Shown here: positions 1 through 64,000 of the stretch, piece by piece
Numbering within the stretch: position 1 is the stretch's first letter
Layout: each line of letters begins with the position of its first letter
Origin: Spartobacteria bacterium
GTDB lineage: Bacteria; Verrucomicrobiota; Verrucomicrobiia; Chthoniobacterales; Chthoniobacteraceae
NCBI GenBank assembly: GCA_021324825.1
Contig: JAJPII010000023.1
Coordinates: 1 to 64,000 of the forward strand
Reading direction: 5' to 3'
DNA: 64,000 nt
Program-made: the position numbers and the translations under genes
The notes under the pieces: generated by a model
Database searches by the model: none
The model's input: only the letters and a program-made list of their open reading frames with translations
What the model was told of the DNA's origin: nothing

Positions 1-44
1 AATATCCCGATGATCGCTTCTTCGCTGAATCTGCTCTTTTTCAT
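1..44 (-). CDS. IS3-family transposase OrfA, N-terminal fragment (runs off window)
   Basis: The first 14 codons on the minus strand read MKKSRFSEEAIIGI, the characteristic opening of IS3-family OrfA proteins, the helix-turn-helix DNA-binding half of the transposase. A Shine-Dalgarno AAGGAG lies just upstream of the ATG at 42-44. Only the N-terminus is in the window, so it cannot be said whether the transposase is intact. Confidence 0.75.
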   Translation of the reverse strand, partial: MKKSRFSEEAIIGI

Positions 45-101
45 GTCTGCTCCTTTTTGAAGCAGAACTCCACTTATGTCATGTCCACTTTTCGGGGGTC
101 A
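1..101 (-). mobile_element. End of an IS3-family insertion sequence
   Basis: Read on the minus strand, the sequence from 101 downward begins TGACCCCCGAAAAGTGGAC, the kind of terminus found on many IS3-family elements. A transposase gene start follows 57 bases inside. Sequence beyond position 101 belongs to a different, coding context (a hydrolase remnant), so 101/102 is taken as the insertion junction. The rest of the element lies outside the window, so its inverted partner end and target duplication cannot be checked. Confidence 0.7.
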
Positions 102-309
102 GGCCACCAGGCTGGGAAGCGGCGAGGCGACCGTGGAGGCGCTGGGCCGGATCGGCGCGAAGCTGGGCATGAAGCCGGACAAGATTCTGATTTTCGGCTT
201 CTCGGCGGGGGCGCATTTCGCGCACGGGTTCGCTTCGTGGAAACCGGAGAGGGTGAAGGCGTTCGTGGCATATTCCGCCGGGTGGTGGGATGAACCCGCG
301 CCGGCGTAG
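102..309 (+). pseudogene. Alpha/beta-hydrolase remnant cut by the IS element
   Basis: The frame encodes about 68 residues containing the nucleophile elbow GFSAGAHFAH (G-x-S-x-G) preceded by a strand, followed by an AYSAGWWDEP segment. These match the middle of alpha/beta-hydrolase (esterase/feruloyl-esterase-like) folds. The N-terminal part, including the oxyanion-hole region, is replaced by the IS end, and the protein stops at TAG 307-309 before the catalytic Asp/His could occur. It is therefore a gene fragment truncated at both ends. The open frame formally starts inside the IS end at 76, but that start is fortuitous. Confidence 0.6.
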
Positions 310-329
310 CGGAGTCATTGTCGTTGTTA

Positions 330-350
330 AGGCGGCTGACACAGCCGCCT
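330..350. repeat. Palindromic interspersed repeat, copy 1
   Basis: A perfect hairpin AGGCGGCTG-ACA-CAGCCGCCT followed by CTACA. The same hairpin with the same TGTAG/CTACA flank occurs at 17031-17051, 17100-17120 and 59110-59130. It lies between the hydrolase remnant and galE, outside coding sequence, as expected for a REP/REPIN-like intergenic element. Confidence 0.8.
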
Positions 351-373
351 CTACATCGAAGTCTAAGGCCGGG

Positions 374-396
374 CAGGAGCGCATGATGCGCTCCTG
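374..396 (-). terminator. Perfect palindrome just 3' of galE, possible terminator
   Basis: Arms CAGGAGCGCAT and ATGCGCTCCTG (11 bp) are separated by one base. The palindrome sits directly beyond the galE stop codon on the minus strand. No T-tract follows, so it would be a non-canonical terminator or an mRNA 3'-end stabiliser; a protein-binding site is also possible. Confidence 0.4.
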
Positions 397-397
397 G

Positions 398-1369
398 CTA
401 ATCCTCGTAACCGCGGGGATAAATCTGGTGCCAGGCCCAGGCGCTTTCGACGATCTTGTCGATGGATTGGAACGCGGGCTTCCACCCAAGTTCGCCTTTG
501 ATCTTGTCGCTGCCGGCGATGAGCCGCGGCGGGTCGCCCGGCCTGCGCGGTTTCTCCACGACGGGGATTGTCTTGCCGGTGACTCTTTCGCAGGCCTGGA
601 TGATCTCGCGGACGGATGTGCCGCCGCCGGTGCCGAGATTATAGAAAGCGCTTTTCTCGACGCCGAGGGCGAGTATATGCGCCTGCGCAAGGTCGATGAT
701 GTGGATGTAATCGCGTATGCAGGTGCCGTCCGGCGTCTCGTAATCGACGCCGTAGATTTCGACGTTGTCGCGCTGGCCGAGCGCCGTTTTCAGCACGTTG
801 GGGATGAGGTGCGTCTCCGTGCGGTGATCCTCTCCGTAGCGGGAGGTCGCGCCCGCGGCGTTGAAGTAGCGCAGGGCGACGAATCGCAGTTGATGAATCT
901 CGTCGTACCAGCGGAGGATTTTTTCAAATAGCAGTTTCGACTCTCCGTAGGGATTGATTGGCCGCTGGGGAAGGGTTTCATCGATGGGGACGCGCTCGGG
1001 GGGGCCGAAGGTGGCGCACGTCGAGGAAAACACGAAACGCCGGACGTCGTTCTCCACCATGGCGTCGAGGAGATGGATCCCGCCGGAGACGTTATTGCGG
1101 AAATACTTGGAGGGATTCTGCATCGACTCGCCCACGAGGGCGTTGGCGGCGAAATGCATGACCGCCTCCGGTTTGTTCAGCCGCATGGCCGCGGCTATAG
1201 ACTCCGGCTCCCGGAGGTCCCCCACGACCAGCGCGGCGCGCGGATCGATCGCCTTGCGGTGGCCCTCCGTGAGGTTGTCGAAAACGACGACCTCGTGCCC
1301 CCTGTCCAGGAGTTGTTCCACACAGATGCTTCCGATGTAACCTGCTCCGCCGGTGACGAGGATTTTCAT
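398..1369 (-). CDS. galE: UDP-glucose 4-epimerase
   Basis: A 323-residue NAD-dependent short-chain dehydrogenase/reductase that interconverts UDP-glucose and UDP-galactose for the Leloir pathway and envelope polysaccharides. The N-terminus MKILVTGGAGYIGS carries the GxxGxxG NAD-binding motif. The catalytic region has SSTCATFG and the Tyr-x3-Lys motif NPYGESK, followed by RYFNAAGA and the typical C-terminal GTGGGTSVREII. Length is normal for bacterial GalE. The start overlaps the end of the upstream 3D-domain lipoprotein gene by 4 bp, so the two are probably co-transcribed. The C-terminal end WHQIYPRGYED is complete. Confidence 0.93.
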   Translation of the reverse strand: MKILVTGGAGYIGSICVEQLLDRGHEVVVFDNLTEGHRKAIDPRAALVVGDLREPESIAAAMRLNKPEAVMHFAANALVGESMQNPSKYFRNNVSGGIHLLDAMVENDVRRFVFSSTCATFGPPERVPIDETLPQRPINPYGESKLLFEKILRWYDEIHQLRFVALRYFNAAGATSRYGEDHRTETHLIPNVLKTALGQRDNVEIYGVDYETPDGTCIRDYIHIIDLAQAHILALGVEKSAFYNLGTGGGTSVREIIQACERVTGKTIPVVEKPRRPGDPPRLIAGSDKIKGELGWKPAFQSIDKIVESAWAWHQIYPRGYED

Positions 1370-1842
1370 AGTTCAGACTGGTGGGAGACTTTGAGCGACG
1401 CGATCATCGAGCGGACTTTGCGCACGGACGCGCGGGGTCTCAGCACTTCGAGGCTCCGTTCCGGAGACCCCCAGCGCAGGATTTGGATGTCCACGTAGCG
1501 GACGCCCCAATCGCGCATGCGATACCGCGATGTCTTGTAAAGGTCGATGGTGTTTGTGCCGATCAGTGCGCCGCCGTAGTCGTCGATCTGGAAAACCTCT
1601 CCCGTATTGAGGATCCGAAACGTGGTTCCGAGCGGATACCGGGACCAATCCGCCGAGGCGCTGTTGATCTCTCCGGAGGCGAGCCTGCGTCCTACGGCGT
1701 TCTTGCACCCGCCCGGCTCGCTGTCCGTATAGGCCGTGGTCCTGACCCGGAGCGTGGAGCGGCGAGCCTGCTGGCCGTGCTGGGTGGTGGCGCAGCCGGC
1801 GGTTAGCAGGAGGAGGGAGAGGAGGCAGACGGGGGTTTTCAT
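1366..1842 (-). CDS. 3D-domain (double-psi beta-barrel) lipoprotein
   Basis: A 158-residue secreted lipoprotein. Residues 1-18 form a signal peptide ending in the lipobox LTAGC (Cys17-type lipidation). The middle holds RVRTTAYTDSEPGG, an ASADWSRYPLGT segment and FQIDDYGGAL...TIDLY. This resembles the 3D domain (three conserved Asp) shared by MltA-type transglycosylases and YorM/RlpA-related proteins that act on cell-wall glycan. The expected final Asp-x-Tyr pattern appears as NTIDLYKTS. It lies upstream of galE with a 4-bp overlap, suggesting an envelope-related operon. Catalytic activity is not established from sequence alone. Confidence 0.75.
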   Translation of the reverse strand: MKTPVCLLSLLLLTAGCATTQHGQQARRSTLRVRTTAYTDSEPGGCKNAVGRRLASGEINSASADWSRYPLGTTFRILNTGEVFQIDDYGGALIGTNTIDLYKTSRYRMRDWGVRYVDIQILRWGSPERSLEVLRPRASVRKVRSMIASLKVSHQSEL

Positions 1843-1911
1843 AATTAAGGGCGTGGATAATGACCAAAAGCGCGGCGGAGCGCAAGGATAAAAAAAATAT
1901 AAGATGCGGAC

Positions 1912-1940
1912 TTGACTTATTAAGTGTCTCTAATTATAAA
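1912..1940 (+). promoter_or_regulatory. Sigma-70-type promoter for the marR-tolC operon, in an AT-rich patch
   Basis: TTGACT (1912-1917) and TATAAA (1935-1940) are separated by exactly 17 bp in an otherwise GC-rich region. The spacer TTATTAAGTGTCTCTAATTA is AT-rich and loosely dyadic, like MarR operators, suggesting autoregulation. The -10 box overlaps the ATG at 1940, so transcription from it would favour the downstream ATG at 1955. Confidence 0.55.
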
Positions 1941-1954
1941 TGGCATTAACATTC

Positions 1955-2407
1955 ATGGAATCTGGGAGAGCCACCACGGAAATTCGGAAGGACGCTGAGA
2001 AGCTCGCCGATATTTTCACGACCCTCCAACGCTGTTTCCTCATGAATTTGTCCAGGGAACTCTCCCGCGGCAAAGTTTCCTTTCCGCAATATTTTTTGCT
2101 CGGGTTCCTGGCGCAGCAGAAATTCCTCACGATGTCGGAGATCGCCCAAAAGATGGGCCACACCACCGCCGCGGCGACCGGATTGGTGGACAGACTCGAA
2201 AATCTGGGTTACGCGGTGCGGACCCACGCGAGCGAGGACAGGCGAAAGATCATGGTGGAGATAACCGGGAGCGGCGCCTCGCTGGTGAACCGGATCCGGG
2301 AGGATATGATCGACGGGGTGGTAAAATTCATGGGATATCTTACGATGGAGGAGCAGCGGGCGTGGCTCCAGATCTACGAGAAAATAACGAGCGTCTGTAA
2401 AAAGTGA
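1955..2407 (+). CDS. MarR-family transcriptional regulator
   Basis: A winged-helix repressor of about 150 residues. The winged helix is recognisable as LTMSEIAQKMGHTTAAATGLVDRLENLGYAVR, which holds the HTH and recognition helix, followed by the wing SEDRRKIMVEIT. Long helices before and after form the usual dimer interface. An in-frame ATG exists at 1940, but it lies within the putative -10 box, so 1955 is preferred. The gene ends 1 bp before a TolC-family gene, giving the classic arrangement in which a MarR repressor controls an efflux or export pore. The inducing ligand cannot be predicted. Confidence 0.85.
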   Translation: MESGRATTEIRKDAEKLADIFTTLQRCFLMNLSRELSRGKVSFPQYFLLGFLAQQKFLTMSEIAQKMGHTTAAATGLVDRLENLGYAVRTHASEDRRKIMVEITGSGASLVNRIREDMIDGVVKFMGYLTMEEQRAWLQIYEKITSVCKK

Positions 2408-2408
2408 C

Positions 2409-3968
2409 ATGAAACGAATCTGGCTACTAATTGGCGGAGCGGCCCTGTGCGCCGCGGCTGTGGGACAACCGCCTGCGGCGAAGCAGTTTGGACCGAACAG
2501 GAGTCTCACGCTCGACGAGGCGGTGGCCTTCGCGGTCGAACACAACCCGAGCATCCTGACGGCGGAAGAGGAGATACGGCGCACGCAAGGCATCGTCATC
2601 CAGGTGCGCGCGGAGGCGCTCCCGCAGGTGATCGCCACCAGCAGTTACACGCAGGAGGAAAAGACGCTCCTGAGCCGGGGCGTCATTTCCGGCGCATCGT
2701 CTTCATCGACCGCGCAGACGACCGGAACTGCGACCTCTTCCAACAGCAGCAGTTCCGCCAGCGCGTCTTCGTCCTCTTCGTCGTCTTCGTCCTCTTCGCT
2801 GCAGAACAAAAGCTGGCAGGTCGTCGTCCAGGGGAGCCAGCTTCTCTACTCGGGCGGGCAGGTCGCCGCGGCCTTGAAGATAGCCAAGCTGACCGAGAGC
2901 AACTCCTTCTTCACCTTGCGCGACACGGTCGACACCATCATCGACAGCGTTCGCAAGCAATTCTACACCGTATTGCTGGATCGTGCGCTCATCGGCGTGC
3001 AGGAGGAGTCCGTGAAGCTGCTGGAGGATCAGCTCAAGGATCAACAAAGCCGGTTCGAAGCCGGCACCGTGCCGCGGTTCAACGTCCTGCAGGCCGAAGT
3101 GGCTCTCATCAACCAGAAGCCGGTGCTGATCCAGGCCAGGAACAACTACAAGGTCGCGAAGCTGACCCTTGCGCGCCTGATGAATGTCGACTTTGACCAG
3201 AGCCAGCCGGACTACGTCCCCTTTGAAGCGGTCGGCGATCTCAACCTCCATATAGAACACTTCGACCTGAACGACGCGCTCGCCCAGGCCAGGGCGAACC
3301 GGTGGTCGTTGAAGGTGCAGCGGCAACTCGTCGACGTTCAGCAGCAGAACATCCGCGTGCAACTGGCGGGCTACCAGCCGCGGATCGAGGCGGATGGCGG
3401 CTACGAAATCCATAACAATCAGCTTTCCAATTCGCTCGGCCACACCATGGAAGGCTACTTCTTCGGCGTCACGGGGAACTGGGCGATATTCGACGGCGGT
3501 ACGACCTACGGCCTCGTGAAACAGGCGCGCGCGCAGTACGCCGAAGCCCGGGTCAGCTACGACGACGCCGTCCACCAGGTCGAGTTGCAGGTGCAGCAGG
3601 CCTTTCTCGCGCTGGACGTTGCGAGGGAAACCCTCGAGAGCCAGACCAAGGGCGTGGAGGAAGCGGTCGAGGCCCTCCGCCTCGCCAGCGAACGGCTCGC
3701 AGCCGGCGCCGGCACGCAGCTCGACGTGCTGAACTCCCAGGTCGCCCTCACCACCGCCCGCAGCACCGAGTTGCAAGCCCGCGCGGGTTACCTGGAAGCG
3801 ATCGCCGACTTCGAGCAGGTGACGGCGGTCGAGACGAAGTGGGCCGAGAATTTCGACGACCCCGCGACCCGCAGGCAGAAATGGGGGCTGCGCCATGACG
3901 ACGGCCACGGGACGCGCAAGGCGGATATCTACAGCCATGGAAAAGCGCCCGCCGGAAACGCCGATTGA
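2409..3968 (+). CDS. TolC-family outer-membrane efflux protein with serine-rich loop
   Basis: A 519-residue outer-membrane channel subunit. It begins with a signal peptide (MKRIWLLIGGAALCAAAVGQ) and has two OEP-type repeats rich in coiled-coil helices, for example SRFEAGTVPRFNVLQAEVAL and SERLAAGAGTQLDVLNSQVAL. Residues about 97-130 are an almost pure Ser/Thr/Ala tract inserted between two predicted barrel strands, where an extracellular loop is expected. It is translated 1 bp after the MarR gene. The inner-membrane pump and adaptor expected in such operons are absent here. The C-terminal 20-30 residues, read over the start of the next gene, are atypical and may be a drifted tail. Confidence 0.88.
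   Translation: MKRIWLLIGGAALCAAAVGQPPAAKQFGPNRSLTLDEAVAFAVEHNPSILTAEEEIRRTQGIVIQVRAEALPQVIATSSYTQEEKTLLSRGVISGASSSSTAQTTGTATSSNSSSSASASSSSSSSSSSSLQNKSWQVVVQGSQLLYSGGQVAAALKIAKLTESNSFFTLRDTVDTIIDSVRKQFYTVLLDRALIGVQEESVKLLEDQLKDQQSRFEAGTVPRFNVLQAEVALINQKPVLIQARNNYKVAKLTLARLMNVDFDQSQPDYVPFEAVGDLNLHIEHFDLNDALAQARANRWSLKVQRQLVDVQQQNIRVQLAGYQPRIEADGGYEIHNNQLSNSLGHTMEGYFFGVTGNWAIFDGGTTYGLVKQARAQYAEARVSYDDAVHQVELQVQQAFLALDVARETLESQTKGVEEAVEALRLASERLAAGAGTQLDVLNSQVALTTARSTELQARAGYLEAIADFEQVTAVETKWAENFDDPATRRQKWGLRHDDGHGTRKADIYSHGKAPAGNAD
2697..2798 (+). repeat. Serine-codon simple-sequence tract inside the TolC gene
   Basis: A run of TCN/AGC codons (for example TCTTCGTCCTCTTCGTCGTC) encodes about 34 residues, nearly all Ser, Thr or Ala. 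Such a tract can expand or contract by slippage, so loop length may vary between strains. Confidence 0.75.
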
Positions 3969-4599
3969 GCGCTTCCCCGCTCTGGAGCGGTTCGGGTTCG
4001 TCCGCGCAGGGTTCGTTTGCCGCGCGCCCGGCGTCGAGCCGCACGGCGACCGCCAGGCGATGCTCGCCCGGTTGGCGGGCGCGCATGCCGCCGCCCGCGC
4101 CTCGCTCGGCATGGCGGGAATGCCCTGCGCCACCGCCGAGCAGACGCACGGCAACGGGGTCGCCCTTGTAAACGGAGCCGGGAACTTCGCCGGCGTCGAC
4201 GCCCTGGTAACGGCGGTTCCGGGCATAGCCTTGGGCATTTACGTCGCCGACTGCTGCGCGGTCTATCTCCTCGACCCGGTTCGCCGGTGCATCGGCCTTG
4301 TCCATTCCGGCAAAAAGGGAACGGAGTTGGGAGTCGTCCCGGCCGCAATCGAAAAGATGCGCCTCCATTTCGGAGCGAAGCCGGGGGATATGGCGGCGCA
4401 ACTGAGCCCCTGCATCAGGCCCCCGTATTACGAGACGGATTTTGCCGCCGGGATCGTCCTGCAATGCCGGGCGGCGGGCTTGCGAGAGATTTTCGACGGC
4501 GGCCAATGCACCGCCGCCGATCTTGGAAAATACTACTCCTACCGGGCCGAAGAGGGCAAAACGGGAAGGATGCTCGCCCTGTTTGCCCTGAGTGATTGA
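3895..4599 (+). CDS. pgeF: Laccase-domain protein, PgeF/YfiH family
   Basis: A cytoplasmic protein of the family first called multicopper polyphenol oxidase and now known as peptidoglycan editing factor / purine nucleoside phosphorylase. The His-Cys-His metal triad is visible in [21 protein letters not shown] and LVHSGKKGT. The last motif is unusual because most members read HAGWRG. The C-terminal [12 protein letters not shown] and [14 protein letters not shown] match the family's end. ATG starts at 3895 (preceded by GGGGG) and 3937 are both possible. The family core begins after 3937, and either start overlaps the end of the TolC gene. Exact substrate here is not predictable. Confidence 0.8.
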
Positions 4600-4639
4600 A
4601 TTCGCCGCCGGCTGTGCAAGTATATCGTCGGATTTACCC

Positions 4640-5185
4640 ATGATCGCCCGGTTTATTCTCATTCTGACCCTGGCCCTTTGCGGGCCGGCCTATCGCGCGT
4701 GGAGCGATCCGCAAACGACCGGCACGAACGCCCGGGAGACCGACGAGCAGTTGCGCAAGCGGCTGACCCCTCTACAATACGCGGTCACGCGCCAAAACGA
4801 GACCGAGCCGCCTTTCGAGAACAAGTATTGGAAGAACCACGAGGACGGGATCTACGTGGACATCATTTCAGGAAAGCCGCTGTTTTCCTCGAAGGACAAG
4901 TTCGACTCCGATTGCGGCTGGCCGGCGTTTACGAAACCGATCAGCGACGCCGAGATCAAGAAGCTGGCCGACAACAGCCACGCCATGGATCGCACCGAAG
5001 TCCGCTCGGAATCGAGCGACGCCCACCTGGGCCATGTTTTTGACGACGGCCCGCCTGACAAAGGCGGGCTGCGTTATTGCATAAACTCCGCATCCCTGCG
5101 GTTCATCCCAAAAGAAAAAATGGCGGCCGCCGGCTATGGCAAATGGCTGAAGCTCTTTGCCCCGGACAAATCGCCCAACAAGTAA
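4640..5185 (+). CDS. msrB: Peptide-methionine (R)-S-oxide reductase with signal peptide
   Basis: Reduces the R-epimer of methionine sulfoxide in oxidised proteins. From ATG 4640 the product has a signal peptide ([20 protein letters not shown]), so it should act in the periplasm. This start is preferred over the in-frame ATG at 4592, which would bury the signal. The MsrB core includes the SDCGWPAF motif, [11 protein letters not shown] and the catalytic cysteine in [11 protein letters not shown]. The two CxxC zinc motifs of many MsrBs are absent, as in MsrB domains fused to MsrA. It is adjacent to an OsmC gene, so an oxidative-stress pair is likely. Confidence 0.9.
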
Positions 5186-5193
5186 ACAACCCA

Positions 5194-5616
5194 ATGAAAC
5201 GCACAGCAACAGCCGTCTGGAACGGCGACCTCAAATCCGGCAAAGGCACGCTCTCGACCCCGAATGGCGTCCTCCGCTCCACCCCGTACTCCTTATCCGC
5301 GCGCTTCGAAGACGGCGCGGGGACGAATCCCGAAGAACTCGTCGCGGCGGCCCACTCGGGGTGTTTCACGATGCAGCTCTCCGCCTTCCTGGCCGAGGCC
5401 GGCTTCCCGGCGGATGAACTCTCCACCACCGCCACGCTTACCGCGGGGCCGTTAAACGGCGATTTCACCATCACGAACATCCATCTCGACCTGACCGGGA
5501 AAGTGCCGGGGATCGAGGCGGCGAGGTTCGAGGAGATAGCCGCCAGCGCGAAGGCCAAATGCCCCGTCTCCCGTTTGCTCAAGACGGAAATCACCCTGTC
5601 GGCGAAGCTGGCCTGA
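5194..5616 (+). CDS. osmC: OsmC-family peroxiredoxin
   Basis: A 140-residue thiol peroxidase of the OsmC/Ohr superfamily, thought to detoxify organic hydroperoxides. Both reactive cysteines are present: AHSGCFTMQLS (peroxidatic Cys in the long helix) and AKCPVSRLL (resolving Cys). The N-terminal TATAVWNGDLKSGKG is typical of the OsmC rather than the Ohr subgroup. It begins 8 bp after msrB and is probably co-transcribed. The ATG at 5194 gives the usual family length; the longer frame upstream is spurious. Confidence 0.9.
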   Translation: MKRTATAVWNGDLKSGKGTLSTPNGVLRSTPYSLSARFEDGAGTNPEELVAAAHSGCFTMQLSAFLAEAGFPADELSTTATLTAGPLNGDFTITNIHLDLTGKVPGIEAARFEEIAASAKAKCPVSRLLKTEITLSAKLA

Positions 5617-5649
5617 TTTCCGGCTCGCGCTTCCCCCGGGGCGCTTTCC

Positions 5650-6558
5650 ATGGACAAACTTCCGAACTGGCATCTGCCGGAGTTGCTCGCCTCCTACGGG
5701 CGCTTCGGAGGAACGAACGACCGCAACGCGCACAACCTCCCTTCCAAGAGAGCCGTGGGGCGGGCTTGCGACGATCTTTTGCAAATCCTCTTCCCGGGGA
5801 TGCACGATGAGGACGCCATCCTGGACGGCTTGTTGCCGCAGATCACGGCGGAGCGGCTTTATTCCGTCATGCGGCGCCTGGAGGAGCAGGTGCGCAGGAG
5901 CATCCGCATGGGGAATCCGAAACAGGTCACCGGAAAGACCGCGCCCATCATGGAAAAATTCAGCCGGGCGCTGCCGGTCGTCCGCGAACTGCTTCAGACC
6001 GACGTCGAAGCCGCTTTCGAAGGCGACCCGTCCGCGCTCAGCCGGGAAGAGATCATCCTCTCCTTCCCGTTCGTCGAGGCCATCGCCATCCAGCGGCTCG
6101 CCCACAGGCTCTATCGCGAAGGCGCGCCCGTCGTTCCGCGCATGATGACCGAGTGGGCGCACGCGCGCACGGGCATCGACATCCATCCGGGCGCGGCCAT
6201 CGGCTCGCATTTTTTCATCGACCACGGCACGGGAGTCGTCATCGGCGAGACGTGCCGCATCGGCAACTGGGTGAAGCTGTACCACGGCGTGACCCTGGGC
6301 GCGCGCAGCTTCGCCAAGGACGACGCGGGCCACATCGTCAAGGGAACCAAGCGCCACCCGGACGTTCACGATCACGTCACCATCTATCCCAACTCGACCA
6401 TCCTCGGCGGCGAGACGGTGGTCGGGGAAAACTCGACCATCGGCGCCAACGTCTTCCTGATGCACAGCGTGCCGCCGAACTCGCTGGTCGTTTACGAAGG
6501 CAGCCAGCTTAGCGTTCTCGACAAATCCAGGCGAATGGGAGACGAATTCTCCATTTAG
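5650..6558 (+). CDS. cysE: Serine O-acetyltransferase
   Basis: Acetylates L-serine with acetyl-CoA, the committed step of cysteine synthesis. This 302-residue protein has an N-terminal helical domain (about 1-165) followed by left-handed beta-helix hexapeptide repeats: HARTGIDIHPGAAIGSHFFI, DHGTGVVIGETCRIG and HGVTLGARSFAKD, with the active-site His in the last two. The tail VVYEGSQLSVLDKSRRM lacks the classical Ile terminus that mediates cysteine-synthase binding. Its length and architecture match the EpsC-like group. It heads the cysE-cysH-cysD-cysN set, so the product supplies O-acetylserine for the sulfide made by that pathway. Confidence 0.9.
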   Translation: MDKLPNWHLPELLASYGRFGGTNDRNAHNLPSKRAVGRACDDLLQILFPGMHDEDAILDGLLPQITAERLYSVMRRLEEQVRRSIRMGNPKQVTGKTAPIMEKFSRALPVVRELLQTDVEAAFEGDPSALSREEIILSFPFVEAIAIQRLAHRLYREGAPVVPRMMTEWAHARTGIDIHPGAAIGSHFFIDHGTGVVIGETCRIGNWVKLYHGVTLGARSFAKDDAGHIVKGTKRHPDVHDHVTIYPNSTILGGETVVGENSTIGANVFLMHSVPPNSLVVYEGSQLSVLDKSRRMGDEFSI

Positions 6559-6564
6559 CAATTC

Positions 6565-7233
6565 ATGACACCCGACAACATCACCCAATGGAACGCGGAA
6601 CTCCGCGAGAAATCTCCGCTCGAGATAACCCGCTGGGCCGTCGCGCAGGCGAACGGCCGCGCCGTCGTCTCCACCAATTTCCGCCCGTACGAAGCGGCGA
6701 TACTGCACGCGGCCGCGCAAGCGCAGCCGCGCATCCCCGTCCTGTGGGTTGACCACGGCTATAACCGCCCCGCGACCTACCGGCACGCCGAGGAGCTGCG
6801 GGCGATGCTGAACCTGGACATCCGCGCCTATTTGCCGCGGCTCACCGCCGCGCATCGCGACGCCGTTTACGGGCCGATCCCCGCTCTCGACGACGAGGAA
6901 GGGCTGAAGCATTTCAGCGCCGTGATGAAGCTGGAACCCTTCCAGCGCGGCATGAAGGAACTGGCGCCGCGGGTCTGGCTGACGGCCTTGCGGAAAGTGC
7001 AGAACCCGAATCGCGCGGGACTCGACATCGTATCGCTCGACGCGAACTTCGGCGCGCTGAAGGTCAGCCCGTTCTTTTATTGGAGCGACGCCGATATGGA
7101 CGGATACCTCGCGGAGCACGGGCTTCCCAACGAGTGGGATTACTTCGACCCCGCGAAGGCGGATGAGAAGCGCGAATGCGGATTGCACGCGGCATGGGGC
7201 GGCCAGGCAATGGCGGAAGCCGCGCGGCCGTAA
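6565..7233 (+). CDS. cysH: Phosphoadenylyl-sulfate reductase family protein
   Basis: Reduces activated sulfate (PAPS or APS) to sulfite. The adenylyl-sulfate-binding loop is the degenerate VSTNFRPYEAAILH rather than the usual SxSxGxxS. The middle has PVLWVDHGYNRPATYRHAE, and the C-terminus carries the catalytic ECGLH cysteine. The CC...CxxC iron-sulfur ligands of APS reductases are missing, so it is of the cluster-free PAPS-reductase kind. No cysC (APS kinase) is seen in the window, so a kinase elsewhere is required if PAPS is the substrate. It lies between cysE and cysD, and its TAA stop overlaps the next ATG. Confidence 0.82.
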   Translation: MTPDNITQWNAELREKSPLEITRWAVAQANGRAVVSTNFRPYEAAILHAAAQAQPRIPVLWVDHGYNRPATYRHAEELRAMLNLDIRAYLPRLTAAHRDAVYGPIPALDDEEGLKHFSAVMKLEPFQRGMKELAPRVWLTALRKVQNPNRAGLDIVSLDANFGALKVSPFFYWSDADMDGYLAEHGLPNEWDYFDPAKADEKRECGLHAAWGGQAMAEAARP

Positions 7234-8135
7234 TGAGCAATTACTATCTCGATCATCTCCAGTATCTCGAAACGGAGTCGATCCACATCATGCGCGAAGT
7301 CGCGGCCGAGTTCGAGCGGCCCGCGCTCCTCTTCTCCGGCGGCAAAGATTCCATCTGCCTGTTGCGCCTCGCGGAAAAAGCCTTCCGCCCTTCGGAACTT
7401 CCAATGCCGCTGCTCAACATCGACACCGGCCATCACTTCCCGGAACTGAACTCCTTCCGCGACGCCCGCGCTGCGGAGCTGGGCGCGAAACTCATCGTCC
7501 GCACCGTCGAGGCGGCGCTGGCAAAAGGCGTCGCCGTCCAGTCTCCCGGCCAGGTCAGCCGGAATCATCTGCAAATACCCGTCCTGCTCGCCGCCATCGA
7601 GGAGTTCCGGTTTGACTGCTGCATAGGCGGCGCGCGGCGCGACGAGGAAAAGGCGAGGGCCAAAGAACGCTTCTTCAGCTTCCGCGACGGCTTCGGCCAG
7701 TGGGACCCAAAGAATCAGCGGCCCGAAATCTGGAACCTGTACAACGCGCGGATCAACCCCGGGGAAAACATGCGCGTCTTTCCGTTGAGCAACTGGACGG
7801 AGAAAGACGTATGGGAATACATCGGGCGGGAGAAACTCGCGGTGCCGTCCATCTATTTCAGCCATCGGCGCCGCGTCGTGCGGCGGCACGGCCAATGGCT
7901 GCCCGTCAGCGAACTGGCGCCGCCGAAGCCGGGCGAGCGGGTGGAGGACCTCGTCGTCCGCGTGCGCACCATCGGGGATGTCATAAGCACCGGCTGCGTG
8001 GAATCGCCCGCCAACAGCGTCGCGGACATCATCTCCGAAATCGCCGTCGCCCGCGTCACGGAACGCGGCTCGCGCGCGGACGACAAGGTCTCCGAAGCCG
8101 CGATGGAAGACCGCAAGAAAGCCGGGTATTTCTGA
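7233..8135 (+). CDS. cysD: Sulfate adenylyltransferase subunit 2
   Basis: The catalytic small subunit of ATP sulfurylase, forming APS from sulfate and ATP. From ATG 7233, sharing TAATG with the cysH stop, it is 300 residues long, the standard size. The PP-loop is LLFSGGKDSICLL. Also typical are the GGARRDEEKARAKER motif, FPLSNWTEKDVWEYI and the C-terminal MEDRKKAGYF. A longer in-frame start at 7176 would run inside cysH and is rejected. Works as a complex with CysN encoded immediately downstream. Confidence 0.95.
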   Translation: MSNYYLDHLQYLETESIHIMREVAAEFERPALLFSGGKDSICLLRLAEKAFRPSELPMPLLNIDTGHHFPELNSFRDARAAELGAKLIVRTVEAALAKGVAVQSPGQVSRNHLQIPVLLAAIEEFRFDCCIGGARRDEEKARAKERFFSFRDGFGQWDPKNQRPEIWNLYNARINPGENMRVFPLSNWTEKDVWEYIGREKLAVPSIYFSHRRRVVRRHGQWLPVSELAPPKPGERVEDLVVRVRTIGDVISTGCVESPANSVADIISEIAVARVTERGSRADDKVSEAAMEDRKKAGYF

Positions 8136-8137
8136 CC

Positions 8138-9445
8138 ATGACGCGCTCCGCCGATCTTCTCCGCTTCAACACATGCGGCTCCGTTGACGACGGCAAATCG
8201 ACTCTCATAGGACGCCTCCTCTATGATTCGAAGTCGCTCATGGAGGACCAGATCGAAGCGCTCGAACGTTCCGCGGATATAACCGGCGCCGGGCAGATAA
8301 ACCTCGCCAACCTCACGGACGGCCTCCGCGCCGAGCGCGAGCAGGGGATAACCATCGACGTCGCGTACCGCTACTTCGCCACCCCGCGGCGCGAGTTCAT
8401 CATCGCGGACACCCCCGGCCACGTCCAGTACACGCGCAACATGGTCACAGGCGCGTCGTCCTCGAACCTCTCCGTCATCCTCGTGGACGCCCGGCTCGGC
8501 GTCATCGAACAGAGCCGCCGCCACGCATGCATCGCCTCGCTGCTGCGCATCCCGCACCTCGTCGTCGCCGTGAACAAGATGGACCTCGTGGACTGGAGCG
8601 AGGAGCGCTTCCTCGAAATCCGGGCGCAGTTCGAACAATTCCTGCCGCGCCTCGACATGAAGGACGTCGCATTCATCCCGGTCAGCGCGCTGAACGGCGA
8701 CAACGTCGTCGATCCTTCCCCCAACGCGCCGTGGTACGGAGGGCCGACCTTGCTGGGGCATCTCGAGAGCGTCCACATCGGCAGCGACTGGAATCTCTCC
8801 GAATTCCGGCTGCCGGTGCAATGGGTCAACCGCCCGAACAACCCGAAGCACGCGGGCTTGCACGACTTCCGGGGGCTCAGCGGACAGATAGCCGGAGGAA
8901 TCGTGCGGAGGGGCCAGGACATCATGGCGCTGCCGAGCGGATTCACGAGCAAGGTGCGGGAAATCTGGACGCTGGACGGCTCGTTGCGGGAGGCTTTCGC
9001 GCCGCAGTCGATCACCCTCGTGCTCGAACACGACATCGATGTAAGCCGCGGCGACATGCTCGTCGATCCCGCCGCGCTTCCCGGCGCCGGCGGCGATCTC
9101 CACGCGCGAATATGCTGGCTGCATCCGCGTCCCCTGCAGGCGGGCAGGAAGTATTTCCTGAAACACACGACGCAGACCGTGCAGGCTGTCGTCACCGCCA
9201 TCGAGCACCGCATAAACGTCGCGACCCTGGACGCGGAACCGGGCGCGCCCGAGCTCGCGATGAACGACATCGGGGAAATACGCGTGCGCACGTCAAAGCC
9301 GATCGTTTATGACGGCTACGCGAGCAACCGGCTGACGGGTTCCTTCATCCTCATAGAGCAGGGGACGAACGCCACCGTTGGCGCCGGCATGCTGCATCCG
9401 CCCGCGGAAACCGCGCAGCCGGAATACCGCGACTTTGTGATTTAG
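8138..9445 (+). CDS. cysN: Sulfate adenylyltransferase subunit 1 (GTPase)
   Basis: The regulatory GTPase of ATP sulfurylase; GTP hydrolysis drives APS formation by CysD. A 435-residue protein with EF-Tu-like G motifs: P-loop GSVDDGKSTLIGR, AEREQGITIDVAYR switch, DTPGHVQYTRNM and NKMD. Two beta-barrel domains follow and it ends at YRDFVI. There is no C-terminal APS-kinase (CysC) fusion, unlike CysNC proteins. It starts 2 bp after cysD and is the last gene of the cluster. The ATG at 8138 is the only sensible start, since longer frames overlap cysD. Confidence 0.95.
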   Translation: MTRSADLLRFNTCGSVDDGKSTLIGRLLYDSKSLMEDQIEALERSADITGAGQINLANLTDGLRAEREQGITIDVAYRYFATPRREFIIADTPGHVQYTRNMVTGASSSNLSVILVDARLGVIEQSRRHACIASLLRIPHLVVAVNKMDLVDWSEERFLEIRAQFEQFLPRLDMKDVAFIPVSALNGDNVVDPSPNAPWYGGPTLLGHLESVHIGSDWNLSEFRLPVQWVNRPNNPKHAGLHDFRGLSGQIAGGIVRRGQDIMALPSGFTSKVREIWTLDGSLREAFAPQSITLVLEHDIDVSRGDMLVDPAALPGAGGDLHARICWLHPRPLQAGRKYFLKHTTQTVQAVVTAIEHRINVATLDAEPGAPELAMNDIGEIRVRTSKPIVYDGYASNRLTGSFILIEQGTNATVGAGMLHPPAETAQPEYRDFVI

Positions 9446-9471
9446 GCCGGAGAGAACCCGGTCCGCACCGT

Positions 9472-9511
9472 GGGCGGCCCGTTGCGAGTCGATACGCGCG
9501 CGAGGCCGCCC
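9472..9511. terminator. Inverted repeat between converging genes
   Basis: GGGCGGCC (9472-9479) and GGCCGCCC (9504-9511) can pair around a 24-base loop in the short gap between the end of cysN and the end of a minus-strand gene. This position suits a bidirectional terminator, but there is no T-run. Confidence 0.3.
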
Positions 9512-9550
9512 GCCATGTCGAAAATTGGCGCGAGCGAAAAGCGCTGACTT

Positions 9551-9742
9551 TCATGGATGGGCCTGGCGGGAAGTTCCGCTGACGGCTGGCGTTTGCTCTT
9601 CGACGGGCGGCTTGTAGCTCCGCAGAAAGTAAACCGTCGCCAGAAGCAGGACGACGGAGAGCGCGATGGCCGCCAGCTTGACGCGGCCCGCCCAGATGGC
9701 CTTCGGGCTGAGGGATGGGTTTTTCCGGCGCCTCGGTTTCAT
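9551..9742 (-). CDS. Small single-pass membrane protein, unknown
   Basis: A 63-residue protein with a basic N-terminus (MKPRRRKNPS), one transmembrane helix at about 24-41 (LAAIALSVVLLLATVYFL) and a short Pro/Thr-rich tail. The start overlaps the stop of the upstream unknown gene by 4 bp (ATGA), the main reason for accepting it as real. No family recognised. Confidence 0.5.
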   Translation of the reverse strand: MKPRRRKNPSLSPKAIWAGRVKLAAIALSVVLLLATVYFLRSYKPPVEEQTPAVSGTSRQAHP

Positions 9743-10098
9743 CCGTTGAATTCGTCCTCATCCTCCTCGGGAGGGAGAAGCGCGCTTTCCAGCGTGTTCC
9801 GGAACATGAGAAAGGTGTTGGTGATGAAGAGCGGGTCGCGTTGTTCCGCGGGGTCGAGAAACGCGTCCAGGAAGTCCTCGATGTTCAGCCGGCCGTATTC
9901 CTCGAAGGCCGCCTCCGCCAGCCGCCGCTGGAAGGCGAGCCGGTGGGTGGCCTCGAAGCAGCAGAGCACCAGCTCGAAATCGAGATCGTCGAACTCGTCG
10001 CTGAACAGCTCCTCGATCCGGCTTTCCTCCTCGCAATGCACGCGGTCGTCGCTGACGCAGCGGACGATGGCGACGAATGAAGAGACGAGGTAGCTCAT
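9739..10098 (-). CDS. Hypothetical acidic helical protein
   Basis: A 119-residue, strongly acidic and predicted all-helical soluble protein (for example EEESRIEELFSDEFDDLDFE and a C-terminal PPEEDEDEFNG). No domain recognised. It overlaps a small membrane-protein gene downstream, forming a two-gene unit, and is divergent from the ABC ATPase gene at 10227. Acidic character, ATGA overlap and good coding composition support it. Function unknown. Confidence 0.6.
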   Translation of the reverse strand: MSYLVSSFVAIVRCVSDDRVHCEEESRIEELFSDEFDDLDFELVLCCFEATHRLAFQRRLAEAAFEEYGRLNIEDFLDAFLDPAEQRDPLFITNTFLMFRNTLESALLPPEEDEDEFNG

Positions 10099-10132
10099 GG
10101 TTTTCGCTGACTTTTACACGGCGGCGCGCTTT

Positions 10133-10183
10133 TGGAAAAGGAATGCTTGCACCTTCTCGCGTGCTGTAAAAAAGCATTTTCCA
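10133..10183. promoter_or_regulatory. Imperfect inverted repeat in a divergent promoter region
   Basis: TGGAAAA-gg-AATGCTT (10133-10148) is mirrored by AAGCATT-TTCCA (10172-10183) in the 128-bp region between the divergent genes at 10098 and 10227. It could be an operator or an RNA hairpin in the ABC gene leader. No sigma-70 boxes are convincing here. Confidence 0.35.
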
Positions 10184-10226
10184 TACTGGCGCGGCAATCC
10201 TCCCGGCGTTACGCTGGCCGGGGTTT

Positions 10227-11540
10227 ATGGTTGAATCCTCCGCGATCCTGGAGCTCCAGCATGTCTCCAAGTCTTTTGCCACCGGCGGCGGCCCGCGCGT
10301 CAAGATACTGGATGATGTCAGCCTCCAGATCGCCGCGGGCGAGATGTTCGCCCTGCTGGGGCAATCCGGTTGCGGAAAATCGACGATCCTGCGCCTGCTT
10401 GCCGGTCTGGCCCAGCCGACGGAAGGCGCCGTCCTCCGGCACGGCCACAATCTTGTCGGCGTCAACGGCAGCGTCTCCATTGTCTTCCAGAGTTTCGCCC
10501 TGTATCCATGGCTGACCGTCTCGGAGAACGTGGAGATCGGCCTTATAAACCAGCGTCTTTCCAAGGAACAGGAACAGGCCGAGATCGAAAAGGCGCTCAC
10601 CTTGATCGGCCTTTCCGGCTACGAAAACGCCTACCCGAAGGAGCTTTCCGGCGGCATGCGCCAGCGGGTCGGCTTCGCGCGGGCCATCGTCGCCAAGCCC
10701 GAAGTCCTCTGCATGGACGAGGCGTTCAGCGCGCTCGATGTTCTGACAGCGGAGAATCTTCGCACGGAAGTCGTCAATCTCTGGCGATCCAAGCCCTGGG
10801 ACCTCAAGAGCATCTTTTTCGTCACCCACAACATCGCGGAGGCGGTCTTCATGGCCACCCGCATCGTCATCGTTTCCTCGCATCCCGGACGCGTGAAGCA
10901 CGTCATCCCGAATCCGCTGCCTTATCCCCGCGATGTCAATTCAAAGGAATTCCGGAACCTCGTGGATACGATCCACGACGCCATCACCGCCCTGGCCCTG
11001 CCGGATGACCAGCAGCACGAGGCCGCCGCGGCGCCCTCCGCGAAACCGGGCGAACCTCCGCGCAGACGCGTGGAATCCATCCCGCAGATTCCCGTCGGGC
11101 GGATGGTCGGCTTGCTGGAAGTGCTGGAGGACAGCCAGGAGACGGTCGATATATTCGAGCTGTCCACGCGCATCGGCAAGGAATTCGGCGACACCATCGC
11201 CACCGTCAAGGGCGCCGAGATGCTCGAACTGGTCGATACGCCCAAGCACCAAGTGTATCTCACCGAACTCGGCAGGAGTTTCCTCGCCGCGGACCACGCC
11301 GGGCGCAAATCTATCTTCGCCCGCCAGCTTCTCAAATTGCGCCTCTTCCAGATAATCAGCGGGAGCCTGGAAAAATCCCGGAGCATCGACGAGGATGTTC
11401 TCCTCGAGGAACTCGCCATCCTTCTTCCGTACGACCAGCCGGAAAAGCTGTTCGAAACCATCGTCGCCTGGGGGCGCTACGCGGAGATACTCGACTACGA
11501 CCAGGACACGCACACCATTTTCATCCCGGAAGAAAGGTAA
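10227..11540 (+). CDS. Nitrate/sulfonate-type ABC transporter ATPase with C-terminal AAA-associated domain
   Basis: A 437-residue ATP-binding subunit. Residues 1-250 are an ABC ATPase of the SsuB/TauB/NrtD class: Walker A GQSGCGKST, signature LSGGMRQRVGFARA, Walker B VLCMDEAFSALD and the H-loop FVTHNIAEA. Residues about 285-430 resemble the AAA-associated C-terminal domain found on a subgroup of these proteins; GRMVGLLEVLEDSQETVDIF opens it. The partner permease and binding protein are not adjacent, so this is an orphan in the window. Its closeness to sulfate-assimilation genes makes a sulfonate or nitrate substrate plausible but unproven. The start codon is ATG with only a weak GGGG upstream. 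Confidence 0.85.
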   Translation: MVESSAILELQHVSKSFATGGGPRVKILDDVSLQIAAGEMFALLGQSGCGKSTILRLLAGLAQPTEGAVLRHGHNLVGVNGSVSIVFQSFALYPWLTVSENVEIGLINQRLSKEQEQAEIEKALTLIGLSGYENAYPKELSGGMRQRVGFARAIVAKPEVLCMDEAFSALDVLTAENLRTEVVNLWRSKPWDLKSIFFVTHNIAEAVFMATRIVIVSSHPGRVKHVIPNPLPYPRDVNSKEFRNLVDTIHDAITALALPDDQQHEAAAAPSAKPGEPPRRRVESIPQIPVGRMVGLLEVLEDSQETVDIFELSTRIGKEFGDTIATVKGAEMLELVDTPKHQVYLTELGRSFLAADHAGRKSIFARQLLKLRLFQIISGSLEKSRSIDEDVLLEELAILLPYDQPEKLFETIVAWGRYAEILDYDQDTHTIFIPEER

Positions 11541-11550
11541 GCCTTTCTGC

Positions 11551-12201
11551 CTGCTGTTCGCCGCTTGGAGCGGCCTGCTCTTCGCGCAGGCGGGCTCCAT
11601 CTACACGCAGCCCGATCCCGCCGCGACGGGCGGCATCGAGGGCGGCTCGCCCGTGGCCTTGAGCCGCGCGATCGCGGTGGATCACACGCGAACCCGCGTC
11701 TATTCCGCGCCGCTTTCCGCCGGCGGCGCGGCCTTCCGCTTCGAACATCTGCCGGTCGGGAAATACGACCTGGTTCTCGTGACCCGCAGCCATTCGATTC
11801 TTGAAGGCCTCGTGCTCGGCGGCTCTTCGTCCGCGCTGACGCCGGTCTCGATGAAGAACCTGGAGAAGCGCGTCGCGCTCGCCGATTCGTTTTTCAACCG
11901 GTATGCGATCCATCGCATCGGGGTGGACGGAGAGAAGGCGCTGGCGTTCGTCGAACGCATCCGGGACAGGAACATCCTGAAGCAGTCCGGGGAAAAGCTG
12001 GACGCGAATCTTCGGCGGCTGGAGATCGTCGAATTGGCGCGGGCGGAGGACGATTGGCAAATGGCCGAAACGCGCCACCTGTACCGCGAAGGCGAACCGA
12101 TCCGGGAATCGCCCGCGTTTTTCGAAGACGTTTACCTGTCGGAACTTGGGAACATCCGCGTGGTGGACGCGGTGAAGCAACTCGGGCGGATCAAGGAATA
12201 G
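11551..12201 (+). CDS. Secreted protein of unknown function, start codon unclear
   Basis: About 216 residues. The N-terminus has a hydrophobic signal-like stretch (LLFAAWSGLLFAQA), preceded in frame by basic RKKGK. The body contains a carboxypeptidase-regulatory-like beta segment (FRFEHLPVGKYDLVLVTR) and a charged helical C-terminal half. It follows the ABC ATPase gene directly. In this frame there is no ATG, GTG or TTG between 11398 and the signal peptide, so translation would need CTG (11551 or 11554), coupling from the upstream stop, or a sequence error. The signal peptide and clean coding composition make the gene itself likely. It ends with a 10-bp overlap with the minus-strand regulator gene. 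Confidence 0.55.
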   Translation: MLFAAWSGLLFAQAGSIYTQPDPAATGGIEGGSPVALSRAIAVDHTRTRVYSAPLSAGGAAFRFEHLPVGKYDLVLVTRSHSILEGLVLGGSSSALTPVSMKNLEKRVALADSFFNRYAIHRIGVDGEKALAFVERIRDRNILKQSGEKLDANLRRLEIVELARAEDDWQMAETRHLYREGEPIRESPAFFEDVYLSELGNIRVVDAVKQLGRIKE

Positions 12202-13543
12202 AGCCGATCTTTTTTCGCAGCGTCACGCGGTTCATCTTCAACTCCCGCGCGAGGACAGTCGGCTTGTTGCCGAAGCGATTCAGGAGGCTCTTCAGCAGCA
12301 TCGATTCGATCTCGCCGTGGATTTGCTCGTAATCGGAGCCGAGCCGCACCTTTTCTTCCAGCCAGTATTTCAGAGCCGCCTCCAGGCTGGAATCGGAAGG
12401 CTCGGATTCGCGGATGCCCGCGGGCAGGTGCCTGGGAAAGATCGTGTCGCCGGAAGAAACCGCCGCCGCGTATTCCAGGGTGTTGCGCAGTTCGCGCACA
12501 TTGCCGGGCCAATGGTAGCGGCACAGCAGCGCGAGCGCTTCCGGAGAAAAGGCCAGCCGCCGTCCCTTTGCGATGTTGCCGAGAAAGACGGCCGCGAGGG
12601 CGGGGATGTCTTCCCCCCGGCGGACGAGCGGCGGCAATTCGATCTCCAGGACGTGCAGCCGATAGTAAAGGTCCTCCCGAAACCGGCCGGCCCGAACTTC
12701 CTCGCGCAGATTGCGATTCGTCGCCGCGAGCAGGCGGAGGTCCACGGTTCTGTCTTCGCGTCCGCCGATGCGGGTGAACGTCCGCTCCTCGACGAAGCGC
12801 AGCAGCTTGGCCTGGATGGAAGGGGGGATGTCCGCGATCTCATCCAGGAAAAGCGTGCCGCCCGTGGCGCGTTCGATATGGCCCGGCTTTGTCGAAAGCG
12901 CGCCCGTGAACGCATTTTTCTCGTAGCCAAAAAGCTCGCTCTCCAGCAGCGGCTCGGGCAGGGAACCGCAATGCAGCGTGACGAAGGGCGCGTCCCTCCG
13001 CGCGCTGTTTGCGTGGATGACGCGGGCGACGAGGGTCTTGCCCGTCCCGGTCTGGCCCGTGATGAGGACGGGCGCGTCCCCCGCGCAGGCGTGCGCTATT
13101 TCGACAAAAGTCCGCTGCATCGAAGCCGCCGCGCCGATGAGCAGCGGCGGCGGTTCAACCGCTTTTTCCTCCGCCGCCGCGGGCCGCGAACCGAGCAGTT
13201 GCTCGATTGTTTCCCGGACTTCCTGCAAGTCGAGCGGCTTCACGAGATACGCGGTCGAGCCGAGCTTTTTGGCCGCCACGGCGTTGTCGAGATTCCCGTG
13301 CGCGGTGATGACGAGCACGGGCGGGGCGTCGGGTTGCCGCCGTATTTCCTCCAGCAGTTTCAACCCGTTCATGTCCGGCAGTCCGATGTCCAGGATGCAC
13401 AGCGCAAAGCCGGCGCGGCCCAATTCCCCGAGCGCCCTTTGTCCCGAATAGCAGAGCGCGGCCTCGCACCCGAGCCGTCCGCAGAGCGCGGCGAGCGCGG
13501 AGGCGAGCGCGTGTTCGTCTTCGACGATGAGTATCCGTTTCAT
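12191..13543 (-). CDS. Sigma-54-dependent response regulator, NtrC family
   Basis: A 450-residue activator. The receiver domain (1-118) has phospho-acceptor Asp52 (ILDIGLPDMNG) and Lys102. The AAA+ domain (about 135-375) has Walker A GQTGTGKT at 163-170 and Walker B GGTLFLDEIAD. A Fis-type HTH ends the protein (GNKPTVLARELKMNRVTLRKK). The sigma-54 contact loop reads NAFTGA at 210-215 instead of GAFTGA, with Asn for the first Gly. The partner sensor kinase gene lies just upstream with a 4-bp overlap. Targets unknown; the adjacent NiCoT gene, divergent from the kinase, is one candidate. Confidence 0.92.
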   Translation of the reverse strand: MKRILIVEDEHALASALAALCGRLGCEAALCYSGQRALGELGRAGFALCILDIGLPDMNGLKLLEEIRRQPDAPPVLVITAHGNLDNAVAAKKLGSTAYLVKPLDLQEVRETIEQLLGSRPAAAEEKAVEPPPLLIGAAASMQRTFVEIAHACAGDAPVLITGQTGTGKTLVARVIHANSARRDAPFVTLHCGSLPEPLLESELFGYEKNAFTGALSTKPGHIERATGGTLFLDEIADIPPSIQAKLLRFVEERTFTRIGGREDRTVDLRLLAATNRNLREEVRAGRFREDLYYRLHVLEIELPPLVRRGEDIPALAAVFLGNIAKGRRLAFSPEALALLCRYHWPGNVRELRNTLEYAAAVSSGDTIFPRHLPAGIRESEPSDSSLEAALKYWLEEKVRLGSDYEQIHGEIESMLLKSLLNRFGNKPTVLARELKMNRVTLRKKIGSIP

Positions 13544-14823
13544 GAGAGCGCGGGCAGTTCGATCGTTACGACGGCGCCTCCGTCCGGGCTGTTCTCCACG
13601 CGGAGCGCGCCCTCGTGCGCCTTGACGATCTCGGAGGCGACATTCAGGCCGATCCCCATGCCCCCTTCCTTTTCGGAGTAAAACAACTCGGCGTAATGCG
13701 CCAGCGCGTTTTCGGAAAAGCCGCCGCCGCTGTCGCGGAAAATCACGACGACCGCGCCGCCGCCGTTATGCGCCGCCACGCGCAACGTCCCGCCGCCGGG
13801 CATCGCCTGGATGGCGTTGAGCGCCACGTTACCAAGAGCCTGATTCAGCCGCCGGGCGTCCGCCGCGACGCGCAGGCCGGGCGGGATGTCGCGCTCTATC
13901 CTCACCCGCGCGTGATCCGCCAGCGGGCGGATGGAACGGGTTACGGCGTCCAGCAATTCTCCCACGTCGGCGGGCGACGTCCGCGGCGGAGCGGGCCGGG
14001 CGAGAAACATCCACTGGTTGACAAGGCCCTCGATCTTGGCGGTCTCGCCCAGCGCGATGGGGATCGATTCGGACGAAGTCTCGGACTGGAGAAGCTGTAA
14101 GTGCATGCGTATGCCGGAAAGCGGATTGTGAATTTCGTGGGCGAGGCCGGTCGCCATCCTGCCAAGGAGGGCAAGGCGTTCGGCGCTTTCCCGCCGTTGG
14201 CGCTCGGAGTTGTACGCGCGCGCGAGCAAGCCTATTTCATCGCGGCGTTCCGCGATCTCTTCCTCGACCTGCGGCAGCCGCTCCGCGAGCCGTCGCAGGG
14301 GACGGACGACGCCCCGGGCTAGCGCCCCCGCCAAGGCGAGAGTCAGCGCCCAGAAAACCGCCAGCACGAAAAGCGTGAGAGGCTGGAACAGGGGCTGGGT
14401 TCCTTTCGGACGGACGAGCACCAGCGAGACGGCCTGGTCCACGGGCGCGGACGCGGTGCTTTCATCCGTGGCGGGCGGGATCGACCTGTCCTGGAAATAG
14501 ACTTTCAGATTCAGGATGCGGCCCAGGTCGTCCGCCGTTTTGGCGGAATGCGGCAGACGCGAACCGCGGATGAAAGCGGCGTTGGTGCGGGCGAGAGTCG
14601 CGAACCGTTCGCGGGAACCGCGCTGGAAGCTCGTTTCCAGCCACGCGGTCAAGGCCACGGAACCCGCCGCCACGAAAACGAGGAACGGCAGCGCGATTTG
14701 AATCCACAAACCGCGGCCAGGCCGGTCTTTCGAATGAGAAATTTTTTGGATGCCGATGATAGACACGAACGGGTTTAAGGGGCAAAATCCATGCATGTAA
14801 TTTGGCCGCAAGCGCGGCCGCAT
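13540..14823 (-). CDS. Membrane-bound sensor histidine kinase
   Basis: Partner of the NtrC-type regulator. Two transmembrane helices (IQIALPFLVFVAAGSVALTA and a second near LTLFVLAVFWALTLALAGAL) flank a periplasmic sensor region of roughly 90 residues. A HAMP-like linker, the H-box ATGLAHEIHNPLSG and an HATPase domain follow (N-box NVALNAIQAM, G-boxes RDSGGGF and GGMGIGLNVA). The start is uncertain: ATGs at 14880, 14823 and 14796 are in frame. The first overlaps the divergent NiCoT gene and is unlikely; 14823 is used here. The signal sensed is unknown. Confidence 0.85.
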   Translation of the reverse strand: MRPRLRPNYMHGFCPLNPFVSIIGIQKISHSKDRPGRGLWIQIALPFLVFVAAGSVALTAWLETSFQRGSRERFATLARTNAAFIRGSRLPHSAKTADDLGRILNLKVYFQDRSIPPATDESTASAPVDQAVSLVLVRPKGTQPLFQPLTLFVLAVFWALTLALAGALARGVVRPLRRLAERLPQVEEEIAERRDEIGLLARAYNSERQRRESAERLALLGRMATGLAHEIHNPLSGIRMHLQLLQSETSSESIPIALGETAKIEGLVNQWMFLARPAPPRTSPADVGELLDAVTRSIRPLADHARVRIERDIPPGLRVAADARRLNQALGNVALNAIQAMPGGGTLRVAAHNGGGAVVVIFRDSGGGFSENALAHYAELFYSEKEGGMGIGLNVASEIVKAHEGALRVENSPDGGAVVTIELPALS

Positions 14824-14850
14824 CTTACCGCGCGATAGGATTATGTCCCT

Positions 14851-15915
14851 ATGAAGAACGTCTTTCATCGCATTTTTCACGACCGGGCAACGGATGTGCG
14901 GTCTTCGATCATCGGAATCTATTTAATCCTGGCCGTCGCGAATATCGCCGGCTGGGCCTGGGCGTATATCGTCTTTCACACCCACCCGGTTCTTCTCGGG
15001 ACGGCTCTCCTGGCTTACGGGTTCGGCCTGCGGCACGCGGTGGACGCCGATCACATCGCCGCCATCGACAACGTGACCCGCAAGCTCATCCAGGAGGGCA
15101 AACGCCCCGTGTCCGTCGGGTTCTTCTTTTCCCTGGGGCACTCGACGGTGGTCATCCTCGCTTCCGCTTGCGTCGCGGTGGCGACGAGCGCCTTGCAAAG
15201 CCGGTTCGAGGCGTTCAAGCAGGTTGGCGGCATCATTGGCACGACGGTCTCGGCGTTCTTTCTGCTGGTTGTGGCGGCGATGAACATCGTCATCCTGCTC
15301 GGCACGTACCGGACTTTTCAGCGGGTGCGCGGCGGCGGGCGTTACACCGAGGAGGACCTGGATATGATCATGGCGCGGGGAGGCGTCCTGGCGAGAATCC
15401 TCCGGCCATTATTCCGTATTATACGTAAAAGTTGGCATATGTATCCGCTCGGCTTTCTCTTCGGCCTCGGGTTCGATACCGCCACCGAAGTCGCCCTCCT
15501 GGCCATCTCCGCCACGGAGGCTTCCAAGGGCCTCCCGATCTGGTCGGTTCTCGTCTTTCCCGTCCTGTTCACTGCCGGGATGTGCCTGGTCGATACCACG
15601 GACGGCATCCTCATGCTCGGAGCCTACGGATGGGCTTTCCTGAACCCAGTCCGCAAGCTCTTTTACAATATGACCATCACCGCCGTCTCCGTGGTGGTGG
15701 CGCTGGTCGTGGGCGGCATCGAGGCGCTCGGGTTGATCGCCGACAACTTCAACCCCGCCGGAGGGTTCTGGGATGTGATCCGCAATCTCAACGAGAATTT
15801 CGGCGACATCGGCTACTTGATCATAGGCATCTTCGCCGCGAGTTGGCTCGTTTCCTTTCTCGTGTACAAGGCGACGGGGCTTGGGGGCAACAGCGTGATC
15901 ACACCGGCCGAGTAA
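14851..15915 (+). CDS. Nickel/cobalt permease, NiCoT (HoxN/NixA) family
   Basis: A secondary transporter of 354 residues that imports Ni2+ or Co2+ across the inner membrane. The signature RHAVDADHIAAIDN in the second transmembrane segment is the metal-binding HX4DH motif. The other family motifs, LGFDTATEVALLAISA and SLGHSTVV, are also present. About eight transmembrane helices are visible. A Shine-Dalgarno AGGA lies about nine bases upstream of ATG 14851. No nickel or cobalt enzyme is encoded nearby, and no cobalamin riboswitch is seen in the very short leader. Nickel and cobalt preference cannot be separated by sequence. Confidence 0.92.
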   Translation: MKNVFHRIFHDRATDVRSSIIGIYLILAVANIAGWAWAYIVFHTHPVLLGTALLAYGFGLRHAVDADHIAAIDNVTRKLIQEGKRPVSVGFFFSLGHSTVVILASACVAVATSALQSRFEAFKQVGGIIGTTVSAFFLLVVAAMNIVILLGTYRTFQRVRGGGRYTEEDLDMIMARGGVLARILRPLFRIIRKSWHMYPLGFLFGLGFDTATEVALLAISATEASKGLPIWSVLVFPVLFTAGMCLVDTTDGILMLGAYGWAFLNPVRKLFYNMTITAVSVVVALVVGGIEALGLIADNFNPAGGFWDVIRNLNENFGDIGYLIIGIFAASWLVSFLVYKATGLGGNSVITPAE

Positions 15916-16995
15916 TTGTCTCCCCTCGCGAAACTGGTTCGGCGGGCCGCTCGCCCGGTCAGCTTTCGCCGGTTCATGGAGCAGGCGCTCTATCATCCCG
16001 AGCACGGGTATTACGCTTCCGGCAAAGCCGCCATCGGCAGGAGCGGGGATTTCTACACAAACGTCAGCGTCGGCCCCCTCTTCGGAGCTCTGCTCGCCGT
16101 GCAGTTCCGCGAGATGTGGGAGCGAATGGAACGCCCGGATTCTTTCTCCATCGTCGAACAAGGCGCGAACGACGGCCAGTTCGCGCGCGATGTTCTCGAA
16201 GCCGCGCAACGCCTGGCACCCGATTTTTTCAAGGCCGTGCGCTACGTCCTCGTCGAGCCGTTCGATGTGATGAAACGCCGCCAGGAGGAAATGCTCCGTC
16301 CTTTTGCCCGGCGGGTTTCGTGGCGCTCCGAGATCGCCCCTTTCAGCGGAATCCATTTTTCCAACGAATTGCTGGATGCGATGCCCGTGCATCTTCTTGT
16401 CTTCCGCTCCGGCGCATGGCGGGAGAAATGCGTCGATTGGAACGAGGAGGCCTTCCTGTTCGTCGAATGCCCGATAACGGACGAAAAGCTGCTCCGCTAC
16501 GCGGAAATGCTCGGGCCGTTTCCCGAAGGCTCGCAGGTTGAGGCGAACCTCGACGCGCTGGCGTGGATTGAACTTGTCTCCGCGAATCTGGAGCGCGGTT
16601 ACATCCTTTTCATCGACTACGGGAACGCGGGGGCGACGGGGCAGGGGACGCTCGCCTGTTATAAATCGCACCGGCGCACGGAGGATCCGCTATGCTTTCC
16701 CGGCGACCTCGACATCACGGCGCGCGTCGATTTTTCGGCTCTCGCCAGGCATGCGGCGCGGTTGGGACTGGCGATCAAGGGCTATGCGGACCAACAACAC
16801 TTCCTCACCGGCCTCGCCGCGGGAGGATTGCCGGATGTCGGGAAAGACCGCCCCTTTCTCGCATTCAATCAACTGACGCACCCGAATCTCATGGGGGCGC
16901 AATTCAAGGCGCTCTGCGCGAGCAAAGGCGTGGAGGGCGCCTTGTGCGGATTTGCCTTCGGCCGCGATCCGGCGGTTGCGCTCGGATTTGTCTAG
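15916..16995 (+). CDS. SAM-dependent methyltransferase, MidA/NDUFAF7 family
   Basis: A 359-residue protein. In mitochondria the family (NDUFAF7/MidA) methylates an arginine of a complex I subunit; bacterial roles are little known. Recognisable features are the opening PVSFRRFMEQALYHPEHGYY, the GRSGDFYTN motif, the SAM-binding stretch FSIVEQGANDGQFARDVL, and SNELLDAMPVH and DYGN further on. Translation begins at a TTG directly abutting the TAA of the NiCoT gene, so it is translationally coupled. An ATG start would remove the conserved N-terminus. Confidence 0.85.
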   Translation: MSPLAKLVRRAARPVSFRRFMEQALYHPEHGYYASGKAAIGRSGDFYTNVSVGPLFGALLAVQFREMWERMERPDSFSIVEQGANDGQFARDVLEAAQRLAPDFFKAVRYVLVEPFDVMKRRQEEMLRPFARRVSWRSEIAPFSGIHFSNELLDAMPVHLLVFRSGAWREKCVDWNEEAFLFVECPITDEKLLRYAEMLGPFPEGSQVEANLDALAWIELVSANLERGYILFIDYGNAGATGQGTLACYKSHRRTEDPLCFPGDLDITARVDFSALARHAARLGLAIKGYADQQHFLTGLAAGGLPDVGKDRPFLAFNQLTHPNLMGAQFKALCASKGVEGALCGFAFGRDPAVALGFV

Positions 16996-17000
16996 AGCGT

Positions 17001-17130
17001 GTCATGCACGTTTGCCCGCTCTGGTTGTAGAGGCGGCTGTGTCAGCCGCCTAAAAAGGCATGGAACCTCCTTGTCGCTTTGATGTTGCGTCCCCGCTCCA
17101 GGCGGCTGGCACAGCCGCCTCTACAACGAC
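17001..17130. repeat. Paired inverted copies of the palindromic repeat (copies 2 and 3)
   Basis: Hairpins AGGCGGCTG-TGT-CAGCCGCCT (17031-17051) and AGGCGGCTG-GCA-CAGCCGCCT (17100-17120) are arranged head-on. The flank GGTTGTAG precedes the first and CTACAACG follows the second. The stretch between them ends GTTGCGTCCCCGCTCC, which read in reverse matches the right flank of copy 4 at 59131. The arrangement resembles REPIN/BIME elements. It fills the 279-bp gap between converging genes (16996-17274); I see no gene in the rest of that gap. Confidence 0.8.
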
Positions 17131-17274
17131 GACAACGACGCCGCTCAGCGGCTCAGCGGCGGGTCAGAACCTTTGGCGACGAGCCGCCACGATGAACCGG
17201 AACGTGAGTAATAAATGGCGCGAACAAGAAGAGCGAGCGGCATGCGGCCCGGACTTGTCAAATCTCACCGCTAT

Positions 17275-18150
17275 TCACTGGACTGGATTCGGAACGAACG
17301 CGCCGCCCCTGCATTGTTTGAGATAATGGAGCGCGCGGACTTGCCCCGTCATTTCCAGTTCGCCCTTGTAAACGGGATCGTGCCATCCCTCGATGTCGAT
17401 GCTGCCCGCATAGCCTCCCATCCGCAATATGCTGATGACGTCGGTCCAGTTCGTATCGCCAAACCCCGGCGTGCGATGCCACACGTATTGTTTCCCGCCG
17501 CGAATGCCGCTCGTCCGGACGATGTCCCAGGCCACCGTCGCATCCTTGCCGTGGACGTGATGGATTTTCTTAACCCACTTGCGCAACTGCGGCAGCGGAT
17601 CGATGAGCGAAACCATCTGGTGGCACGGCTCCCATTGCAGGCCGAGAGCGGCGCTGGGTACCTCGTCGAACATCATCTCCCAGGCCGCGGGCGAGTGGGC
17701 GATATTCACCCGCGGGTCATGCCACCAACCGCCCATGTCGCAATTCTCGAAAGCGATCCGGACCCCGCGATCCTCCGCGCGCCGCGCCAGCTCGCTCCAC
17801 ACCTCCCTGAACCGCGGCATCGATTCCTGCAGCGGCCTCCCCTCGATTGCGCCCGCGAAACCCGCCACGACATTGCAGCCAAAAAGGCGCGCCGCATCCA
17901 GGCAACGCGCGAAATCCCGCGCCGCCGCTTCCTCCTGGAGAGGATTGCCGTACATCCCGAGCGAACTGACAACCGCGCGCCCCGCCAGGATATCCAACAC
18001 CTTGCGCGCCGTCTCCTCCAGTTCCACTCCGCCAATGCCGCGCGAAAGCGTCAGCGAAAAACTCTCGAAACCGTGTGGCAGGATTTGCGGCAGAACCGAA
18101 ACCGCCGAATTCATCTGCGCCAGCGTGCCGATGCGTATGTCCTGATTCAT
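17275..18150 (-). CDS. Sugar-phosphate isomerase/epimerase-like TIM-barrel protein
   Basis: A 291-residue protein of the xylose-isomerase-like AP-endonuclease-2 superfamily. Metal-binding residues of the barrel are recognisable in IAFENCDMGGWWHDP, LGLQWEPCHQM, KIHHVHGKDATV and IDIEGWHDPVY. From ATG 18150 it begins MNQDIRIGTLAQM; a longer frame to 18231 would run toward the tRNA-Leu promoter and is disfavoured. Such proteins act in inositol, hexuronate or other sugar catabolism, but the substrate cannot be assigned. It stands alone, converging on the methyltransferase gene across the repeat region. Confidence 0.82.
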   Translation of the reverse strand: MNQDIRIGTLAQMNSAVSVLPQILPHGFESFSLTLSRGIGGVELEETARKVLDILAGRAVVSSLGMYGNPLQEEAAARDFARCLDAARLFGCNVVAGFAGAIEGRPLQESMPRFREVWSELARRAEDRGVRIAFENCDMGGWWHDPRVNIAHSPAAWEMMFDEVPSAALGLQWEPCHQMVSLIDPLPQLRKWVKKIHHVHGKDATVAWDIVRTSGIRGGKQYVWHRTPGFGDTNWTDVISILRMGGYAGSIDIEGWHDPVYKGELEMTGQVRALHYLKQCRGGAFVPNPVQ

Positions 18151-18249
18151 TCGCGGTTGCCCGTTTAAGAGAACATAAGCAGGCCGGCGGCGGAGTCGCG
18201 AGCCTTTTGCGCTTGCGCGCGTCTCGACCAACTCGGAAGCTCTTGTGAG

Positions 18250-18331
18250 GCCAGGGTGGCGAAATTGGCAGACGCGCCAGACTTAGGATCTGGTGGAGCA
18301 ATCCTTAGGGGTTCGAGTCCCCTCCCTGGCA
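18250..18331 (+). tRNA. tRNA-Leu (anticodon UAG)
   Basis: An 82-nt type II tRNA. The acceptor stem GCCAGGG (18250-18256) pairs with CCCTGGC (18324-18330), followed by discriminator A. The anticodon stem CCAGA/TCTGG holds loop CTTAGGA, giving anticodon TAG at 18284-18286. A long variable arm and the T-arm AGGGGTTCGAGTCCCCT follow. CCA is not encoded. It sits between two minus-strand genes. Confidence 0.95.
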
Positions 18332-18338
18332 CTTGACG

Positions 18339-19082
18339 TTATTCCCCGGCCCCGGCAGGCGGTTTCTTCCGCGCGGCGAGGGCTTCGATTTCCTTGCGGA
18401 TTTTTCCGCCCGGGTCGACGGCATCCAGCGTTGCCTTGTCTTCTTCATCGCTCGGGTAGCGCGCGCGGAATTCCTTGAATTGCTTCTCGTTGTCCCGGAG
18501 ATGATCGAGGCTCCTGGCGACCGTGTGTTTCGTGTGGATAGCCTAGAGCGCAAGCTGCACCATGCAGCAGAGCGCCAGCGCGACGGACCCCAGCCACGCC
18601 GCGCGGCTGCCAAGCAGCACGGCCAGCGACGCCAGGACGATGCCGAATTCGGCGAGGAGTTGCGCGCGCTCGTAGCTTTCCCCGGCTTCAAAACGGGCGT
18701 CGACCAGCGGCCGGTACGCGTCCAGCGCTTTCCCGAAGATCTTGCGTTCCATGGAGTAGTGGGTCGCGAGTTCGACGAATCGGCGCACGACTTTCGTGTC
18801 CGTCGCGGAGCCGCCTGCGAGGCTTCCCCGCTGCTTCTCCAGTTCGAGCATGGCGAGGCGGAACTTTGTGCTGGCGGCGGCGTAGTCGGCGTGGGCCTGC
18901 GTTTGTTCTATCATCGCGCGGGTCAATTCGTTGCGTTCGGAACCGACCGTGGCGGCGCAGAATGCGATCAACGCGCCGAGGATCGCCATCGTGACGCCGA
19001 CGTGCGGGCTGGCTGCTTCGTGACGGCCTCCGCCGTGGGCCGCGTGTTCCGCGCGCTCCATTTCCTCGTGTGCTTCGGGCAT
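18339..19082 (-). pseudogene. Three-helix membrane protein with an in-frame amber stop
   Basis: Reading from ATG 19082, the protein has a His/Glu-rich N-terminus, one transmembrane helix (TMAILGALIAFCAATVGSE), a long helical middle and two C-terminal hydrophobic helices. It then meets TAG at 18543-18545 after 179 codons. The same frame continues without interruption for 67 more codons to TAA 18339-18341. This extension is well formed, with AIHTKHTVARSLDHLRDNEK, FKEFRARYPSDEEDKATLD and KIRKEIEALAARKK, so the full product would be 247 residues. The shape resembles DUF4337-like membrane proteins. Other genes here (galE, glcF) end at TAG, so genome-wide recoding is unlikely. A nonsense mutation, sequence error or local readthrough are the options. 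Confidence 0.65.
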
Positions 19083-19120
19083 TACCGGCCGATGGTAGCA
19101 GCCCGCCGGAGAGCTTCAAT

Positions 19121-22100
19121 CTATTCTCCGCCCGCGGTGGCCTGGGCGCTGAGGAGTTCGCCCCCGTATTTGACCGAGCCGAGTTGCAAGGGATTCTCCA
19201 GGCCGAGGCCGTTGAGCAGCGGAGCGCCGCCGCCGCCTTCGCCGCCCGTTGTGTTCAGGACAAACTCGCCGGGATTGAGCGCGGGCGAGAAGTAGGCGCG
19301 GAGATTGAAGCCCCCGTTGTCGCCGAGGCTGTAGAAGGCGCTTTGTTCAACGATTTGCACGCTGTCGGGAATGTCGCGCATGGAGGTGCTCGGGAAGGTC
19401 GCCATCCAGTTTCCGCCGGAATCGACGACGACCGTTTGCGATCCGATGTCGTTGCCCTGTGAGTCGTAGAGGGAGATGACGAGCGTCGAGCCGGGATCGG
19501 CCTCGCCGCTGTAGATCGGCGCGAGGGGCAGGATTGCGGGCCGGAAGACATCCGGCGAACCGGCGTAGTAGACGACCGCGGGCCGGGGTTGGTTGCCGAC
19601 GGAGAAATTGTTGAATGCGTCGAAGCCAAAGGTGAGCGCGGGCGAAAGGATGGCGCCGACGCTGGATTTGTTGTTGGAAGGCGTCGGGTCTTCGAATGCG
19701 TTCACGTCGTCGGTTATGGCGGCGGCGTTTGTCACAAGCTCGCGGCCCGGCACGGCCGTTACGACAACGGTGACGGTGAAGCGGAAGGTGTCTCCCGGCT
19801 TCAGCGTGCCGGCCTGCCAGACGACCTTGTTGCCGTCCGCCCGTCCGCCGTTGCTGGCCGAGACAAACCGCAGGCCGGGGGGGAGGGTGTCCGTGACAAT
19901 GACCCCGGTCGAGACCTGGTCGCCCGCGTTGCCGCCGGTGAGCGTGTAAGTGATTTCCTTCCCGGTGACGGCGCCCGCGAGATTCTCCGTCTTTAGTATA
20001 TAGAGATCGGGTGCGGCATGGAGCGCGTCCACGTCCGTCGCGGTGTTGTTCTTGGGAGTCAGGTCGGGGCCGGAACTTCCGTTATCCCTGGCGGTGACGG
20101 TGTTCGTTATCGTCTCGGCGTGGGCGGGCGCGGGGTTGATGACGCGCGCGGTCACGGTGAGCGTGACGGTGTCGCCCGTGGGCATCTCGCCGAGAAGCCA
20201 CGTGATCGCGCCGGTCGCGGCATTATAGACCCCGCCGTGCGACGCCGAGAGGAACTCGAGTTCGCCCTTGGGAAATCCGTCGGTTACGATGACGCCGTCG
20301 GCTTCCTGAAGGGAGGCGTTGTTAACCGTCATCGTGTACTTCACGACCTGGCCCGGAACGACGCTCGTGACGTGGTCCGTCTTCGTCACGACCAGATCGC
20401 TCGGTATCCTCTCGCCAAACAAGTACCCGTTCACGCCGGCGCCGCCTCCGAGGCCGATGCCGGAGATGACATCCTGCACGGTGGGATTGCCCCCCGCGGA
20501 GCCGACCGTGTCGCGGCCCTCGCCGAAGCCGGCGGGCTGCGTTTCGGTGAGAGTGTATGTGCCCGCGAGGAGTCCGGTGAACGTGAAGCTGCCGTCCGCC
20601 GCGCTGACGGTGGTCTGCGGTGCGATGGCGGCGCCGCTCGAATCCTGGCCGGAAAGGGTGATGGTGACTCCCGCGATGGGCTGCTCCCCGGCCTCGATAA
20701 GACCGTCGTTATTCCGGTCGTGATACACCGTGCCGGAGATGGAGCCGGTTATCTCGGCGAAATTGGCCGTGTTCATTCCGCCGGCCGGAACGGTCAGGGG
20801 AACGCTGGCGGGCGAATTCGGGCCGTAGGCGGCGGGCTGCGTCTCGGCGACCGTATAATCGCCGGCCGCAAGTCCGGTAAAAGCGTATTTGCCGTCCGCC
20901 GCGCTGGTTGTCGTCCCGACGATCACGCCGTGGCTGTCGATGAGTTCCACCGGCACGGCGCCGATTCCCGGCTCGCCGGCTTCCAAGGCGCCGTCCTTGT
21001 TCAGGTCGGAGAACACCGTCCCGGTCACCGAGCCGCCGAGCTCGCCGAAGTTGTATCCGGCGGCATCCTGCGCCGCCGTTATTTGAACGCCGGATGTCAC
21101 ATCGGGAACCGTGGCGTCGCCGCCAGCGGTCCCGGCGCGGTCCTGGCCGTCGCCGTACGCCGCGGGCTGCGTCTCAGTGATGGTGTATGCGCCTCCGCTC
21201 AGCAAGCCCGTGAATTGGTAATGACCGTTTGCGTCGGTCGTCGCGGTGACGGGCGTTATCGTTCCGTTCGCGTCCGTGCCGGTGAGGGTGACGACAACGC
21301 CCGCGAGGCCCGGTTCGCCCGCGTCTTGCACTCCGTCGTTGTTGTCATCGCGATAGACATTCCCCGCGAGGCTGCCCGTCGTTTCTCCGAAATTGTTGTT
21401 CGCCGCCGCCTGGCCCGCGGCGACCGTTATATTGCTTAGCGTCGCCGGGGTTGACGTTCCGTAACCCGTTGGCGCCGGAGCCTGCGTGACTTGATAGACC
21501 GCGCCCGGCGCGACGTTCGTGAAGATATACGTTCCATCCGCGTCGGCCGTCGTCGTGGCGAGGACCGCGCCGCCGCCGTCGAGCAATTCGATGACGCCGC
21601 CTCCAACGCCCGCTTCGCCCGGGTCGAGCGCGCCGTTCTTGTTCGCATCGAGGAAGACGACGCCGGAAACCGCGCCTGTGCCCGGTGTGGTGCTCAGGCG
21701 CTGCCCGAAATTATAGTCCGTCGCGTCCACGCCGCCGCCGAGTCCGATGGTGGTGAAGGTGTTTGCGGCCGTGTTCTGGCCGCCGGCGCTCCCGACGTTA
21801 TCGGAAGCGGGCGTAAACCCGGCGGGTTGGGACGCCGTCACGGTATAGTCGCCCGCGACAAGGCCGGCGAAAATATATGTTCCGTTCGCCCCGGTGGTCG
21901 TAATGAGGCTGACGGGGTTGTTGTTGGAATCCGTCCCCGTAAGCGAAACGGTTACCCCGGCGAGATTGCCGTCGCCCGCGTTGAAGCTGCCGCTGTTATC
22001 GGCGTCCACATACACGCGGCCCGCGAGCGATCCCGTCGTCGCGCCGAAATTCACATTGCTCGCGCCCGTCGCGGGGAGCGCGACGGTGAGGCTGTCCGGC

Positions 22101-25100
22101 GTGCTCGCCCCGTAGCCGTTCGGCTGTGTTTCCAGCACGGTGTAGCTGCCGGCCGCGAGCCCTCCGAAGCTGTAGCCGCCGTCCGCCGCGGTTGTTGTCG
22201 TTGCGAGGACGGTGTTGCTCGCGTCGAGCAACTGGAGCGTGACGCCGCCCAAGCCCGATTCGCCCGCGTCGAGCGCTCCGTTCTTGTTGGCGTCAACGAA
22301 CACGCGGCCGGTCAGCGAGGCGGGAAGCTCGCCGAAATTGTAGCCCGTCGCGTCGATGCCGCCGCCCAAACCGATATTCGAAGTCACATCGGTTCCAAGG
22401 GCGCCGCCCGACGTTCCGAGCGCATCCTTGCCATTGGCGTATTGCGCCGGCTGCGTCTCGGTTATCGTATAGACGCCGGTGAGCAGTTGATTGAAAACGT
22501 AACTTCCGTCCGCTTGCGTGACGGCGGTGCGGTTGACGCTCGCGCCGTTCACATCCGTGCCGGTGAGCGTGACGGTGACGCCCGCGATGGGAGTCTCCCC
22601 GGCTTCCTTCGCGCCGTTGTTGTTTGCGTCCACATAGGCGAACCCCGAAAGGCTGCCGTAGGTTTCTCCGAAATTCTCGTTCGCCGCGACTCCGTTCGCC
22701 GCGACGGAGACAGGCGTCAGCACATTTGGCGTGCTGGAGCCGTACGCGGGCGGCTGCGTCTCGTCTATCGTATAATCCCCGGGCTTCAGATTGCCGAAAC
22801 TGTAGGCGCCGTTTGGGTCGGTCGCTGTCGTGGCCAGCACGTTGCCAAGGCTGTCCCGCAGGGTGAGTGTGACGCCGCCGATGCCTGTCTCGCCGGTGTT
22901 GAACGCGGCGTTTTTATTGGCGTCGAGGAAGACCGTGCCCGCTATCGCTCCCTTGCCCGGCGGCACGCTGACCGTTTCGCCGAAATCGTATTGGTTCGCG
23001 TTTTGCGCCGCGCCGAGCGCTATCCCGCCGATCGTGTCGCCCGAGACCGCGCCGCCAGCCGTGCCCGCGCTGTTTGTCGCGGATATATAATTGGCCGGCT
23101 GCGTTTCGCTGATGTTGTAATCGCCCGCGAGCAGATTGGTGAAAACGAAGGCGCCATTCGCGTCCGTCGACGCCGTGCGCGTGACGGAAGCGCCGTTCGC
23201 GTCCGTGCCGGTGAGCGTGAGGAGGACGCCGCTGATCCCGCTGTCGCCCGCGTCGAGCGAGCCGCTGTGGTCCGCGTCGAAATAAACCGCGCCCGCGAGC
23301 GAACCGGTGGTCGCGCCGAAGTTGACGCCCGCAACGCCGGTGGTTGGAACGGTTACCGGCATATCCGCGGGCGTGCTGGAGCCGTAGCCGTTGGGCTGCG
23401 TCTCGACGACGCTGTAATCGCCCGTGGTAAGGCTGCCGAAACTGTAGGAACCGTCGGCGGCAGTCGTGGTGGTCGCGAGGACTTGATTCAGGCTGTTGAG
23501 CAATTGGATCTGAACGCCCGCCAGCCGCCCCGTCTCCCCTCCGTCGAGAACGCCGTTGGCATTGGAGTCGAGGAAGACGACGCCGGAGATCGACGCGCTT
23601 TTCTCGCCGAAAGTGTACCCCGAGCCGTTGGCGCCGGGCGTGACGCCGATGTTGGAGAGCACGTCGTCGCCCAGCGTGCCGCCGAGGGTTCCGAGCGCAT
23701 CGAGTCCGTCGCCGTAACCGGCGGGCTGCGTTTCGGTGAGCGTGTATTCGCCCGGACGCAAATCGGCGAAGCTGAAATTGCCTTGGGCGTCGGTGAGCGT
23801 GTTGCGATTCACCGCGGCGCCGTGGTCATCCGTGCCGGTCAGCGTGATGGTCGTGTTCGGGATGCCGGCCTCGCCCGCGTTGCGGACGCCGTTGTTATTC
23901 GCGTCCACGTAGACCGAGCCGGAAAGCGTGGCGGGAACGAGTTCCGCGAAATCATTCGCGGCGGAGGCGGCGCCCTGCGGCGTCACTATTCCGGAAATGT
24001 TGTCATTCGGGGCCGCGCCGCCGCTCACTCCGCCGAGACTGCCGGGCGTTGCCTTGCCGTCCAGGTAAGTGGATGGAACATAGGCGCTCTCATCCTCCGT
24101 GACCGTGTAACCCGCTCCATTGCTGGGCCGAAGCCCCGTGAAAGCGTAGTTTCCGTTCGCGTCGGTGGCTGCGGAGAGCGTCACGGTCCGGCCGTAGACG
24201 TCCGTGCCGGTGAGCGTTATCGGCACATTCGCGAGACCGGTTTCCCCGACGTTGCGGATGCCGTTGTTATCGGTGTCGAGATAAGCCGAGCCGGAAATGG
24301 ACGACGGGAGCGTCTCGCCGAAATTGTAGCCAGGCCCCGTGGCATTCGACTGCGCCGGGATGGCGACGGCGGTGATGGTATTGCTGTTCAGCGCGTCCGA
24401 GGTCGCCCCGCCGAAAGTCGTTCCCGCCGTTTCCAGCGCGTCGACATAACCCGCCGGCTGCGTCTCGGTTATGAGGTATGTGCCGGGCGGCAAGCTGCCG
24501 AAGGAATAGCTCCCGTCCGCCGCGGTCGTCGTCGTCAGATCGACGGGCAGGCCGCTTGCGCTCGAACCCGTCAGCCGCAAGGTTACGCCGCCGATTCCCG
24601 TGTCGCCCGCGTCGAACTGGCCGTTGGAGTTGTTGTCGTCGTAGACCGAGCCGGTGATGGCGTTCGTGTTGACGACCACGACGGAAGCCGCGGGCCCGGC
24701 TGAATAATCGCGCTCGTTTCCGTTGACGGCGGCAAGGCTGTCCCAATTGATCTGCGCGCTGTTGTCCTGGGTCGTGCCGACATTCGCCAGCGTATTGTTG
24801 ACCGTGGCGCCGTACGTGACGGTGATCGTCCCGCCCACCGCGAGTTGCGTGAGTTGCAGATCGAGGAGGTTCGGCGTGGAAGCGTTGTTTTCCACCAGGG
24901 GCGACGAGCCGATGGCGACGCCGTTTATTTGGATGCTCGACGCATCGAGCGTCAGGCCCGAAGGAATGAGGTCCTTTACAAGAATATTGAAGCCGTCCGC
25001 GGCGTCCGGCCCAACGGGATTCGTGATCGTGACGGTGTAATGCAGCGTCTGGTTGATGTCCGGAGTCGGGTCGTCCACCGATTTGGCGACCTGCAGATTC

Positions 25101-28100
25101 GGCTCGACGATGGTTGCCACCGGATCGTTCGCCGGAACGGTGCTGACGGCAGCCGGGCCGCTCGTGCCGTTCGTATAGGAAAGACTCGCGTCGTTGCGCA
25201 ACGTCACGCCGCCGACGTTCCCGGGGACGTCCGCCGCGCGCGCTGTGAGGAAAATCGTAAACGAATTATTGGACGTGTCGTTGTCGGCGGCGTTGGTGAG
25301 CGCGCCGAGATTCCAAGTGACGTTGGAGCCGGTGATCGTCGGCGAGGGGAGGGTAAAGGGCGTGACTCCCGAACCGGTGAAGTCCGCCGCGCTCGACACG
25401 TACTCAAGCCCCGCCGGGAGAGCGTCGACGACGCTCGTGTTCGGCGTGATTCCTTCCGGCAGTGTGATCGTGAGCGCGTAGGTCGCCGTCTCGCCGATTG
25501 CGAGATTGCCGCCGGTCGTCGCGGCCTCGCTCGTCGAAAACAACGTTTTTACTATCGACGGCGTGCCAATCGTCCTGGCGGCCGCGGATGCGCCCACCGC
25601 GTAGTTGTTGAGGATAGCGCCATTCGCGGGAGGCGTGTTGTCAACGGGCGAAGCGACATCGCCGCCCGTCCGTTCGCCCGTGACTGAACCCGCCGCGCCC
25701 GGAGCGTCGGCGGCGTTCGGAAGACTGGTGTAGGTCGCGGTCGCGGAGTTGGGGATAGTCGATCCCGCCGTCGCGCCGGCCAGAACGGTGGCGTTCACCG
25801 TTATCGTCGCGCTATCGCCCACGTCGAGCCGGCTGAGCGTCAGATCGACGCCCGCGCCGGTGGAATTGTTCGTCACCCCCGCGTAACCGGGGCCGGATAC
25901 GGACACATTCGCCAGCGTCAAATCGGCCGGATCCAAAATATCCCGCACCCGCACGTTAAAAGCGTCCGCCGCGTCCGCGCCGAATACGGTCGCCGCGTTG
26001 TTAGTGACCGTTATCTGGTAGGTGATGGTGTCGCCCGCGTCGACAGGGTTCGCCGGCGTCGTCACGGATTTTGTGATGGTCAAGTTCGGCTCCGTCACCA
26101 CGGCCTGCGGGCCCGCGCCTTGCGTCAGCGTCTTGCCGGGCGTGTCGGCGGCGGTCGTCGCTCCGTCGTTGTTGGTGTCAAACGTGACCTGCGCGCCGTT
26201 GCCGAGCGTGGCGCCCGCCTGGTTGCTCGCTTGGTTGACGACCAGGGCGTTGAATTCCAGCACCACGAATTGCTCGTCCGATTCGCCGCCGGAGTTCTGC
26301 ACCGTGCCGAGATGGAAATAGACGTTTCCGCCGCTGGCATACGTTTGGGCGGTGTTCAGGATGTCGCTGGAGATATTCGCGGCGGGCAGCAGCGCCGCGG
26401 GCGTGATCGTGTTGACCGTCGTCTCGTTGCCGGAAACGTAGGCCGCGCCGGTCGTGGAGAGGCTCGTCGAAGTGATGGCGCCCGCGTTCGTCGAAACGAA
26501 GGCGTAGGACGCCGTTCCGTCGTTCAAATAAAGGAGGCCGTTGGGAAGCAGGTCGCTCACCACGAGATCGCGGAACGTGCTCTGCGGAATTTGCGCGACG
26601 ATCCGGTAGCGCACCGTCTCGCCGACGGCCACGTCGTTTCCCGCGGTGAACGCCTCGGAACTCGACACGATGCTTTTGGTCAGTTGAGGAGAAAAGATTT
26701 CGCCGAAGTCGTATTCCGTCCCTGTGTTATTGCCGGGCGAGACGTTGGCGATGGCGATGCCGGTTATCGTGTCGCCGCTCACCGCGCCGGGGTTGTTCGG
26801 CGCGCTCAGGCCGCCGCCCACCGCATTGATGCCGCTCGTATACCCTTTGGGCTGCGTTTCGCTTATCGCGTACGTGCCGGGGCGGAGGTTGGTGAAGCTG
26901 TACGCGCCGCTTGCGTCGGTCGGGTCGGCAAGGCTGACGGCGCGCCCGAGGTCGTCCGTGCCCGTGAGGGTTACGGCCACTCCCTCGATGCCGCTCTCGC
27001 CCGCCTGGCGCACGCCATTGTTGTTGAGGTCCTGGTAGACGAAGCCCGAGAGACTGGCCGGGTTCAGTTCACCGAAATTGTAGCCCGTTGCCGCGGCGCC
27101 TTCCGCCAGCGGGATCGCGGATATCTGGTCATTGACCGCGTTGCCGCCGCCGGAGGTTCCGGCCGTGTCCTTTCCGTCGAGGAACGCCGCGGGCTGCGTG
27201 ACTTCCGTGACGGCATACGTGCCGGGGCGCAGGCCAACCCCGCCGTTGTTGAAAGTGTAATTGCCGCTCGCGTCCGAGACGCCGTTGAGCGTGACGCTCT
27301 GGCCGAAGACATCCGTGCCGGTAAGGCGCACGGGCACGCCGGCGATGCCCGCTTCGCCGCCCTGCCGTATGCCGTCGTCGTTTACGTCCGAATAAACGGA
27401 GCCGGAAACGCTGGAGGGAGTGAGTTCGCCGAAATTGTAACCCGCGCCGGTTAGGTTGCTGTGCGAGGCGACCGTGAGGCCGCTGATGGTGTCGCTGCCG
27501 AGCGCGTCGGACTTCGTTCCGCCGAAGTTGGAGCCGACCGTCTCGACGCCGTCGGTGTAGGCGGAGGGCTGCGTTTCGGTGATGGTGTAAACGCCGGCGG
27601 GCAGGCCGTTGAAGGAATACGCGCCCCCCGCGCCGCTGGTCGTCGTTTGCGAGAAGGCGTTGCCGTTCAGGTCGGTTCCCGCCAACGTCAGGCTGACTCC
27701 CGCTATGCCCGCGTCTCCGGCATCGAATACTCCGTTCGCGTTCGCATCCTTGTAAACCGTCCCCGTGACGGCGCCGGCGCTGACGGTTACGCGCTGCGTG
27801 TCCTGCCCGGGATCGTCCGGCGAAGGCGTCGGCGCTTCCGTATAGCCGGGCGTCGCGCCAAAGTCGCGTTCGGGGGTTCCGGGGGGGACGCCGGTCAGCA
27901 CGCTGTTGTTATCATTGTTGGTCGGCTGGCTGTCCCAATAAATGCGGGCGTTGTTGTCGAGATTCATCCCCGCCAGGCTTTGCGTTTGCGCGACCGTGGC
28001 GTTGTAGGCGACGGTGACGGTGTTGCCAAGCGCGAGACTCGTGAGGCGGAAGTCGATCAACCCGGAGGTCGAGTTATTGCTCCCCGCCGACACCAGCGGC

Positions 28101-31100
28101 GAGGATGCAATCGCCACGCCGTTCACCAGGATGCTCGACGTATCAAGCGTCATGCCCGCAGGCATCGCGTCGCGCACGATGACGTCGTAAGCCATGCCCG
28201 TGCTGTTTGCGGCGTGCGAGATCGCCAGGGTGTAATGCAAGGTCTCGCCGATGTCCGGCGTGATGTCGTTCACGCCCTTGGCGATCTGGAGGCGCGGTTC
28301 GACGACGGTGACATCCACGGGCGGCGTGGTCGAGGAGGGAAGCCCTTCCACCGGGACGTTCAGCGTCGCGGTGTTGGCTAGAACAGTCTGAGGACTGGTT
28401 CCCACGTTGCCCGCGTCATTCATTACCCGCGCTGTGACCAGGATGAGAAAACTGTTGTTCGACGTGTCATTGTCGCCCGTCACGCTTGTCGAGCCGAAGG
28501 AGAACGTGACCGCCGCGCCGTCGCTCGCGCCGCCCGTCACGGTGGGCGCGGGAAGCGCGCCGTTGAAGTCCTCCGCGAGGAGTCCGTTGCTTGCCGCGGC
28601 GGTCGTGACGACGCTGCTGCCGATGTATTGCATGCCCGCGGGGAGCGAATCGACGACGCTCAGATTCGGCGTCGTCCCCTCGGGCAGGGTGACTTTCAGC
28701 GCATAGGTCGCGGTCTCGCCGATCTCGACATTCGAGCCGCCGGTGTTCGCGTCGCTCGTCGTGAAAAGCGACTTCGAGAGCGTGGCGACCGGCACGGTGA
28801 CGGGCGCGTCGTCGCCAGCGGCGTATGCGCGGTCGTGGTCGGTCGTGACATCGGGCGAGGGATCGTAGGCCGGCGCGGTCTTGACCCCGGGCAGCCCCGT
28901 GTAGGCGATGGAAGCGGTGCTGTCTATCGTCTCGTTCGGCGTCACCGCGCTCGTCAATGTGGAGGTGAAGGCGACCGTGACGGTCTCGCCCAGCGCGAGA
29001 TTGAAAGACTGGCCGGGCTTGGTTTCCAGCACCCCACCGGAAATGTCGAAGAGCCCGCTGATGTCGCCCAGCACGGAATCGGTGACGGTGAACGAGGAAG
29101 GCGTGGCGATCTGCGAGGGAAGCGGATCGGAGAATGTCGTGTTGAACGCTTCCGCGAGGCTGTTGGACTGGTGGCTGATGACGGCTGTGTAATTGACCGC
29201 ATCTCCCGCGTCGCCGCTCGACCCGCCGTTGATCGTGATCGTCTTGTTTACTCCCAGGTGCGGTTCGATGAGAGTCGTCGTATTGCCGCTGGGATCGACC
29301 AGCGCGGCTGCGCTCGATCCGCCGTTCACCGAATAATTCACCGCGTTTGTTCCCGTGGTCTGCGCCCCTTGCAAACCGGTGTTTCCGGGCGCGTCCAGGA
29401 CAACCGCCTGGTAGGTGAAATAGAACGTGTTGTTGTTGATGTTGTTGTCGCCCGCGGTGGTCATGGTCCCGAAGTTGAACTGCACGCCCGCGCCGTTCGT
29501 AAACGGCGCGCCGGTGACGGTCGGCGCGGCGAGGCCCGAGCCGTTGAAGGCCGCTCCGCCCGTTCCCACCTGCCCGGCGTTCAATGCGGGATCGGGGCTG
29601 GTCGGGTGTTCGGGGAAAAGCTGGACGCTTCCCGGTACGTACGCGAGACCCGCGGGGATCGCATCCACCACGGAAAAATTCGGCGTGACGCCTTCGGGCA
29701 GGGAGACGGTGACCCGGTACGTGACGATCTCGCCCGGAGCGACGTCGTGCAGGCCGGTGTTGAAATTATCCGGCGTACTGGACTCGCTCGTCGCGAAGAT
29801 GGAGCTTGAAACGACCGGCGCCGCGACGTTGGTGATGACGGTCGAGGAGGCCGCGCCGTAGTTGTTCAACTGCGCGGGATCGGGAGAACCGAGCGTGGTG
29901 TTGGGGACGCCGGAGCCGGTCCGCTCGTCCGCGTTCGTCCCGGGCGTGCTCGTCCAGAAAGTGCGGGCGGTGTTGTTGATCTGCTGGCCGGACTGGACGG
30001 TGTTGGCAAGCGTGCCGGAAACATTCAACGTGACGCTGCCGCCCAGCGGGATATTGAGCGTCGAGGCGGGATTCAACTGAAGCACATTGTGGCCGCCCAC
30101 GTTGACGATCTGGAAATCGCCCGCCGTTGGCGCGGTGAACGTTCCGCCGAAGCCCGTCGCAGAGACGCCCGTGATGTTGGGCGAAGTCACCGCGTCGTCG
30201 AGCGTGTCAACGAGCGTCACGTCGTAAGCGTCCGCGTTTCCGGCGACGTTGGGATTGGAGAAGGTTATCGTGTAACCGACCGGATCGCCCGCGTCGCCGG
30301 TGGGCGTGCTCACGGTCTTCAGGATTGTAAGCGTCGGCTCGATGACCGTGACAGTGTGGTCGTTCGGCGTCGCGTCCGCGGCGGTGTCGCCCGCGCCGGT
30401 GTTTGGATTCGTGAAGGCGATTTGCGCGACGTTGTTGAGCGTCGTGCCGGCCTGGTTGGCCATCACGTTGTCAACAATCGCGCGCACGCGGATGAGGAAG
30501 GAATTGTTGTTCGTGACGTTGTCCGCGGTCACCGCCACGTTTCCAAATCCGAGGCTTCCGCCAACGCCGTCCGTCCCGAGCGCGCCGCCCAGGGTCGTCA
30601 GCGTCGGGGTTCCCAGCGCGCCCGGATCGCTGAAATCCGCGCCGAGCTGGCCGTTGCCGGCCGCGGCGGTCGTTATGATCTGGTATCCCGCGCCGCCATT
30701 GTAGGTCGTATCGAGCCGCATGCCGGCTGGGACGAGGTCCTTCACCGTCAGGTTCTGCGTCACGCCTTCGGGCAGGGTCACCAGGATGTCGTAGAGGACG
30801 CTTTCCCCCACCACGACATCGCCGAGCGGATTCGTCCCCGCCTGCGGCACGCTGAAATCCGAAGCCAGCGCCGAGCCGCCCGCGAAGCGCTTGTCCACCA
30901 CGGGGCGCGCGTCCGTCACGGTCGCCGTTGATGTCACGGCGTAGTTGTTAAGAACGGCGGCGTCCGTTCCCGGACCGCCCGCGCCGGTGCGTTCGGTGGA
31001 AGAGGCGTTGTAGCTCGTGATCTGGCCCGGAGCGCCGGAAAGGCTCGTCCACTGGAGGCGCGCGGTGTCGCTCAGGATTTCCTCCGCGGGAATGGCGGTC

Positions 31101-34100
31101 GAGAGCGTGCCTTGCACGATGATGGTGACCGTCGTCCCTCCCGCGATGTCAATTCCCGAGGCGCTCGCCGTTTGCAACGACCCGCCCGAGATCGCGAAGT
31201 CCGCCGTCGTGAAACCGCCGCCCGTCACCGACTGGATCGCCGGGCCGGTGAGGAAGGAAGGGAGCGCATCCGAAAGCGTCGTATTGAAAGCGGTGGCGCC
31301 GTTGGCCGCGTTCGTGATGACGACCCGGTAGAATACGGAATCTCCGCCATCGACGCCGGTAAGGCTTGTGACGAAAGGCCCGCCGGCGCTGGTCCCCGCG
31401 CGGTTGGCGAGGGTGAGCGCGGGTTCGACAACGGTCACATTTCCCGGGGCCGCGCTTTGCGAGACGGTGTAAGGCGTCGCGCCGCCGGCCGGGACGTTGG
31501 TGTATTGCGCGGAGAGCGACGCGGTGTTGCCGAGCAGCACGCCGGATTGGTTGCCGGTCGCGTTTTTCGAGTCGCTGTTTTCATTCAACACCACGGCGTC
31601 GTAAACGATGGTGATCGTCTGCCCCGCGCCGCCCGGGTCGCTGTTTGTAAGCGTGCCGAAATTGAACGCGAGGTTGCGGCCCGTGCCGCTGACCGTGACA
31701 TTCGCCGGCGCCGTCCCCGTGCCGACGGTGTTCGTGGAGTTCAGGCCGGAGGAGAGCGTCACGCTCTGCACGTCCACGAAGGCCAGGCCCGGGTCCATCG
31801 TATCGTTGAGCACGGCGTTGGGCGTCGTCCCGTCCGGCACGGCGAGCGTGAGCGTGTAAGTGACCAGTTCGCCGATGACCGCCTGCGTGTTCGAATTGCC
31901 GGTCGTGTTGAATTGCGTGCCCGTGAGCGCCTTCGTCAGCGTGGGCCGCGGCAGCGTCACGCTGGCCGAAGCCGTTTCCGGGGTGGGAACGAAATTCGGC
32001 GCGCCCGGCGAATCCGCGTAGTTGGTGAGCGAGGCGGTGTTCGTGATCGTCGAACCGGCCTGCGCCACGCCCGGCGCAAGCGTGAGGTCGTACGTCGCCA
32101 CGACGGTGTTGGAGCCGTTGGTGATCGCCGTGCCCGTGTCCGCGTTGAAGCCGCGGCTGAGCGCGCCGGTCTCCGTGTCGCCGCCGATGTTTCCGCTGCT
32201 GTAGTTGTCCGTGAGCGTGATGCTGAGCGCGCCCCCGGCGCTGAGGGTCGCCGTATAATCCACGCCGTTCACGAGCAGAGAGCCGTCGCCCCGGCGCAGG
32301 GTCAGGTTCATCGCCGCCACGCCGGCCGGAATCGTATAGCCTGCCGGAACGGCGTCGCCGAATTGCACGTTGAACGCGTCGTTGCGGCCGACGTTTTGCA
32401 CCACCACCGCGTAACGAACGGCGTCGCCGCCTTCGATGCCCGCGGCTCCCGTCGGATCGCTTGCGCCGATTGCGGCGGCCTCCGTGGCGTCGTCGATGGT
32501 TCCGGTGAAGTTCGAGGCCGCGGTCGGCGCGGTGAACGCGATGCCGCCAAGGGTAAGCCCGGTGTTATTGTAACCGACCACCCCTTTATAGATAGCCACG
32601 GACGGCTCCTGGAGTTGGAACTGCACGATGGCATCCGAAGTGATCTTCGCGGTGGGAAGCTGCGTGTTGTTTTCCTCGCCCTGCACCTGGTTCGTGAGGA
32701 AAAGGCCGTCCGCGAACGGTTGCGTGCCCACCGTCACCGTGAAGAGCAGGTCCACTGTCTTTGCGGTTCCCGCCGGGTTGTCGGTGGTGCCATAGTTGAA
32801 ATCGAGCGAGTTGGCGGACGCGTCGGTGCTGATGGTCGGCGGCGAGCCGTGCACCGCGCGCAAAGTTTCGTTCGGCCCAAATTGGGCGTGGCCCGCCAAA
32901 GGAGCGGCCGCGCTTAACACGTCGTCGAAGGTTGTCACCTCCGTCGCGCTGAAAACGGGCAGCGGCAGATAGTCGGTCAGGTCCAGGTTTTCCACGGAGC
33001 CGCTGGGCAGGAAGTAGTCGAGCCGGTACGTGACGGTGTCGCCCGGCTTCAACAAGTATTGCCCGTTCGACCCGATGAACGGCGCGAGATTCGTGCTGCC
33101 GTTGATCGCGTAAATCGTCTTGGACACCGACGAATTCACGATGGTGACCGACGCGCCCGAAGTGTCGGAAGCCGTCTGCCCGGTCGGCGTGGTCGCATTG
33201 TTCGCCTGCACCACGCCGCCGCTCGCGGTCACGCTGCTGTTGAGCAGGTCCCGAGGGTCGAGTTGCGCGTCGCCGCTGGGGTAGTTGTCGGAAAAGTCAG
33301 TCTGGATGACCGTGCGGAATTTCACCGTGACGGTCGTCGGGCCGAACGGGAGCGGCGGATTATTCGGCAGCGGGCCCGCGCCCGTGCCGCCGGCGGGGAT
33401 GCCGCCCCCCAGGAGAATCGGGGACTGCCCGTTCGCCGCCAGTTGTCCCGAGACGTTGAAGCTGATATCCGTCGTGCCGTCCGTTCCGTCGTTTGGATTG
33501 CCGTCGCCCGGAGTTGAGTAGTGAGGGGTGACGGTGTAGTCGGCCGGCTGGAAAACCTGCGTTGTAAATGTCTGGCCGTGTTCCGTCCAGGTGATCGTCG
33601 GGACGAAAGTCGGGTCGATCCGCTGCCCGTCGGAGATGATGTCGTCAACGATCAGATTCTGCAGGGCGAAGTAATCCGACACCTGCGTCTGCACGGTGTA
33701 TTCCAGCGTATCGCCGGGCGTGGGGCCCGCGGCTCCCGTGTCGATCACGTCCGCCACGGTTTCCTGCGTCGCGATGGATTTGACGGCGAGGGCGTGGGTC
33801 GCCGGCCCGGCGGTGGCGGTCACGTTCTGCGGGTCGCCGGTATCGATGGGATTCCATTGGCCGGAAGCCGTGGCGGAATCGGCGGCCGTGTTCGGCGCGC
33901 CGCTGTTCGCGTTCACGATCACGGCGCTGCTCGCATCGACGCGCGGTATATAGTAGCTGAAGATCAGCGATGCGTCCGGGGTGGCTGTGCCCGCGCCAGT
34001 CACGCCGCTCGTGAGGGTCTCGGTCAAAGTCCCTCCGGGCGTCGTCGTGCTCGGGGCGATTGTCGTTGTAAAAGCCCCCGTCGCCGCGCCATGCACCAGC

Positions 34101-34897
34101 ACCTGGGTTGCGTTGACGAACTGCATGTCGCTCGGCAACAGGTCGCTCAGTTGCAGATTCGCCACCGTCTGGCCCGGCGCGATGCTCACGTCGATCTCCT
34201 CCTGCCGGACGTAATTCGGGCCGGTGGCCGTTTCATTCTCCGGCCCCAGGTAAGTATCGGTGACGGTCATCAGCGCCGGCGTGACGTTCGTATTTTGGTA
34301 CGCGCCGACGATTGAGGGATCGGTCGTCGGATTATCCAGCGCGTCGTTTCCGAACTGGAAGCCTCCGCGCGCGCTGATGCCCAGCGACTTGTTCAACTCC
34401 GCGAGATTGCTGACAGTGAGGTCGAGATTGATGGTCGCCGCGGGCTGCGTGGGCGTGAAGCTGCCGAAGGGGAGTTGCAACACCAGCAGCGTGTCGCCCA
34501 CGCCATAACCCGCGGGCGCATAAACGGTGAGGGGATTGCCCGAACTGTCGTCCGCGTAAGGATGGATCGCATACGGCCCGAGCGGATGCGCGGCGTCGGC
34601 GGCTTGAAAAGTCAGCTTCGTCACCGTCACAGCCTGGCCCAGGTAGGTCGCGGTGTCCGAGCCGACAACGAAATCGACGCCGCCCCCCGTGCCGGTCACG
34701 CCGGTCTTGTGATCGAGCACCAGATCGACATAAGGGCCGAACCCGGCATTGGTTCCCGAGGCGTTGTCAAACGTGACGGTCACGGGAATCTTGTTGCCGA
34801 TCAACGGCTTCGCCGGGGCGCTGACGGTTACGTTGGGCGAAGCGCTGCAGAGGATGCGGTCTTCGAACGTTTCGAGCAGGAGAGGTTTTCGTGACAC
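19121..34897 (-). CDS. Giant multi-domain surface/adhesin-like protein (about 5,258 aa)
   Basis: One uninterrupted frame of 15.8 kb. From a GTG at 34897 it opens MSRKPLLLETFEDRILCSAS, which resembles the LEPR-XLL motif of giant exported proteins in planctomycetes and relatives. Longer starts (to 35326) would overlap the divergent TolC gene. Then come about 2,350 residues of DUF11/D2-like beta modules of two alternating kinds (LPEGVTPN...VVDxLPAGL and xxEPxLxxxK). Three SdrD-B-like modules (about 2373-2736), more DUF11-like modules, 13 SdrD-B modules (about 3411-4829), two DUF11 repeats and a 190-residue C-terminal domain follow. SdrD-B modules carry Ca-binding-type DANxNGxxDAGE loops and end YNFGE. 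No LPXTG, PEP-CTERM or autotransporter barrel is visible. The likely role is adhesion or a surface layer; export probably uses the adjacent TolC/SecA-like/HlyD genes. Confidence 0.9.
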   Translation of the reverse strand: MSRKPLLLETFEDRILCSASPNVTVSAPAKPLIGNKIPVTVTFDNASGTNAGFGPYVDLVLDHKTGVTGTGGGVDFVVGSDTATYLGQAVTVTKLTFQAADAAHPLGPYAIHPYADDSSGNPLTVYAPAGYGVGDTLLVLQLPFGSFTPTQPAATINLDLTVSNLAELNKSLGISARGGFQFGNDALDNPTTDPSIVGAYQNTNVTPALMTVTDTYLGPENETATGPNYVRQEEIDVSIAPGQTVANLQLSDLLPSDMQFVNATQVLVHGAATGAFTTTIAPSTTTPGGTLTETLTSGVTGAGTATPDASLIFSYYIPRVDASSAVIVNANSGAPNTAADSATASGQWNPIDTGDPQNVTATAGPATHALAVKSIATQETVADVIDTGAAGPTPGDTLEYTVQTQVSDYFALQNLIVDDIISDGQRIDPTFVPTITWTEHGQTFTTQVFQPADYTVTPHYSTPGDGNPNDGTDGTTDISFNVSGQLAANGQSPILLGGGIPAGGTGAGPLPNNPPLPFGPTTVTVKFRTVIQTDFSDNYPSGDAQLDPRDLLNSSVTASGGVVQANNATTPTGQTASDTSGASVTIVNSSVSKTIYAINGSTNLAPFIGSNGQYLLKPGDTVTYRLDYFLPSGSVENLDLTDYLPLPVFSATEVTTFDDVLSAAAPLAGHAQFGPNETLRAVHGSPPTISTDASANSLDFNYGTTDNPAGTAKTVDLLFTVTVGTQPFADGLFLTNQVQGEENNTQLPTAKITSDAIVQFQLQEPSVAIYKGVVGYNNTGLTLGGIAFTAPTAASNFTGTIDDATEAAAIGASDPTGAAGIEGGDAVRYAVVVQNVGRNDAFNVQFGDAVPAGYTIPAGVAAMNLTLRRGDGSLLVNGVDYTATLSAGGALSITLTDNYSSGNIGGDTETGALSRGFNADTGTAITNGSNTVVATYDLTLAPGVAQAGSTITNTASLTNYADSPGAPNFVPTPETASASVTLPRPTLTKALTGTQFNTTGNSNTQAVIGELVTYTLTLAVPDGTTPNAVLNDTMDPGLAFVDVQSVTLSSGLNSTNTVGTGTAPANVTVSGTGRNLAFNFGTLTNSDPGGAGQTITIVYDAVVLNENSDSKNATGNQSGVLLGNTASLSAQYTNVPAGGATPYTVSQSAAPGNVTVVEPALTLANRAGTSAGGPFVTSLTGVDGGDSVFYRVVITNAANGATAFNTTLSDALPSFLTGPAIQSVTGGGFTTADFAISGGSLQTASASGIDIAGGTTVTIIVQGTLSTAIPAEEILSDTARLQWTSLSGAPGQITSYNASSTERTGAGGPGTDAAVLNNYAVTSTATVTDARPVVDKRFAGGSALASDFSVPQAGTNPLGDVVVGESVLYDILVTLPEGVTQNLTVKDLVPAGMRLDTTYNGGAGYQIITTAAAGNGQLGADFSDPGALGTPTLTTLGGALGTDGVGGSLGFGNVAVTADNVTNNNSFLIRVRAIVDNVMANQAGTTLNNVAQIAFTNPNTGAGDTAADATPNDHTVTVIEPTLTILKTVSTPTGDAGDPVGYTITFSNPNVAGNADAYDVTLVDTLDDAVTSPNITGVSATGFGGTFTAPTAGDFQIVNVGGHNVLQLNPASTLNIPLGGSVTLNVSGTLANTVQSGQQINNTARTFWTSTPGTNADERTGSGVPNTTLGSPDPAQLNNYGAASSTVITNVAAPVVSSSIFATSESSTPDNFNTGLHDVAPGEIVTYRVTVSLPEGVTPNFSVVDAIPAGLAYVPGSVQLFPEHPTSPDPALNAGQVGTGGAAFNGSGLAAPTVTGAPFTNGAGVQFNFGTMTTAGDNNINNNTFYFTYQAVVLDAPGNTGLQGAQTTGTNAVNYSVNGGSSAAALVDPSGNTTTLIEPHLGVNKTITINGGSSGDAGDAVNYTAVISHQSNSLAEAFNTTFSDPLPSQIATPSSFTVTDSVLGDISGLFDISGGVLETKPGQSFNLALGETVTVAFTSTLTSAVTPNETIDSTASIAYTGLPGVKTAPAYDPSPDVTTDHDRAYAAGDDAPVTVPVATLSKSLFTTSDANTGGSNVEIGETATYALKVTLPEGTTPNLSVVDSLPAGMQYIGSSVVTTAAASNGLLAEDFNGALPAPTVTGGASDGAAVTFSFGSTSVTGDNDTSNNSFLILVTARVMNDAGNVGTSPQTVLANTATLNVPVEGLPSSTTPPVDVTVVEPRLQIAKGVNDITPDIGETLHYTLAISHAANSTGMAYDVIVRDAMPAGMTLDTSSILVNGVAIASSPLVSAGSNNSTSGLIDFRLTSLALGNTVTVAYNATVAQTQSLAGMNLDNNARIYWDSQPTNNDNNSVLTGVPPGTPERDFGATPGYTEAPTPSPDDPGQDTQRVTVSAGAVTGTVYKDANANGVFDAGDAGIAGVSLTLAGTDLNGNAFSQTTTSGAGGAYSFNGLPAGVYTITETQPSAYTDGVETVGSNFGGTKSDALGSDTISGLTVASHSNLTGAGYNFGELTPSSVSGSVYSDVNDDGIRQGGEAGIAGVPVRLTGTDVFGQSVTLNGVSDASGNYTFNNGGVGLRPGTYAVTEVTQPAAFLDGKDTAGTSGGGNAVNDQISAIPLAEGAAATGYNFGELNPASLSGFVYQDLNNNGVRQAGESGIEGVAVTLTGTDDLGRAVSLADPTDASGAYSFTNLRPGTYAISETQPKGYTSGINAVGGGLSAPNNPGAVSGDTITGIAIANVSPGNNTGTEYDFGEIFSPQLTKSIVSSSEAFTAGNDVAVGETVRYRIVAQIPQSTFRDLVVSDLLPNGLLYLNDGTASYAFVSTNAGAITSTSLSTTGAAYVSGNETTVNTITPAALLPAANISSDILNTAQTYASGGNVYFHLGTVQNSGGESDEQFVVLEFNALVVNQASNQAGATLGNGAQVTFDTNNDGATTAADTPGKTLTQGAGPQAVVTEPNLTITKSVTTPANPVDAGDTITYQITVTNNAATVFGADAADAFNVRVRDILDPADLTLANVSVSGPGYAGVTNNSTGAGVDLTLSRLDVGDSATITVNATVLAGATAGSTIPNSATATYTSLPNAADAPGAAGSVTGERTGGDVASPVDNTPPANGAILNNYAVGASAAARTIGTPSIVKTLFSTSEAATTGGNLAIGETATYALTITLPEGITPNTSVVDALPAGLEYVSSAADFTGSGVTPFTLPSPTITGSNVTWNLGALTNAADNDTSNNSFTIFLTARAADVPGNVGGVTLRNDASLSYTNGTSGPAAVSTVPANDPVATIVEPNLQVAKSVDDPTPDINQTLHYTVTITNPVGPDAADGFNILVKDLIPSGLTLDASSIQINGVAIGSSPLVENNASTPNLLDLQLTQLAVGGTITVTYGATVNNTLANVGTTQDNSAQINWDSLAAVNGNERDYSAGPAASVVVVNTNAITGSVYDDNNSNGQFDAGDTGIGGVTLRLTGSSASGLPVDLTTTTAADGSYSFGSLPPGTYLITETQPAGYVDALETAGTTFGGATSDALNSNTITAVAIPAQSNATGPGYNFGETLPSSISGSAYLDTDNNGIRNVGETGLANVPITLTGTDVYGRTVTLSAATDANGNYAFTGLRPSNGAGYTVTEDESAYVPSTYLDGKATPGSLGGVSGGAAPNDNISGIVTPQGAASAANDFAELVPATLSGSVYVDANNNGVRNAGEAGIPNTTITLTGTDDHGAAVNRNTLTDAQGNFSFADLRPGEYTLTETQPAGYGDGLDALGTLGGTLGDDVLSNIGVTPGANGSGYTFGEKSASISGVVFLDSNANGVLDGGETGRLAGVQIQLLNSLNQVLATTTTAADGSYSFGSLTTGDYSVVETQPNGYGSSTPADMPVTVPTTGVAGVNFGATTGSLAGAVYFDADHSGSLDAGDSGISGVLLTLTGTDANGASVTRTASTDANGAFVFTNLLAGDYNISETQPANYISATNSAGTAGGAVSGDTIGGIALGAAQNANQYDFGETVSVPPGKGAIAGTVFLDANKNAAFNTGETGIGGVTLTLRDSLGNVLATTATDPNGAYSFGNLKPGDYTIDETQPPAYGSSTPNVLTPVSVAANGVAANENFGETYGSLSGFAYVDANNNGAKEAGETPIAGVTVTLTGTDVNGASVNRTAVTQADGSYVFNQLLTGVYTITETQPAQYANGKDALGTSGGALGTDVTSNIGLGGGIDATGYNFGELPASLTGRVFVDANKNGALDAGESGLGGVTLQLLDASNTVLATTTTAADGGYSFGGLAAGSYTVLETQPNGYGASTPDSLTVALPATGASNVNFGATTGSLAGRVYVDADNSGSFNAGDGNLAGVTVSLTGTDSNNNPVSLITTTGANGTYIFAGLVAGDYTVTASQPAGFTPASDNVGSAGGQNTAANTFTTIGLGGGVDATDYNFGQRLSTTPGTGAVSGVVFLDANKNGALDPGEAGVGGGVIELLDGGGAVLATTTADADGTYIFTNVAPGAVYQVTQAPAPTGYGTSTPATLSNITVAAGQAAANNNFGETTGSLAGNVYRDDNNDGVQDAGEPGLAGVVVTLTGTDANGTITPVTATTDANGHYQFTGLLSGGAYTITETQPAAYGDGQDRAGTAGGDATVPDVTSGVQITAAQDAAGYNFGELGGSVTGTVFSDLNKDGALEAGEPGIGAVPVELIDSHGVIVGTTTSAADGKYAFTGLAAGDYTVAETQPAAYGPNSPASVPLTVPAGGMNTANFAEITGSISGTVYHDRNNDGLIEAGEQPIAGVTITLSGQDSSGAAIAPQTTVSAADGSFTFTGLLAGTYTLTETQPAGFGEGRDTVGSAGGNPTVQDVISGIGLGGGAGVNGYLFGERIPSDLVVTKTDHVTSVVPGQVVKYTMTVNNASLQEADGVIVTDGFPKGELEFLSASHGGVYNAATGAITWLLGEMPTGDTVTLTVTARVINPAPAHAETITNTVTARDNGSSGPDLTPKNNTATDVDALHAAPDLYILKTENLAGAVTGKEITYTLTGGNAGDQVSTGVIVTDTLPPGLRFVSASNGGRADGNKVVWQAGTLKPGDTFRFTVTVVVTAVPGRELVTNAAAITDDVNAFEDPTPSNNKSSVGAILSPALTFGFDAFNNFSVGNQPRPAVVYYAGSPDVFRPAILPLAPIYSGEADPGSTLVISLYDSQGNDIGSQTVVVDSGGNWMATFPSTSMRDIPDSVQIVEQSAFYSLGDNGGFNLRAYFSPALNPGEFVLNTTGGEGGGGAPLLNGLGLENPLQLGSVKYGGELLSAQATAGGE
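20412..23595 (-). repeat. Five tandem copies of a ~640-bp two-module unit in the giant gene
   Basis: Ten SdrD-B-like modules alternate strictly between a short form (LLD/LLN...VLATTTTAADG...NGYGxSTP) and a long form (LTGTDxxG...TETQPAxY...GG...YNFGE). Unit starts lie near 23595, 22949, 22320, 21675 and 21031, ending near 20412, so spacing is 619-646 bp (about 213 residues). The nine to ten long-form copies retain near-identical short stretches at the protein level, consistent with past unequal crossing-over of a two-module cassette. Confidence 0.8.
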
Positions 34898-35057
34898 GGC
34901 GGCGGGTGCTTTCGCAGGAATGCAAAAGTGGTGGAGCAAGAAGTTTGCCGGGGCGCTCGAAAATCGGGGGCGCTCCCTTGAGGAGGCGTTCTTTTGCTTG
35001 ATTCCGCACCTGTGTGGCACGGGATATGCAAAGGTCGCTGGGTGAGTCTTTTTTCCA

Positions 35058-36845
35058 ATGAACCACCCATTTCGCGCGGGCCTTTTCGCAATCGCCCTCT
35101 CCGCGGCGGCAGCCGACACCGTCGAAGAAATCCCCGCCGTCCGTAATCCGGCCGGCGTCGAGAAAGTCGTCATCCGCCAATTCGCTTCCGAGGCTTCCCT
35201 GGGCGTCCGCGCGCCGCGGACCTTCGGCAGGGAAAGCGAAGCGAGCATGCCCTCGGATTTCGCGCCGTGGTGGATCCGCGGGCAGAACTCCGCCATCGGC
35301 GACAACTCCGGCATGCCCATAACCATCGAAGACCTCTATATTCGGGCGCTGCGGAACTCGAAGCAGATCCGCGTCTTTGGCGATTTGCCGGTCATCCGCG
35401 AAACGGGCATCCAGGAAGCGAAGGGCGCTTTCGACACCAAGGCGTTCCTCAAGGGCAAGTTCGAACATGAAAACGACCCGGTCGGCAACGTCCTCACCAC
35501 GGGCGGACCGGATCGTTTCAAACAGGATGAATGGTCGTTCGAAGCCGGGCTGGACAAGAAATTCATCACCGGCGCGGAGGTCACGCTCTCCGAAAAAATG
35601 GGCCGCCTGGAGAACAACTCCATCTACTTTCTGCCGAATCCGCAATCGACCGCCACGCTCTCGCTTTCGATCGTGCAGCCTTTGTTGAAAGGAGCGGGCG
35701 TCAGTTACAACCGCTCGACGATGCGCATCGCGAAGCTCGACTCGCAAGTCGCGATGGACGAGTTCGTCCGCCAGAGCGAATCGCATCTCCTCGAGATCAC
35801 GCGCACGTACTGGGCGCTCTACGCCGCCCGCGTCACGTATCTGCAAAAGGCGATGCTCGTTGACGAGACCGGGCGTCTGACCGACGAACTCCGCGCCCGC
35901 CAGAAGGTCGACGCGCACCCCACGCAGCTTTATCGGGCCGAATCCGCGCTCGCTTCGCGCCGCTCGGACCTCGTCCGCGCCGAAGCCGCCGTCCGCAACG
36001 CGCAGGACCGCCTCAAGGCGCTGACCAGCGACGCCACGCTTCTGGTTCCGGCGGGCGTGGAACTCATCCCGCGCGACAGGCTGGTGCTGGCCCCGACGCC
36101 GGTGGACGCCGGGGAAGCGGCCGCCTACGCGCTTCAGAACAGGCCCGAGATAAACCAGGCCTTCTTCCAGCTTCGCGCCGCGACCATCCGCGAAAAAGTG
36201 GAGCGCAACGAACTCCTGCCGGAACTCAACATCGTGCTGGAAGGCTCCATCGGAGGCCTGACCGGCGGCGATTACGCGGACGCCTTCGGCAGGCAATACA
36301 CCACCGGCGGCCCCAGCGCCTCGGCGGGATTCGTCTTCAGCTATCCGCTGGAAAACAACATCGCGCGCGCCCGGCTCGAACGGCGGCGCCTCGAATTGCG
36401 GCAGCAGGTTGACCAGTTGAAAACAACCATCGACACCGTTTTCCTGGAGGTGAAGATCAGCGCCCGCGAAGTCGCCACGGCGTATCGCGAAACGCAGGCC
36501 AAATACGCCGCCGTCAAGGCTTACACCGCGGACGTCGAGTCCATCAAGGCGCGCCGTTCCCTGCAAACCGCCTCGCCTCCGCCGGGGTCCGAGGAAGCTT
36601 CCCTGACCGCGATCTATCTCGACAATCTCCTCGACTCGCAGGACCGCCGCGGCGAGGCGGAGGAGGAATTCATCCGCGCCGCCGCGGATTACCAGATAGC
36701 CATCGTCAATCTCCAGCGCGCGAAAGGAAAACTGCTCGCCTATTCCAACGTCACCGTCATGCGCGGCCGCGATGAAAACGGCCTGCCCCTCATTTATCTT
36801 CAGAAAAACGCGATAGACGGGAAATCGACCATCGAAGGCAAATAG
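35058..36845 (+). CDS. TolC-family outer-membrane protein of the giant-protein locus
   Basis: A 595-residue outer-membrane channel, longer than E. coli TolC. It has a short N-terminal signal (FRAGLFAIALSAAAA), an extra N-terminal region of about 100 residues, then OEP-like repeats with long coiled-coil helices and barrel segments (SIVQPLLKGAGVSYNRS; FSYPLENNIARARLERRRLE). It is divergent from the giant gene, with 160 bp of noncoding sequence between them that should hold both promoters. It is followed after 2 bp by the SecA-like gene and then an HlyD-like gene, a three-gene operon. The likely role is the outer-membrane exit duct for the giant protein. Confidence 0.85.
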   Translation: MNHPFRAGLFAIALSAAAADTVEEIPAVRNPAGVEKVVIRQFASEASLGVRAPRTFGRESEASMPSDFAPWWIRGQNSAIGDNSGMPITIEDLYIRALRNSKQIRVFGDLPVIRETGIQEAKGAFDTKAFLKGKFEHENDPVGNVLTTGGPDRFKQDEWSFEAGLDKKFITGAEVTLSEKMGRLENNSIYFLPNPQSTATLSLSIVQPLLKGAGVSYNRSTMRIAKLDSQVAMDEFVRQSESHLLEITRTYWALYAARVTYLQKAMLVDETGRLTDELRARQKVDAHPTQLYRAESALASRRSDLVRAEAAVRNAQDRLKALTSDATLLVPAGVELIPRDRLVLAPTPVDAGEAAAYALQNRPEINQAFFQLRAATIREKVERNELLPELNIVLEGSIGGLTGGDYADAFGRQYTTGGPSASAGFVFSYPLENNIARARLERRRLELRQQVDQLKTTIDTVFLEVKISAREVATAYRETQAKYAAVKAYTADVESIKARRSLQTASPPPGSEEASLTAIYLDNLLDSQDRRGEAEEEFIRAAADYQIAIVNLQRAKGKLLAYSNVTVMRGRDENGLPLIYLQKNAIDGKSTIEGK

Positions 36846-36847
36846 CC

Positions 36848-38659
36848 ATGTTCGATTCCCACGCCGCGGAGATGGAGAGAACAAAGCGGACATTCGCCGC
36901 GCTTTCATCCGATGCGTCCGCGCGCCTGCGCGAACGCGCCGTCAAGGGCGTTTCGATTCCCGACGCCGTCGCGCTCATGGCGGAGAGCATCCGGCGCATC
37001 CACGGCATCACGGCGTACGACGTGCAGCTCGCCGCCGGTCTGGCCCTCGCGAAAGGCCGGCTCGCGGAGATGGCCACGGGCGAAGGCAAGACGCTCGTGG
37101 CGCTGCTTCCCGCGTTCTGTTTCGCGCTGGAAGGGCGCGGCGCGCATATCGCCACCGTGAATCCATACCTCGCCCGGCGCGACTTTGAATTCGCGCGGCC
37201 CGCCTTCGACCTGCTTGGCCTCACCACGGGCCTGCTAGCGGTCGGCGGCGACAAGGCGGAGAAGCGCGCCGCGTACGCATGCGACGTCACTTACGGCGTC
37301 GGCACGGAATTCGGCTTTGACTATCTTCGCGACCAGCTTGCCATCCGCGCCGCCTCCGAGGGAGGCCGCGGCGCGCGCTTCCACGAGGTCCTGCTGGGCG
37401 GCGCGGCGCGGCGCCCGGACACCGTGCAGCGCGGCCACGCGTTCGCGGTCATCGACGAAGCCGACAGCGTCCTCATCGACGAAGCTTCCTCCCCGCTTAT
37501 CATCTCCGCGGGCGCCAAGTCGCGGAACGCCGCGCCGCACGTTTACCGGCTTGCGGATGGCATCGCCCTGCGGCTGGAAAGCGGCGAACATTTCACCCGC
37601 GACCCCGAAGCGAACCGCCTGGAACTCACGCCCGAAGGCGAGCGGCGCGCGCTCGATCTGCTGACGGATGAAGCGATCCCGCGCCTGCGCCGTCTCTGGC
37701 CGCACTATGTCGAAGCCGCCCTGCGCGCGCGGCATCAGCTTCGTCCCGACGTGCATTACGTCGTGCGCGAAGGCGAAGTCGTCATCGTCGATGAATTCAC
37801 GGGCCGCCTTTGCCCGGATCGAACATGGCGGGACGGCATCCACCAGGCTGTCGAGGCCGCCGCGGGCCTCGATGTCACGGAGGAGAACTGCTCGGAAGCC
37901 ACGATCACCCGGCCAGCCTATTTCAAGCTTTACCGCACCGTGTGCGGAATGACCGGCACCGCCCGTGAAGCCGCATCGGAACTGCGCGCCAGCTACGGCC
38001 TGCGCACCGTCACGATCCCTCTCAACCGCCCTTCCCGGCGCGCGATCCTGCCGGACCGCGTCTTCGCCACGCAGGCCGCGAAGCTGGCGGCGGTCGTCCG
38101 CGAAATTCACGCCCGGCGCGCGCGCAACCAGCCCGTCCTCATCGGCGCCCGAACCATCGAGAACAGCGAGGCGCTCGCCTGCAAGCTTGACGTTCCCTTC
38201 CGCATCCTCAACGCGAAACAAGACGCCGAGGAAGCCCGCGTCATCGCCCGGGCGGGGGATCCCGGAGCGGTCACCATCGCCACCAATATGGCCGGGCGCG
38301 GCGCGCACATCCCCGTGCCCGAAGCCGGCCTGCGCGCGGGCGGACTGCATGTCATCGGGCTGGAACGCCACGAAGCGGGCCGCATCGACCGCCAGCTTCT
38401 TGGCCGCGCCGCGCGGCAGGGCCAGCCCGGCAGCGGACAATTTTTTCTCTCCCTGGAAGACGACCTGCTCCGCCGCCACGCCCCAGAACTCGCGCAACGC
38501 CTTGCAAAAATTTCTCCCGACGCGGAAGGCGAACTTCCCGTCAGGATAGCCTCCCGCTTCCTGCGCACCCAGCGAAAAGTCGAGAACGCCGACCGCGACC
38601 GCCGCCGGCAACTCGCCAAATACGATGAATGGCTCGATGAACTCAAACAAACGCTTTAG
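36848..38659 (+). CDS. Short SecA-like ATPase (accessory SecA paralogue)
   Basis: A 603-residue SecA homologue versus about 850-900 for housekeeping SecA. It keeps the motor: Q-motif region AYDVQLAAGLAL, Walker A MATGEGKT (75-82), TYGVGTEFGFDYLRDQL, DEAD 203-206 in VIDEADSVLIDEA, a preprotein-crosslinking domain (about 225-365, HYVVREGEVVIVDEFTGR) and CGMTGTA. NBD2 reads TNMAGRGAHI (479-488), where SecA normally has TNMAGRGTDI, so the conserved Asp is His487. It ends at TQRKVENADRDRRRQLAKYD, just inside the helical scaffold domain. The wing domain, two-helix finger region and zinc tail are missing. Lying between a TolC and an HlyD gene, it probably powers a specialised export step rather than general Sec transport. 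Confidence 0.85.
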   Translation: MFDSHAAEMERTKRTFAALSSDASARLRERAVKGVSIPDAVALMAESIRRIHGITAYDVQLAAGLALAKGRLAEMATGEGKTLVALLPAFCFALEGRGAHIATVNPYLARRDFEFARPAFDLLGLTTGLLAVGGDKAEKRAAYACDVTYGVGTEFGFDYLRDQLAIRAASEGGRGARFHEVLLGGAARRPDTVQRGHAFAVIDEADSVLIDEASSPLIISAGAKSRNAAPHVYRLADGIALRLESGEHFTRDPEANRLELTPEGERRALDLLTDEAIPRLRRLWPHYVEAALRARHQLRPDVHYVVREGEVVIVDEFTGRLCPDRTWRDGIHQAVEAAAGLDVTEENCSEATITRPAYFKLYRTVCGMTGTAREAASELRASYGLRTVTIPLNRPSRRAILPDRVFATQAAKLAAVVREIHARRARNQPVLIGARTIENSEALACKLDVPFRILNAKQDAEEARVIARAGDPGAVTIATNMAGRGAHIPVPEAGLRAGGLHVIGLERHEAGRIDRQLLGRAARQGQPGSGQFFLSLEDDLLRRHAPELAQRLAKISPDAEGELPVRIASRFLRTQRKVENADRDRRRQLAKYDEWLDELKQTL

Positions 38660-39350
38660 CATTGTCGCGATTCTCCTGCTTCTGCTCGCGACCGCGCGCG
38701 CGGAAGAAACGCTTGGCTACACCGAGCCGTACAAGATCATCACCGTCTCTGCGGGCGAGACCGGCGTGCTCACGCGCGTGCTCGTCGAGGAAGGCGCATC
38801 CGTGAAGAAAGGGGAAATCCTCGCGCAACTCGAAACCGCCTCGCTGGAAGCAGAACTGGATATAGCCAGGGCCGAAGCCGGCCTCCAGGCGACGCGCAAG
38901 CAACGGCTCGACGACCTCGCAAACTCCAGCCGCGCCACGCCGGAGGAACTGGAAAAGGCCGCCGCCGATCTCACCATCAAACAAGCCGAGGTGCGCAAAT
39001 ACCAGGCGTTGATTGAGACCCGGCTCATGCGCAGCGCGGTCGACGGAGTCGTGACCGAAATAAAGCGCCACCCCGGTGAAGCCGTTTCACCCGCGAACGC
39101 GCACGTCCTCACCGTCGTCCAGATCGACAAACTCACCGCGAACCTCTTCCTGCCGCCCGAGAAGGCGTTTCATCTCCGCGAGGGAAGCGAAACGCCGCTC
39201 TTGCTGGACGGCCATGAGAAAGTCGCCGCGAAGATCGAGTTCATCAGCCCCGTGACGGACGCCGCGACAGGCACCGTGCGCGTCAAGTTCATGATAGACA
39301 ACGCCGGGCAATCCCACCGCAGCGGCGAGAAGTGCGCGCTTGCGGAGTGA
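38637..39350 (+). CDS. HlyD/RND-type periplasmic adaptor (membrane fusion protein)
   Basis: About 237 residues from ATG 38637: signal peptide (FSIVAILLLLLATARA), a biotinyl-lipoyl-like hairpin half (GETGVLTRVLVEEGASVKKGEILAQLE), a coiled-coil helical pair, the second lipoyl half (DGVVTEIKRHPGEAVSP) and a beta-barrel (LFLPPEKAFHLREGS). It is short for the family and lacks an N-terminal transmembrane anchor apart from the signal. ATG 38625 is also in frame. It overlaps the SecA-like gene and ends exactly where the convergent M50 fusion gene ends. It would bridge an inner-membrane component to the TolC channel. Confidence 0.85.
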   Translation: MNSNKRFSIVAILLLLLATARAEETLGYTEPYKIITVSAGETGVLTRVLVEEGASVKKGEILAQLETASLEAELDIARAEAGLQATRKQRLDDLANSSRATPEELEKAAADLTIKQAEVRKYQALIETRLMRSAVDGVVTEIKRHPGEAVSPANAHVLTVVQIDKLTANLFLPPEKAFHLREGSETPLLLDGHEKVAAKIEFISPVTDAATGTVRVKFMIDNAGQSHRSGEKCALAE

Positions 39351-41489
39351 TCAACTTTCGCGCGCGGTGTAGCGCTTCATCCAGCGGGTGAACGCGCTTT
39401 GCATCTCGCCCCAAAGCGTCGCCGCGCGGGGGCTGCGGAATTTCACCCGCCCCAGTTCGCCGATGTCCAGCGGCTTGTCCGTTTCGAGCCGCGCCGTCGC
39501 GCCGAAGCGGGGCTCGGCGAGTTCATACTCGGGCGTTTGCGGTTTTTCATTGCGCTGCTCCTCCGCCCGCCTCACCGCGAGCGGGCCGCCGCCCAGCGCG
39601 GTGAGCGCGGGGTCTATCAGTTCACGCGTGGCCCGCGCTTCGACCCGGAGCAACCGCGCGTTGAAGACAGCTCCGCGCCCTTCGATCCGCACCCGGAGCG
39701 GCCGGCCCGCCGCAGCCCTCAGGTGCGGCTCGTCCTCTTGCGCCACGGCGATCTTCACGTCATTCCCTTCGGGCCGCCCGATCCGCAACATCTCGCCGCC
39801 GCTTTCAACGAAGCTTCCCTGCATTTGCGCCAGCTTGCGATTCGTCACGCGCCCGTCCATCGGCGCGCGCACCGTCAATGTCGCGAGAAAGCTCTCGTGG
39901 TTCGCCGCCTCTTTGCGAAGAGCTTCCGCCTTTGCGTTTTCCGCCTGGAATCCGGAGATGTCGCCTTCCGTATAGGCGACGCGGGCGCGCAATTCCTGCT
40001 GCGCGGCGTCGAGGCGCGCCTTGGCCAGCAGCGCGGAGGCCTCGTCGTTGCGAAGCTCCAGGAGTATCTGGCCCTTGTGAACGAGCTGGCCGTCTTCAAC
40101 GTTCACTCTCTCGACAAAGCCTGGGCATTCCGCGCGCAACGTCCTTGTATCCGCCAACTCCACGACGCCGGGGCTGCTGACGGAGCGGTGAAACGGCGCG
40201 AAGAGCGCCAGCGCCAGACCTCCCAGAAACAGCGCGGAACGAAGCGCCACGCGCGGCCATCGCCCGCCCGAGAGGGAAGCGAAGAAGCGCCAGACCGGAA
40301 TGGCGACCCACGCCGCCGCCGCGACGGCGGCAAGCAAAGCGCCGCCCCCATGCAGCGCGACGCTCGCGCCCGCGAGCAATCCCGCAAGCACGACGGCCTG
40401 CCATACCGTCGAGGCTATCCCATACAGGGCGACTACCCACTCCTCCCCGGTGCGGAGCGGGCCGGGCCGCAATTCACGCCCGCCCGCCAAAAGCCACGCG
40501 AGGCTGCGCTGAAACCACGCCCGCCCGCGCGAGGAGAGATTCGGCAGATCGAACAAATCGCCGAGGATGTAGTAGCCGTCGAAGCGCATGAGCGGGTTCG
40601 CGTTGAAAAAGAGGGTGACCACCGTGCCCGTTACGACCGCGTCGTGGGCGAGGGTGTTTGCAAGGCCGGGGCCGGTGTTCGCCCAGACGATGGCGGCGAG
40701 CGCCGCCAGGAAGAATTCCATGTAAAGCCCGGCGAACGACACCATGATGCGCCGCCATTTGGAAGCGAGGCCGATGCTGGCCGTCGCATCGACGTAGCCC
40801 ATTGGCACGAACAGCACCAGGATGGCGCCGATCTCGCGCACGGAGGCGCCGAAGTGTTTGCAAAACAAGCCGTGGGAAAACTCGTGCGCGCTCTTCAACG
40901 CGATCCAGACGAGGAAGAGCCAAACCCAGTTGTCTCGCGCCAGGATGCCGTCGAAGCCCTTCGTGAACCGGGGCCAATCCATGGCCGTCTGCGTCGCGCC
41001 CGTGAGCACGACGGCGAGCCAGAGGATAAACCCGAACCCGCCCAGCGCCCAGCGCAACGACGGCTCGACGCGCGCGAAAAATGCGTCGGGACGGGCCAGG
41101 GGAATCTTGACGATGAGCGGATTCAGCCACGCCGCGGCGGACTGCGCGGCTTTTTCAATGTGCTCGCGGTCGCCGGCGGCGCGATCGCTCTCGACCGCGA
41201 GGAGATGATTGTCCTTCAGCCAGCGGATCATTTGCAGCGCCTCCTGCTCCGTAAACGATTCGCCGCCGCCGTCGCGCGCCAGCCGCGCGAGGATGGAAGC
41301 CACGGTGCGCGCGCCGTCCAGTTCGCGGAAGAAGCGGTATTCGGCCAGGCCGGCGCGGTGAAAGCGGGACGCTACCGGGTCTTCAATCACGCAGACGCGC
41401 CTGCCGCCGGTCTCCTGCAAGGAAAAGCGCAGGCCGGGCCGCAAGCGCGGCCGCAGCATCTCCACTTCCCGCACTGAACGGTTTTCCAT
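39351..41489 (-). CDS. PqqD-like / M50 metalloprotease-like / HlyD fusion membrane protein
   Basis: A 712-residue fusion. Residues about 22-98 resemble PqqD (RiPP-recognition) folds (CVIEDPVASRFHRAGLAEYR, then ALQMIRWLKDNHLL). A polytopic membrane core of about eight helices holds the site-2-protease motif AHEFSH (His202, Glu203, His206) and the second metal motif NANPLMRFDGYY (Asp304). Residues about 437-640 are an HlyD-type lipoyl/barrel/coiled-coil adaptor (CPGFVERVNVEDGQLVHKGQ). The stop abuts the convergent HlyD gene with no space, and the gene starts 1 bp after the GAF-HlyD gene. M50-HlyD fusions in bacteria are usually linked to export; here it may be the inner-membrane partner of the TolC system. 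Protease activity is possible, as all metal ligands are present. Confidence 0.8.
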   Translation of the reverse strand: MENRSVREVEMLRPRLRPGLRFSLQETGGRRVCVIEDPVASRFHRAGLAEYRFFRELDGARTVASILARLARDGGGESFTEQEALQMIRWLKDNHLLAVESDRAAGDREHIEKAAQSAAAWLNPLIVKIPLARPDAFFARVEPSLRWALGGFGFILWLAVVLTGATQTAMDWPRFTKGFDGILARDNWVWLFLVWIALKSAHEFSHGLFCKHFGASVREIGAILVLFVPMGYVDATASIGLASKWRRIMVSFAGLYMEFFLAALAAIVWANTGPGLANTLAHDAVVTGTVVTLFFNANPLMRFDGYYILGDLFDLPNLSSRGRAWFQRSLAWLLAGGRELRPGPLRTGEEWVVALYGIASTVWQAVVLAGLLAGASVALHGGGALLAAVAAAAWVAIPVWRFFASLSGGRWPRVALRSALFLGGLALALFAPFHRSVSSPGVVELADTRTLRAECPGFVERVNVEDGQLVHKGQILLELRNDEASALLAKARLDAAQQELRARVAYTEGDISGFQAENAKAEALRKEAANHESFLATLTVRAPMDGRVTNRKLAQMQGSFVESGGEMLRIGRPEGNDVKIAVAQEDEPHLRAAAGRPLRVRIEGRGAVFNARLLRVEARATRELIDPALTALGGGPLAVRRAEEQRNEKPQTPEYELAEPRFGATARLETDKPLDIGELGRVKFRSPRAATLWGEMQSAFTRWMKRYTARES

Positions 41490-41490
41490 G

Positions 41491-43194
41491 TTACCAGAAG
41501 AGCAGATTCACGATGAAGTCCCACAGCCGGTGCGTGAATATCCACAGAAGCGGACGGCGGTCGCCTTCGATGACCGCGCGCCCGCGCATTCCCGGGCGAA
41601 GTTCGAGCGCGCTGCCGGCGTTCTCGATGGAGGCTTCGCAGACGAAGACATTCTTGTTTTCCCGCTGCTCGCTTTGCGGGTGCACCGTGTCGAGCCGCGT
41701 GCTCCAATGTTTGCCGCCAAAGGCGTCGAGCCGGAAACGGACGGGCTGGCCGGGGCGCACCCGGCTTATATCGCGATCCGGCGCGTCGATCTCGACGATC
41801 ATCCTGTCGAGCGGGGCGACTTCAAAAAGAACCTGCCCCTGCTGAACGGGCAGGCCTTCCGCGCGCCGCAGATCGCCGGAGACCACCACGCCGGAAAGCG
41901 GCGCTTTTATGGAGAGAAGCGCTATCTTGCGCTGCACGAGATCAAGCTCCCGCCCGACGCTCTGCGCCTCGAAGTCCGCCACCTGCGCCGCGGAGTAATC
42001 CTCGCCTTCGCCCTCGTTGGTGAGCGCCTTGTCGCGCTGCTTGATCGCGCGTTCCCGCGCGGCGACGAGTTCCGCTTCCTTGAGTTTCAGCTCGCGGTTA
42101 TCCATCTCGGCGAGCGCGGCCCCTTTTTCCACGCGGTCGCCCGGCAGGACAAAGCTCTTCTTCAACTGGCCTTCAAACGGCGCGGCGATGACGCGCCGGA
42201 TCGTGGGCGCGAGCCGGCAGTCCGCCTTTATTCCATAGTGGAAGGGAAACGCCAGCAGCGCCGCAAGCGCAAGCGCGCCGCCCGGGACGGAGCGGCGGCG
42301 ATTGCTGTCGAGCCGCGTCCAGACGCGGGCGGCGGCAAAGGCGGCGGGGTTCGGCCGGGCGCGTTCGAGCAGATCGAAGAGCGCGGGAATAAAAGGCGCG
42401 CCCGCCTCAAGCAGGGCCGCCGAGCGGGCGGGCGGCGCCGTGTCCGTCCACTCCAGCAACGCCGCGCCGCGCAGGCGAGTGAATGGGAAGGTTGTTATGC
42501 GCGCGGCGCCGGTGCGTCCTTGCAGCATTTCATGCGCGGCGGTTTCTTCGGTCTTCGCGCTGTCCGGCAGGAAGTCGATGCGGCATTTTCGCCGCAGAGC
42601 CTCGGCCATCGCCGCTTCGAAGGGGGCGTGTTCGGCGCTTTTTTCATCGATGCGAGCCACGCCGGAGACCGCGCGCATTCTTATTCCAAAGCGGCTTTTC
42701 GTCGCAATCAGGACGCTGTCGCAGCCGATGTAATCGCGAAGATCATCGGCCGCGATGCGGCACGCCTTTTCGAAGTCGAGCTCGGAACCCGCGCGCCGGA
42801 AAATTTCCAGGAGGCCGGACGTGCGTTCGAGCGCCCAGCGGATTTCCTGGGTCGCGCGCCGCTGTTCGCGGTAAAGGATGAAACCCGCGAACGCCTGGAG
42901 CAGGACGAGAAACGCCTGGAGATCGCGGGCGTTCGCCACGGTAAGTTGCGCAATGAGCCAGTAAAGATGCCGCGACTCGCGCACCACCGGCGCGGCGAGC
43001 GTATAACCCTCCTGTTCAGGCCGCGCGTGGGCGCGCGGAGCGCCGAGCCCCGCGGCGACGCCCGTGAGCGTGTTCGCTGCGACTCCGCGCGTGGTGATGA
43101 CGCAACTCTCCAGCCCCGGCTCGGCGGCGACGGGCAGCAGGGCGATCGCGCGTGCGTTCAAAAGAGCGCGCAGGAATTCGAGGGCCGGCCGCAA
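41491..43194 (-). CDS. GAF-domain / HlyD adaptor fusion
   Basis: A 567-residue protein with two unusual halves. Residues about 1-290 carry two GAF-like segments, one near the start (ARAIALLPVAAEPGLESCVI) and one around 130-270 (FEKACRIAADDLRDYIGCDS). A transmembrane helix (GGALALAALLAFPFHYG) then leads into a periplasmic HlyD adaptor (RRVIAAPFEGQLKKSFVLPG) with a coiled coil and a barrel ending near the C-terminus. The start is unclear: TTG 43194 is the first usual start, but in-frame coding sequence (DAQLLHAQLAGLIEQPGE) extends back to the TAG of glcF, so the true start may be rarer and further up. A sensor domain on the cytoplasmic side of an export adaptor is uncommon and suggests signal-controlled export. 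Confidence 0.75.
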   Translation of the reverse strand: MRPALEFLRALLNARAIALLPVAAEPGLESCVITTRGVAANTLTGVAAGLGAPRAHARPEQEGYTLAAPVVRESRHLYWLIAQLTVANARDLQAFLVLLQAFAGFILYREQRRATQEIRWALERTSGLLEIFRRAGSELDFEKACRIAADDLRDYIGCDSVLIATKSRFGIRMRAVSGVARIDEKSAEHAPFEAAMAEALRRKCRIDFLPDSAKTEETAAHEMLQGRTGAARITTFPFTRLRGAALLEWTDTAPPARSAALLEAGAPFIPALFDLLERARPNPAAFAAARVWTRLDSNRRRSVPGGALALAALLAFPFHYGIKADCRLAPTIRRVIAAPFEGQLKKSFVLPGDRVEKGAALAEMDNRELKLKEAELVAARERAIKQRDKALTNEGEGEDYSAAQVADFEAQSVGRELDLVQRKIALLSIKAPLSGVVVSGDLRRAEGLPVQQGQVLFEVAPLDRMIVEIDAPDRDISRVRPGQPVRFRLDAFGGKHWSTRLDTVHPQSEQRENKNVFVCEASIENAGSALELRPGMRGRAVIEGDRRPLLWIFTHRLWDFIVNLLFW

Positions 43195-43266
43195 TTCGCC
43201 CGGCTGTTCGATGAGGCCCGCGAGCTGGGCATGGAGGAGTTGCGCGTCTGGAGTATCCGTAGCCCT

Positions 43267-44520
43267 CTAATTAGTTGCCGCCTCGGAAAAGTTCAACCCT
43301 TCCGCGCGATAAGCGCGCGCGAGCAGCGTGACGGGGTGGGCCACTTCCAGGTCATATCCCAATTCCCTCGCGCCATTCTCCAACTGGATATGGCAGCCGG
43401 GATTCGCCGCCGCCACGACGCGCGCTCCCGTCGAAAGGATGTGCTCCATCTTTCGCTTTTGCAATCGGGCGGCCATCCCGGGTTGCGTGATGTTGTAGAC
43501 GCCCGCGCTGCCGCAACACCACGTCGCTTCGGGCAATTCAACCAACTCCAGGCCGGGAATCGCGCGCAGGATTTCCCGCGGCTGCCGCGTTATTCGCTGG
43601 CCGTGGCAGAGATGGCACGCCTCGTGGTAAGTGACTTTCTGTTTCACGGGCGCGCATCGCGGCGGACGCAACCCGATTTCCGCCAGCCACTCGTGCACGT
43701 CCTTCACCTTGCGCGACCACTCGGCGGCGGAAGGCCCCAAGAGGCGCTCATACGTTTTCAGATGCGAGCCGCAGCCCGCCGCGTTCGTGATGATGGCGTC
43801 CAGCTTTCCGGGATCAAACGCTTCGATCAATCGCCGCGCCAACTCGCGCGCCGTGCGGATGTCTCCATTATGCGCGTGAAGCGAGCCGCAGCACGGTTGC
43901 AGGGACGGCGTATGGACCTCGCAGCCATTCGCGAGGAGGACATCCGCGGTGTCGCGGTTGATGTCCGGGAAAACGATGTCCTGCACGCAGCCCGTGAGCA
44001 TTCCGACCCGGAAACGAACGCGCGCGGGAGTTTCAACGCGCCGGATGCCCGCGCTTTTCCCTGCCGCCGGAGCCTGGAGCGCGAGGGCTCGCAGCCGCTT
44101 CGGCAAAAGCGGAGCCATGCGCCGCAGCCAAAGCATGCTTCCCGCCAGCCGAAGAAGCCGCGGGCGCGTGAACAACCCCCGCAGGAAAAACGCGCGGAGC
44201 GCCGAACGGGCCGGAGCCGCCAGTTTTCCCGATTCCTCCGCCTCGGCCCGGGCGGCTTCGAAGAGGTGAGCGTAATCCACTCCCGCCGGGCACGCCGTCT
44301 CGCACGCCAGGCAGCCGAGGCAAAAATACATCTCCTCGCCGAACGCGCGCGTCGCATCCATCCGCCCGTCGGCGATTGCGCGCATCAAGGCGATCCGCCC
44401 GCGCGGGCCGTTCTTCTCCTTTCCTGTCGCGTCGAATGTCGGGCAAGTCGGAAGGCACATTCCGCAATGGATGCATTGTTGCAGGACGGAGTAATCCATC
44501 TCGCGGAGGGGCGAACTCAT
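43267..44520 (-). CDS. glcF: Glycolate oxidase iron-sulfur subunit
   Basis: The electron-transfer subunit of membrane-associated glycolate/(D-lactate) oxidase. A 417-residue protein with two 4Fe-4S ferredoxin motifs, CIHCGMCLPTCP and CLGCLACETACP, and two CCG domains (QPCCGSLH and TWCCGSAG). Length is normal for GlcF. It overlaps glcD by 4 bp and is followed on the same strand by the GAF-HlyD gene, possibly as part of one transcript. There is no glcE in the window, so the complex would be the two-subunit form. Function depends on glcD, which is frameshifted here. Confidence 0.92.
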   Translation of the reverse strand: MSSPLREMDYSVLQQCIHCGMCLPTCPTFDATGKEKNGPRGRIALMRAIADGRMDATRAFGEEMYFCLGCLACETACPAGVDYAHLFEAARAEAEESGKLAAPARSALRAFFLRGLFTRPRLLRLAGSMLWLRRMAPLLPKRLRALALQAPAAGKSAGIRRVETPARVRFRVGMLTGCVQDIVFPDINRDTADVLLANGCEVHTPSLQPCCGSLHAHNGDIRTARELARRLIEAFDPGKLDAIITNAAGCGSHLKTYERLLGPSAAEWSRKVKDVHEWLAEIGLRPPRCAPVKQKVTYHEACHLCHGQRITRQPREILRAIPGLELVELPEATWCCGSAGVYNITQPGMAARLQKRKMEHILSTGARVVAAANPGCHIQLENGARELGYDLEVAHPVTLLARAYRAEGLNFSEAATN

Positions 44521-45888
44521 GGCAGAAAGATCTTTCCGGGATTCAGGATGCCGAGCGGATCGAAAGCCGCTTTTACTTTGCGCATTATATCAACGTTCAA
44601 TTCTCCCAGCGCCGCCCCGAGAAAATCCCGCTTCGCAAGCCCCACGCCGTGTTCGCCGGTTATCGTGCCGCCCAGCGCCACGGCGTGTCCGAATATTTCC
44701 TTCATCGCGATCTCGACCCGGCGCATCTCCCCGTGGTCGCGTTCATTCACGAGAAAGGTGGGATGAAGATTCCCGTCCCCCATGTGGCCGAAGACGCCGA
44801 TCTTGAGGCGATGCCGCGCGGCCGTTTCCTGGATGAATCGCACCATCCTCGTCAATTCGCCGCGCGGGACCGTGGCGTCTTCCAGGATGGTTGTCGGCGC
44901 GACGCGGGCGAGCGCGGCGAAGGCCGAGCGCCGCGCGGAGGCAAGCGCGGCGGCCTTCTTCCGCCGTTTGCGCCACCGTGACGCAACGGGCGCCGTGTTC
45001 CTTCGCGAAAGCGGTCATGCGGTGCGCTTCCTCCTCCACGGCGGCGGGGTGGCCGTCCGCCTCCATCAGGAGGATTGCATCCGCATCCCGGGGCAAGCCC
45101 GCGTGGGTGTAGTCCTCGATGCAGTTGATCGTCGTCCGATCAAGAAACTCAAGGGTGCAGGGAATGATCTTCGCCGCGATGATGGCCGACACCGTATCGG
45201 CGGCCTCCTCCATCCGGTCATAAACCGCCAGCAATGTCCGGCGCGCGGCGGGCCGGGGAATCAGTTTCAACAAGACGCCGGTGATGACGCCCAGCGTCCC
45301 TTCCGAACCGATGAACAAATCCCGCAACGTGTAACCCGCGACGTCTTTCACGCATTTGCCGCCGGTATGCAGCACTTCGCCGGAGGCCAGCACGACTTCC
45401 AGTCCCATGACATAATCGCGCGTGACCCCATATTTCAGGCCGCGCAGGCCGCCGGAATTTTCCGCCGCGTTTCCTCCGATGGTCGAGATTTTCATCGAAC
45501 CGGGATCGGGCGGATAGAACAGGCCCGCGTCCTCCGCGGCCCGCGCGATTTTCTCGGTGATGACGCCCGCCTCGGCGCGCAACGTCAGGTTCCTCGCGTC
45601 AACCTCCAGGATGCGGTTCATCTTCGTCATGCAAAGGACGATGCATCCCTCGACGGGAAGGCTTCCCCCGCTGAGCCCCGTGCCCGAACCGCGCGGCACG
45701 AGAGGCGTCCGCGCCGCCGCAGCGAACTTCACCAGCTCCACGGTTTCTTCGGTGCTCGTGGGGAAAACCACCACCGCGGGCATCTGGCGGCAGATCGCCG
45801 TCCCGTCAAAAGAGTAGGGGATGAGGTCTTCCTCCTCGCCCAGGCATTCGAGCGAAGGAAAACGGCGGCGCAGTTCGGAAAGCATCAT
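44517..45888 (-). pseudogene. glcD: Glycolate oxidase FAD subunit, frameshifted
   Basis: A BBE/FAD_binding_4-type flavoprotein. The first part (from ATG 45888) has the FAD motifs TPLVPRGSGTGLSGGSLP, PPDPGSMKISTIGGNAAEN and GLKYGVTRDYVMGLE. After EEGRR the frame changes: it continues in the next frame as LASARRSAFAALARVAP and ends GVFGHMGDGNLHP, TGEHGVGLAKR and the C-terminal Pro, all conserved GlcD features. The shift lies at about 44945-44951, in GCG repeats. Removing one base restores a 456-residue protein, the usual length. It may be a sequencing/assembly slip or a recent mutation. Without repair the FAD subunit would lack its substrate-domain end. Confidence 0.85.
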
Positions 45889-45936
45889 AAACCGCTTGGC
45901 CTAGGTTCGGCAAAATGAGAGCATGGCCGCAAGCGT

Positions 45937-47336
<1,400 letters not shown>

Positions 47337-47340
<4 letters not shown>

Positions 47341-48584
47341 GCAACTACGATACTTCCTTGCCGTTGGAATCTCCGGCAAGCAAAAGGAACTGGCTTAACC
47401 CGGCGGTGACGTGCCTCTGGGCGGCGACCTTTCTCGTCATTTTTGTTCGCCTCGCGCTCACCTCCCAGCACAACATTTTTCAAGCTTACGAAAGAGCCGG
47501 AGTGAACTGGCTTGCCGGCGCGGACCTTTACACCACCACGCACGGACGGGGTTTTGTCTACAGCCCGCTGGTCGCCGCTTTTTTCGCCGGGCTTTCGCTG
47601 TTGCCCTCCGTGGCGGCCAACATCGTCTGGCGGCTGCTGAACGCCGCGGTTTTTCTCGGCGCCGTTTTTTCATGGCTCGGGTCGGGGATAAACCGGATCC
47701 CGAAGAAACATTGGGCCCTGGTGTTTCTCTTCCTGCAACCGCTTTCCCTCGGCAACTTTAACAACGGCCAGGCCAATCCCGTGGTGATCGGTTTGCTGAT
47801 GTTCGGCATTCTCGGCGCCGGCAAAGAACGGTGGAATCTCGCCGCCTTCTGCGTGGCGGGCGCGGTGTACATGAAGATCTATCCGCTCGCGGCGGGCCTG
47901 CTTCTCGCGCTGGTTTTTCCGAGAAAATTCGCGTGGCGGCTGGCGGCGGCTTTGCTGGTCCTCGGCGCCGCGCCTTTCCTTTTCCAAAAACCTTCCTACG
48001 TGCTTGCGCAATACCACGACTGGATTCAAACCCGCCTCGCGGACGACCGCCGCCTGTATGAATCGAACATAGCTCCCCACGATCTTTGGATGGTGCTTCG
48101 CGCGCTGCGCGTCCCAATAAGCGAGAGCGCCTACGTGGCGCTGGAATTCCTTTCCGCGGGCGCCATCGCCGCCGTCTGCCTCCTTGGCCGCATGAGGAAT
48201 TGGCCGCCGAACCGGCTTCTGGGCGCTTTGTTCACCCTCGCGTGCTGCTGGATGGTGCTGCTTGGTCCCGCCACGGAATCGCCAACCTATATCCTGCTGG
48301 CGCCCGCCGCGGTTTTCGCCGCCGTCCAGGCCTTTGAAGAACCCAGGCCGGTCTGGTTGCGCGCGCTGGCCGCGGCGGCGTTGTTTTTTTTCATCGAGGG
48401 ATTCGCGATCAACAGCTTTGTTTTAAAGAAGGAACCGTTTGCGGTCGTTCAACCGGTGGGAGCGATCATTTTCTCGTGTTACGCCGGCCTCTGGTTCCTC
48501 ACCGCTTCGTTCTGGGCGCGCCGGGACGAGGATTTTAGCATGGGATTGAAATCGGCTCGAACTTCGGCGCGAGCAGGTGATTGA
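47337..48584 (+). CDS. Polytopic membrane glycosyltransferase, GT87-like (DUF2029)
   Basis: A 415-residue integral membrane protein with about ten transmembrane helices. Family features are the periplasmic catalytic-Asp region after helix 1 (NWLAGADLYTTTHGRGFVYSP), FGLG-type helices with NFNNGQANPVVIGLLM and VYMKIYPLAAG. GT87 enzymes transfer sugars from polyprenyl-phosphate donors outside the cytoplasm. It starts at TTG 47337 overlapping the uxaC TGA. Its 3' end overlaps the opposite MFS gene by 50 bp. The specific glycan is unknown, and its pairing with uxaC may be incidental. Confidence 0.8.
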
Positions 48585-49866
48585 TGATGAATGCCAGGAG
48601 ATAGGCCGCGCCGCAAAACGTAAAGAGGATCGCGTAGCCGCCGGAGACGTTGTTCAACGCCTTGAAATGGTCCAGGACGGCGCCGGTGACGTAGGGAAAA
48701 ATCGCGCTGCCGATGCTGCCGGCGAGTCCGCCCATCCCCGTGACCGAAGCGATCGCGGGCTTCGGGAACATATCGGAGACCGTGGTGAACAAATTCGCCG
48801 ACCACGCCTGGTGCGCCGCGCCGGCCAGGCCGATGAGGCCGACCGCCGCCCACGGCGTACCGTATTTCGCGGCCATGATTGGCATGACCAAAAGCGCGAA
48901 GACGAACATGCCGGTCTTGCGCGCGCGCGTCACGCTCCAGCCCCGGCTTGTCAGCCAGCCCGTGACCCACCCCCCGCAGATGCTCAGTACGGTGACGATG
49001 GCGTAAATTGTCATCAGGTGCGGCCAGCTCTTCTTGATGTCGAGATGGAACGCGGAGTTTTTGAAATAGTCCGGCAGCCAGATGAGGAAGAACCACCAGA
49101 CGGGATCCGTGAGAAACTTGGCGGCGATGAACGACCACGCCTGGCGGCAGCGGACCAGGCTCGCCCACGGCAGCTTGGCCGCCGTTCCGGTCTCGCGGTC
49201 GCCCAGGATGTATTCCAGTTCCGCCGCGTTTACCGCCTTTGTCTTTTCCGGCGCGTCGTAAAAGAGCTTCCAGAGGCAAATCCAGAGCAGGCCCGCGGCG
49301 CCGGCCGCGATGTAACACGACTGCCATCCCCAGCGCGAAGCCATGGCGGGAATGATCCACGGCGCGACCAGCGCGCCGACATTTGTCCCGGAGTTGAAAA
49401 TGCTCGTCGCCAAGGCGCGTTCGGCTTTCGGGAACCACAAGGCCACGCTCTTCACCGAACACGGGAAGCAGCCGCCTTCGCTGCCGCCCACCGCGATGCG
49501 CGCCGCGAAAAATCCGCCGATGCTACCCACCAGCGAGGTGCAGCCGGCCGAGACGCTCCAGGCGCCCACGCAGACGATGTACCCCATCTTCGTCCCGTAT
49601 TTGTCGATGAGCCATCCGAAGCCGAGCATGCTGAAGCCGTAAGCGAGCAGGAATACCGAGTTGATGAGGCCGAAGGTTGTGTTCGACCATCGCAGGGACT
49701 CGACGCCGAACGCGGGCGGCATCTTGCCGAATTGCTCATCGAGCATCGGCTTGAGCAAACCGAGAATCTGCCGGTCAACGTAAAGAATGACCAGCGCGCA
49801 AAACAGGAGGCCGCAGACAACCCAGCGGTATCCGGTTTTTTGGGGCATACGCTCGTGTTCTATCAC
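48535..49866 (-). CDS. MFS transporter, hexuronate/anion:cation symporter (ExuT-like)
   Basis: A 443-residue, 12-helix major facilitator of the ACS family. It has the opening YRWVVCGLLFCALVILYVDR, the loop motif GWLIDKYGTKMGY between helices 2 and 3, and GSEGGCFPCSVKSVALWFPK, characteristic of ExuT/glucarate-type symporters. The C-terminal half includes SDMFPKPAIASVTGMGG. Its position beside uxaC (uronate isomerase) and a tartronate-semialdehyde-reductase-like gene supports uptake of a sugar acid. The start ATG 49866 is followed by a second ATG at 49848; either is possible. Confidence 0.88.
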   Translation of the reverse strand: MIEHERMPQKTGYRWVVCGLLFCALVILYVDRQILGLLKPMLDEQFGKMPPAFGVESLRWSNTTFGLINSVFLLAYGFSMLGFGWLIDKYGTKMGYIVCVGAWSVSAGCTSLVGSIGGFFAARIAVGGSEGGCFPCSVKSVALWFPKAERALATSIFNSGTNVGALVAPWIIPAMASRWGWQSCYIAAGAAGLLWICLWKLFYDAPEKTKAVNAAELEYILGDRETGTAAKLPWASLVRCRQAWSFIAAKFLTDPVWWFFLIWLPDYFKNSAFHLDIKKSWPHLMTIYAIVTVLSICGGWVTGWLTSRGWSVTRARKTGMFVFALLVMPIMAAKYGTPWAAVGLIGLAGAAHQAWSANLFTTVSDMFPKPAIASVTGMGGLAGSIGSAIFPYVTGAVLDHFKALNNVSGGYAILFTFCGAAYLLAFIINHLLAPKFEPISIPC

Positions 49867-49912
49867 GATTCCCTTGCGAAGGAAGGTTCATGTTCTAGTT
49901 TTGGTCAATCGC

Positions 49913-50635
49913 ATGAAAATTCCCCTCGAAGACAATTATGAAGACATCATCGGCAAGGCGCAGCGCGGGTTAAAACTGCCGGGCGAGGAATCGCCGGAGA
50001 AACTGGGCCTCGGGGCGGCTGCGTTGCGGGCCAGCGCCGCGAAGGCGTGGTATCCGAACGATCCCGGGCCAATCGCGGGGCTCGCCTGCTTCAATACGCC
50101 GTTCCACGACATGACCGTCAACAGCTACGTCGTCTTCGATCCCGAGACGAAGGAGGCGGCGGCGTTTGACACGGGGACGGATTGCGACGGGATATTAAAG
50201 ATGGACGTCAAAATCGGGCGGATATTCCTCACGCACATCCACGGCGATCACGTTCTGGAACTGGATCGGCTGAAGGAGCGGACAGGAGCGAAGGCTTACG
50301 TCAGCAAACGCGAGCCGATGGAAGGCGCGGAACCCTTCGAGGACGGACGCCAGTTCCGGATCGGCGGCCTGGTGGTGGAGACGCGCCGCACCAGCGGCCA
50401 CGCGCGCGGCGGCGTCACTTACGTCGTCACGGGGCTGGCGAGGCGGCTCGCCATCGACGGCGATGCGATCTTCGCAGGATCGATGGGCGGCGGCATGGCG
50501 GACTACCAGGAGGCGCTGCGCACCAACCGCGAGAGCATCCTCTCGCTGCCGGACGACACGGTCATCTGCCCGGGCCACGGCCCGCTGACGACGGTCGGCG
50601 AGGAGAAAATGCACAACCCGTTTTTCGCGCGCTGA
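49913..50635 (+). CDS. Metallo-beta-lactamase-fold hydrolase
   Basis: A 240-residue glyoxalase-II-like MBL hydrolase from ATG 49913. Motif 1 THIHGDHVLELDRL carries the HxHxDH zinc ligands. Later ligands are seen in the RRTSGHARGG loop, DAIFAGS and the final CPGHGPLT. It most resembles hydroxyacylglutathione hydrolase-like proteins, but substrate is unknown. It is 6 bp upstream of a 3-hydroxyacid dehydrogenase gene, a likely two-gene operon. The longer frame to 49787 overlaps the divergent MFS gene and is not used. Confidence 0.85.
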   Translation: MKIPLEDNYEDIIGKAQRGLKLPGEESPEKLGLGAAALRASAAKAWYPNDPGPIAGLACFNTPFHDMTVNSYVVFDPETKEAAAFDTGTDCDGILKMDVKIGRIFLTHIHGDHVLELDRLKERTGAKAYVSKREPMEGAEPFEDGRQFRIGGLVVETRRTSGHARGGVTYVVTGLARRLAIDGDAIFAGSMGGGMADYQEALRTNRESILSLPDDTVICPGHGPLTTVGEEKMHNPFFAR

Positions 50636-50641
50636 ACCGCC

Positions 50642-51520
50642 ATGGAAAAAATTGCGTTTGTCGGAGTCGGGCGGATGGGCGCGAATATGGCGCGCCGATT
50701 GAAGGACGCGGGGTGCGCCGTCACCGCCGTTTACGATGTTCGCGCGGAAGCCGCCCGGCAATTGGCCGCGGAGCTTGGCGCGGAGGCTTGCACGGAACCC
50801 GCCCGGGTTACGGAACTGGCCGGCGTGATCATCACCGTCGTCACGGACGACGCGGCGATGAAAGCGATCTTCTCGCCGGACGCGCTGTTAAAGGAAGCGG
50901 ACGGCAGGCTCTTCATCAACTGCGCCACCGTCTCGCCGCGAACGCACTTGGAAGTCGAGGCGCGGGCGCGCGAACAGGGCGCCCAAACGCTGGAAGCGTG
51001 CATGGCGTCGAGCATCACGCAGGCGCGGGAAGGCTCCCTCTACCTGATGATCGGCGGGGAGACGGCGGCTTTCGAGCGCGCCCGCCCAATCCTTGAAAAA
51101 CTGGCCTCCGCCATCCGCCGCATCGGCAAAGCCGGCGAAGCGGCGAAGGTGAAGGCGTTGGTCAACATGGTCATGAACATCAATACCGCCGGCCTCGCGG
51201 AGGGATTGGGTCTTGGCGACGCGCTGGGACTCGACCTGGCGATGCTGCGGGATGTCTTTTCGCAAACGGGCGCCGGCTCCCGCGTTTTGCAGACCGACGG
51301 CGAGGATATGCAGAACCGCGACCACGCCTGTTACTTCAGCGCGGCTCACGCGGCGAAGGATTCCGGCATCGCCCTGGAGCTGGCGAAAGAAGCCGGTCTC
51401 GACCTGCCGCTGGCCGCCGCGACCCATGGGCAGTACTGCCGCATGATTGCGGAAGGCCTCGGAGAACTCGACAAATCCGGCGTGGCGGAACTCACCTTCA
51501 AAGGCCGGCGTCCGCGCTGA
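50642..51520 (+). CDS. 3-hydroxyacid dehydrogenase family (GarR/GlxR-like)
   Basis: A 292-residue NAD(P)-dependent beta-hydroxyacid dehydrogenase. It has the Rossmann motif VGVGRMGANMARRL and the catalytic Lys171 (AKVKALVNMVMN). The substrate-binding motif DAPVSGG of tartronate-semialdehyde reductases is replaced by EACMASSITQARE at about 118-130, so the substrate may differ. The C-terminal helical domain is complete. It sits in the sugar-acid region with uxaC and an ExuT-like permease, but tartronate semialdehyde is only one of several possible substrates. Confidence 0.8.
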   Translation: MEKIAFVGVGRMGANMARRLKDAGCAVTAVYDVRAEAARQLAAELGAEACTEPARVTELAGVIITVVTDDAAMKAIFSPDALLKEADGRLFINCATVSPRTHLEVEARAREQGAQTLEACMASSITQAREGSLYLMIGGETAAFERARPILEKLASAIRRIGKAGEAAKVKALVNMVMNINTAGLAEGLGLGDALGLDLAMLRDVFSQTGAGSRVLQTDGEDMQNRDHACYFSAAHAAKDSGIALELAKEAGLDLPLAAATHGQYCRMIAEGLGELDKSGVAELTFKGRRPR

Positions 51521-51588
51521 AAGGCGACGCGGCTGCGAAAAGGATTCAGTGGCAAGGCGCGCCGGTTGCGGTTAAGAGTTTCCCCGAA

Positions 51589-53424
51589 ATGGCAGAAGAA
51601 GTTTCCCGCAAGACCCCGGAGCAGCGGGCCGGAATGTCCGATCTCGAAAGGTTGCGGCATTCCTGCGCGCACGTGCTGGCGACCGCCATCCTGAAGCTGT
51701 GGCCGGAGGCGCAGTTCGCCGCGGGGCCGCCGGTCGAGGCCGGCTTTTATTACGACTTGGAATTGGGCCGCCGCATTTCGCCCGAGGACTTCGAGCAGAT
51801 CGAGGCCGAGATGAAGAAGACCGTAAAGGAGAACCAGACGTTCGAGCGGGTGCCCGTGAGCCGCGACGAGGCGTTGAAGCTGGCGGAAGAGGGGCGGTTG
51901 GCGGCTCTGGGGCCGCGCGGCGAGCCGAGCAAGTTCAAGCTCGACATCCTGCGGGGCATACCGGAGGGCGAAGAGATAACGCTCTACCGGAACGGCGACT
52001 TCCTCGACCTCTGCGCCGGGCCGCACGTGATGCGCACGGGGAACATCGGCGCGTTCAAGCTGACGAGCGTCGCGAGCGCCTATTATAAAGGGGATGAACG
52101 CAACCCGCAGTTGCAGCGGGTTTACGGCACGGCTTTCAAGACGCGCGCGGAACTGGACGCGCACTTCGCGATGCTGGAGGAGGCGAAGAAGCGCGACCAC
52201 CGGAAGCTTGGCAAGGAACTGGAGCTTTTCTTTTTCGACGCGGAAGACGTGGGGCCGGGGCTGCCGTTGTGGCTGCCGAACGGAACCGTCCTCATCGAGG
52301 AACTGGAAAAGCTCGCCAAAGAGACCGAGTTCCGCGGCGGCTACCAGCGCGTGCGCACGCCGCATCTCGCGCGCGAGAGCCTTTATATAACGAGCGGGCA
52401 TCTTCCCTATTACAAAGAGTCGATGTTTCCGCCCATGGAGTTCTCCGAGGACGCCGCGGGCGATCCCGTCAAATATTACCTGAAAGCGATGAACTGCCCG
52501 CACCACCACAAGCTCTTCGGCGCCGTGCCACGGAGCTATCGCGACCTGCCGTTGCGCCTGGCGGAATACGGGACCTGCTACCGCTACGAGCAGAGCGGCG
52601 AACTCTTCGGCCTGATGCGCGTCCGCTCCATGCAGATGAACGACGCCCACATCTACTGCACCCGGGAACAATTTGAGGCCGAGTTCAACGCCGTGAACGA
52701 ACTCTACCTGAAATATTTCAAGATTTTCGGCCTCGACAAATACCTGATGCGCTTCTCCACGCACGACCCCGCCCGGCTCGGCGAAAAATTCGTCGATGAA
52801 CCGGAACTCTGGCGCGAGACGGAGGAGATGGTCCGCAACGTCCTGGTCAAATCCGGCATTGCGTTCGTCGAGATACCGAACGAGGCGGCCTTTTACGGCC
52901 CGAATATCGACGTGCAGGTCTGGAGCGCCATCGGGCGGGAATTCACCATCGCCACGAACCAGGTCGATTTCTCCGTGCCGAAGCGTTTCGGGTTGAAATA
53001 CAAGACGAGCGACGGCGGGTTCGACACGCCGCTCTGCATCCACCGCGCGCCGCTCGGCACGCACGAGCGATTCATCGGCTTCCTCATCGAGCATTTTGCC
53101 GGCGCCTTCCCCGTATGGCTGGCGCCGGAGCAGGTGCGCGTCCTCCCCATATCGGAGAAACACGCCGCCTACGCCCGCCAGGTCACCGCTGCGCTCCGAA
53201 AAGAGGAAATACGCGCGACTTGCGACGAAAGCCCGGACAAAATCGGAGCCAAGATTCGCCTTGCCCAAATCGAGAAGGTTTCTTATATGTTGGTGCTGGG
53301 TGCGCGGGAAGAAGCCGCGGACCTCGTCGCCGTACGCAGTCGCAAGCTCGGCGATGAAGGAGCCTTGAGCGCAGGGGAATTTCTCGCGCGTCTCAAGAGG
53401 GAAATTGCGAACCGAGAGTTATAG
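51589..53424 (+). CDS. thrS: Threonyl-tRNA synthetase without TGS domain
   Basis: Charges tRNA-Thr. A 611-residue class II synthetase that begins directly at the N2 editing domain ([20 protein letters not shown]; HxxxH plus the later DLCAGPH) and so lacks the N-terminal TGS domain usual in bacterial ThrRS of about 640 residues. The catalytic core has motif 1, motif 2 ([21 protein letters not shown]) and motif 3 ([16 protein letters not shown]). The zinc ligands are Cys of KAMNCPHHH with two histidines. The anticodon-binding domain ends the protein. It is followed by infC as in many bacteria, with a 53-bp leader between them. Confidence 0.95.
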
Positions 53425-53462
53425 CCGAAGCGCCTTTTGCCCGCTCCGCGAGGACGCTTTTT

Positions 53463-53467
53463 AGGAG
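53463..53467 (+). promoter_or_regulatory. Shine-Dalgarno setting the AUU start of infC
   Basis: AGGAG is placed 10 bases before ATT 53478. It is the strongest ribosome-binding site in the thrS-infC gap and supports ATT rather than the downstream GTG (53523) as start. Confidence 0.75.
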
Positions 53468-53477
53468 ACAGAAACTT

Positions 53478-54074
53478 ATTCAACAACAAATTCGGGTCAA
53501 CGGCCGCATTCGCGCTCGCGAAGTGCGGGTCATCCTCGCGGCCTCCAATCAACAACTCGGCGTCATGAAGCTGCCGGACGCCTTGCGCAAGGCCCAGGGC
53601 TTGGGACTTGATCTCGTGGAAGTCGCCCCCAACGCGAATCCCCCCGTCTGCCGGATCGTCGACTTCGGTAAATTCCGCTACGAACTCTCGAAGCAGGAGA
53701 AGGACAAGAAGAACTCCTCCAGCAAGCTCAAGGAGATCAAGTTCCGGGTAAACATCGACGAACACGACTACACGACCAAACTGCGCCGCGCGGAGGAATT
53801 CCTCGACAAGGGGAACAAGGTGAAGGTGCAGCTCCAGTTCCGCGGGCGCGAAATGGCGCACCAGGAATTGGGCGACCAGCTCATGCAAAGGGTAAAGGGC
53901 GACCTCGTCACGATGGCGCAGGTCGAGATGGAACCCAAACACATGGGCAAGAGCATCAACATGACCCTCTCGCCCCTCCCCGCGACCAAGCGCAAGCGGC
54001 GTTTCCTGGGCGATTCGGAAGAGTTGGGCGACGAGCCGGAGGAAGACGAGGACGAGGACGGAGACGAGGAATAG
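53478..54074 (+). CDS. infC: Translation initiation factor IF-3, AUU start
   Basis: Binds the 30S subunit, monitors start-codon/fMet-tRNA pairing and prevents premature 70S formation. From ATT 53478 the protein is 198 residues, beginning [19 protein letters not shown], the conserved IF-3 N-terminus. The first standard start, GTG 53523, would delete it. The N-domain, the basic linker ([20 protein letters not shown]) and the C-domain ([17 protein letters not shown]) are intact. The tail after RKRRFLGD is a highly acidic extension of about 20 residues not found in E. coli IF-3. AUU starts underlie IF-3 autorepression in E. coli; the same control is likely here. No rpmI or rplT follows. Confidence 0.92.
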
Positions 54075-54083
54075 AGCGGCTTC

Positions 54084-54767
54084 GTGAAGACCAGGCTGTT
54101 TCTATTCGACATCGACGGGACTCTCATCGCATCCGGCGGGGCGGGGGAGAAAGCGCTGACCCTCGCCATCAAGGAACGCTTCGGCGCGAACGACTCGCTG
54201 GAAGGCATCGAGATCGCCGGCAGGACCGACACCGGCATCGCCCGCCGCATATTTGAGAGATATGGCGTCGAGCCGAACACGGAGAATCTCACCGGCTTCC
54301 TCGACTGCTATCTTCGCCACCTGGAAACGCGGCTGCCCGCCACAAAAGGCGGCGTTCTGCCGGGCATCCTGCAACTGCTCGAAGAGCTAAAAAAGCGGCC
54401 CGCCGTCGCGGTCGCCTTGCTGACGGGAAACATCCGGGCCGGGGCGAAGCTGAAGCTGACCCACTACGGCGTATGGCATTTCTTTGAGTTTGGCGCCTTC
54501 GCCGACGACCACCACGACCGGAACCGTCTCGGGAAATTCGCCCAGGACCGCGCCCGGGAAACGCATGGCGCGCCGTTCGCGCCGGATCAGATTTTTGTTC
54601 TCGGCGATACGCCGCATGACATCGACTGCGGAAAAGCCTTCGGCGCCAAAACGGTCGCCATCGCCACGGGCCGGTATTCCGTCGAGGAACTGCGCGCGCA
54701 CCGCCCGGACTTTCTGTTTCAGGACCTGTCGAACGTCGCGGACGTCCTCTCGACGCTGGGTTTATGA
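54084..54767 (+). CDS. HAD-superfamily phosphatase, phosphoglycolate-phosphatase-like
   Basis: A 227-residue HAD hydrolase starting at GTG 54084, 9 bp after infC. The four motifs are visible: I FLFDIDGTL, II LLTGN, III the Lys in KLKLTH/GKFAQDR, and IV VLGDTPHDIDCGK. An alpha-helical C1 cap lies between motifs I and II. Phosphoglycolate phosphatase is a reasonable guess, which would connect to the glycolate genes, but HAD specificity is poorly predictable. Confidence 0.85.
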   Translation: MKTRLFLFDIDGTLIASGGAGEKALTLAIKERFGANDSLEGIEIAGRTDTGIARRIFERYGVEPNTENLTGFLDCYLRHLETRLPATKGGVLPGILQLLEELKKRPAVAVALLTGNIRAGAKLKLTHYGVWHFFEFGAFADDHHDRNRLGKFAQDRARETHGAPFAPDQIFVLGDTPHDIDCGKAFGAKTVAIATGRYSVEELRAHRPDFLFQDLSNVADVLSTLGL

Positions 54768-54768
54768 T

Positions 54769-55179
54769 TCAGGCAACGATGGTCTTGTTGTCCGAAAGCT
54801 TGATGACACGGCCTTCGGGGTCGCGGAAATTCGTGTAGGGCCCCACGTGCGTCACGATGATCCCGCGCTTGCGGAGCTCCTCCAGGACCGGCTGCCGGTT
54901 CGTGGTGGCGACGTAAAGGTGCATGTAGGTGACCATCTCCCCGAACTCGCATTTGCGCAGGCACATCGGGACGCCGCCAAGCTCGATCTCGCAATAACGG
55001 TCGGCGCGTTCGCTCACGATTTTCGCGTCCAGTATGGTGGTGTAGAACTCGCGGATCTCCCGCCACCGCTGGGTGAAAATCGTCATGGAATAACAGGTGG
55101 TTTCCGGCGAAGCGCCGGTCGTTTCAACGTCTTTGGAAATCTCTTTTGCAATCATGGGAATTTCTTTAGCAGGTTCCAT
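54769..55179 (-). CDS. VOC (glyoxalase/bleomycin-resistance) family protein
   Basis: A 136-residue vicinal-oxygen-chelate protein. It has one beta-alpha-beta-beta-beta module pair: CYSMTIFTQRWREIREFYTT, GVPMCLRKCEFGEM and the typical end NFRDPEGRVIKL. It may be an isomerase, dioxygenase or binding protein. In-frame Met at residue 9 gives an alternative start. It converges on the HAD gene with only 1 bp between their ends. Confidence 0.8.
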   Translation of the reverse strand: MEPAKEIPMIAKEISKDVETTGASPETTCYSMTIFTQRWREIREFYTTILDAKIVSERADRYCEIELGGVPMCLRKCEFGEMVTYMHLYVATTNRQPVLEELRKRGIIVTHVGPYTNFRDPEGRVIKLSDNKTIVA

Positions 55180-55233
55180 GCGCTAATAATGGGTTTTATA
55201 GAAATTATTGATATTTTCTCTCAGACCGCGGAA

Positions 55234-55262
55234 TTTCTCCCGCGCGATTTCTGTGGTATATT
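55234..55262 (+). promoter_or_regulatory. Extended -10 promoter for the response-regulator gene
   Basis: TGG-TATATT (TATATT 55257-55262) forms an extended -10 just upstream of ATG 55277, in an AT-rich 97-bp gap (55180-55276) between divergent genes. The -35 match (TTTCTC) is weak. The same gap also contains TATAAA on the minus strand (55195-55200), a possible -10 for the VOC gene. Confidence 0.4.
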
Positions 55263-55276
55263 AACAGTTCTTATTC

Positions 55277-55666
55277 ATGGAAAATCCGCCAAACCTTGTT
55301 CCCAAAAGGGTGTTGCTCGTGGATGACAGTTCCGGCGCCCTCATGGCCATGGCGCTGCTGCTGAAACGCCTGGACATCGAGATCGAAACGGCGGGCGACG
55401 GCGAGCAGGCCGTTCAACTGCTCAACGAAAAGAGCTTCGACCTCCTCCTTTCGGACGTCGACATGCCGAACATGGGCGGCTTCGAATTGCTGGAGTGGGC
55501 GAGCGCCAACAGGCCCGCGATGCCCGTGGTCCTGATGTCCGGCTCCGCGTCCGGCGAGACCGGCCAGACGGCGCGGCGCGCCCTCGCAAAGGGCGCCAGG
55601 GGAATTCTTTCGAAACCTTTCCTGTCGGGCGAACTGGAGCGTTCGGTCGCGAATTTTCTGCGGTAG
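55277..55666 (+). CDS. Single-domain response regulator
   Basis: A 129-residue CheY-like receiver with no output domain. The Asp pair is in VLLVDDSS, the phospho-acceptor in LLLSDVDMPNMGG, the Thr/Ser in VLMSGSAS and the Lys in ILSKPF. No kinase is adjacent. The hybrid kinase at 59200-61689 is the nearest candidate partner, but there is no direct evidence. Its stop overlaps the GTG start of the RluD-type gene by one base. Confidence 0.9.
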   Translation: MENPPNLVPKRVLLVDDSSGALMAMALLLKRLDIEIETAGDGEQAVQLLNEKSFDLLLSDVDMPNMGGFELLEWASANRPAMPVVLMSGSASGETGQTARRALAKGARGILSKPFLSGELERSVANFLR

Positions 55667-56562
55667 TGCTCCTCTTTCGCGTTCCTCCGCAGGCGCATGG
55701 CCGCCGGCTGGATCATTATCTCTCCGGGGAAATGGCCGCGGTCTCGCGCTCGCGCATCCAGAGTCTCATCCGCTCCGGCCACGTTCTCGTAAACGATGAA
55801 CCGGCGCGTCCCAGCCACAAGATGAAGACGGACGACATCGTCCATTTTCATGAACCGCCCGCCGAGCCGGTGGAAACCGCCGCCGAGGACATTTCGCTGG
55901 ACATCCTTTTCGAGGACGAGTTTCTCCTCGTCCTCAACAAACCGCCGGGAATGGTCGTCCATCCGGCGGCGGGAAGCCGGAGCGGCACGCTCGTCAACGC
56001 GCTGCTCCACCATTGCCCCGGCCTTTCGGGCATCGGCGGCAAACAGCGTCCAGGCATCGTCCACCGGCTCGACAAGGAGACCAGCGGCTGCCTCGTCGTC
56101 GCCAAGAACGACCGGGCGCACGAGGCGCTTGCGCGGCAATTCGCGGAGCGCGGCGTGTTGAAAATCTATCTCGCTCTCGTGAAGGGCCGTCCTTCCAGGA
56201 GAAGCGGCGTGGTGGAAGCCGCGATAGGCCGGCATCCCGTGGATCGCAAGAAAATGGCGGTCGTCGACCCCGCCCGGGGCCGCGCGGCGAAGACCTCCTA
56301 CGCGGTTCTGCGGGAACTGGGCGCCGCTTCGCTGGTGGAATGCACGCTGCACACGGGGCGCACGCACCAGATACGCGTGCATATGAAACACCTCGGCCAT
56401 CCCGTGCTGGGCGACAAGGTCTACGGCGCGGCGGGCGGCTGCAAACGGCAAATGCTCCACGCCTGGAAACTCGGCTTTTTTCATCCGGCCCGCGCGGAAT
56501 GGATGCAATTTGAGTCGCCAATCCCCGGCGATTTCATCGAAGCTGGAGTCAGTCTGGCATGA
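55666..56562 (+). CDS. Pseudouridine synthase, RluA/RluD family
   Basis: A 298-residue rRNA pseudouridine synthase starting at GTG 55666. An N-terminal S4 domain (GRRLDHYLSGEMAAVSRSRI) leads into the RluA catalytic domain with the catalytic Asp in PGIVHRLDKETSGCLVVAKN. LHTGRTHQIRVHMKHLGHPV is typical of the family. The S4-containing type is closest to RluD, which modifies 23S rRNA helix 69. The longer frame to 55495 lies inside the response-regulator gene and is spurious. The udg gene begins in its last four bases. Confidence 0.9.
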   Translation: MLLFRVPPQAHGRRLDHYLSGEMAAVSRSRIQSLIRSGHVLVNDEPARPSHKMKTDDIVHFHEPPAEPVETAAEDISLDILFEDEFLLVLNKPPGMVVHPAAGSRSGTLVNALLHHCPGLSGIGGKQRPGIVHRLDKETSGCLVVAKNDRAHEALARQFAERGVLKIYLALVKGRPSRRSGVVEAAIGRHPVDRKKMAVVDPARGRAAKTSYAVLRELGAASLVECTLHTGRTHQIRVHMKHLGHPVLGDKVYGAAGGCKRQMLHAWKLGFFHPARAEWMQFESPIPGDFIEAGVSLA

Positions 56563-57317
56563 ATGAATTCGAGAGCGCCGTAAACATCGTCCACGATTCG
56601 CTCCGGCGCATGCGGGAGGAAGGAGCCGCGCTCCGGGCTTCGGCCTCTTCGCTCCGGGCGCTCTCCGCCGCCGCCCCGGCCCCGCGGCCGCCGCGGGACA
56701 AAGCCGCGCGGATCGCGGCGCTACGGGAACGCGCGCTGGTCTGCCAGAAATGCCCGCACCTTGCGCGGACGCGGAGAACCGTGGTCTTCGGAGTCGGAAA
56801 CATCGACGCCGAACTGATGTTCGCGGGCGAAGCTCCCGGAGTGGATGAAGACGCCGCGGGCGAGCCTTTCGTGGGGAGGGCGGGCCAGCTCCTGACGAAG
56901 ATCATCGAAACGATGGGCTACTCGCGCGGGGACGTTTATATCGCGAACGTCCTGAAATGCCGGCCCGACACTCCGCCCGGCTCGCCCGGAAACCGCAGGC
57001 CGACGCCGGAAGAGATGGCCACGTGCCTCCCGTATCTCGTCGAGCAGATCGAGTCGATCCAGCCGAAAGTGCTGGTGGCCCTCGGCGGCGTGGCGATGGA
57101 AGGCCTCCTTGGAGACGTGCGCCCCATGCGGGAACTACGGGGAAGGTGGCATGCCTTCCGAGGGATTCCGGTCATGGCGACGTATCATCCCTCCTATCTG
57201 TTAAGGAACCAGTCGCCCGGCGAAAAGCGCAAGGTCTGGGAAGACATGCTGGAAGTCCTGCGGAAATTGGGCAGGCCGATCTCCGCAAAGCAACAGGGCT
57301 ATTTTTTGCCGAAGTGA
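56559..57317 (+). CDS. udg: Uracil-DNA glycosylase, family 4 (iron-sulfur)
   Basis: A 252-residue DNA-repair enzyme that removes uracil from DNA. Residues 1-50 form a low-complexity Ala/Arg/Pro-rich leader. The core starts at the first two Fe-S cysteines (VCQKCPHLARTR), followed by the catalytic motif GEAPGVDEDAAGEPFVGRAG. A third Cys is in ANVLKCRPD, the fourth in TCLPYL, and the DNA-binding motif is TYHPSYLLRN. It overlaps the pseudouridine synthase gene by 4 bp. The last 19 bp overlap the opposite unknown gene. Confidence 0.92.
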   Translation: MNEFESAVNIVHDSLRRMREEGAALRASASSLRALSAAAPAPRPPRDKAARIAALRERALVCQKCPHLARTRRTVVFGVGNIDAELMFAGEAPGVDEDAAGEPFVGRAGQLLTKIIETMGYSRGDVYIANVLKCRPDTPPGSPGNRRPTPEEMATCLPYLVEQIESIQPKVLVALGGVAMEGLLGDVRPMRELRGRWHAFRGIPVMATYHPSYLLRNQSPGEKRKVWEDMLEVLRKLGRPISAKQQGYFLPK

Positions 57318-57634
57318 CCGGCCGCCACCTCGAAGGCGATGTATTGGTAGGCTATCTGTTTGCGGATCATCGCAATGAACCGGAGCGTCCTCGCATCCGG
57401 TTCATCGGCGCATTTCAACCGCAGGCGGATCCCTTTGCCCGCCGCCTGGGGGTAATTCTCCAGCATCTCGCCGTCCAGCGCGAAGGAAAGGTACGCGTTC
57501 ACCTTTTCCTGGAGTTGAAAAAGCCGCTCATCGGAGCCGTCCCAAGGGCGTTCCTCGGTCATGACGAGCACGACATCCCCGGTGGCGGCGTCAAAGGCGA
57601 CGACGTCGATGACGTAGGCAAGCTCCAAAGGCAT
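57299..57634 (-). CDS. Small hypothetical protein (DUF6572-like)
   Basis: A 111-residue soluble protein with an alternating strand/helix pattern: VIDVVAFDAATGDVVLVMTE, WDGSDERLFQLQEKVNAYLS and a C-terminal helix. The composition and order resemble DUF6572 proteins, found scattered in bacteria with no known function. It sits between udg and rpiB on the opposite strand. Confidence 0.6.
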   Translation of the reverse strand: MPLELAYVIDVVAFDAATGDVVLVMTEERPWDGSDERLFQLQEKVNAYLSFALDGEMLENYPQAAGKGIRLRLKCADEPDARTLRFIAMIRKQIAYQYIAFEVAAGHFGKK

Positions 57635-57687
57635 CCGGAATTAAACAGTATTGACATGGCGCGGGCAAGGGGAGGAAATTTGCCCGG

Positions 57688-58122
57688 ATGAAAATCGCAA
57701 TCGGTTCCGACCACGCCGGGTATAAGTATAAAGAACAGATCAAGCTTTACCTGTCCGGCCTGGGCCACGAAGTGCTCGACTTCGGCACGGACAGCGAGGC
57801 GGCCGTGGACTACCCGCTTTTTATCCGGCCCGCGGCGGAAGCCGTCGCGAGCGGCAAGGCGGATCGCGGCATCGTCCTGGGCGGCTCGGGCAACGGCGAA
57901 GCGATAACGGCCAACAAAGTGCGCGGCATTCGGTGCGCGCTCTGCTGGAGCCACGACACCGCGCGCTGGGGCAGGCTGCACAACGACTGCAACGTCCTCG
58001 CGCTGGGCGAACGCACCGTGGACCTGCCGCTCGCCTTGGAAATCGTCAGGATATGGCTCGACACCCAATTCGAAGGGGGCAGGCATGTTCGCCGCATAGC
58101 GCTGATCGAGCAAGAGCAATGA
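57688..58122 (+). CDS. rpiB: Ribose-5-phosphate isomerase B, Glu-type
   Basis: Interconverts ribose 5-phosphate and ribulose 5-phosphate (some members act on allose 6-phosphate). A 144-residue LacA/RpiB fold with MKIAIGSDHAGY and the active-site loop VLGGSGNGEAITANKV. The usual catalytic Cys (CGTG) is replaced and a Glu follows, as in the mycobacterial-type enzymes. DTARWGRLHNDCNVLALGER is the second signature. A quinone oxidoreductase gene begins at its final codon. Confidence 0.9.
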   Translation: MKIAIGSDHAGYKYKEQIKLYLSGLGHEVLDFGTDSEAAVDYPLFIRPAAEAVASGKADRGIVLGGSGNGEAITANKVRGIRCALCWSHDTARWGRLHNDCNVLALGERTVDLPLALEIVRIWLDTQFEGGRHVRRIALIEQEQ

Positions 58123-59075
58123 AGGCCGTCCGGGTCGAAAAATTTGGCGATCCGGAAGTGCTGCAACTCGCGGAAATTCCCGCGCCGAAGCCCGGCCCCG
58201 GCCAATGCCTCGTCCGCGTCCGCGCCTGCGGCGTCAATCCCGTCGACGCTTATATGCGGGGCGGTAGATATCCCGTTCTTCCGCCCCTTCCGTACACGCC
58301 CGGCCAGGACGGCGCCGGCGTGATCGAGGAATCCCGGAGCGAAAAATTTCGCATCGGGGACCGGGTTTATTTCGCGGGTTCGGTCAGCGGCGGCTACGCG
58401 GAATGGTCGCTCTGCGAAGCCGCGCGCGTCTTCCCGCTCCCGGCCAACGTCGGTTTCAAGGAAGGCGCGGCGGTCGGCGTCCCCTTTGCGACGGCGTATC
58501 GCGCGCTGTTCCATCGGGCGCGGGCCCTGCCGGGCGAGACCGTCCTCATCCATGGAGCGACGGGCGGCGTCGGCAGCGCCGCGGTGCAACTGGCGCGCGC
58601 GGCGGGCATGAGGGTTCTCGGCACCGGAAGCACGGAAGAGGGGAGAAAGCTCGCGATCGAGGACGGCGCGCACGCCGTGTTCGATCATTCGGACAATGCG
58701 TACGCGGGCAAAATATTGGAAGCGACGGGCGGGCGCGGCCTGGACGTGATCCTGGAACTTTTGGCAAACGTGAACCTCGGGCGCGACCTGACGCTGCTTG
58801 CGAAACACGGCCGCGTCTCGGTGGTCGGCAGCCGCGGCCGCGTGGAGATCGACCCGCGAGACATGATGGGCCGCGACGCAGCCGTTACGGGCATGAGCCT
58901 CTTCAACGCCACGGATGACGACCTGGTTGAAATCCATTCCGCGCTGAGAGCGGGTTTGGAGAACAAGAGCCTGCGTCCCCGCATCGCCAGGGAATTTCCG
59001 CTGGCGGAAGCGGCAAACGCCCACGCCGCCGTGATGGAATCAGGCGCGCTTGGGAAAATAATCCTTCTTCCGTAA
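58119..59075 (+). CDS. NADPH:quinone oxidoreductase-like MDR protein
   Basis: A 318-residue medium-chain dehydrogenase/reductase without catalytic zinc ligands. The N-terminal GroES-like domain contains VNPVDAYMRGGRYPVLPPLP and the PYTPGQDGAGVI motif; the coenzyme-binding domain has HGATGGVGSAAVQLARAAG. The layout is typical of QOR (zeta-crystallin-like). It starts in the last codon of rpiB and is presumably co-transcribed. The electron acceptor is unknown. Confidence 0.88.
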   Translation: MKAVRVEKFGDPEVLQLAEIPAPKPGPGQCLVRVRACGVNPVDAYMRGGRYPVLPPLPYTPGQDGAGVIEESRSEKFRIGDRVYFAGSVSGGYAEWSLCEAARVFPLPANVGFKEGAAVGVPFATAYRALFHRARALPGETVLIHGATGGVGSAAVQLARAAGMRVLGTGSTEEGRKLAIEDGAHAVFDHSDNAYAGKILEATGGRGLDVILELLANVNLGRDLTLLAKHGRVSVVGSRGRVEIDPRDMMGRDAAVTGMSLFNATDDDLVEIHSALRAGLENKSLRPRIAREFPLAEAANAHAAVMESGALGKIILLP

Positions 59076-59109
59076 AGCGTTTCGTGCGCATTTGCCCGCT
59101 CCTGGTTGT

Positions 59110-59130
59110 AGAGGCGGCTGTGCCAGCCGC
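59110..59130. repeat. Palindromic interspersed repeat, copy 4
   Basis: AGGCGGCTG-TGC-CAGCCGCCT, preceded by GCCCGCTCCTGGTTGTAG and followed by GGAGCGGAATGCAACGCC. The left flank matches copy 2 (17010-17030) and the right flank matches, in reverse, the stretch before copy 3. It lies in the 124-bp gap between two converging genes. Confidence 0.8.
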
Positions 59131-59199
59131 CTGGAGCGGAATGCAACGCCAGTTTCCCGGTCTTTGGGCAACGATAACGCCGCAGCCCAGGAGGCGCGA

Positions 59200-61689
59200 T
59201 CACGCGTCGAAGATTTTCTTCAGGATCGCGTCCAGGTTTTCGATGTTGACCGGCTTGATGAGGTGCGCGGCGAATCCCGCGTTCTTTGATCGCGCCACGT
59301 CCTCCTCCGTGCCGAAGCCGCTCAAGGCTACGCCTCGCAAGTCGGAGTAATGGCGGATTTTCTCCATCAGTTCGAATCCGGTGCCGTCGGGCAGCCCGAG
59401 GTCGCTTATCATGAGGTCGAGCTTGTCCTCCAACGCCAGCGCGAGAGCGGCCTGGACGCCGTGCGCGATCCGCACCGTGTAGCCGCGACGTTCCAGGAGG
59501 AGCTTCATCCCCATGCAAGTATCCTCGTGGTCGTCGACGACCAGGATTTTGCGCCGGGCGTTCTGACCGTCGTCGTCCGCCGGCTGCGCGCGAATGGGCG
59601 GGGGGTATTGCTCGGGAACGGGTTCGACGGCGGCCAGTTCGACGGTGAAGACGGCGCCCTTGCCGTGGCCGTCGCTGCGGGCGGTGAGCGCGCCGCCGTG
59701 GGCGTCAACCATCGCTTTGGAGATAGCCAGGCCCAGCCCGAGACCGCCGAAGCGCCGCGTGATGGACCGCTCGACCTGCTCGAAGGCCCGGAATATTTTG
59801 TCGATTCCCTCGGGGTCTATGCCGATGCCCGTGTCGGCAACCTCGACGACCAGGTTCCCGTTCGCATTGCGCGAGGCGATGGTTATGCGGCCCGCCGGGG
59901 TGAACTTCACGGCGTTCTTGATAAGGTTCCAGAAGACCTGCTGCAACCGGGCGGGATCGGCGTTGATGTGATGTTCGAGGGCGTTGAGATCGAGGACGAC
60001 GTCGAGCTTTTTGACGCTGATGTCCTTCTGGCAGATTTCCAGCGAGCGCTTGATGGTCTCGTGGGCGTCGATGACGCTCGGGTTCAACTCGAGCTTGTTG
60101 TGGACGATGCGCGTAACGTCCAGCAGATCGTCGATGAGGTGCGCTTCCAGCTCGACGTTGCGCCGGATGACCTCGACGGCGTGTTTGACTTCCGGGGAGC
60201 CGTCGATCCGCTGTTCCAGTTCGGCGACCATCATGATGACGGGCGAGAGCGGGTTGCGCAGTTCGTGCGAGAGAAGCGCCAGGAATTGGTCCTTCGCCGC
60301 GTTGGCTCCGATCAACTCGCGCCGCAAGGTCACTTCCGCCGTGTTGTCGGCGACCAGGAAAAGGATGCCTTGTATCTTCTGGTAGGCGTCCTGGAGCCGC
60401 AGGAGATTCACGGTGACGAAATGCGTCTCGCCCGCGGCGGAGACCGCTTCCAGTTCGCGCGCCTGGACAGGGATGCCGGAGGCTTTGACTTGCGCGAACA
60501 TCCCGTCGATCTCCAGCCGCACATCGGAGAGGCTCAGCGCGCCCGCGTCGACATCCGCGGGCAGGCCGCCGAATTTCTTCATCATCGCGAGCCAGCTCTG
60601 ATTATGCTGGACGATCTTTCTCGTTGCGGGACTGATCAGCGCGATGCCGATGGGCATGTTCGCGAGGATTTTCTCGTTAAAGAGCGTCGCCTGGGAGATG
60701 CGGTCGTCCGCGAGGAGCTGGTTTTTATAGAGACGGCTAACCAGGAACGCGGTGAGCGTCGTTCCAACGATGAGCCAGCCCGCGAGCACCGAGGTTTTGC
60801 CGACGAGATCGTGGATCGGACGATAGGCGACCTCGAGCGGCTGTTCCAGGCTGGCGATCCAGTGCGTGCCTTCCACCGGGTTGGCGGAAAAGAGGTTATC
60901 TCCAAACTGGAAATGCCCGGCGCCGGTCGAGCGCATTTTTTCCAGCAGCCCGGGGTCGAGCTTGGCTTTCATGTCCGTGTTCGGGCCGAAGTTTATGTCG
61001 AACAGCGGGAAGCCGTTCTGGTCGATGATTTGCGCCTCGGATTTCTCCCCGAAGTCGAACGCGGAGATTCTTCTGCCGATCCGCTCGACGAGGAGCGTCG
61101 CGCTCATGTAGCCGAGGACCTCGCCCGTCTTCGCGCGCACCGCCGCTATGACGAACGTGCAGAGCCTGTTGTCGATCATCCTCGCGTGGATGGGGGAGAC
61201 GAAAGCGCCGGGCAGTTTTTTCGCCTGCTCCCGCCAGCGTTCCGGTATGCATTCCTGGCCGATGCCCTGGAGATCGAGCGGCACCGCGGCGATGACCTTC
61301 CCCGCAGCGTCCGTGACGAACATCCCGTCCAGGCGGGGATGCGAATAATAGGACTCGGCCATCCAATCCTGCACCGCCGAGTCGCCGTAAGGGCGTCGGA
61401 CCATGCGTTCCGTCAGCGGCAGGTTTTGGTAGTATTCGACGACTTCCGAACTGCGAACCAGGTCGTAACTGACGAGTTGCGAGAGCGTCTGCACCAGGGT
61501 GCGGCGGTCGATGACGATCTTGGACTCCAGCGTGCGGGTCAGGATGGAATAGGAGACCACCGCCATGAGGATGGACGGAGTGCAACCGGCGAAGAGGATC
61601 GCCAGGGCGATGTCCAGCGGCTTGAAACGCCGGTTGGCGAAGGGGTTCAGTTTCAAACGGTTTATTTTGAAGTGAGCCGGGACTGCCAT
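59200..61689 (-). CDS. Hybrid sensor histidine kinase with PAS and receiver domain
   Basis: An 829-residue membrane kinase. From ATG 61689 (TGGAG upstream) come a transmembrane helix (LDIALAILFAGCTPSILMAV), a large periplasmic dCACHE/Cache-like sensor (to about 290) and a second helix (LAGWLIVGTTLTAFLVSRLY). A PAS-like domain, an H-box (FLALLSHELRNPLSP), an HATPase with NLIKNAVKFTP and GLGLGLAISKAM, and a C-terminal receiver with ISDLGLPDGTGFE (phospho-acceptor) follow. The annotated start overlaps the DUF885 gene end by 28 bp; longer frames lie inside that gene. The sensed ligand is unknown. Confidence 0.9.
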   Translation of the reverse strand: MAVPAHFKINRLKLNPFANRRFKPLDIALAILFAGCTPSILMAVVSYSILTRTLESKIVIDRRTLVQTLSQLVSYDLVRSSEVVEYYQNLPLTERMVRRPYGDSAVQDWMAESYYSHPRLDGMFVTDAAGKVIAAVPLDLQGIGQECIPERWREQAKKLPGAFVSPIHARMIDNRLCTFVIAAVRAKTGEVLGYMSATLLVERIGRRISAFDFGEKSEAQIIDQNGFPLFDINFGPNTDMKAKLDPGLLEKMRSTGAGHFQFGDNLFSANPVEGTHWIASLEQPLEVAYRPIHDLVGKTSVLAGWLIVGTTLTAFLVSRLYKNQLLADDRISQATLFNEKILANMPIGIALISPATRKIVQHNQSWLAMMKKFGGLPADVDAGALSLSDVRLEIDGMFAQVKASGIPVQARELEAVSAAGETHFVTVNLLRLQDAYQKIQGILFLVADNTAEVTLRRELIGANAAKDQFLALLSHELRNPLSPVIMMVAELEQRIDGSPEVKHAVEVIRRNVELEAHLIDDLLDVTRIVHNKLELNPSVIDAHETIKRSLEICQKDISVKKLDVVLDLNALEHHINADPARLQQVFWNLIKNAVKFTPAGRITIASRNANGNLVVEVADTGIGIDPEGIDKIFRAFEQVERSITRRFGGLGLGLAISKAMVDAHGGALTARSDGHGKGAVFTVELAAVEPVPEQYPPPIRAQPADDDGQNARRKILVVDDHEDTCMGMKLLLERRGYTVRIAHGVQAALALALEDKLDLMISDLGLPDGTGFELMEKIRHYSDLRGVALSGFGTEEDVARSKNAGFAAHLIKPVNIENLDAILKKIFDA

Positions 61690-63284
61690 ATCCAGCTCCA
61701 GGGGATCGCCCCGAAGCTCAGCACCCAATCGTTGAATTGCTTCAATGTCCAGCCTTCCCCGCCAAGCCTGGCCCAGAGTTTTTCCAACTCCAGCCGCCCG
61801 AGCAGGTAGCTCATCGGCACGGACGGGGCGCTGGTGTACCAGTTGATCTCCGCCTTCGCCCGCCGGGCGGTGAAGCCGACTCCCTCCATCAGCCTCCGGG
61901 AGGCTGCGGCGAACGTCAGTTCCCCGGAATGCAGCCCGCAGTCGATCACGATGCGATGCGCCCGCCAGAGGGCGTCCATCAACTGCATCAACCGGGCTTC
62001 CGGCGCCCGGTAGACGCCGTATTCGACGCACATCTTCTCGCACCAGAGCGTCCAGCCTTCATAAAAAATGCCGTGGGCGAAGAGCCGCCGCAGCTTGCTC
62101 GGGTTCCGGTTCTGGATGACGAACTGAACATGGTGGCCGGGATACCCCTCATGCGCGCATGTCAGTTCCAGGCCGAAGTGCTGCCGGGTCTCCGTCCGGT
62201 TTTCGGGTTCGTTGACCCAGAAAATCCCCTCCTGCTTCTTCTCATAGGGACCTGGTTGCGTATAGGCGGCCGTGGGCATGAGGTGTTTCAAAAAATCGGG
62301 CACCGGCAGCACGTCGAGGCGCTCGCGCTCCGGCAGGGTCAGCAGCCCCGCCGCGCGAAAGCGTTCCCGGACTTCGGCGGTCGTCCTCCGGTATTCGGAC
62401 AGAAGGGAATCGCCGGATGGCTGCCAGGCTCGCGCCGCTTCTTCAATGATCTCCCGCGCCGGCTTCCGCCCGAACCGGGCGGCCTCGCGTTTCACCTCCG
62501 CGCCGAGCCGCTCGATGAGCTTCAGCCCGACGGCCCGCGCTTCCGGCAGGGAAAGGGGGAGGCCGAGGCGCTCCCGGATGAGAAATTCGAATCCTTCCAC
62601 GCCGATGGCGAACCCGCCGCCCGCCGGTTTGCGAACGATCTCCCGGGCGAAGGAGTCGAAAGCGGCCCGCGCCCGGCGAAACAACGCCGATGTTTTTTCC
62701 GGTGACTCCGCCAGCGGAAGGAGTTTTCCCTCCAGTTCCTGAAGAAACGGCACGACTCCCTCGCACGATTTCACCGCAAGGCGCGTCCAGAGGCCAACAG
62801 GCGATTTGAGACACGCCGCGCCTTCCGCGAGGAAGCCGGGCAGCTTTGCCAGGCGGCTTTCGATGGCGGGGCGAATCCTGCCAAGGTTCGAGGAGTTCTT
62901 TACCGCGAGGCTGAAGAGGGCCTGGATCGCCGCGTCCGCATGGACTTGGGGATTGTTCCGCCACCGTTCCAGGATGCCGTTCTGGTAAAGCTCCGTCCGC
63001 AGCATCGACAGGAATCCGCGCCTGTCGAGCCAGTCATCCCCTGTAAATGCATTGTCCGCAATGGCTTCCACGGATTCGAGCGTCGTTCGCAGGAGCCGGA
63101 CGTGGCCCCGGTGAACCTCGGCGGTATTCGAACCGAGCTCCGCGTCATAAACGTGCAAACCGAGTTCGCCGGCGGCCTGCGGGAAGAGCCGATAGGTCTC
63201 TTCCAGGAACCGTTCCGCGACGGAACGGAACGTTTTTATTTCCCCGTTCGCCGCCGCGGGAGGTTTTCGACTGGAAGATTTCAT
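61662..63284 (-). CDS. DUF885 family protein (predicted metallopeptidase-like)
   Basis: About 540 residues from ATG 63284. Nearly all-helical, with the family motif LTCAHEGYPGHHVQ, an HExxxxHH metal site resembling that of gluzincin-type peptidases; DUF885 members are probable zinc peptidases. The RRLFAHGIFYEGWTLWCEKM stretch holds the downstream Glu ligand. No signal peptide is evident, so it is likely cytoplasmic. A TTG start at 63302 would add six residues. It is divergent from the glycosyltransferase gene at the window end. Confidence 0.85.
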   Translation of the reverse strand: MKSSSRKPPAAANGEIKTFRSVAERFLEETYRLFPQAAGELGLHVYDAELGSNTAEVHRGHVRLLRTTLESVEAIADNAFTGDDWLDRRGFLSMLRTELYQNGILERWRNNPQVHADAAIQALFSLAVKNSSNLGRIRPAIESRLAKLPGFLAEGAACLKSPVGLWTRLAVKSCEGVVPFLQELEGKLLPLAESPEKTSALFRRARAAFDSFAREIVRKPAGGGFAIGVEGFEFLIRERLGLPLSLPEARAVGLKLIERLGAEVKREAARFGRKPAREIIEEAARAWQPSGDSLLSEYRRTTAEVRERFRAAGLLTLPERERLDVLPVPDFLKHLMPTAAYTQPGPYEKKQEGIFWVNEPENRTETRQHFGLELTCAHEGYPGHHVQFVIQNRNPSKLRRLFAHGIFYEGWTLWCEKMCVEYGVYRAPEARLMQLMDALWRAHRIVIDCGLHSGELTFAAASRRLMEGVGFTARRAKAEINWYTSAPSVPMSYLLGRLELEKLWARLGGEGWTLKQFNDWVLSFGAIPWSWIWQSRLTSK

Positions 63285-63356
63285 CTTGACGGGCGTTTTC
63301 AATTGGGCATGATTCCGCCCAAATCAGGCGAAGAGCGCCAAAGAAATAATATTAGT

Positions 63357-64000
63357 ATGCATGGAAGCGCAGGACATATTGTTTGGGGAACTTGTTATTT
63401 GATCGTCCTCATCGGGCTGTCTCTTTACGGCCTTCATCGCTACGCGATCGTCTACCTCTTCCTCAAGTACCGCAAAAATCTTCCGGTCGCCCGGGGCGTC
63501 TTCACGACCCTGCCAAAGGTCACCGTCCAGCTCCCTATATATAATGAGTATTACGTCGTCGAGCGCCTCCTGAAGGCGGTGGCCGCGCTCAACTATCCCC
63601 GGGAACTTCTTCAGATTCAAGTTCTGGATGACTCGACCGACGACACCCGGGACATCTCCGCCGCCCGCGTCCTGGAGTTGCGGGAGGAAGGGTTCCAGGC
63701 GGAACTGATTCACCGCGTCAACAGAGAGGGCTTCAAGGCCGGAGCCCTGGAGACCGGTCTGAATTCCTGCGAGGGCGAGTTCATCCTCATCCTCGACGCC
63801 GACTTCGTGCCTCATCCCGATATCCTGAAGAACACGATCCACCATTTCACCGACCCCGAAGTCGGGATGCTCCAGACCCGCTGGGGCCACCTGAACAGGA
63901 CCTACTCCCTCTTCACGCGGGTTCAGGCCATGTTCCTGGACGGCCATCTCCTCCTGGAACAGACCGCGCGCAGCCGCAGCGGGCGTTTCTTCAACTTCAA
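63357..64000 (+). CDS. Family 2 glycosyltransferase, cellulose-synthase-like (partial)
   Basis: Runs off the window after 214 codons. From ATG 63357 there is a transmembrane helix (GTCYLIVLIGLSLYGLHRYA), then a GT-A domain: VTVQLPIYNEYYVVERLL, the first Asp region VLDDSTDD, KAGALETGL, the DxD in LDADFVPHP and the TRWGHLNRTYS stretch. These features are shared by cellulose-synthase-like and glucosylceramide-synthase-like processive transferases. An out-of-frame ATG at 63361 stops after 13 codons and is not used. Product unknown; membrane glycan synthesis is likely. Confidence 0.85.
   Translation, partial: MHGSAGHIVWGTCYLIVLIGLSLYGLHRYAIVYLFLKYRKNLPVARGVFTTLPKVTVQLPIYNEYYVVERLLKAVAALNYPRELLQIQVLDDSTDDTRDISAARVLELREEGFQAELIHRVNREGFKAGALETGLNSCEGEFILILDADFVPHPDILKNTIHHFTDPEVGMLQTRWGHLNRTYSLFTRVQAMFLDGHLLLEQTARSRSGRFFNF

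Follow-up and report, generated by a model that had tools for sequence, protein, structure and literature searches.

In staphylococcal Sdr proteins, two to five B repeats of 110–113 residues sit beside an A domain, SD repeats, and an LPXTG anchor; these repeats carry EF-hand loops and have been hypothesised to act as spacers (PMC3775735). More generally, domain repeats expand by several domains at once, and across families as a whole a two-domain unit is the most frequent (Bjorklund et al. 2006; PMC1553488). The giant adhesin of Mobiluncus mulieris packs 51 cross-linked Ig-like domains into 7,651 residues (PMC10619420). Our window, a 64,000-nucleotide stretch of DNA from a genome of 3.3 Mb (contig C27), holds a giant minus-strand gene for a 5,401-aa protein (Table 1). 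Like the B repeats of SdrC, SdrD, and SdrE, its repeated modules are SdrD_B modules with a predicted Cna-B-like beta-sandwich, a calcium-loop motif, and a tandem spacer arrangement (PMC3775735); unlike in the Sdr proteins, there are ten modules here, in two alternating lengths. Neither an LPXTG wall anchor nor SD repeats occur in the translated C-terminus of the giant protein, and its best NCBIfam match to the full-length SdrC/SdrD family reached 256 bits against a cut-off of 2500. Literature searches found no published description of the present locus or of alternating SdrD_B modules.

In Pfam and NCBIfam scans, the N-terminal half and the middle of the protein match isopeptide-forming (TIGR04226) and DUF11 domains, and two DUF11 stretches lie close to its C-terminus. 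The PF17210 (SdrD_B) profile detected exactly 16 modules above its curated cut-off of 29.7 bits, all in a single minus-strand frame and all scoring 42.7–72.7 bits. From the N-terminus, the order is A1 A2 A3, B1 B2 B3, and finally S1 L1 S2 L2 S3 L3 S4 L4 S5 L5; some 675 residues of other domains separate A3 from B1. Since the gene is encoded on the minus strand, a detail omitted from the original prediction for this DNA, the alternating array lies toward the protein C-terminus. Searched against the genome contigs, the C-terminal region had one weak relative (L021, labelled Verrucomicrobia; 31%). Near the other end, at about residue 155, is the sequence FEDRILCSAS, which resembles a LEPR-XLL motif, with no NCBIfam match at E 0.001. 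Given the position of this motif, the start of the gene was possibly set too far upstream, and translation may really begin at a site downstream of 35326.

Repetition in the giant gene extends beyond the alternating array. A segmental duplication (29206–27407 and 26035–24296, minus strand) covers iso_D2/DUF11 domains together with A1/B1; in self-BLAST of the protein in pieces, residues ~2041–2640 match 3098–3677 at an offset of ~1,066 aa and 32–47% identity. Separately, self-BLAST of the isopeptide/DUF11 half (about 32300–27800, minus strand) revealed a repeat period of ~355 residues with two domain types per unit, so that two-domain units are found in both halves of the protein.

Table 1. Features of the giant gene and its neighbours, in window coordinates.
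Feature	Coordinates	Strand	Content or basis
Giant gene	19121..35326	-	iso_D2/DUF11 domains, SdrD_B modules, C-terminal DUF11 domains
Long-only triad A1 A2 A3	26684..27769	-	A1 27769-27410, A2 27409-27053, A3 27052-26684; orthologs in G027
B1 and B2, long	23927..24658	-	B1 24658-24299, B2 24298-23927; positional homologs of A1, A2
B3, long, probable first partner of alternation	23591..23926	-	closest to L2, 59% identity; offset-4 test
Alternating array S1 L1 S2 L2 S3 L3 S4 L4 S5 L5	20408..23590	-	PF17210, boundaries, tree, identities
Block B3 S1 L1 S2, probable template	22652..23926	-	shared indels and linkers, offset-4 test
Block L2 S3 L3 S4, probable copy of B3 S1 L1 S2	21371..22651	-	shared indels and linkers, offset-4 test
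Partial block L4 S5 L5, C-terminal array end	20408..21370	-	module identities, offset-4 test
OEP/TolC-like protein	35058-36845	+	divergent neighbour of giant gene
Second SecA-like ATPase, 603 aa	36848-38659	+	divergent neighbour of giant gene
HlyD-like protein	38625-39350	+	neighbour of giant gene
M50-peptidase/HlyD protein	39351-41489	-	neighbour of giant gene

The last ten modules alternate strictly between short (S) and long (L), five times over, as had been predicted. From S1 to L5 the module lengths are 97, 118, 98, 112, 96, 119, 100, 114, 96, and 111 aa, and the five S–L units span 645, 630, 645, 642, and 621 bp (mean ~212 aa), in agreement with the originally stated 619–646 bp and ~213 residues. 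In alignments, L modules differ from S modules by ~3 residues at mid-module and by ~17 residues beyond the ETQPxxY motif, and the two types differ in more than length: mean identities are 53% for S–S, 48% for L–L, and 37% for S–L comparisons. Among all 4,368 choices of five of the 16 modules, S1–S5 is the top set for within-set over between-set identity, and just 8 of the 4,368 placements of five S modules among 16 positions give strict alternation. A 54-module tree built without the S-gap columns groups all five S modules with one module from the related genome G024 in a single clade (100/99); the short forms therefore cluster, as anticipated, even when the columns that define their length are left out. 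The corresponding expectation for the long forms was not borne out by the tree, which did not recover a single clade of array L modules; such a clade was neither supported nor rejected by the AU test, and the same was true of a window-only S clade. The claim that both long-only sets fall outside the alternation fits A1–A3, B1, and B2, but not B3, which appears to be a partner in it.

Module identities suggest that some rounds of copying took in more than a pair. Modules two apart are on average 49.5% identical, those four apart 53.7%, and those six apart 49.2%, with a P of 0.006 for the four-module excess when S modules are permuted among S positions and L modules among L positions. The top values of their classes belong to S1–S3 (65%) and B3–L2 (59%), two single-residue gaps are common to S1, S3, and S5, and a longer linker is common to L1 and L3, a pattern consistent with the three blocks of Table 1. 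Copying one pair at a time predicts that neighbouring pairs should be most alike, which is not what the four-module peak shows; copying in later rounds probably proceeded four modules at a time. The original cassette, a short module plus the long one that follows it, with similar neighbours across copies, is not supported by these data: the similarity matrices of S and following L modules are not congruent (r -0.33 to -0.45), and identity is highest at four-module spacing. Matrices of the preceding L and S modules are weakly congruent (r 0.36 to 0.60, P 0.25 to 0.075). A long-then-short unit may fit slightly better than a short-then-long one, though weakly, and with five units the placement of B3 within the array, in long-then-short phase, is suggestive only. 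What survives of the argument for two-module cassette amplification over independent gain is the amplification of multi-module units (the S clade, S–S and L–L identities far above S–L, and the rarity of the S–L pair), without the short and following long module as the unit. Taken together, these sequence comparisons of the array are best read as the product of multi-module duplication.

In family-level searches, G019, G024, and G027 yielded related giant genes, and other genomes yielded portions of SdrD_B genes. The G027 gene contains tree-supported orthologs of A1, A2, A3, B1, and B2; it has additional long modules at the two sites but lacks any short one. Because G027 has both sets, the segmental duplication is older than the split from that lineage. 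In G024 there is exactly one short module, located between two long ones and ahead of the next domain, while the partial G019 gene, which ends at a contig end, contains long modules only, without a short-long pair. Across 213 genomes of the order, full-length matches to a profile of the pair above 290 bits came from the window (five, 298–318 bits) and G024 (one, 307 bits), and the next best match reached 126 bits; across 388 genomes of the phylum there was no other match above 130 bits, and no relative was found in viral contigs. Pair number varies between species, with five in the window, one in G024, and none in G027; among the genomes listed in the family search, none other belonged to the genus of the window. 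Two of the related assemblies warrant separate mention. The G027 gene (contig C126; L043 5552–16567, L114 4645–10269) is split between two open frames that overlap, one of 3,671 aa and the other of 1,874 aa, through a frameshift or an assembly error. In G029, near-identical 106-aa repeats (VTGHLYVDTNGNGTQD...) reach the ends of contigs C59 and C117 (L048, L053), so this assembly probably breaks inside a young repeat.

The array appears to be old. Skeleton modules of the window are 66–84% identical to their G027 orthologs (average 75%), whereas array copies are 43–65% identical to each other, much like the A–B paralogs (49–56%), and S2 shares more identity with the short module of G024 (63%) than with any of its sister copies. 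Although the A/B skeleton does have G027 orthologs, these values do not support the proposal that the array was added later. Assuming an even clock, the array may have started before the split from G027 and then been lost in that lineage; such dating assumes like rates in array and skeleton, and array modules may have evolved faster. A window-only S clade, which the AU test allows, would place the amplification after the split from G024. Copy divergence excludes a 'recent' origin, and recent tandem amplification was ruled out by this divergence, the lack of a Tandem Repeats Finder array, and a longest exact repeat of 23 nt anywhere in the giant gene.

Nor does the array look like an active repeat. 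Tandem Repeats Finder reported no array because the DNA copies are too diverged (46–64% identity), and the longest repeat blocks within it, of 146 and 166 nt, are only 71–73% identical. The giant gene lacks the long near-identical direct repeats that characterise recombinationally variable tandem repeats. Unequal recombination, invoked in the original prediction, is consequently poorly supported as an ongoing process, given exact repeats of at most 23 nt here versus 2,550 nt in Spirosoma (see below). The array looks like an old module-block duplication, not an actively expanding repeat. With an uninterrupted reading frame and no exact repeat longer than 23 nt, the array is unlikely to be an assembly artefact.

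Old in-frame duplication of multi-module units, with a later four-module step and a present role as a spacer segment, probably provides the best explanation of the array as a whole. An ancestral gene, probably one shared with the G024 gene, would have come to have a short SdrD_B module set between long ones, and the alternation would then have lengthened as long-short pairs, starting with B3 as the initial partner, were duplicated in tandem and in frame. In a later round, the four-module block B3 S1 L1 S2 would have been copied to L2 S3 L3 S4. We infer this order of events, and its phase, for duplications that would have occurred long ago, about or before the split from the G027 lineage, with copies since reduced to roughly half identity and the array now serving as a spacer in a giant stalk protein that is probably exported. 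Amplification of a short-then-long pair singly, after the split from relatives, as originally envisaged, seems unlikely: strict S–L alternation, the one S–L pair in G024, and a window-only S clade allowed by the AU test would all be consistent with it, but S modules and the L modules that follow them do not have a congruent history, identity peaks at four modules rather than two, and array copies are more diverged than window–G027 orthologs.

Had single short modules been gained independently between long modules already in place, five insertions of one S type at exactly alternating sites (8/4,368 placements) would have been needed, and this scenario is at odds with a single clade of S modules and with linkers and indels that repeat with the module period; even though G024 has a lone short module among long ones and the array L modules form no supported clade, we regard such insertion as improbable. 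The high divergence of the array copies, alongside a skeleton little diverged from G027, could also reflect import of an already alternating, diverged array as a block, by recombination from another SdrD_B protein. However, the array does not differ in GC or GC3 from the remainder of the giant gene, leaving no compositional signal of import, and no multi-pair donor was found in the 213 genomes of the order, the 388 genomes of the phylum, or viral contigs, making this origin highly improbable. The alternation might have been kept by selection despite deep divergence, with two lengths setting a fixed stalk geometry (e.g., regular joint spacing) and copy number tuned in whole-block steps from species to species. 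We consider this quite unlikely; if strict alternation is indeed selected, it would offer a handle on module-length control of stalk shape.

The predicted fold is consistent with a role in extending the protein. A high-confidence structure model of S2–L2 contains two beta-sandwich domains (mean pLDDT 94.8) and has SdrD A2-A3-B1-B2 as its best solved match, and a calcium-loop-like sequence motif is present at the start of all 16 modules. By prediction, every module forms a self-contained beta-sandwich that carries a calcium-loop motif, in which case the array would add ~1,060 residues of stalk. Given the SdrD-like predicted fold, the calcium-loop motif, and the spacer hypothesis for Sdr B repeats, a spacer role is by analogy the likeliest. 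The giant protein is probably an exported stalk protein, for which we infer a surface location. A full-length SecA-type protein is encoded separately on contig C19, and the second SecA-like gene beside the giant gene recurs at 64–72% identity in G018, G019, G024, G025, G027, G031, and G032. In G027 and G025, SecA-like and OEP genes adjoin the related SdrD_B gene; this recurrence suggests that the locus possibly provides a dedicated export route for giant proteins.

Strict alternation of two SdrD_B module types likewise occurs in a giant gene of Spirosoma oryzicola (WP_232564011.1), in an array that is independent and young: copies of each type are 96–100% identical except for the first module, exact repeats reach up to 2,550 nt, and both modules are 118–119 aa long. 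This array has the look of one prone to unequal exchange, and the 33-kb gene that carries it (NZ_CP089545.1, L103 4232–37285) is a good model for active array change. Old and active arrays can be told apart by copy divergence relative to orthologs together with the longest exact repeat, and the regular part of a repeat need not be its younger part, which corrects an inference made for the present gene.

The Mobiluncus mulieris adhesin is also very large and built of many beta-sandwich repeats, though of different domain families and in a different organism (PMC10619420). Bjorklund et al. surveyed mostly eukaryotic proteins (PMC1553488), whereas the present array consists of bacterial SdrD_B modules with a probable later four-module step. 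Its similarity peak at a spacing of more than one module, here four, is the trait expected of multi-domain duplication. As a bacterial example the locus is a clear one: how a giant stalk protein grew can be read from it at several nested levels. Multi-module duplication is a common growth route of such stalk proteins, and this array is a well-resolved example of ordinary multi-domain duplication, not a new kind.
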